Assembly (NCBI GenBank): GCA_947247005.1
Contig: OX365944.1
Span: 18,203,501-18,267,500 of the forward strand
Direction of reading: 5' to 3'
From: Spisula solida
Lineage: Eukaryota > Mollusca > Bivalvia > Venerida > Mactridae
DNA: 64,000 bases
Position numbers and translations under genes: made by a program. Below are positions 1-64,000 of the stretch, piece by piece (the stretch's first letter is position 1; every line of letters starts with the position of its first letter). The notes under the pieces are model-generated. The model saw only the letters and a list, made by a program, of their open reading frames with translations, ran no database searches and was not told where the DNA came from.

Positions 1-103
1 AAAACGAGTTAAATGGACAGAATATCAACATTGGTATAATTTGATAGATTTAAATGGACAGAAAACCGACATGGGTATAATTTGCAACGAAATATATTGG
101 TAT
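1..103. repeat. Fragment of 41-bp minisatellite
   Basis: About two units of a motif containing GGTATAATTTGATAGATTTA and ATGGACAGAA. The stretch is nearly identical to 7935-8032, so it is a second copy of the end of that array. It runs directly into the CACC-rich minisatellite that follows. Confidence 0.8.
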
Positions 104-1275
104 TGGGTACTCACCACCACCAAATACACCCGTTCAAAGTCTTTTGGGGTACGAACGACCATATAATACACCCATTTCACGCCACATAGGGCTCTAACCT
201 CCAAGAATCCCCCCCCATTTCAGTGCCATATAGGGTATTTATTACCACCCAATACACCAATTCAATGATCTATGTGGTACTCGCCACCATCTAGTACACC
301 CATGTCAGACAATGTAGGGTTACAACAAACACCGAACAAATGCCCTATGGAGCACTCACCACAACCAAATACACCCTTCAATGCCCTTTGGGGTATTCAC
401 CTCCACCTAATACACCAATTCAATGCTCTATGGGGAAATAACCTGCACCATAATTCGAAATACACTCATTCAAGGCCCTTATCTATAGTGATACTCACCA
501 CCACCTAATACACAATTTAAGGCCATTTGGGGTACCCACCGACACCAAAATACACACATCCAATGTCCTATGGGGTAATCATCATCACTAAGTAAAGTTG
601 ATAAACCCACTCAAGGTCCTTATAGAAACTCACTCATTCAATGTCATATGGGTTACTCCAAACCACAAAGTACACCCACACATGTCCCATCGGGTACTCA
701 CCACCACCAGACACACCCATTCAATGTCCTAGGGGGTATGCACCACCACCTTACACAGCCTCACAGGCCACATGGAGCACTATCTACCAAAAATATACTT
801 ATTCAGTGAAGTACGGGGTATTGATCACGTGACCCAATACACCCATTCAATGCCTTATGTCATACTCACCACCATCGAATACACTAATTTCAATATGGGG
901 TACCCACCACCACCACCACCAAAAATACATAAAAAGTGTCCTATGTATGTGGTATGCACCCCCACCTGATACATTCCATTTTAGGCTATATGGGACACAA
1001 TCACCAAACAATACACAGATTCAGTGTCATAATATTATGAGGTACTCTTTACCTTCTAATAATCCCAATGACCAATATGGTACACACCACCATCTAATAT
1101 GCCAAGTTTAAGCCTTAATTGGTACCCACCACTACCAAATACACCAATTCAATGTCATATAGGGAACTGCACCAAATCCATCTATTCAATGCCCAATGCA
1201 TATATTCACCACCACCAAATATGCGTACACCCATTCAATGATCTCTTGGTATGTGGTACAAATTACCACCAGGAA
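104..1275. repeat. Degenerate CACC-rich minisatellite
   Basis: Imperfect units of roughly 40 bp follow one another, built from a TACACCCATTCAATG-like part, a CCCTATGGGGTA-like part and an ACTCACCACCACC-like part. Units are strongly diverged and vary in length. Several short open frames cross it and translate to His/Pro-rich peptides. The unit is not a clear multiple of three and no start or domain is convincing, so they are not called as genes. Confidence 0.8.
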
Positions 1276-2600
1276 TCGTATTTTTCATTTATTTTTCATA
1301 CTTTGACCTTGACATGACCTTGAACTTTTTTCAAAGTGGTCAATGTAGTATGCTTATTTAATGCACAGTAGCAAATGAGTTTTTTGCATGCTAAAATGTA
1401 TCTTTACAGCCATGTATGATACTGTCTCATAGTAATTTAAACATACTTTATATGGATTGACCATTAATGGCGGCCATCTTGGTTTCCTGGTCCTCACCAC
1501 CCTTTTACAATGTACGACAGCAGGTCTATACACTAATTTATCGTCACATAAGGACATTTTGGTATGAATCAGTTCTTGATCTACTTTTGTGGCCACCTCA
1601 CCTGAAAAACAACTGTTTAAATCCTACTTAATGCTATACAAGGGACATTATATATTACGGCGGCCATCTTGGACGCCATCTTGGATTTATCTGGTGAATT
1701 TAGACATGAATAATATTTTTTGAATGCCAATATATATGTATCATAATAGTAAACATCTTTATCACAGACACCTGTTGTAAACATTTCAGAATACACGAGT
1801 GCACATTTCTTGTATAAAAATGGTGGGTGGGGTAAGAAAAGCACATAGTACAAGATATACTGTATATCTCCATTATTTGAATGCCAGTGTGTTCCAAAGT
1901 AGTTTTATTTAAACTGTTGAATGTAAACCTTCATTTAAATGTTCAATTTGGATAGTTTTTTGTAAATAAATGTTATACAAACAAAGAAGATACCAGGTGA
2001 AAACGCGTTTTAAGTCATTTTTACATTGGTTTTACCTGTAAATGACCTTGACATTGACCTTTGAAAATTCTAAATATATTTTAGTTCAAAAGAGTTATGC
2101 TGTATCTATAACAATTAAGCAAAGTTATTTCAAAAAGTTGCATCATATTCCTGATATTTTCATAACATTAATTTTAAGCTAATACTGTCAAAAAGGCGGC
2201 CATCTTGGACGCCATCTTGGATTTCTCGGAACGCCACCACTTTTGGCAATTTTTGCCGGCAGTCTCAGATACTATGGACTTACCCGAACATTTTGGTATA
2301 TGACATGTCTTGTTAACAGAGAGGTCCTACCTACTCCTAAAATAGAGGACTTTTTTGGCAATAGTCACCCTACCATTTGTAGCGAGCCATAATGATGCTA
2401 GAAGAAACGTTCAATTTTGGTTAACTGGACGGACGGACGGACGGACGGACGGACGAACGAACGGACGGACGGACGAACGGACAGTTGAATCACTATATGC
2501 CTCCCATCTATCGATACAGGGGTATACAAACAACGAGACTTGTTCATTCTGTGTATAGTGCAGAACATAGAAGCTATATTATAGATTTACGTAAAAATGT
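1276..2600. repeat. Interspersed repeat with GCGGCCATCTTGG motifs
   Basis: No gene is recognised. The motif GCGGCCATCTTGG occurs at about 1470, 1660 and 2195, twice followed by an ACGCCATCTTGGATTT copy. CTTGACATGACCTTGA-like runs occur at about 1303 and 2045. The stretch ends with a (GGAC)n tract followed by ATATGCCTCC, the same arrangement as at 56.78 kb. This resembles the microsatellite-bearing short elements of bivalves, an assignment by resemblance only. Confidence 0.5.
2427..2483. repeat. (GGAC)n microsatellite
   Basis: Tandem GGAC with GAAC interruptions, about 14 units. It is followed within 20 bases by ATATGCCTCC, a pairing also seen near 56.78-56.81 kb. Confidence 0.95.
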
Positions 2601-2699
2601 GTTTGGTAACACCATAGAGCAATATTATATTACGGAAGTAATGTCAACTGTCAAATATCTCTGTAATTGATACTATCAAAGAAACGGTAACACTATTGA

Positions 2700-2910
2700 A
2701 TACAGTTATACGGTCGACACAAACACTGAAAGTAAGGTACGAAAATATCATTTAGGTCAAAAAAGTCGTGTCGATATAATCGGAGTGTCGACACAGGAAT
2801 GTCGACTAAACCATCATATTTAAGATAGAATATAGAGCAAACCAATCGGGGATTTGAAATTATGTCGACATAACTGAAGTGTCGATACATTCGATGTCGT
2901 CACAACGAGT
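2700..2910. other. Cluster of GTCGA-type sites
   Basis: Within about 200 bases GTCGA or its near-palindromic form TGTCGACA recurs at least seven times, in otherwise AT-rich DNA with no gene. Function is unknown; it could be a decayed short-period repeat. Confidence 0.4.
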
Positions 2911-3835
2911 TTCAACTGTACCACTAATTTGCGTAGGGTTCAATTTCATGAGTTTTTTTACGCATGCACTTTTCTACGGCATATAATTCCCTGAATAATC
3001 GATTTCAGACATTGGTGGAAAGAGCTGTCCCTTTGAAGTTTGATGTCCATTGACGACCCTACGGAATCATTTTCAGTTTAGAGCCCATGGAAATTCAACA
3101 TATTTCATTATGCAAGTTCGTGGTCGGTTTTTATAAAGCATCTTAGTTGAAAAAATAAATATTTCGACTTTAATTAAAAATCTGTGCAACACGCATTTCT
3201 CATAAATTGATAAACAAAAATCGTATTTACCTATAAAGTATAGATCTAGTAGATATTTTGATGTTGACTTTTTACAGATACTATCAAGTATTAAGTGTTA
3301 ATAGACTTATATTTTGACCAAGTTGTCGATGAATAAAACGCCAGGTTAATAAATGGTAGCTTAAATATAATGTTTAACATATTTTTTATTGGATTTATAT
3401 AGAAACAAACGAGTGTAAATATCAGCATGATTACAGACTTTTATTCAAGGAAGGTAATGATGTTGTAGTTACATTATTCCACGTACAACATTGTTTGTGG
3501 TGCTGTGTTGTTCTTTATTAGAAGAACGACTAGTTTGAACACACGTTTCAACAACCGCACACCGTTTTTGGGATGCATTAGCCTCTCAATACGATAATTG
3601 CCCATTTCTTAATGCAACCTGAACACCTTTGTGTGATGTGCGGTATTTTTTATCATAATGCTTGAAAAAATGTTATGATTATGAAAAAACACATAATTTT
3701 CATGTGCTCCGACATGATGTCATTGGCATATTTTGAATGTTTATAATTATATTAATTCAATTATGGTAATCAAAATATGCAGCTCTTGTACAACCTATTG
3801 TGTAGTAAAGTTGCAAATTGAAATATTAATTACAA
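2911..3835. other. No recognisable feature
   Basis: AT-rich sequence with stops in all frames. No gene, RNA or clear repeat boundary is seen. Confidence 0.5.
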
Positions 3836-5538
3836 AAAGGGTAGGGGACTGTTATTACACTTTGAAATAACCTTGCAACCCGTTTTGTAATAATTATTCG
3901 AAATGTAATAAATTTTCAAAATCTATTCAAAAGTGTAATAATTATTATTAGTCTAGCATCTAGAGTTTTTAGTATGAAAAAAAGGTCCAGAGCGTTTCTC
4001 AGTTTATTCGTGTAGAGGGATGCTTGACGTTTAATTTTAGTGAGGGTGGACAGCTGAGATCCTGTAGGTTACCATGGAAACCATGATGGCGTCAAAATGT
4101 CCCGCCAATTTATTAGTACACACTCCGTCTTAATCTAACCTTTCTAACTAGTATGTTCAAACACATATCAATTTTATTATGCGTAATATTTAAAGTACCG
4201 GTATAGAGCTCAGAAATGATATGTGGGTCAAGGTAATTTAATGTCAAGGTCAAGGTCATTTAGAGGTCAAAATACCTAAAAATGGGTAAAAAATGTGTTT
4301 ATACCCCAAATAGTTATCATTCATATGCGCAATTTTGTCCATATACTTCATTAATTCATTTCAACATCGCCTGTTATCAGTTGCACTTAAAATAAAATTT
4401 ATTTCGTGTTGACATGGCGAATAAAAATGAAATAAGGGGGAATTTCGTAACCCCACCCCAATTGAAATTGTCCATATATTTTGATTATCATGACAAAACT
4501 GTATGCATTGCATTTGCTTCACCAAGTGTAAAAGTGCAAAATGTGCATACATACTACTGTATGTGCAACCTTATTACACAATGATACCTAGCTTAGCATT
4601 TAAATTGATATGTTGACCAATGTCACGAAGGTGAAGGTCATTACAAGGTGAAAGTTCAAGACAATTATTCTAGTCACATTTTTATGTTGTTAAAAGTGCA
4701 ATAGCTTTGGTTTCTTTTGCTTCAGCGAGGAGTATTTCCTCCAATCATGTGTTGATTTTGTTTATTTATGTAGGCAGGTGTTTGAAGTTTAATACTAGAG
4801 AGGGTGGATAGCTGAAATAAAGTCAGTTACCATGGGAACCAAGATGGCGGCCAATATTACAGCTCATAACCAGTCCAAATTACATAGTCCGGACCGAAAC
4901 CACGAACAATTGATCTAACCCTTTCATTGTTTTTTCTTTAATGATTTTAGTAGACAAGACCGTTAAAATGGAATTTCTGACGGGTGCCATTTTGTCACCA
5001 CTGAGTATTTTGAGAAAAATTCGGTAAAACGTTCCAAAATATAAACGAAACTGCGAATTTCTGGAATCGGTGATCTACAATGTCATTTTCAATCATATTT
5101 TGTAATAAATCACACTAAAATGTAATTATCAAGTTTCAGTTGAAGACTGTAAAATTTTAGTGTCTTGTATTTATGGAAAAGGATTTATTTTTGGGGTTAA
5201 AACATTAAAAACTGCACATAAAAATGCGAATTTTTGGAATAAGTCGTCTATAACGTCATTGACCATTTAATTTGATAAATAATCGCTGTGATAGTTTCAT
5301 AGTGACTTGCGATTAAGATATTAAGCATCTTAAGCTAGATATTTTTTGGGTAAAACATCGAAAATTGTAGTTTTTGGAATCGGTTATTTCAAAGTGTACA
5401 AGTAATATTACTTCCTAACCGTTTTGAAATAATTATTCTACTTTCGAAGTTATTTCTAAAATGTATTACATTTTGAAAATTGATGACAAAACGGGTTGCA
5501 ATGTTATTTCAAAGTGTCATAACACTTCCCAAAAAGAT
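3836..5538. mobile_element. TIR-bounded element, non-coding
   Basis: The left end contains TTACACTTTGAAATAAC followed by GCAACCCGTTTTGT. The right end, at about 5490-5538, contains the reverse complement of both in mirrored order, giving imperfect terminal inverted repeats of about 45-60 bp. AAAAA lies at both outer edges as a possible target duplication. The interior holds AGGTCAAGGTCA-like runs (about 4230-4270) and AAGATGGCGGCCAA near 4842, but no transposase. Probably a non-autonomous DNA transposon. A further fragment with ACCCGTTTT ends is at 6885-6985. Confidence 0.6.
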
Positions 5539-5960
5539 TATATTAAGTCAGACAGGGAAGGCAGCACTCAACTTAACCAGCCGAGCACAGAAAACATTAA
5601 AAACACACAAAACACAGTGCCCAACTGAACCAACCGAGCACAGGAAACATAAAACACATAAAGACACAATGCCCAACAAGCGCAGATCGGCCAAAGTCCA
5701 AGCTGTCGAAAAGTAAAATAAATTATAACTAGATGAATGACCCAGTTTCCACAGCAAAAGGACTATAATGCCTAGTTTTAGCTGTCAGAAAACTTAAAAC
5801 GAAGAAGTGCCCAACACACTACCGACCAAGAAAATTAAACATCCCCTGTCCCATTGTGTAAAAGCTGAATAGAAAAGATTCAGCAAACAAAAGGCAGAAT
5901 GCCTACCCTGAATGACCTAGTTACAACACTAAAACTGCCGAACTACATAGTTTTAGCAGC
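5536..5960. repeat. Dispersed repeat R1, copy 1
   Basis: Starts with AAGTCAGACAGGGAAGGCAG followed by CACTCAACTTAACCAGCC. It matches at length 15994-16450 and 31861-32290 and, in shorter form, 11551-11640, 16491-16625, 32331-32460 and 53465-53520 (reversed). Short open frames on the minus strand inside R1 recur in each copy but show no domain. Whether R1 is a non-autonomous Helitron or another class is unresolved. Confidence 0.75.
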
Positions 5961-7018
5961 CTTTAGTCTCAAAAGTTAAATAACAGTATTAAAACGTTAA
6001 AAGGCCCGTATAGTCGGATGACCTACTTTCAATTAGTAAAATGACGTAATCGAACAAATCGAGATATGACGTAATGAACAAGTCATTAAGAATTGCAAGC
6101 AATACAGAAGTCCCCTACCGGTATAAAGCCATTTTCCATGTGTCTATTGCCCTAGCAACCACAATTCCCGTCAGAACCAAAACTGACGGATTGATGGCAA
6201 ACCAATAGCCCCCTCCGGTCAAACACCGGCAGGGGACTTACAACTACGTTAAATGACCTCAGGGGACAAAACACTACATCAATAACTCCACAGCTGTACA
6301 TCAACTCATGAACGAACCAGGTAGGATGCGAATCGCGGAGACGAAATAGTAAGAGGACAACCAGCAAATACGAATAAATAACTCCTAGCTCCATATAACT
6401 TTTGGCCCCGTCAAAAAAATAAATACTGAGAAATTATGACATATTATTGACTATTTAAAAATGAAAAACTCCACTGTAAACAGAATTGGCGTTTAAATCC
6501 AGATACAAACCCATATTATAATAATTAAACAAAATACGAAACTACCGGAAGTAGCACCGCCCAACAGAAACCGCGGGACACGTGAGAACAAAAAAGCACA
6601 GAAAATATACAACTTCACTCGAAAAGGCGCGGAACATGCCCAACATAAAAAACTAGCACAGGAACATGTAATACAAAACCGGACATCCAATCCCGAAAGT
6701 CTGCTGCTTAAGTCAGTCAAACTAAAACGGAACAAGAGCCAGTTGGTAAGAAATTAACAACCGGACAAAACACACACCACAAGGACAATCCACAACAGAC
6801 ACTGAGTATATGCAATTTTGAAAGATAGGAAGCAGCCATGTGCTGGACAACGAATTTGCAGAATGACACATACAAAATTAATAAGCAACCCGTTTTTAAT
6901 AATTATAACTGTAATAATTCTCTCAACCCGTATTGTAATACTTATTGCAATTGCAACATTTTTACAAAACGGGTTGTTACACAGCTCATTTCATATTGAT
7001 AACAATTGAAGTATTATA
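5961..7018. other. No gene; one repeat fragment
   Basis: Short open frames only, none with a recognisable domain. At 6885-6985 lies a small inverted segment carrying AACCCGTTTT at both ends, like the TIRs of the element at 3836-5538. Confidence 0.5.
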
Positions 7019-7157
7019 CATAGAGGATATTGGTTGATTTTGGTGTAAGATCGAATTTTATTTCACCGAGTGATCACAGACAATCAATATTTTCACGAGT
7101 GGCTTAGCCACGAGTGAAAATTAAATTTTCTGTGATCACGAGTGACAAATTAGAACG
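7019..7157. repeat. Hairpin (foldback) element
   Basis: A near-palindrome centred on GTGGCTTAGCCAC at about 7100. The arms include GTGATCACAGA on the left and TCTGTGATCAC on the right. It is preceded by TAGAGGATAT, the end motif shared by the other hairpin elements of the window. Confidence 0.7.
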
Positions 7158-7696
7158 TCACGACGTGAGAATTATGACGTCATGATGACCTAACGCATAT
7201 TTTAAAGCCCAGTACCGTTGACGTTATGTTTCTTTTTCTGCATAATACTAGAACCAGCTTCTAAAACAGTGAAAATAACAAAGTTGTAATTTCACTGGTA
7301 ATTTCACTGGTAATTTCACTGTTATTTTCACTGAAAAATCTCCATAATCCATTTAAAGAAAATAATAAATTTTGATAATGTTTTTATGAATCTACGCCTA
7401 TAAACAACACAGTGATATTACTTTGGGACATACCCACGTATCTCTAGGTATCGTATTTAATTTAAAGTATGAATTTTAAAAGTCAAACATGACAAATCTG
7501 TAAAATTTAATGGAATTCGACAAATGTATAATGGTAATGTTAAATTGATGTTAGTAATGACATTTACATATTACCAATAATAAAGTGCTTTCATATCCGC
7601 CTAGTCTGCGGATTAATAACGACGAGAGGTTGATTGTCAGTGATTGCACAAGGGTATATTATCTAGTCTTCTATTTTCCATACATCACTTGGAGGA

Positions 7697-8032
7697 GCTT
7701 TTATGGACAGAAAACCAACATTGGTATAATTTGATAGATTTAAATGGACAGAATACCAACATTGGTATAATTTGTTTGATTTAAATGGACAGAATACCTA
7801 CATTGGTATATTTGATAGATTTAAATCGACAGAATACCAACATTGGTATAATTTGATAGATTTAAATGGACAGAAAACGATTTAAATGGACAGAATATCA
7901 ACATTGGTATAATTTGATAGATTTAAATGGACAGAAAACGAGTTAAATGGACAGAATATCAACATTGGTATAATTTGATAGATTTAAATGGACAGAAAAC
8001 CGACATGGGTATAATTTGCAACGAAATATATT
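7697..8032 (+). repeat. 41-bp minisatellite array
   Basis: About eight units of roughly 41 bp containing TTGGTATAATTTGATAGATT and TAAATGGACAGAA, some truncated. The last units are nearly identical to positions 1-103. An inverted block follows after about 50 bases. Confidence 0.9.
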
Positions 8033-8084
8033 GGTTGTAGTAGTTGTTTTGGATGACATTTGCAATGAAGTTATTTTAATGTAA

Positions 8085-8215
8085 ATGTATCAAATTATAC
8101 CAATTTCGGTTTTCTGTCCATTTAAATCTATCAAATTAAATCAATGTCGGTTGTCTGTCCATTTAAATCTATCAAATTATACCAATGTCGGTTTTCAGTT
8201 TATTTCAATCTGTCT
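8085..8215 (-). repeat. Inverted block of the 41-bp minisatellite
   Basis: About three units of the same minisatellite in opposite orientation (TTCTGTCCATTTAAATCTAT). Together with 7697-8032 it makes a large inverted repeat with a spacer of about 50 bases. Confidence 0.85.
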
Positions 8216-9399
8216 AATCCTGAAATTGATATTCAGGATTCGTAGTAAATAGGGTCTTAGAGATAGAAATGGCAATAACTCTTTTTCGGTACACGGAATG
8301 TAATATAGAAAATAATGTGCATACACGATACATGTAACCGTTTAGGAAATCAAATGTCGCCTAAGGATACGAATGGTAATATTACATTGAACCAAATTCC
8401 ACCAGTAACTGTCAATGCGGAAATGAGGTTGGATTCAAGTTCGTGAATTGAATTACTCTTAAGTATATACGATAGCTATAAACAATGGCTTCCCGGTCTC
8501 AGTGATACAATGTCTTCATTATTAGAACAGTGACATAATTGGACGAATGTGATAAGAAATGCCAAACATGGTAATTATGTCTAGGAGAATATTTTAGTTA
8601 CGACGTGAAACGTAATCAATCGTCATCTAACCTAAATATGCTGAACATTATTACGTTCAACGAATGCAGATCTAGATTTCTAGATCAGCTATACTTTACG
8701 CTCATACTTCATCAGCGCGACATATATGAACCCACAACGTTATAGTGTAACAGTTATAGTCTTTGGACATCTTGTACCGTTTCAAACAAATGACTTGAGG
8801 CTTCAAACTTAATCAATACAAAGCGCGAACTTGTCTTCTTAGAAAGATCTTTTGCGTCTCAAATGAAAACACATTTTTACTTGTAACGCTTGCTTTGATA
8901 AACGACCTGTCAGCCACTGCTCTTAATATTTTTGACAAAATGTCAAAAGTGTCTCGAGAATAGTTTAAACTAATTTATTTAAGGTCGATTGTGAAACAAG
9001 TTTTTCCAACTTATATTAATCACTCTCGAAACCTTATTCCTGATATTATCCATCCTCACGAGAGTTTGAGAGAATGTATATCTCGAGAATCAATGTTAGT
9101 ACATGAACACCACATGCATATGTACAATGACTCCATCTAAATTACTTTATTTCAAAGCAGACTTGTCAATGCATCCACCGTTTCTGGTCAATTTAATATT
9201 TATTTTAGTGTTTGCGCCGGTGTGTTTCTGATGAGCGCTAGTTTGGAGTAAAACCAACTGGTTGTTAGCCTTTTTTTTCCCTTTAAGTATTTTGATTTAT
9301 ACCTACCCTTTATTGTAGATCCCATACATATCGATTTCGCACATTCCTTTCACTGAAACCCTTTTATGAAATTCCCGAATTATATATTATATATATAAT
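8216..9399. other. No recognisable feature
   Basis: No convincing open frame, RNA gene or repeat boundary is seen. Confidence 0.5.
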
Positions 9400-9572
9400 T
9401 ATGATATTGTGGACGTCATATGGGCCGAATTGCCATTATGCTATTTTCTTTTATGTTACTTGTGTTATTATTCAACTGTTTATTGTTGAGGATCTCATGG
9501 AAGATTGTCATTTATTATAATTGTCAAATGAGTTTCCTCGTAAAATAAAGTCTTTATTATTATTATTATAGT
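9400..9572 (+). repeat. Retroposon-like 3' tail with (ATT)n
   Basis: The segment ends with AAATAAAGTCTTTATTATTATTATTA, here described as AATAAAGTCTT followed by (ATT)4-5. It looks like the 3' end of a LINE or SINE copy. No coding part is preserved upstream. Confidence 0.35.
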
Positions 9573-10260
9573 CTTGTTGGTGTTTCATTGTTTGAACTTT
9601 TTCTTTGACCACATAGATAAATGATTTCGTTAGGAATGATGCCTTCGTGTTTGTTCTGTGACACACATATTTGAGTGGATACATTATTTTGACTCTCGTA
9701 TTATATATGAGGCTAGTCTTTCTCTGTGTAAGGACACCATGCTTTGTAAAACAGTCGTTCCCTGTGTGGAAATGCCCTAATCAAGTGAATTATATTAATC
9801 TGCCTGTAATCATGGTACACATCCCTTCGTTTAAAGTTCATCGTAAAAACGTCTGAATAATATAACCACTAATAAAAACCAAGTCATGTTTTAGTAATGC
9901 AACATCTATTTCATGTTTTACATGTATCGACAATGAATGCGGTATTTATTCCTCACGCAAACCGGTAATAAGAGACGTAAAACGTAAATAACGCATGCTT
10001 TTCTTGTTGTGATATTTTGTAGCGCTGGATTCTTGCCAGACATAAACATCAAGGTGGAGGAAACAGTTCACCACACCTTGCACGTATCAAAACAGCATCA
10101 GACAACATCGACGTTAGGCATTTAATTATTCTGCCGTATTTTATTACGGTGCTTCGTATGAAATGTCAAACATCAGAAACCATTCAAGTAAATGATACAT
10201 TGAAAGCAGACAGATAGGTCTTACATGCTTGTATAACATTTTAAATACAGTAGTGCACAG
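9573..10260. other. No recognisable feature
   Basis: No gene or clear repeat is seen. Confidence 0.45.
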
Positions 10261-10480
10261 ACAATCCAAAGCCACACAGAAACGACGGCAGCGCTAACCA
10301 TCCACGCAAGAGTCAGACATAGAACGAACCATCCACATCCCCAAAAATGGAAATTTCAAGCAAGCCTATATACTCAGTCCGCAATGAATGACACACTGTG
10401 GACTTCGAATTTTGTGCATAATTAGCCATAAAGGGAGGTAATTATAAATGATAACTACACTGAAGCTTACAGCGATTTTT
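10261..10480. repeat. Dispersed repeat R2, copy 1
   Basis: Contains CACGCAAGAGTCAGACATAG, TTTCAAGCAAGCCTATAT and GGAGGTAATTATAAATGATA. Related copies lie at about 37690-37900 and 63775-63990 (same orientation) and 52790-52900 (reversed). Confidence 0.75.
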
Positions 10481-10807
10481 GGGGCTATAGCTCTACAAGA
10501 GTAATCAAACTTGTAACTTTTTAGTAGATCTTATTCATGATAATACTTTTAGAGAATTGGAACAGTTTTGCTCGACTAGTTCATAAACTTATATTTGAGG
10601 GGTCCTGAAAACAGACATCAAAGTACATTTACATAAACACGTCATTTTGCATGTTCGAAAACTTAATGCAATGCGTGGAGTAAAGCGTGTGTGGACTGGC
10701 TATACAGCGTACAAAGCCAACCGGACTTGAAACATTTTATATTGTGTATTTTACCTGTTTGCATAAATGAGTGGTGGATATGTCATCAAGAAAATGTCTT
10801 GAATTGA

Positions 10808-11116
10808 GATCAAACCACAGCGGTGTCATTGTCAGTAATTAAGGAGAAAGAGGTTGACTCTGATGAAGACATAACCGATGGAAATTCACCCACAACACCA
10901 GATACCAGTAGTGGCCTTACGATGGACCCAGCGCATTGCGCACCGGAAATGAGTCATCAAGAATATGGCTTCAATTGTGATCAAAGACAAGCGGTGTCAT
11001 TTTCAGTAATTGGGGAAGCTCCTATTCGTCGGGAAATCTCCTTTCGTATTTTAGTCATACCCTTGATTGATAAATGTGTCCGTAGTTGTATAATTTATTT
11101 ATGTATATTGTTTTAA
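10808..11116 (+). pseudogene. Unrecognised open frame, possible exon remnant
   Basis: The frame is open from 10808 with no ATG until 10922 (Met-Asp-Pro). It encodes an acidic Ser/Thr/Pro-rich segment (KEKEVDSDEDITDG) and then a hydrophobic C-terminus. A stretch reading DQ-x-x-AVS-x-SVI-x-E occurs twice, about 57 residues apart. It reflects a DNA duplication: about 59 bases starting GTCATCAAGAA near 10780 recur near 10953. This could be a decayed exon or chance. No family is recognised. Confidence 0.2.
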
Positions 11117-11549
11117 CCATGTCTTAATCGTGATTTTACAGCACTTTTGAACGTGTATATACACGAAAAAAGGGCTATGTAAATATGGTATAATAAATAA
11201 TAATAATAGTGTTGTTGATTTTGATTGTTATTTGCATTTTGAACATAAACATATAACAAAACATCCGGAATGGCACACTGTGCTTCTGTACGTTAGTAGA
11301 GTCAAACAATACATGTTAAAGTAGAAAATATAAGGACAGTTGCTCAGTCAGATTTCATCTACTTTGGCTTTATAAAACAAATTACCATCAATCTAAAACT
11401 GTAGGTAAACTTATCTGCCGACCATTTATCGCTCTCTTTATACATCGGTATGACATCTATTTACGAGTTATGGGTATTTTTAAAACATGTTCAATTCGAT
11501 GCATGTTTCGTTTACGTTTACTCCGCTGCCTCTCGACCACACACATAAT
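11117..11549. other. Small retroposon-tail fragment; otherwise empty
   Basis: At about 11125-11212 the motif CAGCACTTTTGAACGTG, then GGGCTATGTAAATATGGTAT and (AAT)n, resembles the 3' tail of the SINE at 11850-12290. Nothing else is recognised. Confidence 0.4.
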
Positions 11550-11550
11550 A

Positions 11551-11640
11551 TTAAGTCGGACAGGGAAGGCAACACTCAACTTAACCAGCCGAGCACATAG
11601 AACATAAAAACACTTAAGGCACAATGCCCAACTCACAACC
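11551..11640. repeat. Dispersed repeat R1, fragment
   Basis: About 90 bases matching the start of R1 (GACAGGGAAGGCAACACTCA and CTTAACCAGCC), truncated afterwards. Confidence 0.7.
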
Positions 11641-11849
11641 GAACGAGTAAAACGATCCGCATAAACCCGCGAATCATATAAACCATCGCCAACATATAGC
11701 GTTAATGAGTTGTATCAACCGTGTTAGACAGAGATTAAGGGTAAATTTATTATTTGAATGTGATACGCTATGCTATGTGCTGAAAAAGAAAACATGCTAA
11801 TACGCTAGTGTAGCTTCTGTCATGTACGTAATTCTAAACATGAAACCAA

Positions 11850-12290
11850 TCGGATTTAGCTCAGTGGTAACGCGCTGGGCTGTCAATCCAGAATTGGTGG
11901 GTTCAACCCCTGGCATCGAAACTTGACATTTCTGAAATATTTATAATATTTCCCGCTATATCTGGCCGTGTGGTCTGCAAAGGATCTGGAAGTGCCAGGA
12001 AGCTGTGTATCGGTGCTATACACCGGACACATTAACGAACCAGGCTGTCTATAGGCGCACTTCTGCAGCGCCGGACATGCCTGTATCTAATGTCTCTCTC
12101 TCCCTTCAGGGGCTTTCTCTCAGTATGTCCCTCTGGTCAGATCATGCTGTATCTGCACTGGTAAAGGATGCACCTGCGCCCTTGTGGCTGCAACACAATA
12201 ATGAATGTAAAGTGCCTTTGAGCGTGCGTTCGCATGAAAAGGGCGCTATATAAATCTGGTATATTTAATTTTTATTTTATTTTTATCATG
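11850..12290 (+). mobile_element. tRNA-derived SINE
   Basis: The head carries RNA polymerase III promoter boxes: an A box TAGCTCAGTGG at about 11857 and a B box GGTTCAACCCC at about 11899. They are arranged as in a tRNA, with GTC where an Asp-type anticodon would lie. The acceptor stem pairs poorly, so this is not a working tRNA. The body of about 350 bp ends in GTAAAGTGCCTTTGAGCG and AAAGGGCGCTATATAAATCT, a tail type shared by many mollusc SINEs, then a T-rich end. Confidence 0.8.
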
Positions 12291-12800
12291 TGTGTCAACT
12301 CAAGAGAATGATTAAGAATATTAGAGGGTATTTAGTATAGAAAATGTTTTTTACACATACGTTGTATCTGTTTAGAGATATAGTAGAACTATTTGCCTGA
12401 AAGATTAACTAAATTATCTGCTATCAGTATTGTCTTATGTTCGTGCAGACGAATCTGTAGAGACTTAAATTTTCTTCTTAAATATCCCAAGAAACTACAA
12501 CTATAGCAAATGTCATTACATATCTAAGACAACGAGTTCGTATCGAAGTGTAACTGCTTTTGTTTGTAGTTTTTGATACATCATTCCACAACAAGGAAGT
12601 TATTAGAATCATCACATGGGAATTCTTTGAACACGAGATACATCATTGCTGCATTTCTCATTAAAATATTTGACATGCATCGTCAGTCATATTAGATAAA
12701 CACTGTTATTCCAGGGTAACAATTTGATTCACAATCTACTGTAAATACATGTAAATAAGTATAAGCTAAACTCAGTCTGATTTTATTTCAGAACTTGTAT

Positions 12801-13219
12801 TACAGGGTAGCAATACCACGTGGCTTTTGGCTACAGTTACAAGTATAAATTTGTAAACATTGGAACACAAATATAGCCATAAGTATTTTATTTCGATTTC
12901 TATAAAATATACGCCACGCTAAGGGGAAAAGTATTTGCTTTCCGTGAAATATAATATTTTTTTCAGCAGTTTTACCGATTTTTTCATTACCCTGTGAAAC
13001 CTACACGTTCCACAGTTTCACAAGATAATGGACAAAACGGCACTGCCGCGGAAAAAGATTTTATATTTCATGGAAAGCCAATAATTGTTCCCTGAGCGTG
13101 GCGTATATTTCATAGAAATCGATGAAGAAATAAAGTACTTATGGCTTTTTTATTTTCCAATGTTTACAAATTTCTTCTTGTAACTGCAGTCAAAAGTCAC
13201 GTGGTATTGCTACACTGTA
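12801..13219. mobile_element. 419-bp MITE
   Basis: The terminal inverted repeats are TACAGGGTAGCAATACCACG on the left and the near reverse complement CGTGGTATTGCTACACTGTA region on the right. Inner arms are also complementary (ATATACGCCACGCTAAGGGG against CCCTGAGCGTGGCGTATAT). The duplicate at about 19180-19190 lacks the whole segment, showing a discrete insertion. No transposase is present. The target duplication is unclear, at most TA or TAT. Confidence 0.8.
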
Positions 13220-14339
13220 TTATGAACACGGTTGACAATAAGTGTATATTGACCGAAGATGCGTCTTTACACAGATCAGTATACTTATACGTGGGTTGTA
13301 CAGTTTCGGAACAAGCGACGTAATATTTTATTTCTGAATAGGTTCAATGCAATTGTCTACAAATTGCATGTTCCTTCTATCAAAAATAGAATATATCAAA
13401 AATAGAATATAACAACCTAACATGAAACACATTTAATGTATATTCATTTGATCACAACGTTTCGACCAGACGACTTCTTCAGGTAATGATTATAGTCATC
13501 TCTATGTCTGCATACTAATATTCTTCCATAAAGACTATTGATTCTATACATATGGCAACTTAACGTAAACAAGACACTGCCAAGCAATTAAAATAATAAG
13601 ACACTTGTCTTGAACATCCCACGTAGATCAAATAAATTGTTGATTCATATGCTTTGACATACCGTTTCTTTCACCATACAAAATAGATACGAACTGTGGT
13701 GGACATTAAATCATGGTATTCAATAAAGGACTGTCTAGCGATTTGAATAGATGACGGTTGACAGATGCAATGCAATTGAACACCAGGTGCATACATTATG
13801 GCACATACTTAACATTGACTGTAACTGCTGGCTATCTTTGGGAATAAAACTTCGTAGAAATGCATTAATTATTGCGTAACAATATGTTATTAGACAGATG
13901 TATGCACTGAATTAGATACATGAAATTATCAGTGTAGAATAAATTTACAGCAATAATAGTAACACCAATTATAATCCAACAATGACAATGACTATGTGAT
14001 CTACGAGTGTTCAAGAAAATACAAGTACAAAAGTAGTGTACGCCAATCTTTAAGTATTTACCCGAAAGTGGTTACTAGGCTAATTGTCGGCGTATTCCGG
14101 TACATGACTGGAAACTATTGTCAAATGGCATCAAACAAAATGAATAACATGACCAGCTTCTTAGCTAGGAGTGTTAGCTCAACTTTCTTAAATCATGTAA
14201 TGTCTGAAAAAACCTGTTGAAGGAGCTTTGCTACGATGGCAGAGATATCAGAACTATACTCACACGTTAGACGTTAAATACTCAATTTACAACAGTAAAG
14301 CTAAATGACACTGAAGTTGTAGCTGTCTTGTTTCATTTT

Positions 14340-14870
14340 TAGCTCACCTGAGCACGAAGGTGAGCTATTGTGATCGCCATTTTGTCCGTCGTCCGCCGTC
14401 CGCTGTGCACCGTCAACAATTGGACTGTTAACCCTCTAGAGGTCATAATTTTCACATAATCTTTTTTAAACTAAATCTAGGTCAAGTTCGTCACTGGGAC
14501 ATCTGGGATCAAAAACTAGGTCATTAGGTCACATCAAAAAAACATTGTCAACACTCTAAAGATCACATTTTTGACATAATCTTAATGAAACGTAGTCACA
14601 ATGTTTGACTCTGTAGAATCTAGGTCAGGTTTGAAATTAGGTCATCTAGAGTAAAAAACTAGGTTACCAGGTCACATCAAAGAAAAACCTTGTTTATTCT
14701 CCAGAGATCACATTTTTTACCTCATCTTTATTAAACCTGGTCACAAAGTGTGTCACTGTAAAATCTAAATCAAATATTTAGGTAATATCATTACAAATAC
14801 TGATTCTGCCTAATCTGCTAGTCATCAGGTGAGCGCTGTAGGGCCAATGACCTTCTTGTTTTCTTGTTCA
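14340..14870. repeat. AGCTCACC-type inverted-end repeat, copy 1
   Basis: Begins AGCTCACCTGAGCACGAAGG and ends near 14826 with CAGGTGAGCGCTGTAGGG, so the ends are short inverted repeats. The inside is a run of diverged units with TCTAGAGATCACATTTTTG-like and TAGGTCACATCAAAG-like parts. The same element is at 20671-21200, where its left end is lost. This type is familiar as an abundant repeat in mollusc genomes. Confidence 0.7.
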
Positions 14871-15524
14871 TTTTGATGTTTGTGTTTATGAGTAGTACTC
14901 GTAAAATGTAATGTTTTGTGTGTTCCTTTGTGTGTTTCTGTCGTGTGCTCCATTCGCTGCTCAATGTGTTATTATCTTTTCATCCTGTTTGCATTTCCAC
15001 TGGGATCAAAAACATAATATGAATTTAAGTATGGTGAAACTAAGCTGAATATGGGTCAAACAAATACATGTTTTATGTATTGGTGAACGTGAAAAGAAAT
15101 AATGAAAGCAACAACACTGCCTTGATTGGACATAGTTTGTTCTGATGGCATGTTGAATGTCGCCCCGAGTTCAAACTGGCGTTGTATTTAACCTTGTTGT
15201 TTCTCATATCTTCTTCTCTAATCTAACCAATCAGAGAAGCTCCCATTGGAGTTAAATGTGTGTGAAATAATGAGTAACGTGTGATAGTTTCTTGCCATAG
15301 AACATTCTCTCGATGAACTTGTCAGTTGTGTTTTTCCAACAATTTGTTGATCAAATTTAGATGCTTGACTTTTTAAGTCTATGCATTTTAAGTTTAAAGA
15401 TATACCGGACGGGTATTTTATGCCCACCATGTCAACCTATATAACCATGTACAAGTCTTGCCAATGGAAGTCATTATTTCTTAACAACTCAATAAAGGAA
15501 TTAGGAATTTGGTAGAGGGTCAGC

Positions 15525-15528
15525 AAAG
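15525..15528. other. Empty target site of the LTR element
   Basis: In copy A the sequence GGGTCAGCAAAGGAACATTC is uninterrupted. In copy B the retrotransposon splits the same sequence and AAAG is present on both sides. Confidence 0.9.
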
Positions 15529-15993
15529 GAACATTCCTGCTATTATTAATTATAATGCAATCGGGCAAGCAGTTTCTCAGAAGAAGATTTCTATATAGCC
15601 ATATAGTTAAAACAAGCCCCGCCCCTGGCAGCCATGTTGTTTATGGAATCAACATTAAAACTAGGATTTGGGTAGAGGATCAGCCAATGAACATTCCTAA
15701 GAAATATATTTCAATCAGGCAAGCAGTTTCTGAGAAAAGTTGGTAAATTCATATCTATCAAGAAATGAGGGATGTATCAGTCAATGTGTTCACAAAGAGG
15801 GATACATAACTCGAAACAATAACGTGAGGATGAGCAGGTTATGACTTTAAGAGGATGATCATCTACCCTGTGTCCGACACTTATGGATCGGCCTTATCCA
15901 TTATTCAGTTTGGTAAAGTTTTTGCTTTACTATTCAGTGCACTATTTTATAGTTTAAATTAAGACACTATTGGTGTATGAGTCAATTGTAAAA

Positions 15994-16625
15994 ATATTAT
16001 ATTAAGTCAGACATGGAAGGCAGCACTCAACTTAACCAGCCAAGCACAGAAAACATTAAAACCCTACAAAGCACGATGCCCAACTGACCCAACCGAGCAC
16101 ATTAAACATAAAACACATACAAGGCACAATGCCCAACAAAACAAGCAAAGATCCGCCCAAATCCAAGCTGTCGAAAATAATAAATTAATAGTTGCAGCAA
16201 CCAAAAGCCTGAATGCCCTAGCTGAACGACTCAGTTTCCACAGCAAAGCGACTATAATGCCTAGTTTTAGCTGTCAGAAATCTTAAAACGAGGAAGTGCC
16301 AACACACTGCCACCAAGAAAATGAATCAGCCCTATTCCCAGCTGTTAAGAAGCTGAATGGAAAAGTTTCAGCAAACAAAAGGCGGACTGCCTACGCTGAA
16401 TGACCTAGATACAACAGTAAAACTGCTGAACTACATAGTTATAGCTGCCACAGTTAGATCTAATTTGAAAACACAGAGAAAAATGTAATATAAAGCCCGA
16501 CAGGGAAAGCAGCACTCACCTTAACCAGCCGAGGAAAGAAAACATTATAACACACAAGTCACAATGCCCATCTGAACAAGTAAACATCCGCCTAATCCAA
16601 GCTGGCGAAAAGTATAATTGTACCG
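15994..16625. repeat. Dispersed repeat R1, one long and one short copy
   Basis: A full-length type copy at 15994-16480 is followed by a second R1 start at 16491-16625 (GACAGGGAAAGCAGCACTCA). The same pair occurs at 31861-32460 in copy B, so the pair predates the segmental duplication. Confidence 0.75.
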
Positions 16626-16862
16626 CTGAATTTTGGCTTAAACTTATGCAGCGTACATCATCCTTTTGATCAATAATGAACGTTTTCTAAGGTTATGTGA
16701 TAAATAGAATCTTACATTCGTGGTCATTACATACGAGTTTTATTAAACTCCTCGACAAAAACAATATGACACTCGGCAAAGCCTCTTCTCATATCATTTT
16801 GTCCACTCGTTTAATAAAACTCGTATGTTATGAGCACTCATGCAAGATCGTCTATATAATGC
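16619..16862. repeat. Hairpin element H1
   Basis: The arms TACGAGTTTTATTAAAC (about 16731) and GTTTAATAAAACTCGTA (about 16809) are complementary. The loop region contains CACTCGGCAAAGCCTC. Ends carry GTGATAAATAGAATC on the left and ATGCAAGATCGTCTATATAA on the right. The flank 16619-16690 (TACCGCTGAATTTTGGCT) recurs beside hairpin H2 in mirrored orientation and so belongs to the element. The matching place in copy B (about 32460-32530) has no hairpin. Confidence 0.8.
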
Positions 16863-18853
16863 TTAGTTCTTTTAAAAAATAAAAGAATACTTCATTAGGG
16901 AACATATCGACGATAGAATTGTCTAGTGTCGTTGACGTTCGTGTGTATTAGATTTTCAATTCCTGAATTGGACAGGATGTTCCCTTATTTGTATGTCGTC
17001 GAATAACAACAAGGTGATCAGCTTTTTTCCAAAAAAGAGAACTAGTTTACATTCTTTATGTCATGCCACGATACCCCCAGTTATACACATATCCAACATC
17101 AGCAAACTTAATTATTATACAGTAAAATATCATTGGGGTATAATATTCAATAGAATAGCAATACATTTATGGTAACATTTTAGAATGCAATTTTGCATTG
17201 TAATAAACATACTTTGTGGCAAGATACTACAATGAATAAATGGAACTATAATGGAAGTGCAAACAATTCTAAGTTCTGAACAAGTACCATGAGTACGGTT
17301 TAATATGCACGACATATTTATCTAAATCTTACAGATACCCACTGTGCAAACTGTCTGTCACGTGCACTGTGGTTTGTAATTTCGTAAGTTCGGAACAAAT
17401 ATATTTAGCAGCAATTGCTTGAAATAATGCTTTTCTTTTTTTAAAAAAATTATAATGCATGGGGTCATTTTGTGTATCGAAAAACAGCCCTCCGACAACC
17501 TAACATTAGAAAGCTATGTAAGCAAATAATGAATTAAGATGCTCGACAAAACAAAGTCCATAAGCAAGTCAGGACATAAAGTAGAAAGAAAAACAATACA
17601 GACCACTAGTCAAAATAATTATCAAGTAACAAATAATAAGGCTATGTAAGCAAAACAAAGATTTAAAAAGGATTTTATCTGTAATTGACATCTTGTCAAC
17701 AAAGAACTACTGAACACATGTTTTGAGTAATTATCTGAAAGTAACGCAATGTGTCCATAGTAACACAAGTGAAACGTAGTATCCACCGCAAATCCCTGTT
17801 GGCATACCACATTTGTGTGAGTGAGTTGGAATGTGCGATGTAGGGTGTGCATGAATGTCATATTACTGTGTATAACATGATAAAGATCTTTGTTAATAAT
17901 ACCATTACTTTAACGGAACATGTATGATATTGATGTTATATGCATGTTATATGCATTTTTATAATACCGAATTGGTTTAAATGTATGTATCGATACCCAT
18001 TCTTGTACATCCTGTCCTACGTTCAAGAAAAGTAACCTGCAAACATGTTTAACAATCATGGGTTTTTGTCGATATACATGTAATCCTTTGTTGTACGCTT
18101 CGTTTTGCACCACCTCCGGATATGGTTAACCGAACTTGGCGTACGTGAGAAACATGTTTTTAAGCATACCGTTCAATGAATAACAGGTGCGAACCAGGAG
18201 CGAAACGTACGTCACATAATGTTTCCTTGAACGCAGGGCTGATGTCACCCCGTTGCCAACAAAGATAAACTAATCGACGTACCACTAATGCGTACTAGCA
18301 AGAAAGTAACAACCATTTAATAAGTTGCTTTACGTGTCATTTCTGATGTGTCGTGGTACACTGTACGTGTTCACGTATTCCCTGAATCAAACACGTTACA
18401 AAATTACCCTCGATTAGCACTTGATGAATACAATGAGCTTTCCAATCAATCGAGTCAACATGACATGTCTTGTCATCTGAAGTGCGGTGAATCAGCGAGT
18501 CATTAGTTTTCTATCCCCAATGACAAATATCTTTAAGCATATCCTGCAATTATAAAACTATGGTAGACAAGTGCGTCATTGAATATTCACACACCACATT
18601 ATAAATTCAATGTCATATAGACTAAATTACTGTTAGAATACTTGTTCATAGTACACAATTTCCTATCTGAAAAGTAACGTTAACAACGGACAATGTACTA
18701 ACTAGACCGATGTTGAAAGTTACCACAGGGTATAAAACCACGAATACACCTGTTTTATTACTTTAATCAACACGTTATGATACGAACATACATGCAAATT
18801 GATACATATGTACAATAAGGGGTTGGTTGAAGGGTAACGACTTAATAACACTG
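16863..18853. other. Rest of copy A, no gene
   Basis: AT-rich sequence with short open frames only. It matches 32530-33710, except that about 860 bases (roughly 17356-18215) are missing from the second copy. Confidence 0.6.
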
Positions 18854-19201
18854 TTTTCTTCTTAAATATCCCAAGAAACTACAACTATAGCAAAAGTCAT
18901 TACATATCTATGACAACGAGTTCGTATCGAACTGTAACTGCTTTAAAATTTGTTTGTAGTTTTTGATACATCATTCCACAACAAGGAAGTTATTTGAATC
19001 GTCACATGGGAATTCTTTCAACACGAGATACATCATTGCTGCATGTCTCATTAAAATATTTGACATGCATCGTCAGTCATAATAGATAAACACTGTTATT
19101 CCAGGGTAACACATTGTTTTATATTCTACTGTAAATAAATAAGTATAAGCTAAACTCAGTCTGATTTTATTTCAGAACTTGAATTCTATGAACACGGTTG
19201 A

Positions 19202-19575
19202 CAATATAGAGGATCTTGCATGAGGGCTCATTACATACGAGTTTTATTAAACGAGTGGACAAAATGATATAACACTCGTATGTAATGAGCACGAATGTAC
19301 GATTCTATTTATCACATAACCTTAGAAAACGCTCATTATTGTTCAAAGGTATGATGTACGCTGCATATATTTCAGCCAACATTCAGCGGTACATTGAGCG
19401 CGACGTCATGGAGACGTTGATATTATTCTGACGTCAATGACGGATCAATGCATGAATTGGCTAACGTCACTTCAAGCTAATTTAAATATTTATTGCACAG
19501 TCTGGGAGTGCCGAACGATATTTACGGCACGGCTTTACGGCACTCCTGGACCGCAGGTTATGTGATAAAAGTGTG
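19202..19575. repeat. Hairpin element H2 with a second palindrome
   Basis: At 19202-19321 the arms CTCATTACATACGAGTTTTA and CACTCGTATGTAATGAGC pair around GGACAAAATGATATAA. The ends AGAGGATCTTGCATGAG and GATTCTATTTATCACATAAC match the end motifs of H1 in reverse. The flank TACGCTGCATATATTTCAGC also mirrors H1. A second palindrome at about 19500-19555 pairs CTGGGAGTGCCG with CGGCACTCCTGG. Related sequence is at 40799-40870. Confidence 0.75.
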
Positions 19576-20670
19576 TATTGGAATTGACTGAAGATGCGTC
19601 TTTAAAGAGATCAGTATACTTATACGAGGGCTTTGTACAGTTTCGGAACAAGCGACGTAATATTTTATTTCTGAATATGTTCAATGCAATTGTCTTCACA
19701 TTGCATGTTCCATCTCTATATCAAAAATAGAATATATCAAAAATAGAATATAGCAACCTAACATGAAACACATTTAATGTATATTCATTTGATCACAACG
19801 TTTCGACCAGACGACTTCTTCAGGTAATGATTATAGTCATCTCTATATCTGCATACTAATATTCTTCCATAAAGACTATTGATTCTATACATATGGCAAC
19901 TTAACGTAAACAAGACACTGCCAAGCAATTAAAATAATAAGACACTTGTCTTGAACATCCCACGTAGATCAAATCAATTGTTGATTCATATGCTTTGACA
20001 TACCGTTTCTTTCACCATACAATATAGATACAAACTGTGGTGGGCATTAAATCATGGTATTCAATAAAGGACTGTCTAGCGATTTGAATAGATGACGGTT
20101 GAGAGATGCAATGCAATTGAACACCAGGCGCATACACTATGGCACATACTTACCATTGACTGTAACTGCTGGCTATCTTTGGGAATAAACTTTGCAGAAA
20201 TGCATGAATTATTGCGTAAAAATATGTTATTAGACAGATGTATGCATTGAATTAGATACATAAAATTCTCAGTGTAGAATAAATTAACAGCAATAATAGT
20301 AACACCAATTATAATCCAACAATGACAATGGCTATGTGATATACGAGTGTTCAAGAAAAAGCAAGTACAAAAGTAGTGTACGCCAATCTAGTATTTACCC
20401 GAAAGTGGTTACTAGGCTAACTGTCGGCGTATACAGGTACATGACTGGAAATTTTTGTCAAATGACATCAAACATAATAATGAATAACATAACCAGCTTA
20501 TTAGCTAGGAGTGTTAGCTCAACATTCTTAAATCATGTAATGCCTGAAAAATAGCCGTTGAAGAAGCTTTGCTACGATGGCAGAGATATCAGTACTATAC
20601 TCACACGTTAGTCGTTAGCTACTCAATTTACAACAGTAAAGCTAGATGACCCTGTCTTGTTTCATTTATA

Positions 20671-21200
20671 TTGTGATCGCCATTTTGTCCGTCGTCCGTC
20701 GTCCGTCGTCCGCTGTGCACCGTCAACAATTGGACTGTTAACCCTCTAGAGGTCATAATTTTCACATAATCATTTTTAAACTTGGTCACAATATTTGTCT
20801 CTATGAAATCTAGATCATGTTCGTCACTGGGACATCTGGGATCAAAAACTAGGTCATTAGGTCACATCAAAGAAAAACATTGTCAACACTCTAGAGATCA
20901 CATTTTTGACATAATCTTAATGAAACTAGGTCACAATGTTTGACTCTGTAGAATCTATGTCAAGTTTGAAATTAGGTCATCTGGAGTAAAAAACTAGGTC
21001 ACCAGGTCACGTCAAAGAAAAACCTTGTTTATTCTCCAGAGATCACATTTTATACCTCATCTCTATTAAACCTGGCAACAAAGTGTGTCACTGTAAAATC
21101 TAAATCAAATATTTAGGTAATATCATTACAAATACTGATTCTGCCTAATCTGCTAGTCATCAGGTGAGCGCTTTAGGGCCAATGACCTTCTTGTTTCCTT
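20671..21200. repeat. AGCTCACC-type repeat, copy 2
   Basis: Duplicate of 14340-14870 within copy B. It starts after the AGCTCACC end and ends with CATCAGGTGAGCGCTTTAGG. It has an extra GTCCGTCGTCCGTC microsatellite unit near 20690. Confidence 0.7.
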
Positions 21201-21859
21201 GTTCATTTTGATTTTTGTGTTTATGAGTTGTACTCGTAATATGTAATGTTTTGTGTGTTCCTGTGTGTGTTTCTGTTGTGTGCTCCATTCGCTGCTCAAT
21301 GGGTTATTATCTTTTCATCATTTTTGCATTTCCACTGGGATCAAAACATAATATAAATTTAAGTATGGTGAAACTAAACTGAATATGGGTCATACAAATA
21401 CATGTTTTATGTTTTTGGTGAACGTGAAAAGAAATAATGAAAGCAACAACACTGTCTTGATTGGACATAGTTTGTTCTGATGGCATGTTGCATGTCGCCC
21501 CGAGTTCAAACTGGCGTTATATTTAAGATTTTTGTTTCTCATATCTTCTGTTCTAATCTAACCAATCAGAGAAGCTCCCATTGGAGTCAAATGCGTGTGA
21601 AATAATGAGTAACATGTGATAGTTTCTTGCTATCGAACATTCTCTCGATGAACAGGTCATTTGTGTTTTTCCAACAATTTGGTGATCAAATTTAGATGCT
21701 TGACTTTTCAAGTCTATGCATTTTAAGTTGAAAGATATACCGGACAGGTAGTTTATGCCCATCATGTCAACCTATGTAACCATGTACAAGTCCCGCCCAT
21801 GGAAGTTATTATTTCTTAACAACTCTATAAAGAAATTAGGAATTTGGTAGAAGGTCAGC

Positions 21860-21863
21860 AAAG
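21860..21863. repeat. Target site duplication (left)
   Basis: AAAG directly before the 5' LTR. It is repeated directly after the 3' LTR at 31675-31678 and is single in the empty site at 15525-15528. Confidence 0.9.
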
Positions 21864-22101
21864 TGTAGTATTTGTACGTCGGAACAGCGGGCCGGCTGTT
21901 CCAACCATAACAAGTGGTATCAGCCAATCAGAAGCGTCCTGGTCTGACGTATGCGCTGGGCCAGGCTTGTCAGCATGTGTTCGCTCTCTGTGCATTAATA
22001 CCTGATACTGGAAAGACGTACCCGAAGTTTCTACTTCCCACTTAGGTGAGTTAAACTTACATACTGTCTTACTGTATTCCATGTAGTGACAATTCACTAC
22101 A
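21864..22101 (+). repeat. 5' LTR
   Basis: Starts TGTAGTATTTG and ends TTCACTACA, with TG...CA ends inside a 6-bp inverted repeat. Possible promoter sites are a CCAAT box at 21924 and a TGACGT motif at 21945; no clear TATA box is seen. A consensus splice donor AG|GTGAGT lies at 22044-22051. The last 20 bases form TGTAGTGA-CAAT-TCACTACA, a perfect 8-bp hairpin ending exactly at the LTR edge. Confidence 0.95.
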
Positions 22102-22103
22102 TT

Positions 22104-22121
22104 TGGCGCCGCGAGCATTTG
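22104..22121 (+). promoter_or_regulatory. Primer-binding site
   Basis: TGGCGCCGCGAGCATTTG starts two bases after the LTR, as expected for a site complementary to the 3' end of a tRNA (CCA end). The TGGCGCC core implies a tRNA ending GGCGCCA. I could not assign the tRNA. Confidence 0.7.
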
Positions 22122-22915
22122 TTCCTTCGCGTGAAATAGCTTACGCGTTTGTTGATATCTGTGCTAGTTTGGGGGATTGACTTACGTTCAATCGTTGGAA
22201 TATTTGCGTGAAGTGCAGTGCAGGCCGCTATTGAGCTTGCACCACGTAAACATTGTTTCCAACAATTTCTAAGTGTTGTTGTCCACAAAACAGTGGGACA
22301 AGGACGCTATTTTGTGCCTTAAATCGTCGCAGGGATTTTTATTTTTCCCGTGGTGTGAGCGGCCATTGTTTGCATCACGTGATATTTTTTCTTGGCGACG
22401 TAAGGCGCTATAGGTTATTTCTTGCTGTTTTACGTATCGTAGGGTGATATTTTGTCGGGAACACGGATATATTTTGAATAAAAATATTTTTCCGCGCTGT
22501 GAATTGCCATTTTCGAGATTCTCATCTGGATTTGCACCGCGACTTCCTGTTTCCGGTTATTCACCTACGAGCCGTGTTGGCAAGTTAATTTCACTAAAAC
22601 TGAACGTAAACTCCCAATAAGAACAGATATTGAACATCTTATCTTGCACTTTATGTAATTTGAAGGACTGAACCATAGTTTTATGCCCTTGTAATACTTT
22701 TTGGGGTTATTTTGATTTATTTTATGGTTGACTGATTTTCAACACAAAAACAATTTGTTTGGGGTATTTTATAAATTTTTTGTACGTGACTCTGGTTCAT
22801 TTGTCCTTACCAATTGGCTCATTGTTTATTATTGTTGTTGACCCTAAATTGTATACCCTTGTGTTATTGACCTGGTAATTCATTGTACATCAACTTTATT
22901 AGACCTTATTTAAAA
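22122..22915 (+). other. Untranslated leader of the retrotransposon
   Basis: About 800 bases between primer-binding site and first credible start, with several short upstream open frames and no conserved domain. It may carry packaging signals. Nothing specific can be identified. Confidence 0.6.
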
Positions 22916-23284
22916 ATGGCTCAAAAACCAATCCTAGTTCACATTAATTATGATAGTTTCGAAAATTTGCAAAAATTGGAGAACATTGGGCCTGCAAGGG
23001 CTAATCAAATTGTGAAACTCCGCGGAAATAGACCATTTACCATTCAAAATATAAATGATATAAGCGGTATAACAATAACGGAGGAGTTCTTGAATTGCAT
23101 TAGTTTTAATATGCCCCATTATCCTTACAGTAAGGAGGTGTTGGAGAATCTTGGAATGTGTTCTGGTGGGGAGTCAGATACGGACACGTATGTGGCCGGA
23201 CCTGTTCTCACTACACAGACTGTTGAACAAGATTCGGAACTAACAATGCTTAATTCAATGCCAGAGAATTCCTCACAGGGATAA
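22916..23284 (+). CDS. Small helix-hairpin-helix protein (N-terminal Gag-like ORF)
   Basis: Predicted 122 residues from the first ATG at 22916. Residues about 8-52 form a ComEA-like helix-hairpin-helix unit: an IN-x-DSFENLQKL helix, the NIGPARANQIV hairpin (residues 23-33), a second helix and the closing ISGI. In known families this fold binds DNA or RNA backbone without sequence preference. The C-terminal half is acidic and unstructured. The frame stops at TAA 23282-23284, but the next 12 codons stay open in the same frame and lead directly into the Gag ATG. Either this is a separate small protein, or HhH and Gag were one protein and the stop is a lesion or leaky. The fold call rests on pattern recognition; the biological role is inference. 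Confidence 0.75.
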   Translation: MAQKPILVHINYDSFENLQKLENIGPARANQIVKLRGNRPFTIQNINDISGITITEEFLNCISFNMPHYPYSKEVLENLGMCSGGESDTDTYVAGPVLTTQTVEQDSELTMLNSMPENSSQG

Positions 23285-23320
23285 ATAACTATTCATAGAG
23301 CCAATGCACATAAAGGCGAC

Positions 23321-24820
23321 ATGCCAATTAAATCAGAAGGTTTTAATGAACCTGAAGATATTGAGGTATCTGAGGGGACAGGGTTAGATTCCCAGCCCCT
23401 TAACCCAAATGTGGCGGATGAGATGAGGGGGTGTATAGATGTTATAACAGAGTTCCAAAAACGTAAATTGGAGCTACCTAAAAATGACATCCGTCAAAAT
23501 ATCCAGAGCACTCGCCCCAAAGAATGGGCTAAGCGTTCAGAATATAAGACTAAGACCCCTGTTTCTCAATCCACTAAGCTTTACACCAACAACAGACAAG
23601 ATAATTATCGATCTCCCTCTCGCGAAAGAGATACTGATTACTATGATCACCATCAAGGTAGTGGTTGGAGGGAGCCTGCAGAAGCCGAACAAAATTTGGT
23701 TGGCATTCTAAAAGGCACTCTCCAAACCACTCAGATGTTGGCGGACATGATGAGGGAGGGTGGTCACCGTTCTAGGGACATGGGGAACAGAACGGCTGAA
23801 AGAAGGGCTAATACCCAGAAAATGTGCCAAATTCCCAAGCCCTTAATATATAATGGGACCACCGAATGGAAAACATGGCTTAGGAAATTCTTAAGTTTCT
23901 GTATAAACAGTGGCTGGGAGGGAGAATCTCGAAAATCTGTTATGTTGTGGTGTCTGGATGGAAAGCCAGCTGATTACTATGCTAATCTGCTGGACAGACA
24001 TCCAGATATATCATATAACCAATTAGAGGCCAATTTAACTAAGCGCTTTGGAAAGAAAGACATTCCGGAGAATTTAATGGCAGAATTCACTACTGCCTGT
24101 CAAAAAGACGACGAAGACTTAGATGATTGGGCAGACAGGATTTCTGACCTGGCATTCAGGGCGTTTCCAGAACTCCCTGATGGCAGGATAGAACAATTGT
24201 CTGTCACCAGGTTCTGTCAGGGTTGCAATGACAAGAAAGCGGGGCACATGGTCATAACTGGCCCAAGCCGCCCTTCTTCTGTCGATGCAGCCGTGGAGGC
24301 CATAAGGTGGCATAATCTCAATCATCATGTCATTTTTGGTAAGCCTAAATCAGTAAGGGCTGTGACTATGGAGGAGACGGCTGCTAGCTCTAGTGAGCGA
24401 GTGGTAGTCTCGCCCTCTGTCATGGCCATTACAAACTCTCCAAGTCGTGGTGCTAGACCCATCAACCCTAGAGAAAGCTCAGGGTCCCCTTCCGCGTCCT
24501 TGTCTGACCGGGTTACTAACCTAGAAAGGCAAATGGGCAAGGTTTTGGGGATGTTGAGTGATATCAAGGGGGCAGTGGACAAATTGACCTCTGATCCTAA
24601 GAAGGTAAGGTTTGAAAAGTCGCCCTCTCCCATGCGTAGCAGAACATATAACACAAAGATATGTTATGCATGCAAACAAGAGGGCCACTTCGCAGCCAAA
24701 TGCCCTAATAAACGACCTAATACTTCTAGGTCAGTTTCATATGTGTCCGGCGACCAAAATGAGTTGGACCGTCCCCTAGAGGATTCGGAAAACTACATGG
24801 GGTCGGACACGGAGGCCTAA
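23321..24820 (+). CDS. gag: Gag
   Basis: Predicted 499 residues, opening with ATG at 23321. The first 150 residues are charged and rich in Ser/Pro/Arg. Residues about 170-330 resemble the capsid region of Ty3/gypsy Gag (EWKTWLRKF, a Trp/Leu-rich helix set and DDWADRISDLAFRAFP). A CCHC zinc knuckle CYACKQEGHFAAKC lies at about residues 448-461, as in nucleocapsids that bind genomic RNA. The acidic tail ends at TAA 24818-24820 inside a predicted frameshift pseudoknot. Gag would form the cytoplasmic particle in which reverse transcription occurs. The upstream HhH frame is in phase with it. Confidence 0.92.
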   Translation: MPIKSEGFNEPEDIEVSEGTGLDSQPLNPNVADEMRGCIDVITEFQKRKLELPKNDIRQNIQSTRPKEWAKRSEYKTKTPVSQSTKLYTNNRQDNYRSPSRERDTDYYDHHQGSGWREPAEAEQNLVGILKGTLQTTQMLADMMREGGHRSRDMGNRTAERRANTQKMCQIPKPLIYNGTTEWKTWLRKFLSFCINSGWEGESRKSVMLWCLDGKPADYYANLLDRHPDISYNQLEANLTKRFGKKDIPENLMAEFTTACQKDDEDLDDWADRISDLAFRAFPELPDGRIEQLSVTRFCQGCNDKKAGHMVITGPSRPSSVDAAVEAIRWHNLNHHVIFGKPKSVRAVTMEETAASSSERVVVSPSVMAITNSPSRGARPINPRESSGSPSASLSDRVTNLERQMGKVLGMLSDIKGAVDKLTSDPKKVRFEKSPSPMRSRTYNTKICYACKQEGHFAAKCPNKRPNTSRSVSYVSGDQNELDRPLEDSENYMGSDTEA

Positions 24821-24855
24821 GTTCGACCCAAAATACTTGGTGTACAGGGCCTCCG
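24787..24855 (+). promoter_or_regulatory. Predicted -1 ribosomal frameshift signal (heptamer plus H-type pseudoknot)
   Basis: The pol frame is -1 relative to gag and open from 24763, leaving a 55-base overlap. In it, GGAAAAC (24787-24793) lies in phase as G GAA AAC. After a 6-base spacer comes stem 1, 24800-24808 with 24821-24829 (9 bp, one G-U). Its loop contains CGGAGGCC (24810-24817), which pairs perfectly with GGCCTCCG (24848-24855) as stem 2. Loop lengths are about 1, 3 and 18 bases. This is the textbook geometry of retroviral and coronaviral -1 frameshift signals. The heptamer is not ideal (GGA rather than three equal bases at the start), but its A-site part AAC is the efficient type. 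Confidence 0.75.
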
Positions 24856-27800
24856 CCTTCTGAGTTAGTGGACAGCGCGAGTAGTGATATCATTGACGCT
24901 TGGGACGTAGACGCAGCGCCTGAGACAGTAACTGTCTGTCAAATGCGTTCTGGGTCTATGTACCGGGTGCCTGTTGGAGTCAATACCTTGCGTACTCAGG
25001 CGGTTGTTGACACAGCAGCCGAAGTGTCCATAATCTCTGACTCACTGTATAGGAGAATGGAACCAAAACCAAGGTTCATTAAAGGGGTGACTTTACATAC
25101 GGCCGGGAAACAATTAGATATGTATGGGTTTATTGTGGGTCCAATTCGTCTTCAGCTTGGGGGAAAAACTTACAACATGTGTGTGTATGTGGCTCCCATA
25201 GAGGATGAAATGTTGCTAGGGTTGGATTTCTTAAAGACCTATGGGGTTCAACTGGATTTACAAAAGTCCAATCTCACAATAGGTCCAGAGATCATTACCA
25301 TGGCTGTGGGCTCATTCCACAACGCCCCTACTGTTTCCACGGTCAAAGTTACTAAACGAATTGTAATTCCCCCTAATTCCATGGCTCATGTACAATGTGG
25401 GTTAGAACAGGATTTATCTCAATTTGTGATAGAACCTGTTGACAACAGTAGGTTTCTTATGCCACGTACAGTACACACGTCGGGTACTAATACCAGAGTA
25501 TGTGTATTGAATGTGGCAGATACCTACGTCACTTTAAGGAAAGGGCAAAAGATTGCTGAGGCTCATATGGCATGCACGGTAGAACCAATACCAGCAGAGC
25601 TGGAGTCTGGTTTTCGGGCATGTTCTGTTCAAGCAAACACTTCGGGGAAAACTTCCCTAGTGCCGGAACATTTAGAAAGCATGGTTAAAAATTCTATATC
25701 CGAATTGGATAAAAATCAGGCACTTGAGTTTGCACAGTTAATAAATGAGTTTCAGGATGTCTTTGCCAAAACTGATTTCGATCTTGGGGGGTTTAAAGAT
25801 ATCCATCACCATATCGATACCGGGGACGCGAGGCCTATTAAACAAAAAATGCGTCGCACTCCACTTGGCTTTGCTGCTGAGGAGGAGGCGCACCTACATC
25901 AAATGCTTAAATCAGGGGTAATTCAACCCTCCATTTCTGAATGGGCCTCACCCCCTGTATTGGTGCGTAAAAGAAATGGGTCACTAAGATGGTGTTTAGA
26001 TTATAGGGCCTTAAATAATGTCACAATTAAGGACGTCTATCCATTGCCCATCATAGAGGAGTGTCTAGATGCTTTGTACGGCAACTGTTGGTTCTCTAAA
26101 TTGGACGCCAATTCTGCATATTGGCAAATACCAATTGCGGAAGAGGATAGACCAAAAACTGCATTTGTCACTAAGTATGGCCTATTTGAATTTGTTAAGT
26201 TGGCATTTGGTTTATGCAATGCGCCTGCAACATATTCAAGGGTTATCGGACTGGTTTTAAGGGGTCTCGCATGGAACATAGTTTTAGCCTTTCTTGACGA
26301 CATCATGGTCCTGGGGAAAACATTCCAGGACCACTTACAAAATCTGAGAAAGGTATTTTTGAGACTAAGGCAATACAAACTTAAATTAAAGCCTAAGAAA
26401 TGCGAGTTCTTTAAGACCACGATTGACTTTTTAGGCCGCACTGTCTCAGGCGAGGGTCTATGTATGGCAGACGAGTCCATTAAAGTGATAAAAAATTGGC
26501 CCGTACTTCAAAATTCAAAAGATGTTGAACGCTTTCTGGGATTAGCTAATTATCATCGGGGTTTCATCAAAAATTTTGCCCAGATTGCTGCGCCCCTCTA
26601 TAGGTTAACTGGAAAAAATGCATTTTCATGGGGGGCTGAACAAGAAACAGCATTTAACAATTTAATTTTGGCTTTAACATCGGCACCAGTTCTCACTATA
26701 CCCAATGGGCAAGATGTGTTCATATTGGATACCGTTGCTTCAGGGGTTGCAGTGGGAGCTGAGCTTATTCAAATACAAAATGGGGAAGAAAGAGTTATTG
26801 CATATGCTAGTTGTGCTTTGTCTCCCGAGCAAAGAAAGTACTGTACTACCAGACTGGAATTGCTGGCGGTCATAAAGTTCACTAGACAGTTTCGTCATTA
26901 TTTGCTAGGACATAGGTTTAAAGTTCGCACTGACCACAGTAGTCTAACCTGGTTGTTGAATTTCAAGAACCCTCAAGGTCAGATTGCAAGATGGTTGGAA
27001 GAACTGAGCCAATATGACATGGAAGTGTGTCATAGACCAGGTTCCAAGCACTCTAATGCCGATGCACTATCTAGATTACCTAATTCTGAGGGGTGTAGAC
27101 ATTACAAATTAGGTTGGGGGGTTGAGAATTTACCTTGCGGTGGGTGTCCATATTGTCAACGAATGCATAAAAATTGGTCTGAGTTTGCTTCCAACGTAGA
27201 TGAGGCAGTACCCTTGACCACCAAAAACTTTGTTGACGATTCACCCACAGCTTGTGCAGTTTCTCATGGATCAGCTGGAAAGGGCGACATTGGGGACTCT
27301 CCCCACAGCCACTTTCAGATAATATCCAATGAGGGTAAAAGTGAAATTGGGGAAAGCGTTTCTGTCTGGGCTGTTAACGGGGCTACACCTGGTTTGACAT
27401 ATTGGGGTTTTGATAAAAATCTGTTAATTGAGGCCCAAAACAAAGATCCAGAACTAAAACCATTGCTGGACTGGTTGATGGATGGAAAGGAGCCCATTGA
27501 GGGTACCTTATTCCGATCAAGTCCAAGTACCAAGTTCTACTGGATCAATAAGGATATGTTCACTCTGTCAGGGGGGGTCTTATGGCGCGAGAACCCTGAA
27601 GATGAGGATAAGTTACTGGTTATTCCTGAGTCCCTCAAACTTGAGGTTTTGTGTCTAAACCATGACTTACCCTCCGGGGGTCATCAAGGTATGGAACGTA
27701 CAAAGGCCAAACTCAAACAAAAGTACTTTTGGCATGGCCTGGGAGCGGATACCCAAAGGTATATTGCATCGTGCGTTCCTTGCAACCAAGGCAAACGACC

Positions 27801-28176
27801 TAATCGTAAGTCAAGGAGCCCCCTAAAGAGTTTTCAAGCCGGTTCTCCCATGGAAAGGGTGAACATTGACTTCTTGGGACCTCTAACACGCACTGAGAGG
27901 GGAAATGAGCACGTACTCATGATTGTGGACCAGTTCACAAAGTGGGTAGAGTGTATTCCATTGCCTTCTCAGACAGCGGAAGTAACAGCTAGGGCCTTGA
28001 TCAATGAGTTTTTTAGTAGATTCGGGTTTCCTTTTGAAATATTTAGTGATCAAGGCAGAAATTTCCAAAGTAACTTGTTCTCTAAATGTGTGAAATTACC
28101 AAAATTCATCAAGCCAAAACTACCCCATACAGACCGTCCGGTAACGGCCAAGTGGAACGTTTTAATAGAACTTTAA
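24793..28176 (+). CDS. pol: Pol: protease, reverse transcriptase, RNase H, integrase (5' part)
   Basis: Reached by -1 frameshift from Gag; there is no ATG at its head. In order: an aspartic protease with DTA at 25009-25017 and GLDFL further on; reverse transcriptase with the FLDDI catalytic box (Asp pair at 26296-26301); RNase H; integrase with an HHCC zinc site (His at 27661 and 27682, Cys at 27772 and 27781) and the first two acids of the DDE triad (27868, 28048). The RNase H keeps Glu 26857, Asp 26932 and Asp 27061, but its first acid (usually in a T-D-A-S motif) is Val (GTT, 26734-26736). The frame runs off into unrelated codons after about 28085 and stops at 28176. The lost base there separates the DDE glutamate from the rest. 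Confidence 0.93.
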   Translation, partial: LHGVGHGGLSSTQNTWCTGPPPSELVDSASSDIIDAWDVDAAPETVTVCQMRSGSMYRVPVGVNTLRTQAVVDTAAEVSIISDSLYRRMEPKPRFIKGVTLHTAGKQLDMYGFIVGPIRLQLGGKTYNMCVYVAPIEDEMLLGLDFLKTYGVQLDLQKSNLTIGPEIITMAVGSFHNAPTVSTVKVTKRIVIPPNSMAHVQCGLEQDLSQFVIEPVDNSRFLMPRTVHTSGTNTRVCVLNVADTYVTLRKGQKIAEAHMACTVEPIPAELESGFRACSVQANTSGKTSLVPEHLESMVKNSISELDKNQALEFAQLINEFQDVFAKTDFDLGGFKDIHHHIDTGDARPIKQKMRRTPLGFAAEEEAHLHQMLKSGVIQPSISEWASPPVLVRKRNGSLRWCLDYRALNNVTIKDVYPLPIIEECLDALYGNCWFSKLDANSAYWQIPIAEEDRPKTAFVTKYGLFEFVKLAFGLCNAPATYSRVIGLVLRGLAWNIVLAFLDDIMVLGKTFQDHLQNLRKVFLRLRQYKLKLKPKKCEFFKTTIDFLGRTVSGEGLCMADESIKVIKNWPVLQNSKDVERFLGLANYHRGFIKNFAQIAAPLYRLTGKNAFSWGAEQETAFNNLILALTSAPVLTIPNGQDVFILDTVASGVAVGAELIQIQNGEERVIAYASCALSPEQRKYCTTRLELLAVIKFTRQFRHYLLGHRFKVRTDHSSLTWLLNFKNPQGQIARWLEELSQYDMEVCHRPGSKHSNADALSRLPNSEGCRHYKLGWGVENLPCGGCPYCQRMHKNWSEFASNVDEAVPLTTKNFVDDSPTACAVSHGSAGKGDIGDSPHSHFQIISNEGKSEIGESVSVWAVNGATPGLTYWGFDKNLLIEAQNKDPELKPLLDWLMDGKEPIEGTLFRSSPSTKFYWINKDMFTLSGGVLWRENPEDEDKLLVIPESLKLEVLCLNHDLPSGGHQGMERTKAKLKQKYFWHGLGADTQRYIASCVPCNQGKRPNRKSRSPLKSFQAGSPMERVNIDFLGPLTRTERGNEHVLMIVDQFTKWVECIPLPSQTAEVTARALINEFFSRFGFPFEIFSDQGRNFQSNLFSKCVKLPKFIKPKLPHTDRPVTAKWNVLIEL

Positions 28177-28427
28177 TGGATGCCGTCAGGTGTTTTGTAC
28201 AAAAATCTCCAGGTACTTGGGATTTATACCTACCTCATATAAGTGGGGCTTTACGGTCTTGTGTCAACAGAGACACTGGCTACTCGCCCAACAAATTGAT
28301 GTTAGGAAGGGAGGTCTGTTTACCTGCAGATTTGCTATATCCATTAAATATGGGGGTACTTGGTGATAACAAAACACAGGACGAGTATTTAGCTGAATTA
28401 GAGGGATCCATGATCGAGGCCAACTGA
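28086..28427 (+). pseudogene. Integrase, central-to-C-terminal fragment after the frameshift
   Basis: This frame carries integrase on from where Pol loses it at about 28085, in an A-run. The GNGQVERFN motif with the third catalytic acid (Glu, 28155-28157) and the following helices are typical of Ty3/gypsy integrases. Allowing one missing base, the distance from the second Asp gives the family's D-X35-E spacing, which points to loss of exactly one nucleotide. The frame ends at TGA 28425-28427, but the same frame reopens immediately after, so the TGA interrupts the original protein. It would not be translated as an independent protein. Confidence 0.85.
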
Positions 28428-28928
28428 ATCGCCAGGGAAAAACTTAAGGGAGCCCATAAACGTATGAGTCGGGACTATGACCTAAAAATCCTACAAAAAC
28501 AATATGACACTGGGGATTTGGTTTATGTTCTGAACTCACACGTCCCGAAAGGGAAAAGTAGAAAACTTGCACCAGTGTGGAAGGGTCCAGGAATAATAGT
28601 TGCAAAAATGTCAGCATCCATTTACAAGATAAAATTCCGTTCTATCATATTTACTGCCCACCATGACAAAATTAAAAAATGTTTGGATCGTGAATTACCC
28701 TCTTGGTTGGAAAAATTCAGGGATAACATACAACTATGGAATAAATCAGTACCTAAGGTGGACTCCGGGTCTGATTCAGTTGTGTATTGTCACTGTAGAC
28801 AGCCATACCAGCAGAGATTCATGATCCAATGTGATGCATGTGCAGAATGGTTTCATGGCGCTTGCGTTAATTTAACACCTGTGGATGCTCTCGATATCGA
28901 CGAGTACTTTTGCTCGAATTGTAATTAA
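28428..28928 (+). pseudogene. Integrase C-terminal domain fused to a PHD finger
   Basis: In phase with the preceding fragment and separated from it by a single TGA; the first ATG in it is 28464. The N-terminal part has the basic helix and TGDLVYVLN / [10 protein letters not shown] strands of a gypsy integrase C-terminal domain. A PHD finger follows at 28788-28922 with all eight zinc ligands, C-X1-C-X11-C-X2-C-X4-H-X2-C-X15-C-X2-C. The residues at Tyr (before the first Cys), Tyr (RQPY), Met (RFMI) and Trp (EWFH) match the aromatic cage used by KDM7/PHF8-type PHD fingers to read H3K4me3. The finger takes the place that a chromodomain has in chromoviruses, so a role in choosing integration sites is likely but inferred. 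Confidence 0.85.
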
Positions 28929-28932
28929 TATT

Positions 28933-28982
28933 CTTAACATTGTATACTTTCAGGTTAAGAACCATTTCCATTTCGGTAAGTT
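28933..28982 (+). promoter_or_regulatory. Candidate splice acceptor before ORF3
   Basis: A branch-point-like CTTAAC at about 28933 and a TACTTTCAG acceptor ending at 28953 lie between the PHD finger and the ORF3 start. A donor-like CG|GTAAGTT follows at about 28974-28982. With the donor AG|GTGAGT in the LTR, this could create a subgenomic mRNA for ORF3. Prediction only. Confidence 0.4.
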
Positions 28983-28995
28983 AGGACATTTAACA

Positions 28996-29853
28996 ATGAA
29001 TAAGATAATTGAAACCACCACTAAAATAGAGACGGCCTTAACTAATGGGCAGTTAATTCCGCCCAAACAGTTATTGGAAGGTCTCCTGGGCATGACGGTT
29101 GGATTTCCTGATGAGGAGTTCAAACGTCTTGTAAAGGAGATGTATCAATTGGCCGTAAGTGGGGGAAATTGGGGTTGGGTTGAACAAGCCCAGCTCTATG
29201 CTCCCACATTTTTTAGTAGTCGGTGGATATTAGACAATATCCCTCATAAGAATTCCCGTAGGAATAAGGTCTCCATCCCAAAACAGGTCAAGGTCCAAGA
29301 GCTCTCGGGGGTGTGTAAGGATGTAAGGTTATTGGATGATAATAACAATCTCCAAGTCTTGAGGGAGGATGCGGCTGTTGGTGGTGATCTAGGTCTGTCA
29401 CCTGAAGAGGAGGACAAGCTTTTAGCTAGTCCTACTGCAGGAGACATTATGGCAGAGTCTATGGCAGACTCCGCTATGGACACTAGTGAACCAATCGTAC
29501 CTCCTTCTCCTGCTCCGGTGCCTGTTGTCAAAATTACAACTAAGAAAATGGGGACAAAAGGGGAAAAAGAGGGAGGTAAAAATAAGGAGAACAAGCGTCC
29601 TAAAACAAAGGGTCCAGGTTCATGTCCAGTTCAGGGGTGCATGCATAGGTCAAGAGCTCTAAGACCTCATGTGGTCGGAAGGCATCTGCCTAAGTCATTT
29701 AAACTTTTTATTACGGATTTTAAGGTGTGCAAGATTGATGTGGGTAAGGTTGCCCAGCAAATTAAGTCTCTAAAGGAGTTGGGTAAGGTCATCAATGGTC
29801 AAAAAGATGTTGGGCTGGTCGACCTGGTTGAAATGGTAAATAGTAGGGGTTAA
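28996..29853 (+). CDS. ORF3 N-terminal part with a C2H2 finger
   Basis: Predicted 285 residues from ATG 28996, the first credible start after the acceptor-like site; an upstream ATG at 28885 overlaps the PHD codons and is less likely. Residues 1-90 look helical. An acidic Pro/Ser linker and a Lys-rich stretch (KGEKEGGKNKENKRPKTKG) follow. A zinc finger C-X4-C-X9-H-X4-H lies at residues 210-230 (CPVQGC ... HVVGRH). It has no signal peptide or membrane segment, so it is not an envelope. The frame stops at TAA 29851-29853 but continues open in phase into the TatD domain. A nucleic-acid-binding role is likely from the finger and basic region. Confidence 0.75.
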   Translation: MNKIIETTTKIETALTNGQLIPPKQLLEGLLGMTVGFPDEEFKRLVKEMYQLAVSGGNWGWVEQAQLYAPTFFSSRWILDNIPHKNSRRNKVSIPKQVKVQELSGVCKDVRLLDDNNNLQVLREDAAVGGDLGLSPEEEDKLLASPTAGDIMAESMADSAMDTSEPIVPPSPAPVPVVKITTKKMGTKGEKEGGKNKENKRPKTKGPGSCPVQGCMHRSRALRPHVVGRHLPKSFKLFITDFKVCKIDVGKVAQQIKSLKELGKVINGQKDVGLVDLVEMVNSRG

Positions 29854-31035
29854 ATTCCGGCGGGTGTTGTGGTCACTTCTGAGTTTCAGAAGTATTTAAA
29901 GGCCTTATGTGTTTCTCGTGGTTGGGAATTACCTAAGGGAGGGTTTAGTTTCTTTCCTTTAAATTCAGTGGCATGCTTATTTCATTGGAGACCAATTGTG
30001 GCGTTAGTCAACATGGTTTCCAAAGAGCAAGCCACAGAGTGGAAAAGGGCTAAGTCTGACCTGGGTAGGGTTAAGTCTGTTGCATCTAAGGCAGTTGCAA
30101 CCGCTACCCTGTCAACCAAGGTAGCTGAAGTGTTAAAAGACCTAAGTTTACCCTCCACTCAAGTAGTAGTAAGGCCTAAGGTTAAAACCTCTTTTTCATG
30201 TAGGACTCTAAGTGCAATAGACAGTCATATGCACGTAAATCGACTGGGGGGAAAATTGCGTGGCAAGTCAGGCATTGACTATATTTTCAATGACTCTTTG
30301 GCCTCCCCAGTTCCCGTGAATCTGCTCGGTATTGTGGCTGTGTATTGCGACCCGGAAACTTTTCCAGCAGAGGTCCCTACCGATCCAAGGGTTAGGATGG
30401 CAATAGGAGTGCACCCTCGCAAAATTCATGATCTCACTCGAGAGAGGGAGCTAAGGTTTCAAAATATATTGGCACACTCCGCCATTGTGTCCCTAGGGGA
30501 AGTAGGCCTGGACCTCACGGAAGACCGGGTTTCTTATGATGAACAGGTCTTTTTTCTGAACCACTTTCTTGGTGCGTACTGCACCACGTCTAGGACACTC
30601 GTTCTTCATTTAAGGGGAAATAACACGGTAAAGGGCCTGGCTATCTTTTCCACAGCATTTGAGATAGTTAAAAACCACTGTGGGAAACTCCAACCTATCC
30701 ATTTACATTGCTTTAGCGGCAACTATTTTGACGTAGAAGGTTGGAGTTCATATTTCACTAACTGTTATTTTGGCTTCACAGCATCGGTTATGTACTTCTC
30801 CCCAGACCAGGTGGCGGGTCTCAAACGAGTCCCAGATGACAGACTCTTGGTAGAAACGGATGCTCCATACCTGTCCCCAAGAGGGTCTCCTCATGTAAAT
30901 CGTCCTTGTTTTATAGGGGAAGTGGCAAAAATGGTTTCGGACTGGAGGGGAGTTTCTCTCCCATCTGTCCTTAAATCCACCGTGGAAAACACCAGGAGAT
31001 TGTACCGTTTCAGCCAGGAGTTGGTTTCTACCTAA
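29854..31035 (+). CDS. TatD-family metal-dependent nuclease domain
   Basis: Open from directly after TAA 29851-29853 with no ATG until 30013, which argues that it was the C-terminal half of one ORF3 protein. The TatD fold (TIM-barrel DNase, PF01026 type) is clear: the HxH motif in AIDSHMHVNRL (30226-30234), AIGVHP, GEVGLD with the bridging Glu, VLHLR with its His, PIHLHCFSG with its His, and LLVETDAPYLSP with the terminal Asp. All six metal-binding positions of the family are kept. TatD enzymes are 3'-5' exonucleases or endonucleases acting on single- or double-stranded DNA. In a retrotransposon it could process cDNA ends, but that is inference. About 95 residues of Lys/Val-rich linker precede the barrel. 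Confidence 0.88.
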   Translation: MPAGVVVTSEFQKYLKALCVSRGWELPKGGFSFFPLNSVACLFHWRPIVALVNMVSKEQATEWKRAKSDLGRVKSVASKAVATATLSTKVAEVLKDLSLPSTQVVVRPKVKTSFSCRTLSAIDSHMHVNRLGGKLRGKSGIDYIFNDSLASPVPVNLLGIVAVYCDPETFPAEVPTDPRVRMAIGVHPRKIHDLTRERELRFQNILAHSAIVSLGEVGLDLTEDRVSYDEQVFFLNHFLGAYCTTSRTLVLHLRGNNTVKGLAIFSTAFEIVKNHCGKLQPIHLHCFSGNYFDVEGWSSYFTNCYFGFTASVMYFSPDQVAGLKRVPDDRLLVETDAPYLSPRGSPHVNRPCFIGEVAKMVSDWRGVSLPSVLKSTVENTRRLYRFSQELVST

Positions 31036-31164
31036 TGGGGGAAGGGCTTTATTTTAGTCTATACTGTGGTCAACTTACATTACAGCCCCCGAGAACATTT
31101 TCAATTTAAGACAATTTTTACTTAATCAGTTACTGTATTTTAAATTAACTATTTGATAGCAACT

Positions 31165-31335
31165 ATGGTTCTGGGTCTGGAAAACAAGTCTTCTTATACT
31201 TGGGTTCCATTTCATTGTCCCTATGATAGGGGGGCGTGGATCATTATCCTATCTTGCGTTCAGGTGCCCATGTGGCTACCTGTTTGGCTGGGATTTTTTA
31301 TGAAATTATGGTATATATTTATCATGCCCACGTAG
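31165..31335 (+). CDS. Possible small hydrophobic protein in the 3' region
   Basis: An ATG-initiated frame of 56 residues between the TatD stop and the polypurine tract. The second half (from WIIILSCVQVP on) is hydrophobic and rich in Trp and Phe, compatible with one membrane segment. No family is recognised, and a chance open frame is quite possible. Confidence 0.2.
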   Translation: MVLGLENKSSYTWVPFHCPYDRGAWIIILSCVQVPMWLPVWLGFFMKLWYIFIMPT

Positions 31336-31422
31336 GGTGCCTTTTGGATTCTGCAACCTACTTTTTGTAAAAGATGGGGTTTTCTAAATGGGGTCTTTAT
31401 CCTGGGTGGGGGTTGATTTTAT

Positions 31423-31436
31423 AAAGTTGGGGGGAA
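31423..31436 (+). promoter_or_regulatory. Polypurine tract
   Basis: AAAGTTGGGGGGAA lies directly before the 3' LTR. The uninterrupted purine run GGGGGGAA (31429-31436) is the likely plus-strand primer. Confidence 0.8.
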
Positions 31437-31674
31437 TGTAGTATTTGTACGTCGGAACAGCGGGCCGGCTGTTCCAACCATAACAAGTGGTATCAGCCAA
31501 TCAGAAGCGTCCTGGTCTGACGTATGCGCTGGGCCAGGCTTGTCAGCATGTGTTCGCTCTCTGTGCATTAATACCTGATACTGGAAAGACGTACCCGAAG
31601 TTTCTACTTCCCACTTAGGTGAGTTAAACTTACATACTGTCTTACTGTATTCCATGTAGTGACAATTCACTACA
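31437..31674 (+). repeat. 3' LTR
   Basis: 238 bp, identical to the 5' LTR in every base I compared, including the donor-like AGGTGAGT and the terminal 8-bp hairpin. Identity means little time since insertion. Confidence 0.95.
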
Positions 31675-31678
31675 AAAG
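31675..31678. repeat. Target site duplication (right)
   Basis: AAAG directly after the 3' LTR, matching 21860-21863. Confidence 0.9.
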
Positions 31679-31860
31679 GAACATTCCTGATGAATTATAA
31701 TGCAACGTCAAGCAGTTTCTCAGAAGAAGACTTCTATATAGCCATATAGTTGAAACTAGCCCCGCTCCTGGCAGCCATGCTTTTTGTTTGCTTTACTATT
31801 CAGTGCACTATTTTTATAGTTTAAATTAAGACACTATTGGTTTATGAGTCAATTGTAAAA

Positions 31861-32460
31861 AGATTATATTAAGTCAGACAGGGAAGGCAGCACTTAACTT
31901 AACCAGCCAAGCACATAAAACATTAAAACCCTACAAAGCACGATGCCCAACCGACCCAACCGAGCACATGAAACACATACAAGGCACAATGCCCAACAAA
32001 ACAAGCTGTCGAAAAGTATAACAAATTAATAGTTTCAGCAACCAAAAACCTTAATGCTCTAGCTGAATGACCAAGTTTCTACAGCAAAACGACTATAATG
32101 CCTAGTTTTAGCTGTCAGAAATCTTAAAACGAAGAAGTGCCCAACACACTGCCATCAACGAAAATGAATCAGCCCTATTCCCAGCTGTTAAAAAGCTGAA
32201 TGGAAAAGTTTCAGCAAACAAAAGGCGGAATCCCTACGCTGAATGACCTAGATACAACAGTAAAACTGCTGAACTACATAGTTATAGCTGCCACAGTTAG
32301 ATCTATTTGAAAACACAGAGAAAAAAGTAATATAAAGCCCGACAGGGAAAGCAGCACTCACCTTAACCAGCCGAGGACAGAAAACATTAAAACACACAAG
32401 TCACAATGCCCATCTGAACAAGTAAACATCCCAAGTCCAAGCTGGCGAAAAGTATAATCA
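31861..32460. repeat. Dispersed repeat R1, long and short copies
   Basis: Counterpart of 15994-16625 in copy B, with the full R1 at 31861-32300 and a second start at 32331. Small deletions distinguish it from copy A. Confidence 0.75.
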
Positions 32461-33710
32461 ATTAGTTTCAGCAACCAAAAAACTGAATGTCCTTGCTAAA
32501 CGACCCAGTTTCCACAGTAAAACGACTATAATGCTTAGTTCTTTTAAAAATAAAAGAATACTTCATTAGGTACAGAATAGATAGAATTGTCTAGTGTCGT
32601 TGACGTTCGTGTGTATCAGATTTATAATTCCTGAATTGGAAAGGATGTTCCCTAATTTGTTTGTCGTCGAATTACAACAAGGTGATCAGTTTTTTGCCCA
32701 AAAAACAGAACTGGTTTACATTCTTTATTTCATGCCACGATACCCCCAGTTATACACATATCGAACATTAGCAAACTTAATTATTATACAGTAAAATATC
32801 ATTGGGGTATAATATTCAATAGAATAGCAATACATTTATGATAACATTTTAGTATGCAAGTGTTGAATTGTAATAAACGTACTTTGTGGCAAGATACTAC
32901 AATGAATAAATGGAAACTATAATGGAAGACTGCACGTGCAAACAATTCTAAGATCTAAACAAGTACCATGAGTACGGTTTAATATGCACGACATATTTAT
33001 CTAAATCTTACAGATACCCACTGTGCAAACTGTCTGCCTCTCACATAATGTTTCCTTGAACGCAGGGCTGATGTCACCCCGTTGCCAACAAAGATAAACT
33101 AATCGACGTACCACTAATGCGTACTAGCAAGAAAGTAACAACCATTTAATAAGTTGCTTTATGTGTCATTTCTGATGTGTCGTGGTATACTGCACGTGTT
33201 CAGGTAGTGCCTGAATTAAACACGTTACAAAATTACCCTCGTTTAGCACTTGATGAATACAATGAGCTTTCCAATCAATAGAGTCAACATGACATGTCTT
33301 GTGATCTGAAGTGCAGTGAATCAGCCAGTCATTAGTTTTCTATTCCCAATGACAAATATCTTGAAGCATATCCTGCAATTATAAAACTATGGTAGACAAG
33401 TGCGTCATTGAATATTCACACACCACATTATAAAAGCAACCCACTCAATATACAATATCATATTAACTGTTACAGTTAGCATACTTATTCATACACAAGT
33501 TCCTATCTGAAAAGTAACGTAAACAATGAACAATGTACTAACAAGACCCATGTTGAAAGTTACCACAGGGGATAAAACAAAGAAAAAACCTGTTTTATTA
33601 CTTTAAGCAACAATTTATGAAGTGAACATACCCGTACTTGTGCAAATTGATACATATGTGCAATAAAGGGTTAGTTGGAGGGTAATGACTTAATGACACT
33701 GTTTACAATT

Positions 33711-34379
33711 GTGAAGGAATGAGATCGTAACACCATGCATACGGGGTTATATACACATTATCTCTCGATACACGCATGGCAAGAGTTAACTTGGTATACA
33801 GCAAACCTTTGAACTTAGAGCCAACATTACACCACACGTTTCTCGTAAGAATAAACCAACATTATTTCCAATTAATAATTTTGTAATATTTGTCTGAGTA
33901 GCCACTAAACTGACTCATATGTATGCATGTTGTACATGTATTTACATTTAATTGGCTGAAATATTCAGCATTTGTAGCTAAGATATATGGCATAACAATC
34001 AATTTCATTCCATGACAATCAGATAAGACCCTTCACAACCACAATAAAACAATGGTGTCATAAACAAAAGCAAATTTGATGCCCTGTGTCCGTCTGCGTT
34101 TTTTCAGATTGGTAATGCCAATGTTTACTTATTCGTTTCATGGTTCAATGGACCACTGTAGCGAATTTACATAGACAGAACATCGAGTTACAATTCATGG
34201 GTAGCCAATAACACGCACACAAAATTTCGTTGAGAAATATTAATATGAAATAAAAAAGTTATCTTGATTTGCATTAGTATTGCGTTTTCAAAGCCGCTCA
34301 GTGTACATAGAATCTATAGAGCCTGAGGCAAAATAACTATGCATCATCTCCACGTGCTTTATTGTTGCAATTATACCAA
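33711..34379. other. No gene
   Basis: AT-rich. Near 33890 a short segment (GTCTGAGTAGCCACTAAACT) recurs at about 38740 and 59855. Confidence 0.5.
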
Positions 34380-34760
34380 TAACTGAGCATGACTACCATA
34401 AAGATAACATAAACTCGGACAGGGAGCATAAATGTAACAAAGATGAACATTAAAAAAGACCTCTAAGTCTGGTGTAATAGTGTAATTAGTGCACGTCACA
34501 ATAACTATCGCAACTCTGAACTGAACAAGAATATTCCTAATTCATTACAAAATCGGTCCATTACAAAAAATGTCATCTGAATTCTCTGAATGAGTTGGAA
34601 GACATGGCAGATCAATGTGGTCGCTCAAAGTTTACATACTTCCAACACGCCTTGCCATAAATCATAACATAGCGTAGCTATTGATCCCTGGGTAGTCCAG
34701 ACTTGTAGGCAATGATAAAACAATTTTAAGAACAAACAATTTGGCAAGGTATCAAAATAC
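34380..34760. repeat. Dispersed repeat R3, copy 1
   Basis: Contains AGTTGGAAGACATGGC, CACGCCTTGCCATAAATCAT and GTAGCTATTGATCCCTGGGT. The reverse complement of the same series is at about 61500-61870. Confidence 0.6.
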
Positions 34761-35689
34761 ACAGAATTAATTGGCTTTAATTAATTATTAAAAGTGTAAT
34801 AGTTTAATAACATTAATATGTAAAAACACACCAATTGCGTGTAAAAATGCCGAAAAAGCGTGTGTCATAATTATGTAAAGTGTATTTAAAGACGCATTAC
34901 CTTATATTAAATTATTCTATTTGAAGTCTTGGAACGTGAATACGTTAGTTGTGTAGTTTTTACGGTTGTGCATACGTTAATAAACAAGATGGATGTGTTT
35001 TCCGGAGCTAGTGTGTTATGTAACTTTCCCTTAAAACATCTAAAAAATAATTCACGTTAAGCTTTAAAATGATGACAAAAAATTATTAACACGATAAGTT
35101 TCGTTCGCTTTCTTCACAGAATCTGTATAAGTAATGATAAACGAAATATAAGCATTTGCTTTGTTTGTAGTGACCGGAATACGAGTACTTAAAATTGTCC
35201 CACTTTAATAAAATATCTAAAAATACCAAGTGTTATTTCCCTGTGTACAAAACGGGTTTTGTTTTTGAAATGTCTCCAATGATGACATTTCTATATACAG
35301 ATGAGTAAGTACTTAAAGTTGTACCACCTTAAAAATATTGACGCCATTTGAAAGAAAAAGAACACTCTTATATGTAGGCGTTATTAAAGCGAATAATATG
35401 TACTTTTATAGTGCTTGCATAACATAAGAAATATGATTTAATGTAAGTATGTAATTTATTAAGAATATAACATGAAATGAAACTATGCATGATGTGAAAA
35501 TATAGCATTAAGTGACCCCTTTTACCGTGTACAAACTACAAAATTTCGTAAAATTTTGACGTTACGCGTTTTGTGTTACGCTTATGTGTCGCAACTTTTG
35601 ACGTTACGTCATAATCATCAATGTATGAATACATGATTAAATATGATGAAATATGAAGAACATAATGTGTTCTATACTATTTTGGAAAG
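34761..35689. other. No recognisable feature
   Basis: Very AT-rich. No convincing gene, RNA or repeat is seen. Confidence 0.5.
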
Positions 35690-38060
35690 GTAACATTGGC
35701 TCGGTAATCCAATTACAATATTACATTGTATATTGCAACTTTTGGGTTTTGTCATAACGTAATCAATGACTTCAATATATTTCCAAATAAACATAGACAT
35801 ACTATTTTGCAGTGCTCTGTATTGTATCCGTTGTTCCCCCAAACAATATCTAATTTGACATATATGATATGTGTTATTCTTGTAAACACTTCGTCCTTAC
35901 ATAATTACACACTCGTTACGCCAGTCACAAACGCATTCAGTCACAAGCTTATACTCTTCCCTACAAGATATACCCAGTCCTATATCACGACCGAAAGCGC
36001 ATTTCTGTTAGTAAATAATGTAATTGGCAGCATTGTGTTAAAACAAAAAATAAACATAATTACGGATACCTTATGCATGTATGTATAAGTGTATGTAACG
36101 CCAATGGAGACGTTTCATTTCCATTTATGAGGATACATATTTTGAAGAAGCTCAATTCCGCTGATTAAGCAGAGCAATCACATATCAACACCCGTTGGTC
36201 GACGCTCAGATTTGAAAAACGTTTACATGTTCACTCCACTCTCATTCTAGAAAATGTCAACACTCCACGCTCAGTTGGGAAAATGTTACTACTTAAGTGT
36301 GTGTCGCTATACAAAAAGATACTTGAATGACACATAGGAAAGACAAAACAATATTGTTGAGGTGTTTTGTTCAAGCGACAGATGCTCTCTGGAGATGTGG
36401 TATGGTTTAAAACATAGTTGGTCTTTTTTAAGCTTCCATCGGATTTGTGGAACTTTTGAGGTTAAACTTTCCTTCTGAAATTCGAAAACAAATAATTAAG
36501 TTAGATAATAGCGTACGTTTTGTTATTCAATAAGCTCTCGTCTGTGTAATGTATAATAGCATCAGAGAAGGAATTTGACTGTTGACCCCAGCCTTACGAA
36601 ATTAGGCAGCCTTTCAAAAGTATTCCCTGATACTTCAGAAAAATTGTTTGGACTGTTCCCCAAACAGACATGAAATAACTATATACTAACATACCGTAAC
36701 ATACGTAATGTTAATGTATACCTAGCAATGTTTGACAAATAATCACGTATGATTAATATGTTACTATTCTGATATTGTTTTGGATTATGTTTAGTCAACG
36801 AGCTTCATGTATGTTTACAAAAAACATAACAAAACGAAAAATACTAGTTTTCATTAAATACTCGAACAAATAGTTCAAAACGAAACTTTTTTGTCATATT
36901 TATTGATGGAATCAGTCTAGTCAATCCATAAAGGTTAAACGATGAAGTACTTTCCACGAAAAAGATCTACAAGGACCTGAAACGAACATTATATAGAACC
37001 ATAACGTCAATCAATAGAACACCACTTCCATAATAACAGCTACAGTACGAGTGCGGAAAGTCACATTTCCCGAGAGATTGGTGCATGTAGAATTATCGCC
37101 TTGGTTCGACATCCGACATAAATGTCAGAAGGAATATAACGGTTTAGAGCGATGGTTTTCTTTCACACAGAACGACACACTTTTGCAAGAAAATATGCTG
37201 AACGATAGCTAGCCATTAATTCTCTAGAATACTTTTAGTCCTTTAATACGTATATATAACACTGCATCGTTGCAGACGAATACAGTTACTTAATACAGGA
37301 ATTATAGTCCCGTCTTTTTACTAGATTGTGAAAGGAGTCTCAGTAGACGTTTATTTCATTTATTGGGTCGTTGTTATTACTCAGAGGGATTAGACGTGTT
37401 CCGTGTCATATAATGCAAATTACCGTCATCTGTGAAATGTGAGTACGCATGAAACATATTAACCATATATAATAGGAATGTAAATCTACGACATGTAATT
37501 GTTTTGCGACTTTTTTATTGTGTACGAAATCAAAGTAGACTAGCTAATGAATAGTCAACCGCGGTATCTGCGTTCATTGGTTTCAAATAGTTATGGAACA
37601 TGCCATCACGCAGTCAACGAAAACACAATTGCCAACGAAAAGGATATAAGTATAAGTAATAAGAGTAACATAAAGAGGTGTTGATACGAGCTAAGCAGCG
37701 CCTAGACTACCCACGCTAAAGACATAGAACGAACCATCCATATCCAAAAAAAAAGGATATTTCAAGCAAGCCTTTATGCTCATCCCGCAATGAATGAAAC
37801 ATTGTGGACTTTGAGTTTCGTGCGTAGTTAACCATAAAGGCGGGTAATTTTAAATAATTAATTATGCTGAAATGAAGTACCCAATGACTTTTTACAGCCG
37901 CCACGCTGCACTTAAGTCAACTCTCCGTTGTATTTGAATGAACTCGTCCAGATAAATAGGGTAAACTCCAATGAACCAGCAATACCGTACACTCATTGGT
38001 CGTACACACAACCATAATTTCCTACCTAATCCTCCTTAAACATTGAAACACCACCAATCA
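35690..38060. repeat. Segment R4, copy 1 (diverged duplicate of 62120-64000)
   Basis: Matches 62120-64000 in the same order with many substitutions and indels: AAGCTCAATTCCG at 36148 and 62568, CACTGCATCGTTGCAG at 37259 and 62899, GAAAGGAGTCTCAGTAG at 37329 and 62980, and CCGCCACGCTGCACTTAAGT at 37900 and 63882. The longest open frame (to 36088) has no ATG at its 5' end and is not conserved in the other copy, so no gene is called. Confidence 0.8.
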
Positions 38061-39016
38061 CTGGTAAAATACGAAATACTCAATGATACAATAGAGTTCT
38101 GGTTCAAACCCTATTATTTTATTATTTACAGGAATGACCAATACACAGCAAAGTTTACTTAGACTTGATACAAATCATGAGTTTGTGTAAAACCCCATAC
38201 TAATTGCTGTTTTCCGCGTATCCAAATATTTACTTAACCACCTTATTGGTATCACATTGTACTACGATGAAATAAATGCACTTTTTATCTTCACTTATTT
38301 GTTTGGAATACATTATCGTTAGCTTTTTAATATAAAACCTTTCCCTGCACGACGTCGTTATTCATAGTGGTGTCTCTAAAACAAATTGCTAAACGACAAA
38401 CATGATATATTTGTATCAAATTCTAATTGAATAACGGCTGTAGGTTCTAATGTTTCAAATATTTCATTATTTCAGTCTAGACTGTCTTTAACGGAAACAT
38501 AAGGTTATGATGGTAGGTCGCAATATATGGAGTCGTTTGGTAAATTATCATGTAGCACAATACACCACTTGTTTCTTTGCTCTGAGAAAAACATGGCTAT
38601 TCCAACCCCTACGGACTACATAAAATCATCGTTAAACTACGCTCATCTACTAACGCCTGTGTATTTGTCCCTGGGGTAAATAAATTTCGGGATAAAAAAA
38701 CGGAAACCTACTACAAGTAATATAAAATCACGTTATTTGTCTGGGTAGCCACTTTACTGAGTTATGAACGATTTACAGAAAATGTAGACGTCTAGCTGTC
38801 GTAAACATGGTTTATGCTTGAGTCAATAACTTCGAATAACATATTTGATGGCACAAACATTTTTTTGTATTACTTTGTAATTGTACGTCCGAAAAATTTG
38901 ATGAACGTAATTGAGATAATTTTACAATGTGACACAACAGGAAAGAGAATCTAGTGATTCCCATCAAACATATTATTTAACTATTTTGTTATACTATTTC
39001 AAATTTGCAAAATTAT
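38061..39016. other. No gene
   Basis: AT-rich. About 38735-38850 resembles 59850-59960. Confidence 0.5.
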
Positions 39017-40640
39017 GATAACAAAATCGGACAGGGCAGCCAACTCTCAACAGAAGCAGCAGAGCACGGAAGACACAAAATGGAAACCCTCATAACGTGG
39101 GTAAGGGTCAACAGACAATAAATCATCATAACCTGGGTAAGGATCAACAGACAATAAATCACCATAACCTGGGTATGGGTCAACAGACAATAAATCACTA
39201 TAACCTGGGTAAGGGTTAACAGACAATAAATCACCATAACCTGGGTAAGGGTCAACAGACAATAAATCACCATAACCTAGGTAAGGGTCAACAGACAATA
39301 AATCACCATAACCTGGGTAAGGGTTAACAGACAATAAATCACCATAACCTGGGTAAGGGTGAACAGACAATAAATCACCATAACGTGGGTATGGGTCAAC
39401 AGACAATAAATCACCATAACGTGGGTAAGGGTCAACAGACAATAAATCACCATAACCTGGGTAAGGGTCAACAGACAACAAATCACCATAACGTGGGTAA
39501 GGGTCAACAGACAATAAATCACCATAACGTGGGTAAGTGTTAACAGACAATAAATCACCATAACCTGGGTAAGGGTCAACAGACAATAAATCACCATAAC
39601 CTGGGTAGGGGTCAACAGACAATAAATCACCATAACCTGGGTAAGGGTCAACAGACAATAAATCACCTTAACCTGGGTAAGGGTCAACAGACAATAAATC
39701 ACCATAACCTGGGTAAGGGTCAACAGACAATACATTACCATAACGTGGGTAAGGGTCAACAGACAATAAATCAACATAACGTGGGTAAGGGTTAACAGAC
39801 AATACATCACCATAACCTGGGTAAGGGTCAACAGACAATAAATCACCATAACCTGGGTAAGGGTCAACAGACAATAAATCACCATAACCTGGGTAGGGGT
39901 CAACAGACAATAAATCACCATAACCTGGGTAAGGGTCAACAGACAATAAATCACCATAACCTGGGTAAGGGTCAACAGACAATAAAACACCATAACCTGG
40001 GTAGGGGTCAACAGACAATAAATCACCATAACCTGTGTAAGGGTCAACAGACAAAAAATCACCATAACCTGGGTATGGGTCAACAGACAATAAATCACCA
40101 TAACGTGGGTAAGGGTCAACAGACAATAAATCACCATAACCTGGGTAAGGGTCAACAGACAATAAATCACCATAACCTGGGTAAGGGTCAACGGACAATA
40201 AATCACCTTAACCTGGGTAAGGGTCAACAGACAATGAATCACCATAACCTGGGTAAGGGTCAACTGACAAAAAATCACCATAACCTGGGTATGGGTCAAC
40301 AGACAATAAATCACCATAACCTGGATAAGGGTCAACAGACAATGAATCACCATAACCTGTGTAAGGGTCAACAGACAAAAATTCACCATAACCTGGGTAA
40401 GGGTCAACAGACAAAAAATCACCATAACCTGGGTATGGGTCAACAGACGAAAAATCACCATAACCTGGGTATGGGTCAATAGACAATAAATCACCATAAC
40501 CTGGGTAAGGGTCAACAGACAATAAATTACCATATTGTGGGTAAGGGTCAACAGACAATAAACACAATGCCAACCTACAAAGCTGCATCCAACGGAAACA
40601 ATACAATTATCATTTTAAAGCCGTCGTATGCAGTTGGCAA
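39017..40640. repeat. R1-like element hosting a minisatellite
   Basis: The flank AATCGGACAGGGCAGCC and AGAGCACGGAAGACAC resembles the start of R1. After the array AAACACAATGCCAACCTACA matches the CACAATGCCCAAC part of R1. The minisatellite therefore sits inside an R1-family element at the point where other copies have short GAAAACATTAAAACAC units. Confidence 0.6.
39089..40563. repeat. 36-bp minisatellite, about 41 units
   Basis: The unit can be read as AATAAATCACCATAACCT followed by GGGTAAGGGTCAACAGAC, 36 bases, repeated for about 1475 bases. Variants are confined to a few positions (CCTGGG/CGTGGG, AAGGG/ATGGG, CAACAG/TAACAG). As the unit is a multiple of three and lacks stops in several frames, long open frames appear on both strands (up to 424 codons on the minus strand, 12-residue period). 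They have no non-repeat domain and are not called as genes. Confidence 0.97.
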
Positions 40641-41412
40641 GTAACAAGGACAACCGTAGAACCATAGGCAACCACTCAGGGCTTAAACTAGTTAATTCAA
40701 AGACGTATGTCTATTTTTGTGACGTCTTGTGTTACATTCCATTGTTAATACTAACTTTGTTTCTACACATAATTCCTGATATCTAATACACTGTATTTAA
40801 TCACATAACCTGCGGCCCAACAGTACCGTAATGCCGTGTCAAAAATATCGTTCAGCATCCCATTTTGTGCTAAATCTATTTAAATAAGCTTGACGTGACG
40901 GCCTTGAGGTGTCACACCAGTACAATTTCTGCCTATCAAATCTATGTAAACTGACTCAATTTCGCATCTTTCACTGGGTTACCCTGAAGTTCCGAATTAT
41001 TTCCTGTGGCTGTTGTCATAAAATACACTTACTGTCATAATGGGCCATATAAGATGGCAAGTTGAACGATTCGTTCTCCAATACACGGCAGCCGACACGA
41101 CAAGCAAACCTTTCCAGTCTACATCAAGTAAAAAATAATCGTGAAAAAATCAATTAAAACATTACTATCTGTTTAAGTTTATAGTTTAATATTTATTTGA
41201 TGAAACTTACTATTTCTATAAATAAATGTATACCCAATGGCGTTCTACAATGTCTAGAACAATTACATATATAAAGATTTTCAAAATGCGATAGATAATT
41301 ATAAAATGATGATAAAGCATGATCTTAAAAGACAAATGATCATCTTATAACAGTGATAAAATGGTTGCAGGAGTTTCATACTTGTAATGTTTAAAACAAG
41401 TAATAAAACTCT
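40641..41412. other. No gene; one palindrome-related segment
   Basis: At 40799-40870 ATCACATAACCTGCGGCC and the following GCCGTG/ATATCGTTC parts are the reverse of the palindrome at about 19500-19570. Confidence 0.5.
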
Positions 41413-41760
41413 CTAAAAAGTATTATGTCCCCTTTTTCTTGAAACTGTCTTGAAAATAGACTCCGAGTTTGTGATTTCCATTTGGTAAATTGTTCCACAA
41501 CTTAGGACCAATTGTTCCAAAACTTCTATCATTGAAAGTCTTATATTTGTTAAAAGGAACGTCACAATAACAGTCGGACACAGTATCTCAAACATCACCT
41601 ACATTTAATCCTAGTTTTTAACGACAACTTATGCAGATCAAACATATTTATAACAAAATAGAACAAATTTAGCACACCTATTTTGAATACGCTGCATCTT
41701 TTTAATTGCACTTTCAGCTATTCCATACAGAAGCACATTTCAAAAATCAAGGTTGGTTAT
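41413..41760 (-). pseudogene. LINE ORF2 C-terminal remnant
   Basis: On the minus strand, broken frames translate to two blocks typical of the end of CR1/L2/Jockey-type LINE reverse transcriptases. One is GIAESAIKKMQRIQNRCAKF (about 41680-41740), matching the loop where 'LQR-QN-A' is conserved. The other is DRSFGTIGPKLWNNLP (about 41465-41545), matching the conserved 'F-GP-LWN-LP' motif. Stops and frame changes lie between them, so it is a dead 5'-truncated copy. The LINE clade cannot be assigned from this piece. Confidence 0.75.
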
Positions 41761-42090
41761 ACTGGGTAAACCAAAGATAAAACTAGAATCTCAGTTGAAG
41801 GTCTAGTTAAGTATTTTCTGATATTCTTTATTTTCTTGACAGACAACTACATTTTACGTTCGGTCAACAATCAACTGTTTCCACATTAAAACAGTACTCG
41901 AACATACAGGAATGTTTTATAGCATACTATGCACCGGAAGCATTTTTGACCAGTGTAACACCTTGATCTGTTCAGGACGTCAGGATAATTTCAACGTCCG
42001 TAAGAAGTTGCGCTCATTGTAGCGCGTAATTTTGATTGAAACCTATGCATCATACATCATCATTTTTAACGATTATGAACTTTCTCTAAG

Positions 42091-42240
42091 GTCCTGTAAA
42101 AGATAGTATCTTATACGCGTGCTCATTACATACGAGTTTTATTAAACTCGTTGACAAAGTTTCGCGTCGTACTATTTTGTCAACTCGTTTAAAAACTCGT
42201 ATGCAATGAGCACTAATGCAAGATGCTCTCTTATGTAATA
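42091..42240. repeat. Hairpin element H3
   Basis: The arms GTGCTCATTACATACGAGTT (42119) and AACTCGTATGCAATGAGCAC (42193) are complementary, with inner arms AACTCGTTGACAAA and TTTTGTCAACTCGTT. The outer flanks AAGATAGTATCTTATA and ATGCAAGATGCTCTCTTATG carry the family's end motifs. Its arm sequence is like H1 and H2. Confidence 0.8.
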
Positions 42241-42559
42241 GATTCCTATTTTAAGTCCCCATGACCCCTACTGTAAGTGTAACACCCACCTCTAGTACTT
42301 CCTGATTGATTGATACTATAAAACAATTACTTCAACTTCTTTGAACCAATATAATGCAAATACGTCGTCTTCTGGCAATTTAGCAAAATAGCAAAAGCAT
42401 TTAACTATTCACTTAACTCGTCTTATTCGCTACAATATCGCAAAACCAAGCTATGTTATCTAAAATTATGTGCAGTAGAATGGAATTGCCTTATAGCAAA
42501 TTAATTTCTTACTAATTAACAATGTGCGCTTCTTTACACTGCATGACACGTTATGTTCC

Positions 42560-42870
42560 TTAATTAACCAGTAAATTAAAACCATGGCCCTGATGGCGGG
42601 GGATAGCCGGGAACTGACCCGTGTTTTTACCTTTCCGACGTCCCCGGCACTACCATGCGAATGCGGGGCTTTTGTTTCGCCCAAAATAGCGGAGAAATAT
42701 AGCCGTGACTATACACGTGATGTATAGGGCAGGACAATTTGCGGGGATTTACCATCTGAACGGCCCTTGGGGCAGGGGTTATAAGAATTGTTTGAAAAAG
42801 CAAAAGTAAAGATCCCGCCATTCCCCGGGGCTTGGGACCGTGGTTGAAATTGACTTGTGCACAAGAGCAG
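42560..42870. repeat. GC-rich island, probable repeat fragment
   Basis: About 300 bases with clearly higher GC than the surroundings (GATGGCGGGGGATAGCCGGG, GACGTCCCCGGCACTACC, CCGCCATTCCCCGGGGCTTG). Short minus-strand frames cross it without a recognised domain. Composition suggests inserted DNA; its class is unknown. Confidence 0.45.
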
Positions 42871-44880
42871 TATTCTGCAAGGACTTAGTTTCCCATTCTC
42901 ATGGCTTTTTCCTATCAAGTATAAACTTAGGTCCGGTACTAATAACTGTATGTTTTATGGTATGACATATTATGTAACATAACTGTATTGTAAGTCTATA
43001 ACAATCAAACATTGAACTAACACGGATGTGTATTGAATAAAATTTGTTTTGTAATTTCGCTTTAACTTAAAATGGAGAGCCTGTTTCATTACTCAATACT
43101 ACATGCGATATTAAAGTACTCGTTACAATTAACTTTATATACATGTATGACTAAATAACTGTATTTCTATGTTACATCCACGAGGAAACAGTCTATGTTT
43201 TACATGCTTCTAGTTGCTACTGGTCAGACTTTGATTAGTTCCTCAAGATTTTTAAAATTTGTTTTGGATAAAAAGTTGGCTTAGCTTTTTGTCAAACACA
43301 ATGGCATTTTATTTACGTATTTTGTCTAAACAATTGTGAAGTGAGAAATGGCAATATACATGTTCATGTTGATAAATACATACATTTCCCTCGATATACA
43401 ATATGCCCAAAATCTCATGGAATTAATTGATAACAGTAACTACAAAAATGGGCTTCATTTAAACTATTTTAGTACATTTGTATATACATGTACATACATG
43501 TATTTCATTTTTTGGTGTGTCAATTTTCTTTGGCAAATTAAATTTGCGAAATACACCAAAACAAACCTTGAATAACTTGCATTTAAACATCGCAATATTT
43601 CAAGAAGATAACCCAGGGAATATACTGAGTGTGTCTTTTAACTGATGGACACAAAATATATTAAATTGAATATCAGGACAAAAACGTAGTCGTATTACTG
43701 TCAATCACTTTACCATTTCTGAACAGAACAAAACAACGGTTGATTAAGTATGTAATGTCACGTTACTGGATCAATTTTGCTGTCTAGTACATATTGATTT
43801 CAATGTGCAATTTAATTTGAATTCGAGCTGGGATGCCAGTGTAATAATAATAGTCAAAAGTTTAAAGGGTTATCGTGTTTCCTTTCAGTAGATATCTCCT
43901 TTCGATTCAATTAAGATTGATGTTCAAAACAAGGTGTAATGGATGAGAATCGACGTCAAGGAAATAAAGCTCGATGTGGTTTCACTAAAAGTTAATGCAC
44001 GTACCTTGCTTACAAGTTTTTCATGCATCGTACACATTTCTTAAGTTAGTTAACGTTGCAAAGCGTCTAATCACATCCGATGTTGTTATTTGAATTACCG
44101 AGGTGCTCCGAATAGGGCTTAACATTAACATGTGCATATCATGACGTATATTTGGAGCAAAATGAATTATTTAAATAATAATCACAATTCCGTACACATT
44201 TAAAAATAGGCTCGTCTGCATTTTGTGATATGAGTTTACACTAGTACATGCATGAAAGATGTCCAACTAATATTTGAATATAATTGAACATGTTGACACG
44301 ATTATAACTTCAAGACAAATGTCTCTATTCAGTCGTGTACAGTAATACTAGTATGTCATATAACATAAACATTTACAGTTTAATGTAATTCCTTTTTGGT
44401 ATCAACGAAAATGATCAATCTTGAAGGGACATAATGTATTTTTTTAATATTTTGTGATGCCATTCCACTTATAAGAGCATAAGTACGCAACGTATCTTTC
44501 TTGAGACGAAAATATTACTGATGGACTTCTCAAAAACGGTATGTCCAAGCTATACGAAAACCTTTTCTGTTCTAGCTGTAGGGGAAACAACCCAAACAGT
44601 TAGTGCTTATGTGTCCTGATACATTTCAATACAGGATTTAAAAAGAGATATTTTTCTAATTGTATCGTGATAGCATGGCAATGTCCGAGTTCCAACTCGT
44701 TTTAAGCACGTGTCCATTGTTATATAGTTAAGCGGCATTCAATACACGCAACATATCATGTTATGATACCAATATTAATGAAATGAGTAAGACATTTAAT
44801 TGTTCCTAGTTAATTCAATACATTCAATTCGCCTTCAATATTGATACGATAGATCAAGTTATATATTTGAAGACTGCATT
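42871..44880. other. No recognisable feature
   Basis: About 2 kb of AT-rich DNA with only short open frames. Confidence 0.5.
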
Positions 44881-44899
44881 ATGTCATGCAATTGCATGC

Positions 44900-45240
44900 A
44901 TCAGGGACATGGATTTATCACATAAACACCGTGATATTCCATGTGAGAACAAAATGACGGAACATTGTTCTCACACGTGTGATTACAAATACGTGACGTC
45001 ACAAGCTTTTCGGCGCGAAAACATAACGTCGCTGGCTTAAATACGTTCCTATTGACGTTGTGTTGACTCGGTTACTATGGTAATGTGATAAAAAGAATCC
45101 GTCATTCGTTGTCTTTGAGATCAATATTTCTTAAACTCGTCACGCGCCAAAGGCTCGCTTAATAATCTGTGTTTTTTAGACTCGTTTAAGAAATGTTGAT
45201 CTCCAAAGACAACTCATGACGGATCCTATATAATATACAA
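44900..45240. repeat. Hairpin element H4 with preceding palindrome
   Basis: At 45078-45236 the arms AATCCGTCATTCGTTGTCTT and GACAACTCATGACGGATCC pair, with inner arms ATATTTCTTAAACTCGT and CTCGTTTAAGAAATGTTG. The loop contains GCGCCAAAGGCTCG. The left end GTGATAAAAAGAATCC fits the family motif. A smaller palindrome at about 44940-44990 pairs ATGTGAGAACA with TGTTCTCACACGT. Confidence 0.8.
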
Positions 45241-47838
45241 TATGTACTGTATTAAATGTTACATAATCGAAATTTAATATATAATGTGTCTGGTGTATTT
45301 TGGGTAATGCAATAAAAACGAATTCAAGTGACGTTGACATTCAGTACCATTGTCCCAGTAATTGAACACTATAGAGCAAAGCAAAGTTTCTTGTATAACT
45401 CTCTAGATACTGAACTAGTCTTCTGATTAATGCTACAAAACAATATAGTAAGAGTTTGTGTCTAATAACAGTGTAACCGACAATGATTTGTCGCGTTCTG
45501 GAATTAAACTCAAATCATCCGTTCTTGGGGTGGACTCTATCACTGGAACCGGTAGGCTTTGTTTCAAAACTTAAATACATGATTGTTTTGTTGTTGTTCT
45601 TGTCATCATCCAGCTCAGTGCACATATATAATACATTAAAACTTACATAAGTATCACCAACAATAGCAAATCAATCAAGAATAAAAATAAAGCCAAAATC
45701 AATTTAGGAATACGATTCCAGATCTAGTTTATAATATAATTCAATCGAATATTTCTATTTATGATAAGGTGAACGACTCATAAACAATTAATCTCAGATA
45801 CCGATGCGAAATGAATTCTTAATTTCCAGAGAATCGACGTTTCCGAAACGTATCGGACATAAGATACAATTTCGCTAATGAGAATCAAGTAATCAATCAC
45901 AGCACACAAGCTGTGCGTCTAATTACACGATTTACAATCATACGGAATAATTTCTGATGTAATGAATATCATTAAGGAATATGAAGTGTTTAACCCTATC
46001 GGTACATTGTCTGAATTACGCAACGCACTTATATATGGAGCAGTAAAAATAAGAACACCTTGAAATTAAGAATGCAATTGTTTTAGTGCATCGTTTTTAA
46101 TTTGCAATGAAGTTCAGAATTAATATAATCTTAATAAGAACACAGTTCTTTTGGTATCCCAATTTGCAACAATGCTGGAACCATATTGGACTGTCATACG
46201 TGTAGTGCATGAGTGATGTTATGCACTTATACTTGGTTATACAAAACGTTCAGTTCGATTCCGACAAATACATGTAGCAATCTCATTGCGTAGATGGCCG
46301 TAAAGAATGAACGGCTTTAAGTATTATTGTCTTACCAGACCCTGTGTAAGTGTCTGTCCTCCAATCCCTTCATTATATTAAGTATACTGATATTAAGTAT
46401 TTTTCATGTCCGTCTTAACCATATATGTTACCATATTAAATATGTACACAATCATTTAACAATTGTGTAGCATGTGTTTAACTCATTTCTTCTCAAGTGT
46501 ATAATTGTTTTCATATATTCTTGGAAAAGACAATTCCATTGGCTCGTAAATTCACAGAATTATATTTTTAAACAATAGCCACCTGAGCTTTTATTTGCTG
46601 GTTGGGTTCTTTGCTAAACATTTATGGTGGCATAGTTGGTTAACATTAAATTAGGATGATTCCCAAAGGCATGTTTACCTTTATATTTGCTCACGCCTCA
46701 AACAGATTTGGCGGTGGGTAGCATTGTATAAACAGAATATTTCTAAGGTAAAATAATATATGGAAAGCAATTTATATAACAATTACTTGCTTGTTTTCTA
46801 AATACAGCTTTATCTATCTTCCTGATAGCCATATCATTGTACATAATCATATTGTACATGTCCTTTGTTTGAACTTCTGTATATTTGTTTCCTGACAAAT
46901 ATGTTGGCACTCTTTGAAATATTCGACTTTCACATATAAATAAACTGCCGCTAGTGCGTTTCTCTTTTTACAGCCCAGTTTTTACTGTCAGGCAATGCCC
47001 CTTATGTTTGTTTATATCAACTTCATAGTAATAAAAAGTGTTATTTCGTAAGAAATACTACATTAATTAATACACTAGAATAGAACGTAGTAAATTATGA
47101 CACTAGGATAGAGCGGAGCAAATTATGATACAATGTACCTTCGAAAGAGTAGACTCGAGACATGTTTGCCGCTTGTTCTTAATATCAGAAAATGCCATTA
47201 CCCAATTCGATGGTTAGAGCATTTGCTGCTAGATCTGTTAAAATTGTTCTGATTTAATTTTGTATGTGTGTACTAGTGTCACCCCAATAAAACAGACCAG
47301 TCGATTAGTGTTATGAGAAATCAACCTATATCTGGTTCAATTATCTATTAACTTCCCAAGACGCGTATTCAGATGAACGGATAATACTGCAGATAATACT
47401 AAAGTCATATGTTTATTGAAGACAATGCCCGGAAACAAGATTAATGCTACAAGGTTGTATTCTTCCGAAGTATGCATGTTCTAAATGGGAATTATATTCC
47501 GCAATAAGCACATTTTTTGTTGGAAGTTAATCTCTGTAACACCAGTATCGACACTTCTCTCGACAAAATACTTCATTGACAAATGAAACTTTTAAGTAGT
47601 ATAATGTAAGAACTAACAGTAAATGAAATATTTTAACTAATTGCTTTCCAAATGTATCTCAAGTCATTCTCGAGGTACGTAACTATGTTCGTTATTCTAC
47701 AATATAGTGTAAAGCCTGAAAGTGGTTAATGATGTTCTCTAAAATAGATATGGTTTTCCAATCGCCTATTTTACTTAGTTCCCCTAATTATAAATTAAAC
47801 ATACATCAATATAAAAATGCCGGATGTATTGCGTGGTA
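45241..47838. other. No recognisable feature
   Basis: AT-rich. No gene, RNA or clear repeat unit found. Confidence 0.5.
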
Positions 47839-47870
47839 TATACGAGGGGCGTTCGATATGTATTGTCCTT
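47839..47870. mobile_element. Mariner-like terminal repeat remnant
   Basis: TATACGAGGGGCGTTCGATA resembles the ends of Tc1/mariner-type elements (TACGAGGGGYGTTC). A second similar end, ATACGAGGGGTGTTCGCAAG with GTTTCG, is at about 57437. No partner end or transposase is seen. Confidence 0.4.
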
Positions 47871-48787
47871 TTCCTTTGCATTTTTCGATGCCAATATGTA
47901 GAAGGATTCTACGATTACTGTCTAAAAGGTGTATGTTTCTATTTTATATCTTGAAAATTACATAGCCTTTCGTCAACAATTAAGCTATTTATTGAACTAA
48001 GAAGACGGCATACTCGAGTACACTGGCCTTATGTTCATTTTAATCAAAATTAGTGTCAGCTTCGTCGTAGTTGTTAAGAAAAATTAATGTCAGTATTCGT
48101 TAAACTGCAACATACGAAACGATAACTGAATCCATCAGAACTTTAAATCAAAATGAAATTATTTGTTGTCGACGAGAAAGACCGTCAAAAACAAGGGAGA
48201 TCACTCTTATTTATACCAAATGATGCTTGTTGGTTCACGCACCAATGACTTCATATCAATTTTAACTTGATCGCAAATTCCTCCCAGAAATCAATGTTGA
48301 TGTTCTACGGCTAACATCCATGTACAAAATGCCAAATTCTAACCAATAAAACTATTTGAAAATTTTCATAGAAAAGAGCATGCTTTTCGGACTTTTTTGA
48401 CACATATTTTCGCGACTTTGAAGTGCTCTTTTTTGTTTAGAAATGGCATTCAAGTACAGCAAATCATGGTTTTATGGAAGGTATTAACATTATTAACGGT
48501 ATGATAGTTGTGGAATAAGATTATTTCCCGAAAGGAACTTTTAATCGACAGTTATTCGCAAACGGTCGCAGTGTCTATTACTAACTCACGTGTGTGTATA
48601 TTCCCTATTAGACGTCATATAGTACTATAAAGACGTGCTGCATTTATTATGTGCTATTTAAAAATCAACTTTTAATAACAACAACTATCAGATGAATTTT
48701 GATAGCGACATTGAACTATATGTACAATGTACAAACTGAATACCACAGTGTTATATATAAACCAATGAACGATCTATATACATGTCA
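47871..48787. other. No recognisable feature
   Basis: AT-rich, short open frames only. Confidence 0.5.
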
Positions 48788-51700
48788 TTGATACCATAGG
48801 GGTCTGTATCGACTCACTGGTCTCTCAATCACTAGATATAGATTAACAGGGACGTAACTGGTATCAAAATTGCGACACCACCAACTTTACAAACAGTCTT
48901 GTAACTTTTCCAAAAAGGCAATTAATCACATACTGTTTTCTCCAGTAGCAAGCTTATACATTTATCTTCGAGATACAACCAATCTTATGTCAAAATATAT
49001 CGCACTCGAGCCGTTACAAATGCATACATGTTGAAAATATACTGAAAAATAAAAACAGGACAAAAATGTGGACAGGCCCTTACCATACTGTAGGGCTCTT
49101 CACACATGAGTGTCGACAAAAACAATTCCATGGTTGGATGAGCGTATAACAACTAAAACTATAACCAAAATATCACCTCTGAAAGGTAACACAAGCGCTA
49201 GTGCGGTCATTCTATCATTTTGAAATCTAAAAATGTTCATCGGACTTCCATTTTGAGTCACATGACGTAATGTCGAATACCCGATGATACAAGCCATTTT
49301 ATTGGACACGCTTTGGTGGAACACGTGACGTCACAAACCATACCTTTGGACATTAGGAAATTCGATCGAGGGTTGATCAACAAATATGCGGAAAAGTCAC
49401 TAATTTAGTACTGTAGGCCTATCTACTTTTTTCGTCATTGGAAGTCTATGAAACGTTCTAAATATATAGGTACCCTTTCTTTAACCATATATTCTTATTA
49501 TTAACCAAAGTCCGAATAGACATGACCTCCTGTGGTCACTTCGTTCGACGCCTTACAGCTTAATGTTTCCAACGTTGCGTGTCGCAAACTGTTTTACAAG
49601 TACCAATCGTGCGTTTGTAACGTCATGTTTTGATAACGGGTTGGTTTTGATCGTGCATTGATATATACATTTGTAGTTGTATATATATATGGTATCAATA
49701 TACATGTAGTAAAGTACAGAGAATTTAACTTGATCCTATTCTATTAGCATAAATTAACAGATGATATATTGTCTATATGTAATATGAACAAATGCACTGC
49801 ATCCAGCGGGGATTTCCCATCAGATTTTTTGATAATCTGATCGAAGAAAAAAATGACTTTGGAATTTGTTTGCTCTACAACAGAAACTATAGATCTAGCC
49901 TCTGGCTGCCAGGCAGCACCACATAGATAACCAGGCGAACAAATACTTCGAAAAGAGTGTTTTCCAATCTAAGAGTCGGGTTGCACAGATATTCCCTATA
50001 AATAGTTATTATAGTTTTACACTCGTCTTTTATTTGCTATTTATCATATGTTTGACGTCGCGGCAGCGTAATAAAGCCATTATTTATTTTTGATAATACA
50101 CTTGTGTAATAAAGTTTTGACGTGACGTCACTCAAAGTATAGGCGATGTCGTCAAGGTTAAGACACTCATGTAATATCCTCTATTTATATTTCAATTCAA
50201 CATAATTTTATTCACAAGTTGGCGCGCTATGTCGTGCGACGACGTCGCGTTAACGTGCGATGACGTCGCGTTAAATGATGTGACGTCAATTCCGACGTCG
50301 CCATATTGTTTTATTTACGTTGGATTAAATAAGATATAGAGGATATTACATGAGTGTCTTTTCATATTGAATTTATTAAACGAGTTGAATAAAATAATAA
50401 AATGCGAGGCTCTGTCGAGCATTTTATCGATTTTTTCATCGAGTTTAATAAATTCAATGTGGAAAGTCACAAATGTAATGTTCTTTTTATCACATGTTAG
50501 CCTTTTCCGGCCGAAACATAAAACACGCTACTTATTTTTCAGTATAATAAACGCGCAACTTGGACGACGTCGCCTATCCTTTGAATGACGTCGCGTGATT
50601 GCTTTATTACACTAGTGTATTATCAAAAATAAATAATGGCTTTATTACGCTACCGCGACGTCAAACATGTGATAAATGTATTTTTTCAATAATTTTCATG
50701 ATTTGAATCAGGCTTAACGTTATGAAAGAATATGTTAGGACTCAAAAGTTTCGCAATTTGAATACTTTGAACCATTCACTTCTTTCGACTCCGCAATTTT
50801 CTAAACCGGAAATAACTTTTTCTAAAACGATTAGTACCGATTCAAAACTCTGAAGAACATAGGCACGTGCGTGTTACTGGTATGGGTATTTACAATTTGT
50901 TCGCAGAAATTCATAAATTCAACGCAAGAACTTGTTATATATTCAAGTATACAGTAAAGGTAAGGATCAGACCCAATTCTCAGTGCTGTACTCCTTATTA
51001 CACATGTCGTGAATTTTTAAATAAAATAATCAAAATACATAAACGTTAAGTTGTTTGTTTGTTTGTGTTAAAATGAACGTTTTTTATAGTTCATTATTTA
51101 TAATAAGCCAATATATTATATGTTTAAACAACATTGGTCACTTAACAATAATTTATGAGCATTTTCCTTTTTATGTGTTGATCATCCCTCATGTACATTT
51201 AACGTGTGCTTCTTAAACTGGGGAGTAGACTCATTGATTAGTCTAAAACCTTTAACTGCTGCACGCTTTTCAGTGGAATATAGTAATATTTACAACCAGA
51301 GTTTTTCGTGCACAATTAGTAGACCGATACGTAGTATTTTTATTTACAAACTACTTGATCCCGGTTGTGCATCCAATACGTATCACTTGCGCTAGAATAT
51401 CGAGAACTAGTATATCTGTTTGCAGTGGTCACATGTTCGAAAGTTTATCCAGTAAAATAGCTTGTATCATCGGGTGTTCGGCTTTACAAACATGGAAGTC
51501 CGATGAACATTTTTAGATTTCAAAATGATAGAATTACCGCTCTAGCGCTTGTGTTACTTTTCAGAGGTGATATTTTGGTTATAGTTTTAGTTATTATACG
51601 CTCATCCAACCATGTCCTGTTTTTATTTTTCAGTATATTTTCAACATGTATGCATTTGTAACGGCTCGAGTGCGATATATTTTGACATAAGATTGGTCGT

Positions 51701-51890
51701 ATCTCGAAGATAAATGTATAAGCTTGCTACTGGAGAAAACAGTATGTGATTAATTGCCTTTTTGGTAAAGTTACAAGACTGTTTGTAAAGTTGGTGGTGT
51801 CGCAATTTTGATACCAGTTACGTCCCTGTTAATCTATATCTATTGATTGAGAAACCAGTGAGTCGATACAGACCCCTATGATTGATACAG
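48788..51890. mobile_element. Foldback element of about 3.1 kb
   Basis: The left arm 48788-49290 and right arm 51455-51890 are close reverse complements (CTGTATCGACTCACTGGT against ACCAGTGAGTCGATACAG; ATTTTGAAATCTAAAAATGT against its reverse at 51510-51530). The left arm has about 65 extra bases (roughly 49062-49127). The middle, 49330-51430, holds a nested palindromic element and no transposase. Short frames in the arms have no domain. Confidence 0.8.
50039..50679. repeat. Nested palindromic element with hairpin H5
   Basis: The outer arms are TTGACGTCGCGGCAGCGTAA (50052) and TTACGCTACCGCGACGTCAA (50643), continuing through ATAAAGCCATTATTTATTTT and its complement. Inside, GACACTCATGTAATATCC (50163) pairs with GGATATTACATGAGTGTC (50343). 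Hairpin H5 at 50343-50497 has inner arms TTGAATTTATTAAACGAG and TCGAGTTTAATAAATTCAA around GCGAGGCTCTGTCGAGC. It lies inside the larger foldback. Confidence 0.8.
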
Positions 51891-52142
51891 TCTCCACATT
51901 GTACTCTGACTCGTGAATAATGGCTGAGAAACGTATCTTTCTTAAATACGTATAATACGGCTTAGAACCAATAGTACCACATAATCCGGAACTATTATTT
52001 GGCATAACAAGTCTTTAAGTTTCCCTAGACAATAATAATCCATAGCCTGACTTAACCCATAGCCTGACTTATCACAACACTAGCACTACTGGTGTTTACA
52101 GATCAATAAAAGTATACCAGACTTTGACAATCTCACCCTTCA

Positions 52143-52285
52143 ATGGTGGCAGATTTATGTCATGTCGTATTTTCACTTTTTCGCCACAACAAAGCAAAAA
52201 TGCGAAAATGTAACAATGCGAACAGGTCGACTTTGTCATATATAATATGTAAAATACGACATGGCACAATTCAGCCACCATACCG
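52143..52285. repeat. Hairpin MITE
   Basis: The arms ATGGTGGCAGATTTATGTCA (52143) and TGGCACAATTCAGCCACCAT (52262) are imperfectly complementary and continue inward with TGTCGTATTTT and AAAATACGACA. The open frame that crosses it on the minus strand is not considered a gene. Confidence 0.65.
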
Positions 52286-52789
52286 TACAGACATTGGAAT
52301 GTTTTCAAATTATGAGCGTACACACTTTTTATTGAAACATGTAACTGAGTATTTAAAGTCTCGCTTGGTGTTAAAAAATATTGAAATGCAGTAAGATAGT
52401 GTAAAACTAGATGGTGCATGTTGGTAAAGATTGATTTATTGAAGGTCATCGACAACTAGCGCACCATAACATGTAGCAAGCGTATACATGTAGAAATACA
52501 AATAGTGTATTAGTAATGTAGAATGGAGTGCGTGGTATAAGTTCTTCAGAATCAGCACGAGATCATCGTTTTCTTCTAGTATGTGTCTAGCTCAGCATCC
52601 AGTAAAGGCATAGAGCTCTCGAGAAACCAACTTCCCGATAGGAGATATGTGCGATTCACTTATTGTTGACGAAAATCGGTATGAATATTAGTAAGAATAG
52701 TGTTTTACTTCACTCCAGTGTAGTTATTTTTCATAATTACCTACATTAAAAGTTAAATTGGGCGAAATTTAATGTAAACAGTATGTCAT

Positions 52790-52900
52790 TCACTGCGGGC
52801 GGGGTGGGTACTATAATATAGGCTTGCTTGAAATATCCTTAATGATCGTTCTATGTCTGACTCTTCCGTGGGTGCTTCGGCGTTGTTGCGGTTTCTATGT
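52790..52900 (-). repeat. Dispersed repeat R2, reversed fragment
   Basis: ATATAGGCTTGCTTGAAATA, CGTTCTATGTCTGACTC and GTGGGTGCTTCGGCG are the reverse complement of R2 (10290-10380). Confidence 0.7.
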
Positions 52901-55465
52901 GGCTTGCAATACTGTATTTATACTTAACATTACTTGACTTATTAACATGTTTAAATGTTAATATTTAGCTAAACCAGATATGTCTGCCTTTTATAACTCT
53001 TAGACAGTTTATTATACTTAAATCTTGGAATGATACCGTATTTGAATTAAAACAAACAAAGATATATCACTTGAAGATATAACATTCGTTTTAAATGCAT
53101 GGAAACTTAACAATTTGCCTGAGGAAAGAGATATACGAGAAAGACACCTTTTGAAGGGAACAGATTTTAATGACAAGTCTACGTAATCGTGAATTCATCA
53201 ATTCGCGACATTGACAATAGTAAAATTGTCAAATAGTGTAAAAGATAATTTAGTTGGTGAAGATACATTATGCAAGCATGGATTTGACATCTAGAAATGA
53301 CAATCGTGAAAATATGAATACCATGAAATTGAAAACGACTCGTAGATTTACGGGGTTTGGCTTATGACCAGTCGAATTGCCAAATCCGCATAGTTGAACG
53401 TGTTTGATAATCCATGTGAATGGGTGTGTTCTATTGTGCCGTGTAATTGTGGTTTGTGATGCTTTTATGTTTTCTGTGATCGGCTGGTTAAGTTCAGTGC
53501 TGCCTTCCCTGACTGACTTTCTACTGTATTTTTATTTTTAGTGACACTATGTGAATTATTAATGTGAAATCTGTTCATGACGATCACTTTTGCTGGGTAT
53601 CAGATTTTGAAATCACTATGCAACTTGTGATTTTAATTATTTATTATTTTGATTATGTGAAATTACTAAAAACAAAATGGTCCACACAGCCTCACTAGAA
53701 TGGTAGGATATTATGTAAGATTAACGGGAAACATATTTTAGTTTACTATTTGTGGTGCAGTTAACTTGCATTCATGGCGCCTTAGATTGGCAACTGTATA
53801 TTTTAAACATTACAGAACAGTGATGCATTTTGTATTACAATTTATATGAAGTTTTGAAACAACACACAAAGGCAAAGTTGATATTTGTTGCATACTATAT
53901 ACGACACTGTTAAAAATATTATTGTTTCATCAGACAATTATTACGTGTTGGTTTGTTATGTTTATACATCCACCATCATATGATAATTATATGGACTTGA
54001 AACCATTCCTGTGAGAATTCAAGACCCATTTAAACATTTCTGAAATGAGATTTTACAAATAATGGCTACATTTATTGTCATGTTTGTATTTTTTTGGAGC
54101 ACTGAATGATGTTTGTTTTGCAGCTAAAAGAATTTAATGATTACTCAATTGGATAAGCTGATGTCTTTTGTAAACACTATTGAATTTATTTTAAGTGAAC
54201 TTTAAGAGCACAGATATTGTTTTCCATCAAGTATATTGCGATGGTAACCTATAGATTGTCACGCATTCCATTAGACAATGCGCATTAAACATGATTCGAA
54301 ATGCTCTTATTACTGACTGCATGCCTAATGTTAGAATATTCGATGTGATGCACATGTATTGCCAGTTATCAATTACACGAGAATGTTAGCCCTTTGTGTC
54401 TTCAATCTCATTTAAAATACATTTTTGTATCTCCTCTTCTTCGTATGTCATTAAATTTTAACGCGGCCCTGTGCTTATGGTTGTTAACTTTTTGTGACAA
54501 TTCATGGTCAACATACATAATAATAACTTTTATCATGCAACTGCCTGATAACACATGACCTGAAAACAGTATGTGTTCTCAGGTCAATAGGCTGCTAGTA
54601 GCCTGAGAACACTTTTTGGCTCCGCCCACAAATCACGGACTATTTTCCCATTTCTCATGCCGTCTAAAATTGACCTACATATTATTGAAAACTACAAAAA
54701 TATACATTTGATAGCTAATATTTATTCAAAGTTTAGATTTACAACCAACATCAGCAATATTTCTTCGCCATGTAGGGCTACGCCACTGTATTTTTTCTTG
54801 AATGCATACGGGTCATCCACGGATCAATCGTTTGGGAAAGGCCCTGAAAAAAACAATAAACACACATAAATCCACTGGCATAGGATCATCAAAGATAAAT
54901 AAACATAAAGAGTATGCATAGACAACGGTTCCACATCAAATACACTGGACAAAATGCAATTTTGAACTCATTTGAAGGCTCGATACGATGCGCATACAAA
55001 ATCATTGAAAATGAAAAGTCTGAAATTTTTTGGCGAATCTTAAGACTAAGTGGGTCAGTTAAATCATTGTTAGATTCAGTGTACCTATGGTTCATACCTA
55101 CATAAAAAAATATAATAGGCTCGTCCACAAGATCAATGTCTTACCATATTCTATTTCCATCGAGTTTCCAAGCATTGAGGTCTCCCTACTGCCATTCTCC
55201 ACCCACCAACTTGACTAAGACGAGTAAGCTTGTATAAACTGTTCATTCTTGAAGTTATTTCCCCCGTCCGGAATTCAATTTTGCACTGACAGTTACCGCA
55301 AACAATTCAGTGTTTCACATAGTCCATGTTTATATTTATTCCAAGGCATTGTTAAGAATAACAGAAGGATTTATGACGTAGGTTTACTGGATCTACTAAA
55401 ACCCACAACTCGGTTGTATCTTTAAAAAATGAGGAATTACGCCCCTTACTTGTTCTGTGGTGCTG
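52901..55465. other. No gene; one R1 fragment
   Basis: At 53465-53520 a reversed R1 start is present (GGCTGGTTAAGTTCAGTGCT, GCCTTCCCTGACTGACTT). At 54545-54620 a short palindrome contains ACCTGAAAACA and TGTGTTCTCAGGT. No coding region is recognised. Confidence 0.5.
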
Positions 55466-55469
55466 GTTG

Positions 55470-55635
55470 CATGATAAATAGAAACTCGGGTCACTGTCCG
55501 GTTCGAACAATGATATCAGACTCGGCGATATCGTCCGGGGTGACTCGCCAAAGGCTCGACACCCGGACGATATCACCTCGCCTGATAACATTGTTCTCAC
55601 CGGACAGTGACCCGAGTTTCTCTATTTACCAAGCA
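55470..55635. repeat. Hairpin element H6, GC-rich arms
   Basis: A near-perfect palindrome, 55481-55620: GAAACTCGGGTCACTGTCCG pairs with CGGACAGTGACCCGAGTTTC, continuing through GAACAATGATATCA and CGATATCGTCCGGG with their complements. The loop is GACTCGCCAAAGGCTCGA. The outer ATGATAAATAG matches the family end motif. The arms are much richer in GC than the flanks. Confidence 0.85.
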
Positions 55636-56329
55636 TAAAGTTTAACACGTTTCATAATATAATTCTGAACTTTTTATCTTGTTCCCCGATCGATTAATGT
55701 CATTTTCGTCTGGGAACATGACACAAATTTGATGTATGATATGCGTTTTTCTGTGTGCGTGGCTCGGTTGATTAATTGGATAAAATTTGCCTTCTAAATG
55801 GACGTGTCTTCCTTGTTTGATGGCGAGTTTTATAAGAAAGGGTTGTGTCTTTCCAGAATGTTGGTGTGGTATTCTATATTGTTTTAGCTGTTGAGGTGAC
55901 CTGTTCTTCATAAAGCCATTGTAGAAGTCTGGTTGCTGTTACAGTCAGTGGCAATTCTATTACATTCAAACCCTCTGAGAAGTGCATTAGTTGAACATCC
56001 ATCTTCTATCGTTTATACTACTCTATTTCACTCTTGTTTCTACATTTCTTTACCTGTTTCTTTCGCACCGTTGTATAGTGGTACAACGTACAGGTAAGAT
56101 GCAGATGTTATCGACCATTAAAAATCGTGGTTTTGCTGGGTATCAGTCTTGATGTTGTGAACATTTGTACCAAGCAATTTTAAAATCCAGTTAGAAAGGA
56201 CAAAATAACGTGTCAGACTGGTTCATTTGAAGTCACACTTCAGCATAATTACACAAATAGTCGAGTCTGACATTCAATTAATGAAGAAAATTACCAGTTT
56301 TCGTTTCTTCGCATTTTAATTTCATGGCG
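55636..56329. other. No confident gene
   Basis: A minus-strand frame of 89 codons at 55642-55911 is rich in His, Lys and Gln (QYRIPHQHSGKTQPFLIK). It faintly resembles coding sequence of a retroposon, but no family is recognised and there are no supporting features. Confidence 0.3.
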
Positions 56330-56830
56330 GAGCAGGACGAATTCAACATTATCGCATCATGAATGTAACAAAGTATTCTTTTGATAAATTTCAAGTGACA
56401 AACTCATTAAGCACAGTATAATTCAATCGACTCAAATATTTTCGTTCGTTTCATTTGACACAAATAAAATTAATTGTAGGGTTCGGAATTACCTTCTAAA
56501 TCTCGCAAAAAGATTGAAGGGACATATTAGAAAACCGTATGGACAAGTTAGTAAGTCGTAGGAACCAACAAGAATGCGTTAAATAAACGCTTATCGTCCA
56601 TAAAAAACTAGCCAGGGGCCATACTTCTGTTGAAATGTCGGATATTGTTGCATGGTTTTGACATTGCAAGGTGTATATGACGGTAAACACGTATGCCAAG
56701 TTTGAAAGCCATGCCTTGAATGACTTCAAAAATATTTGAAAGTTTGGTTTACATTTCCGGATGAGGGACGAAGGTACGGACGGACGGACAGGACATCAAT
56801 ATATGCCTCCTGCACCAGTAGAAGCCGGGG
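56330..56830. repeat. Repeat with (GGAC)n end
   Basis: Ends with TACGGACGGACGGACAGGAC and ATATGCCTCCTGC, the same arrangement as at 2427-2500. The body shows no gene. Confidence 0.5.
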
Positions 56831-57299
56831 CAAATAGAAGTAAATTGTGCGACAAGTTGGTATATATAGCGTATTTTATATTCTTTATTTCAGTCTTATT
56901 TATGTACATATAAATATTTAACACACATGACACCTTTTCAATTAATGTTCATAATTATACAATCGTGAATTATACGAGACATTCAGAATTATCACAATGA
57001 TATACCGTATCACATGAATTACATTTCATCAAATTGAATATTTAACACTTAGAGACTGTCGTCAATGCGTTGATATAAAATAATGTTTAAACAACAACAT
57101 GTATCAATGATTCAAGAAATTGAAATTTGGACATATGAACTAGTAATGCCTTGGTCACATTTGTCCTACCAGCGCCGTACGGGTAAAACTTGGTGAAATC
57201 TCACACCGTCCGTGCTTGGAGTCGTCGCGTAATCACACTAATGGAAATATGCATATTCACCCAGTTCTATATTTGTATCTGTTCATAATAGAAATATTG

Positions 57300-59110
57300 G
57301 CTGATCTATCTGCTATCATTATTGTCTTATGTGTGTGCAAATGAACCTGTAAAGACTAGATAATCATTGTTATTCGAGTACGTTGTTGTACATTGGAATT
57401 CATCGATGATGTGTCTGTATAGAGATCATTCTACTAATACGAGGGGTGTTCGCAAGGTTTCGAAAAAGTGCCGTAATAATTTTACTTCTTATTATTTTCA
57501 ATGCAATTGTCTACAAACGTAGCTGCATGTTTCGTATATTTATATCTGCACACTGATATTCTTTCATAAAGACTATTGATTCTATAGATATGCAACGTCA
57601 CGTAAACATGACACTGTCAAGCAATTTAAAGAGTAAGGCATTTGTCCTGAACACCCAACGTAGATCAATATAATTGTTGATTTATATGCTTTGTCATACA
57701 GTTACTTTCACCATACAATATAGATAACTGTGGTGGACATTAAATCATAATATTCAATAAATGACCGTCTAGCGAATTGAATAAGTGATGGTTGACGGAA
57801 GCAATGTATTTGAACAGCAGGTCCATACATTATGTCACAGACTTAACAGTGATAGTAACAGCTGGCTACCTTTGAAATAAAGCTTTGTTAAAGTGCATAA
57901 GTATAATGCGTACCAACATGCTATAAGAAAGATTTATGCATTCAGTTAGAAACTCCAAACTCGTTGTGAGGAATGAATTAACAGCAATAGTAGAAACATC
58001 AATTATAATCCAACAATGACAAATGCTATGTGATCTACAAGTTTTCAAGAAAGGTGCAAGAAAGTAGTGTAAGCTACTCTTAAAGTATTAACCAGAAAGT
58101 GGTTACTAGGTGAGCAGTCGGCGTATTCCGGTATATGACTGGAAAACTATTGACAAACGGCGTCAAACATAATGAATAAAATAACCAGCAGATTTGCTAG
58201 GTATGTTAGGTTTACATTCTTAAATCAAACAGTTGAACGAGCTTTGCTACGTTGGCAGGGATAGCAGTGATATACTCACGTGTTACTCATTAGATATTCT
58301 TGTTACAGTAGTAAAGCAAGCTGATACTGCAGTTGTAGCTGTCTTGTTTCATTGTTTTCTCGTTCATTTTGATGTTTATGCTTGTGAGTTGTACTCGTAA
58401 TATGTACCCTTGTGTTACCCATCTTTTGTTTATGTAGTATGATGTCTTCATTGTCCATTTGTTGTTATCTTTTCATCCTTTTTGGCATTTTCAATTAGAT
58501 CAAAAAGAATAATGTGAATCAAAGTATAATGAAACCAAACTGAATATGGGTCATACGAATACATGTTTATGTTTTGGTGAACGTGAAAAGAAATAATGAC
58601 AGCAACAACACAGCATTGGTGTGGAATATTTTGTTCTGATGACTTATTTGCATGTCGCCTCGAGTCCACCAAAGTGGCGTTATATTTAAACGTGTTGTCG
58701 AATTCCCATTTCTTCTACTCTATTGGTACCAATCAGACCGGGCGGGTATTATGCTTATTTTGAGGATAATTATACTGTATCCGTTTGGATGATTTGTAAC
58801 AAAAAAGAAAACAAATCTTGCAAGTATGCATTTTTCAAAGAATAAAATAGTAATGGAAACATGCATACCCATCGAAAATTGATTTGTTTCTTTACAATGG
58901 ATCTAATAATAGATTTGTTAGTCAATGTGCTCACAAAGAGGGATACATAATTTGTAAAAACTATGTGTCAGATAAGCAGGTAATAAGTTTAAGAGGATGA
59001 CCATCTACCCCGTGTATGAAGTATATTGTTCGGCCTGATCCATTTTTAAGTTTAATGTTTGCACTATTTTTATGGTTTAAAGTAAGACACTATTGGTGAA
59101 TGAATCAATT
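57300..59110. repeat. Older diverged copy of the duplicated segment
   Basis: Follows the order of 12420-15960 with moderate divergence: TCATTATTGTCTTATGTGTG (57315), AAAGACTATTGATTCTATA (57560), GTGGTTACTAGG (58099), CATTTTGATGTTTATG (58367) and GACACTATTGGTGAATGA (59086). It lacks most of the AGCTCACC repeat and the R1 pair, so those inserted later or were lost here. Confidence 0.75.
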
Positions 59111-61499
59111 GTAAAAAATGTTTTACAAACCACAGTTAGATCTAATTTGAAATACAAAACAAGTAGGTGTTCTTTAGCGTAAATCAAATCAATATGTAAC
59201 GTAGCTTATAAATACATTATTCATTCAAACAGTCTATGTGCAATTTGTATGCTTTTTAAACGATTGTTTTGTCCTTGTGCATAGTACATTCACCGTCAAT
59301 GGCCTACTGTAATGTATGGTAATAAGAACAGGGATAAATATTACTTAGCCCTGTCTTGTTTGCTATAGTTCTATGATAACTCTAAAACCGTCAACAATGA
59401 TAATTATCAAACTTGACGAATCAATCAAAAGTCATCACATTTTGCCAGGTGCCCAGGTCCTGTTTGTTCGTTTCTGTTCGTTTCTGTTAAATACCGATTG
59501 GTTATTATTTTAAAGGTATCTTTGTCCAACTTTAAGTCATTTATAAAACTATTTTTCATAGTTTAAGATTGGTTTCAACACCTATATCGTACATGTATGT
59601 TCTATTGGTTTTGTTTTTAAAAAATATTCAGGTGGACCTGTTACAAAGTAAACAATGAGTTGAATTGTTTTCTTAGAAAGTAATTATGTCAATCACTTTG
59701 GATTACATGTAACATTAGCAAGATATTTAGAACAAACCGGTTTAAAGTTGAGATAATTTATATTTGACTACTGACTTTTGTGTCTTCCTTCCTTCATTGT
59801 AGATAGAATTGACAAGGGGGGAAGCTTTTATAATGAGAAATAAAACACATTATTTGTCTGAGTAGCCACTAAACTGAGTTATAAAAGATTTATATGTAAC
59901 ATGTAGACGTCTGTAGCTAACACAGCCATTCTTGAGACATTGAATGTCAATAACATTGTAAATCCAATCTCTGTGTAAAAGTTTTACGTCATAGGCGCAT
60001 AAATGCAGACACTTAATTACATATTTTTCAATCCAACAGCCTGATGAATAATGTCTTTATCCGTTAGGTGGAAGAAATAGTATAAATGTATATTGTGCAC
60101 TGAACCACCAAACCGAAATTGATTAAGTGACGTCGTTTGTTAAATTTGAAATCACGAATTTATTACCGATGTGACTTTTTACAAGACATTGTGAACTTTT
60201 ATATCCACGATTAGAAATAACGGTGCAGTAACTGAAGAGTAGCTGTCACTGAACGTATAAATTGTACGGCTACGTAAGTACTACTTTTGAGTTTTTCATC
60301 ATCCAGATATGAGTAGTTTCTAAAGTATAATATATTATGTATTCGACATGTAACAGACATTTGGCTTGTTTATAGATGGGAAACACAATATTTTTCGACC
60401 ACGGACTCGTTGAACTTGTATTCAACCGTGGGACCGTAGCCCCCAAACAAAACTTACTGACAAAAGCACTCAAGTTTGGGTGACCTGGTCTTGTCTTATT
60501 TCACTTTTGCTTAAGTCATTATTTACAAGTCTATTTGTTTGTGATTCCTTATGCTTATGAGTAAGTGCATTGCTATGGAACTATTCCATGGTCTACCACG
60601 AACGTTGTAGAAGCATATCATAAACGTATGAATGATCCAACATTGTCCAAAAAGTACTTGAAATTTACTTTTAATTTTCAAATTAAAAGTACAACACTCA
60701 GAATGTTTTGATCAATGGTGGCTGCAACGACACATAATAATTATTCCTGACAAATTAGGCATGGATCATCTTTAATACACTGAACACAAAGCAAGGGAGC
60801 TAAGTACTATGTTCATACCCCTTCGGTATTTGTCTGTGTAGGATAAATATAAATGTAACACAAAGGTCAAAACCATTAGCGACATATCACATCCCGAATG
60901 CGTGCGGTACATCGTGAGAGCTTTTATAATGTAAATATATTTTGTACATAACATCAGTCTTGTAAGAAATGTATTTTGAGTTCACATTGGTATTTGGTGT
61001 CGACTTCTATTTCGTCCCTATCAAGTCCCAAAACACAAGGTACGTATTGGCAGCTTAAATGTCTGGATCCGTTATAAATACAATAAATTCAGTCTTTAAA
61101 TTGACAGTGCAATCATGTTGGATGGGTTACGCATCTCCTTTAAAGATAAGTGTAACTCGTAGCATTATAATAAGACTATTTACCATAGGCAATGTAAAGC
61201 GCTCTAAGCATACGATATAAAAAAACACCAGCTTTGAAATAGATAAACATGTGTCTACAATTACGTACTGAACTAATTTACCAAAACAATATTTCAGTGT
61301 TATACACAACACTGTCGGATATATGTTGACGTAAATGCATTTTGTATGCCAGCATCAAAGCATGCGACTGTTTAAAAAATCGATATTACATCCCAGCTGA
61401 CAAATTTGGTACACATGCATGCACCACACAACCGCAGCCATATGCATGTAAGATACTCGCATTTTAATCACACAATTGAAGATACGTAAACAATTGTCG
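59111..61499. other. No gene
   Basis: AT-rich. About 59850-59960 resembles 38735-38850. Only short open frames. Confidence 0.5.
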
Positions 61500-61870
61500 G
61501 TGCCAAATTGTTACAACTCTTATTAGTTCTTAAATTGTTTATCCCTGCCTACAAGTCATCGATAGCTACGCTTTATTATGATTTATGACAAGGCGTGTAA
61601 AAAGTATTTAACCTTTGAGAGACCACATTAATCGGCCATGACTTTGAGAGACCACATTAATCGGCCATGACTTCCAACTCACTTAGAGAATGGTCCCATT
61701 GTTGGAATGGACCGATTTTGTGATGATTTAGAAATGTTCTTGTTCAGTTTTGCGTTGGTTATTGTGCACTTATAACACTAGTGGTCCTTTGTAAATGGTT
61801 CTGTCATTTATGCTCCCTGTCCCAGTTATCATTATCTTTTCGGTGGGCATGCTCATTTATTGGTCTAATT
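61500..61870 (-). repeat. Dispersed repeat R3, inverted copy
   Basis: Reverse complement of 34380-34760 in order (GCCTACAAGTCATCGATAGC, GATTTATGACAAGGCGTG, ACTTCCAACTC, CCCAGTTATC). It contains a private two-unit tandem repeat at 61614-61671. Confidence 0.6.
61614..61671. repeat. 29-bp tandem duplication
   Basis: TTTGAGAGACCACATTAATC plus GGCCATGAC occurs twice without a gap and without differences. The counterpart at about 34605-34640 has one unit. Confidence 0.9.
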
Positions 61871-62119
61871 ACAAGATAAGAGCAAGTGAAGTTTATGGAT
61901 AGTTATTTTCAAATGTTTTCTGTATACATATTGTAGCATGGCCATTCAGTGGATTTAGAAACGAAAATGTTCCGAACAATACATCTTTTCTGGCTTTGTT
62001 ATTAATTGTCTAGATTGATACAAATGCACAAACATATAATCGCCGATGTAAATGTATTATATTACCACGGTTGACTATGAGGAAATATGCAGGGTATAGT
62101 ATGTTCTAAATTGTCTTGA

Positions 62120-64000
62120 AAAGATAACATTCAGCTTGGTTAGGTAACCCTGTTACAATTACAATGTATCATCAAACCCTTGGGTTGTCATAACGTCAAT
62201 GGTATGATTTAAATAGACTTCTAAATAAACCTAGCCATATCCAAGGGTTTTGTCTCTTTTGCTCTCACAAACACTATTAAATGTGACATGATATGTTATT
62301 CTTGTAAATTTTACTTTACATAATCACACAGGGCACCCATTTCGTCAGTAGCAAGCTTAGTCGCAGGATTATACAATTCTCTACACGGAATATCCAGACT
62401 GAGTCCTGTTTCATGATCTAAAGTGTTCTTCGTTATTAAAGCAATGCCAATGGCACCATTGGATAAATGCAGAAAATAAACATTATAACGGATTCCATAT
62501 ACATTAGTCTACATGCATGGTATGTATTAGTGTTTGGAACACTTATGGATACATTTCCGTTGAAAAAGCTCAATTCCGATTATTTATGACGTTTAACAAA
62601 CAGAGCAATTCCAAAATCAACAACCACTGATCGACGCTGATCTTGAAAAATGTGAACACAAGAACCATGAAGTCTAGCAATAGAACATAACTTCTATAAT
62701 AACAGCTACTGTACGAATGTGCAAAAGTTAGATTTCCTGAGAAATGATTGGTTCGGCATGTGACATAAATGTCAGAAAGGGTATAACGAGTTAAAGCGAG
62801 GGTTGTCTTTTACAAAGAACGACATACTGTTGCCCTAATAAATGCTGTACCATAGCAAGCCACTATTGTCATATAATTTAGTCATTTAATATATATAACA
62901 CTGCATCGTTGCAGGAAAAACTCTAAAATACAGTTAATGAATAGAAATAATTATATCCCCTTCTTTGTACTAGATTATGAAAGGAGTCTCAGTAGGCGTC
63001 TAATGTCGTTATAACTCCGAGGAATTAAACGTGTCACGTAATGCAAAATACCACTAACTGTGAAATGTGAATACGCAAGAAATAGATTAGCCACATGGGA
63101 ATGTAAATCTACGACATATGATTGTTTTGTGACTTTTTATTATGTACGAAATCAAAGTAGACGAGCTCATGACTTTTTGCTTAGCTTCTTGTCAACCGCC
63201 GTATATGCGTTAATGGGTTTAAAAGATTTATGGAACATGCCATTACATAGTCAACGCAAACACAAAGGATTTAGTATAGATAATAATAATAATAATATAA
63301 AGAGATGTTGATACGAGCAAAAATAAGGGATGAGAAGTAAACAAACATGTATAACCCTGATCAAGAATTGCATTTAGAGTACCAAGAAGAGTTAGCTTTA
63401 AAAGATTGATTAAATGCTCAAATAAGAAAATAAGATAAGAGTAAGAGTAAAGTGCAACGCGTAAGTAAAAGAGAGACAATCATTAGGCCTACATTTATGA
63501 TGTAAAAAGTATATCTGAACAACCCTAAACAGTATGGAGGTATATTCAAAATATGGAAAACAACAAGATGACGTTCTATGACTCACCATTAGATAGTTCG
63601 ACTACGAGATGCAGCTACTAGGCAGGTCATGTCAACCAGGATCATTGGCTATGGTCATTACTTTCACAGTATATTGAGAAAATTTGCCAGTTAAATTTCA
63701 GATGTGTTTGATAAGTAATTACAAACAGTAAACTGGGTAACACTGTAGCACACACACAACCCCAAACCTCAACATATGGCGACAGCGCCTAGCCACCCAC
63801 GCAAGAGTCAGACTTAGAACGAAAGGAGGTAATTCTGAATGATAACTATACTGAAGTAAAGTACGGGGAGTCTTTTTACAGCCGCCACGCTGCACTTAAG
63901 TCAATTTTCAGTTTGAACTCGTCCAAATAAATAGTGTAAACTCCAATAAACAAACAATATCGTACACTCATTGGTCGTACAGACTTCCAATCATTGGTAA
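62120..64000. repeat. Segment R4, copy 2
   Basis: Diverged duplicate of 35690-38060 in the same order, running off the window end. It contains R2 at 63775-63990. No gene is seen. Confidence 0.75.

What the first reader, a model, noticed from the sequence alone, without database searches (positions are those of the whole stretch)
28996..31035. LTR retrotransposon carrying a TatD nuclease fused in frame to a C2H2-finger protein
After Pol, where an envelope would sit, the element has a frame with a C2H2 finger and, in the same phase, a TatD-type barrel. All six metal-binding positions (HxH, Glu, His, His, Asp) are present. TatD is a host and bacterial DNase family, and I know of no standard Ty3/gypsy gene of this kind. 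Intact ligands in a copy that is otherwise broken suggest the activity matters to the lineage. Possible roles are cDNA end trimming, degradation of competing DNA, or resistance to host nuclease defence; these are guesses.
Basis: partly seen in the sequence, partly recalled or inferred. Interest (0 to 1): 0.88.

Follow-up and report, generated by a model that had tools for sequence, protein, structure and literature searches.

The report
Retrotransposon lineage carrying a TatD nuclease
A recently active jumping element, and seven distantly related families in the same genome, carry their own enzyme of a DNA/RNA-cutting family behind the integrase, kept intact by natural selection, in the place where a virus envelope gene would sit.

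Summary
The window contains a 9,811-bp Ty3/gypsy-type LTR element (21864-31674): identical 238-bp LTRs, a 4-bp target duplication, and an empty site in a neighbouring duplicate. After Pol it encodes a third protein with a zinc-finger motif and a complete TatD nuclease domain (PF01026, E 1.5e-34; all six metal ligands). In this copy a stop codon, private to it among 13 copies, splits the frame; 10 of 12 sister copies keep one open frame. The host genome has 109 TatD matches. Of 40 stretches fetched, best-scoring mostly, 35 show integrase, a PHD finger and TatD in that order, in eight families 31-57% identical in TatD. TatD evolves at omega 0.13, like integrase (0.12), and its tree is compatible with the Pol tree. 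So TatD is an old, selected gene of this lineage, not a chance capture. The closest published kind found is the nuclease or esterase ORF3 of rotifer LTR elements; no TatD case appeared in the listings searched. Where this TatD came from and what it cuts are unknown. My best inference is 3'-end or hybrid processing during cDNA maturation or integration.

The parts
21864..22101 (+). 5' LTR, 238 bp, TGTAGT...ACTACA
   Evidence: 238 of 238 identical to 31437-31674
31437..31674 (+). 3' LTR, 238 bp
21860..21863 (.). target-site duplication AAAG, left copy (right copy 31675-31678)
   Evidence: 4-bp duplications also in 8 of 10 sister copies scored
15525..15528 (.). empty site AAAG in the tandem duplicate of the flank
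   Evidence: left and right flanks meet there
22104..22120 (+). primer-binding-site-like TGGCGCC... just inside the 5' LTR
   Evidence: read directly; matching tRNA not tested
31426..31436 (+). polypurine tract GTTGGGGGGAA
   Evidence: read directly
22916..23284 (+). ComEA-like helix-hairpin-helix domain, same frame as Gag, ends at an in-frame TAA
   Evidence: HHH_3 E 3.9e-4, below Pfam cut-off; NCBIfam comE E 2e-5, below cut-off; PDB 8dfk E 0.002
23285..24820 (+). Gag frame with CCHC knuckle and PNMA-like capsid
   Evidence: zf-CCHC E 1.1e-4; PNMA E 9.2e-5, below cut-off
24763..28176 (+). Pol frame: protease, RT, RNase H, integrase start; -1 relative to Gag
   Evidence: PF00078 7.7e-30, PF17917 3.8e-30, PF17921 4.1e-16, PF00665 2e-8; best solved relative Ty3, E 1.3e-86
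28086..28427 (+). integrase continued in another frame (frame broken in this copy), ends at TGA
   Evidence: rve_3 E 2e-4, below cut-off; the TGA is absent from the other 11 copies compared
28428..28928 (+). integrase C-terminal SH3-like part, then PHD finger (about 28782-28925)
   Evidence: PF00628 E 3.5e-9; SH3-like matches weak and below cut-off; PHF2 PHD finger E 2.5e-15
28996..29853 (+). ORF3 N-terminal part with C2H2-type motif at 29623-29685; ends at a TAA private to this copy
29854..31035 (+). ORF3 C-terminal part: TatD nuclease domain at 30217-31008
   Evidence: PF01026 E 1.5e-34; model and fold search

Best explanation
A Ty3/gypsy-type LTR retrotransposon family belonging to an old lineage whose third gene (ORF3, in the envelope position) encodes a zinc-finger-motif protein ending in an active-looking TatD nuclease, and whose integrase ends in a PHD finger. 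Shown: the element and its insertion, the gene order in eight families, the conserved ligands, purifying selection as strong as on integrase, and trees consistent with co-inheritance with Pol. Inferred: ORF3 is a metal-dependent nuclease brought to nucleic acid by its finger, trimming 3' ends or clearing RNA, single strands or hybrids during cDNA maturation or at the integration site. The source of the TatD domain is unresolved.
For: Element and empty site. PF01026 match, ligands and TatD fold. 109 TatD matches in the host genome; integrase, PHD and TatD in the same order in 35 of 40 fetched stretches; ORF3 start within -44 to +82 nt of the Pol stop in 8 of 8 representatives. Metal ligands in 39 of 40 aligned sequences, finger ligands in 8 of 8 representatives. 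Omega 0.132 for TatD, lnL -7172 against -7492 at omega 1, and 0.118 for the last 300 codon columns of Pol. Neither the Pol nor the TatD data reject the other's topology (AU p 0.20 and 0.29). Element TatDs, including L143, form one clade at 100% support in a tree with 28 bacterial and viral TatDs and one host gene.
Against: No expression, activity or substrate data. Splice signals for an ORF3 mRNA are weak (acceptor P 0.047, and stronger acceptor-like sites lie inside ORF3). dS was not computable for 21 of 28 family pairs, so omega is approximate. Within the window's family TatD pN/pS is 0.50, a weak constraint on few sites. With eight taxa and some node supports of 49-63, the topology test has little power. 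Stretches were chosen best-scoring first, which favours intact copies.
Confidence: 0.72

Rival explanations
1. ORF3 nuclease is a counter-defence factor: it degrades host small RNAs, R-loops or competing cytosolic DNA that would trigger silencing or sensing.
For: An accessory gene under strong selection outside the replication core. TatD domains occur in bacterial defence (distant QatD matches).
Against: Purifying evolution across families (omega 0.13), where an arms race might leave diversification. QatD similarity is only shared family membership (61.7 bits against a cut-off of 230).
Confidence: 0.2
2. ORF3 works with the PHD-integrase at the target: integrase docks on H3K4me3 promoters and TatD resolves the R-loops or single strands found there.
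For: PHD finger closest to PHF2/PHF8 and present in 8 of 8 family representatives. [quoted passage not shown]
Against: No binding or insertion-site data. No special relationship to an animal TATDN gene was shown: over 159 shared columns the elements are 23-30% identical to the one host gene recovered and on average 23-27% to bacterial and viral TatDs.
Confidence: 0.15
3. The TatD domain is kept for nucleic-acid binding or as a structural part, not for catalysis.
For: Activity was not tested. Catalytically dead nuclease derivatives that keep RNA binding are known in piRNA biogenesis (Maelstrom/EXD1, passage in PMC5408684).
Against: All six ligands and H187 kept in 39 of 40 sequences.
Confidence: 0.08
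4. TatD is a recent chance transduction of a host gene into one element, without function.
For: Retroelements do capture host mRNAs (general knowledge).
Against: Present in eight families 31-57% identical in TatD, omega 0.13, tree compatible with Pol, only 23-30% identical to the one intron-bearing host TATDN gene recovered.
Confidence: 0.02

Closest known systems
ORF3 of bdelloid rotifer LTR retrotransposons Juno and Vesta (DEDDy exonuclease, GDSL esterase; PMC5408684, passages seen)
   Same: An enzyme gene in the envelope position of an LTR element; one class is a DnaQ/RNase D-type 3'-5' nuclease.
   Different: DEDDy instead of TatD; there the ORFs are family-specific, the DEDDy one acquired at least twice, and the paper reports no significant departure from neutrality within a genome; here one gene is under strong purifying selection across families. 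The passages seen mention no finger-TatD gene; PHD occurs once in the text and its passage was not shown.
Orchid Ty3/gypsy elements with an m6A demethylase domain (PMC9289625, abstract passages)
   Same: A Ty3/gypsy lineage that acquired an additional enzymatic ORF.
   Different: AlkB-type demethylase in plants, not a nuclease.
TatD/YcfH and TATDN nucleases
   Same: Whole domain, metal ligands, TIM barrel.
   Different: Cellular enzymes; here joined to a finger-motif protein inside a mobile element.
Chromoviruses (Ty3/gypsy with integrase chromodomain; recalled)
   Same: A histone-reader-type module at the integrase C-terminus.
   Different: PHD finger instead of chromodomain.

Membership tests
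Ty3/gypsy (Metaviridae) LTR retrotransposon | Protease, RT, RNase H, integrase in this order | tested here: met
   Pfam positions 70-158, 401-560, 652-751, 954-1107 of the Pol frame; Ty3 best solved relative
Ty3/gypsy (Metaviridae) LTR retrotransposon | LTRs, target duplication, polypurine tract | tested here: met
Ty3/gypsy (Metaviridae) LTR retrotransposon | RT placed within a named Ty3/gypsy clade by phylogeny | not tested
   no reference set of RT clades was at hand
Envelope-bearing errantivirus | Envelope glycoprotein in ORF3 | tested here: not met
   ORF3 C-terminal part is TatD; no envelope family in ORF3; membrane segments not predicted
Chromovirus | Chromodomain at integrase C-terminus | tested here: not met
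   PHD finger there, no chromodomain match
TatD nuclease family (PF01026) | Profile match over the whole domain above cut-off | tested here: met
   120 bits, cut-off 27, positions 1-253
TatD nuclease family (PF01026) | HxH, E, H, H, D metal ligands | tested here: met
TatD nuclease family (PF01026) | TIM-barrel fold | tested here: met
   24 of 28 ten-residue blocks from residue 121 on have pLDDT above 80; TM 0.82 to 1yix by target length, 0.57 by query length, rmsd 3.8
TatD nuclease family (PF01026) | Nuclease activity | not testable with these tools
   needs purified protein
TATDN2 subgroup | Groups with animal TATDN2 | not tested
   no TATDN2 sequence was at hand; one unnamed host TATDN fragment attaches between elements and bacteria and is no clearly closer to the elements than bacteria are
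QatD anti-phage nuclease | NCBIfam QatD equivalog score | tested here: not met
   61.7 bits against 230
Rotifer DEDDy ORF3 class | DEDDy exonuclease domain in ORF3 | tested here: not met
   ORF3 matches TatD only
PHD-finger histone reader | PF00628 match above cut-off | tested here: met
   37 bits, cut-off 24; close to PHF2/PHF8
PHD-finger histone reader | H3K4me3 binding | not testable with these tools
   needs a binding assay

The most novel reading that the evidence does not exclude
An ancient clade of animal Ty3/gypsy elements has, in place of an envelope, a finger-guided TatD nuclease that acts together with a PHD-reader integrase: the integrase docks at H3K4me3 promoters and the nuclease clears R-loops or trims ends there, so the element carries its own target-site preparation enzyme.
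Probability: 0.15. Interest if true: 0.9.

Novelty: new variant of a known kind. Interest (0 to 1): 0.76.

Why it matters
Extra enzymatic genes in LTR elements are called rare (abstract of PMC9289625) and are hard to tell from passing captures. Here one is found in eight families with selection matching integrase, so it very likely does something the lineage needs. It gives a test system for what a second nuclease adds to retrotransposition, and the PHD-integrase makes a clear prediction about insertion sites. It may also bear on genes labelled TATDN2 in invertebrate genomes: one giant-squid Hox-cluster legend lists such a gene beside transposon-type genes (PMC6962438, passage), which is only a lead.

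Tried and rejected
Rejected: recent chance capture; bacterial or phage gene or contamination (phage and bacterial hits 22-36% identical; integrase and LTR context); a domesticated gene outside an element (LTR pairs and target duplications). My own idea that the TatD is of animal TATDN2 type is withdrawn: the tree only places one host TATDN fragment between elements and bacteria, and identities do not favour the host gene (elements-host 23-30%; elements-bacteria mean 23-27%, best single row 28-37%; host-bacteria mean 33%). For this I lowered the R-loop rival (0.20 to 0.15) and the novel case (0.18 to 0.15). L001 was a chance peptide match in a phage-like frame.

Led nowhere: IMG/VR scans with the integrase-PHD, ORF3 N-part and RT pieces found no relatives (single-sequence scans reach close relatives only). 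An IMG/VR scan with a TatD alignment gave 10 loci, whose surroundings were not examined. The single-sequence fold of the ORF3 N-part was poor (pLDDT 43). Splice-site scan weak; its matrices were recalled, not fetched. PHROGs gave nothing. The LTR of a third family was not delimited (45-bp match at the chunk edge). The eight short loci L097-L104 were not analysed; five of these places were fetched again longer.

Not answered: whether PHD-integrase elements without TatD exist, and how many LTR copies there are.

Literature, open-access library only. TatD with LTR retrotransposon (2 papers), with retroelement (2), with transposable element and gypsy (1), with retrotransposon and domain (13); TATDN2 with retrotransposon (8) (full lists seen). 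TATDN2/mollusc/expansion (20 of 6,456 listed) and TATDN2/putative deoxyribonuclease/bivalve/transposon (25 of 503 listed) were seen in part. PHD with Ty3/integrase (20 of 26 listed), with gypsy and mollusc (1), with chromodomain and LTR retrotransposon (15). None of the titles listed describes TatD in a retrotransposon; of the TatD/TATDN2 papers I opened passages in four. Other passages seen. Subscription papers and repeat databases were not searched.

Full report
What is there. The window lies in an unnamed 932-Mb assembly. An LTR element occupies 21864-31674. Its two 238-bp LTRs are identical. It is flanked by AAAG on both sides, and a tandem duplicate of the flanking DNA keeps the site empty at 15525-15528, so the 9,811 bp arrived as one insertion. 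It has a primer-site-like TGGCGCC after the 5' LTR and a polypurine tract before the 3' LTR.

Genes. In order: a ComEA-like helix-hairpin-helix domain in the Gag frame (weak but consistent matches, the profile ones below curated cut-offs); Gag with a CCHC knuckle; Pol with protease, RT, RNase H and integrase, whose best solved relative is Ty3; a PHD finger at the integrase end, closest to PHF2 and PHF8; then ORF3. ORF3 has an N-terminal part, a Cx4Cx9Hx4H motif, and a TatD domain that covers the whole PF01026 profile (E 1.5e-34). The copy is broken: in-frame stops end frames at 23284, 28427 and 29853, and the integrase changes frame near 28086. Three stops correspond to roughly 0.8% substitution (0.17-2.4%); with that much neutral change identical LTRs are unlikely (P 0.028 at 0.75%), so some lesions may predate the insertion.

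Is it TatD? Yes. Sequence, a 29-row alignment with 28 bacterial and viral TatDs in which E216, H252, H285 and D336 are invariant, an AlphaFold2 model (mean pLDDT 75.6; 24 of 28 ten-residue blocks from residue 121 on above 80) and a fold search agree. In the fold search the best 12 hits are TatD, YcfH or TATDN proteins; ranks 13-15 (3e2v twice, 3gg7) carry other names but match the TatD alignment profile. The ORF3 N-part alone folds poorly from one sequence, and no Pfam model detects the finger.

Relatives in the host genome. PF01026 has 109 matches there, a lower bound that includes fragments and separate exons. I fetched 40 stretches, 3.6 kb upstream and 1.7 kb downstream of TatD (the host gene with other margins), mostly the best-scoring places. 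In 35 of 40, tblastn with window pieces finds RNase H-integrase, integrase C-terminus and PHD finger upstream of TatD. The five without are L124, L136, L142, L143 and the intron-bearing host gene L144. Clustering the TatD domains (host gene left out) gives eight families plus L143 alone: at least 94% identity within, at most 57% between; L124, L136 and L142 belong to families that have the full order in other copies. The 12 sister copies of the window element are 96-100% identical in the compared protein pieces. Ten of these 12 keep ORF3 as one 719-codon open frame, one has 602 codons and one 410 after a deletion; 8 of 12 keep Pol open over the fetched part. The stop at 29851 is in 1 of 13 copies, and the stop at 28425 in 1 of 12, L110 left out.

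Activity of the family. For 11 of 12 sister copies I fetched the expected 5' LTR site. Ten could be scored: 8 have LTR pairs identical over 238 bp, one has 1 difference, one has 3; 8 of 10 have a 4-bp target duplication; in L108 no 5' LTR was found at that place. One second family (L125/L157) has a 368-bp identical terminal repeat that begins TGTAGT but does not end in CA, with TGTT on both sides. LTRs of the other six families were not delimited.

Selection. The six ligands and H187 are kept in 39 of 40 aligned sequences (window plus 39 loci; the host gene was not in this alignment). The exception is L143, with changes at H125, H187 and E216. The finger's C, C, H, H are kept in 8 of 8 family representatives. 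A codon model over the eight gives omega 0.132 for TatD (270 codons; lnL -7172, against -7492 or lower at omega 1 for the six kappa values tried), 0.199 for the poorly alignable ORF3 N-part and 0.118 for the last 300 kept codon columns of Pol on the Pol tree. The closest family pair has dN 0.33 and dS 1.82; dS was not computable for 21 of 28 pairs. Within the window's family pN/pS is 0.50 for TatD and 0.22 for the N-part on few sites (25 variable of 1,179 and 17 of 852), with 3' UTR divergence 0.0058 and LTR divergence 0.0123; young copies are not expected to show much constraint.

History. Protein trees of Pol and TatD share two groups (L107+L123; L125+L117 with L120), and neither data set rejects the other's topology (AU p 0.20 and 0.29). 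This fits TatD travelling with Pol, though eight taxa with several weakly supported nodes give little power. In a tree with 28 bacterial and viral TatDs the element TatDs, with L143 nested among them, form one clade (100%); a fragment of an intron-bearing host TATDN gene (three exons, 162 residues) attaches on the branch between elements and bacteria. The elements are not clearly closer to it than to bacteria, so the source of the domain is open.

How it may work. Shown: an intact-looking TatD enzyme and a finger motif, kept by selection, next to a PHD-integrase. Background: a matching NCBIfam model is named 3'-5' ssDNA/RNA exonuclease TatD (below its equivalog cut-off); metal dependence is recalled; a review passage says that TATDN2 resolves R-loops by degrading RNA (PMC12754012). 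Inferred: ORF3 processes 3' ends or hybrids during cDNA maturation or at the insertion site. Expression from a spliced mRNA is possible, but the signals are weak (acceptor at 28954, P 0.047; donor in the LTR, P 0.033).

Comparison. The nearest published kind I saw is the enzymatic ORF3 of rotifer LTR elements, DEDDy nuclease or GDSL esterase, both in one ORF3 in one species (PMC5408684, passages); orchid Ty3/gypsy elements carry an m6A demethylase (PMC9289625, abstract passages). None of the titles listed describes a TatD gene in a retrotransposon (the list was partial). A giant-squid figure legend lists a TATDN2-named gene beside transposon-type genes (PMC6962438, passage). I therefore rate it a new variant of a known kind.

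Limits.

Noticed in passing
window 28782-28925: PHD finger at the integrase C-terminus, closest to PHF2/PHF8, present in all eight family representatives; it occupies the place of a chromodomain.
   Followed up: partly
window 22916-23284: ComEA-like helix-hairpin-helix domain upstream of and in frame with Gag; not checked in the other families.
   Followed up: partly
window 48795-51880: About 3.1-kb element with roughly 400-460-bp terminal inverted repeats (96-98% alike), flanked by ATTGATAC on both sides, no frame of 90 codons: probably a non-autonomous DNA transposon.
   Followed up: partly
window 12470-17357, 18854-33036, 57398-59117: Tandem duplication about 91-92% identical, with a third copy about 77-81% identical; the LTR element sits in one copy only.
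   Followed up: partly
window 39091-40562: 36-bp minisatellite, about 41 copies; because 36 is a multiple of three it produces long open frames on both strands that need not mean anything.
   Followed up: no
L143 (G000:C1:55534157-55540131): 922-codon open frame related to ORF3 with an internal repeat array, metal ligands partly lost, no integrase found nearby: a decayed or possibly domesticated relative.
   Followed up: partly
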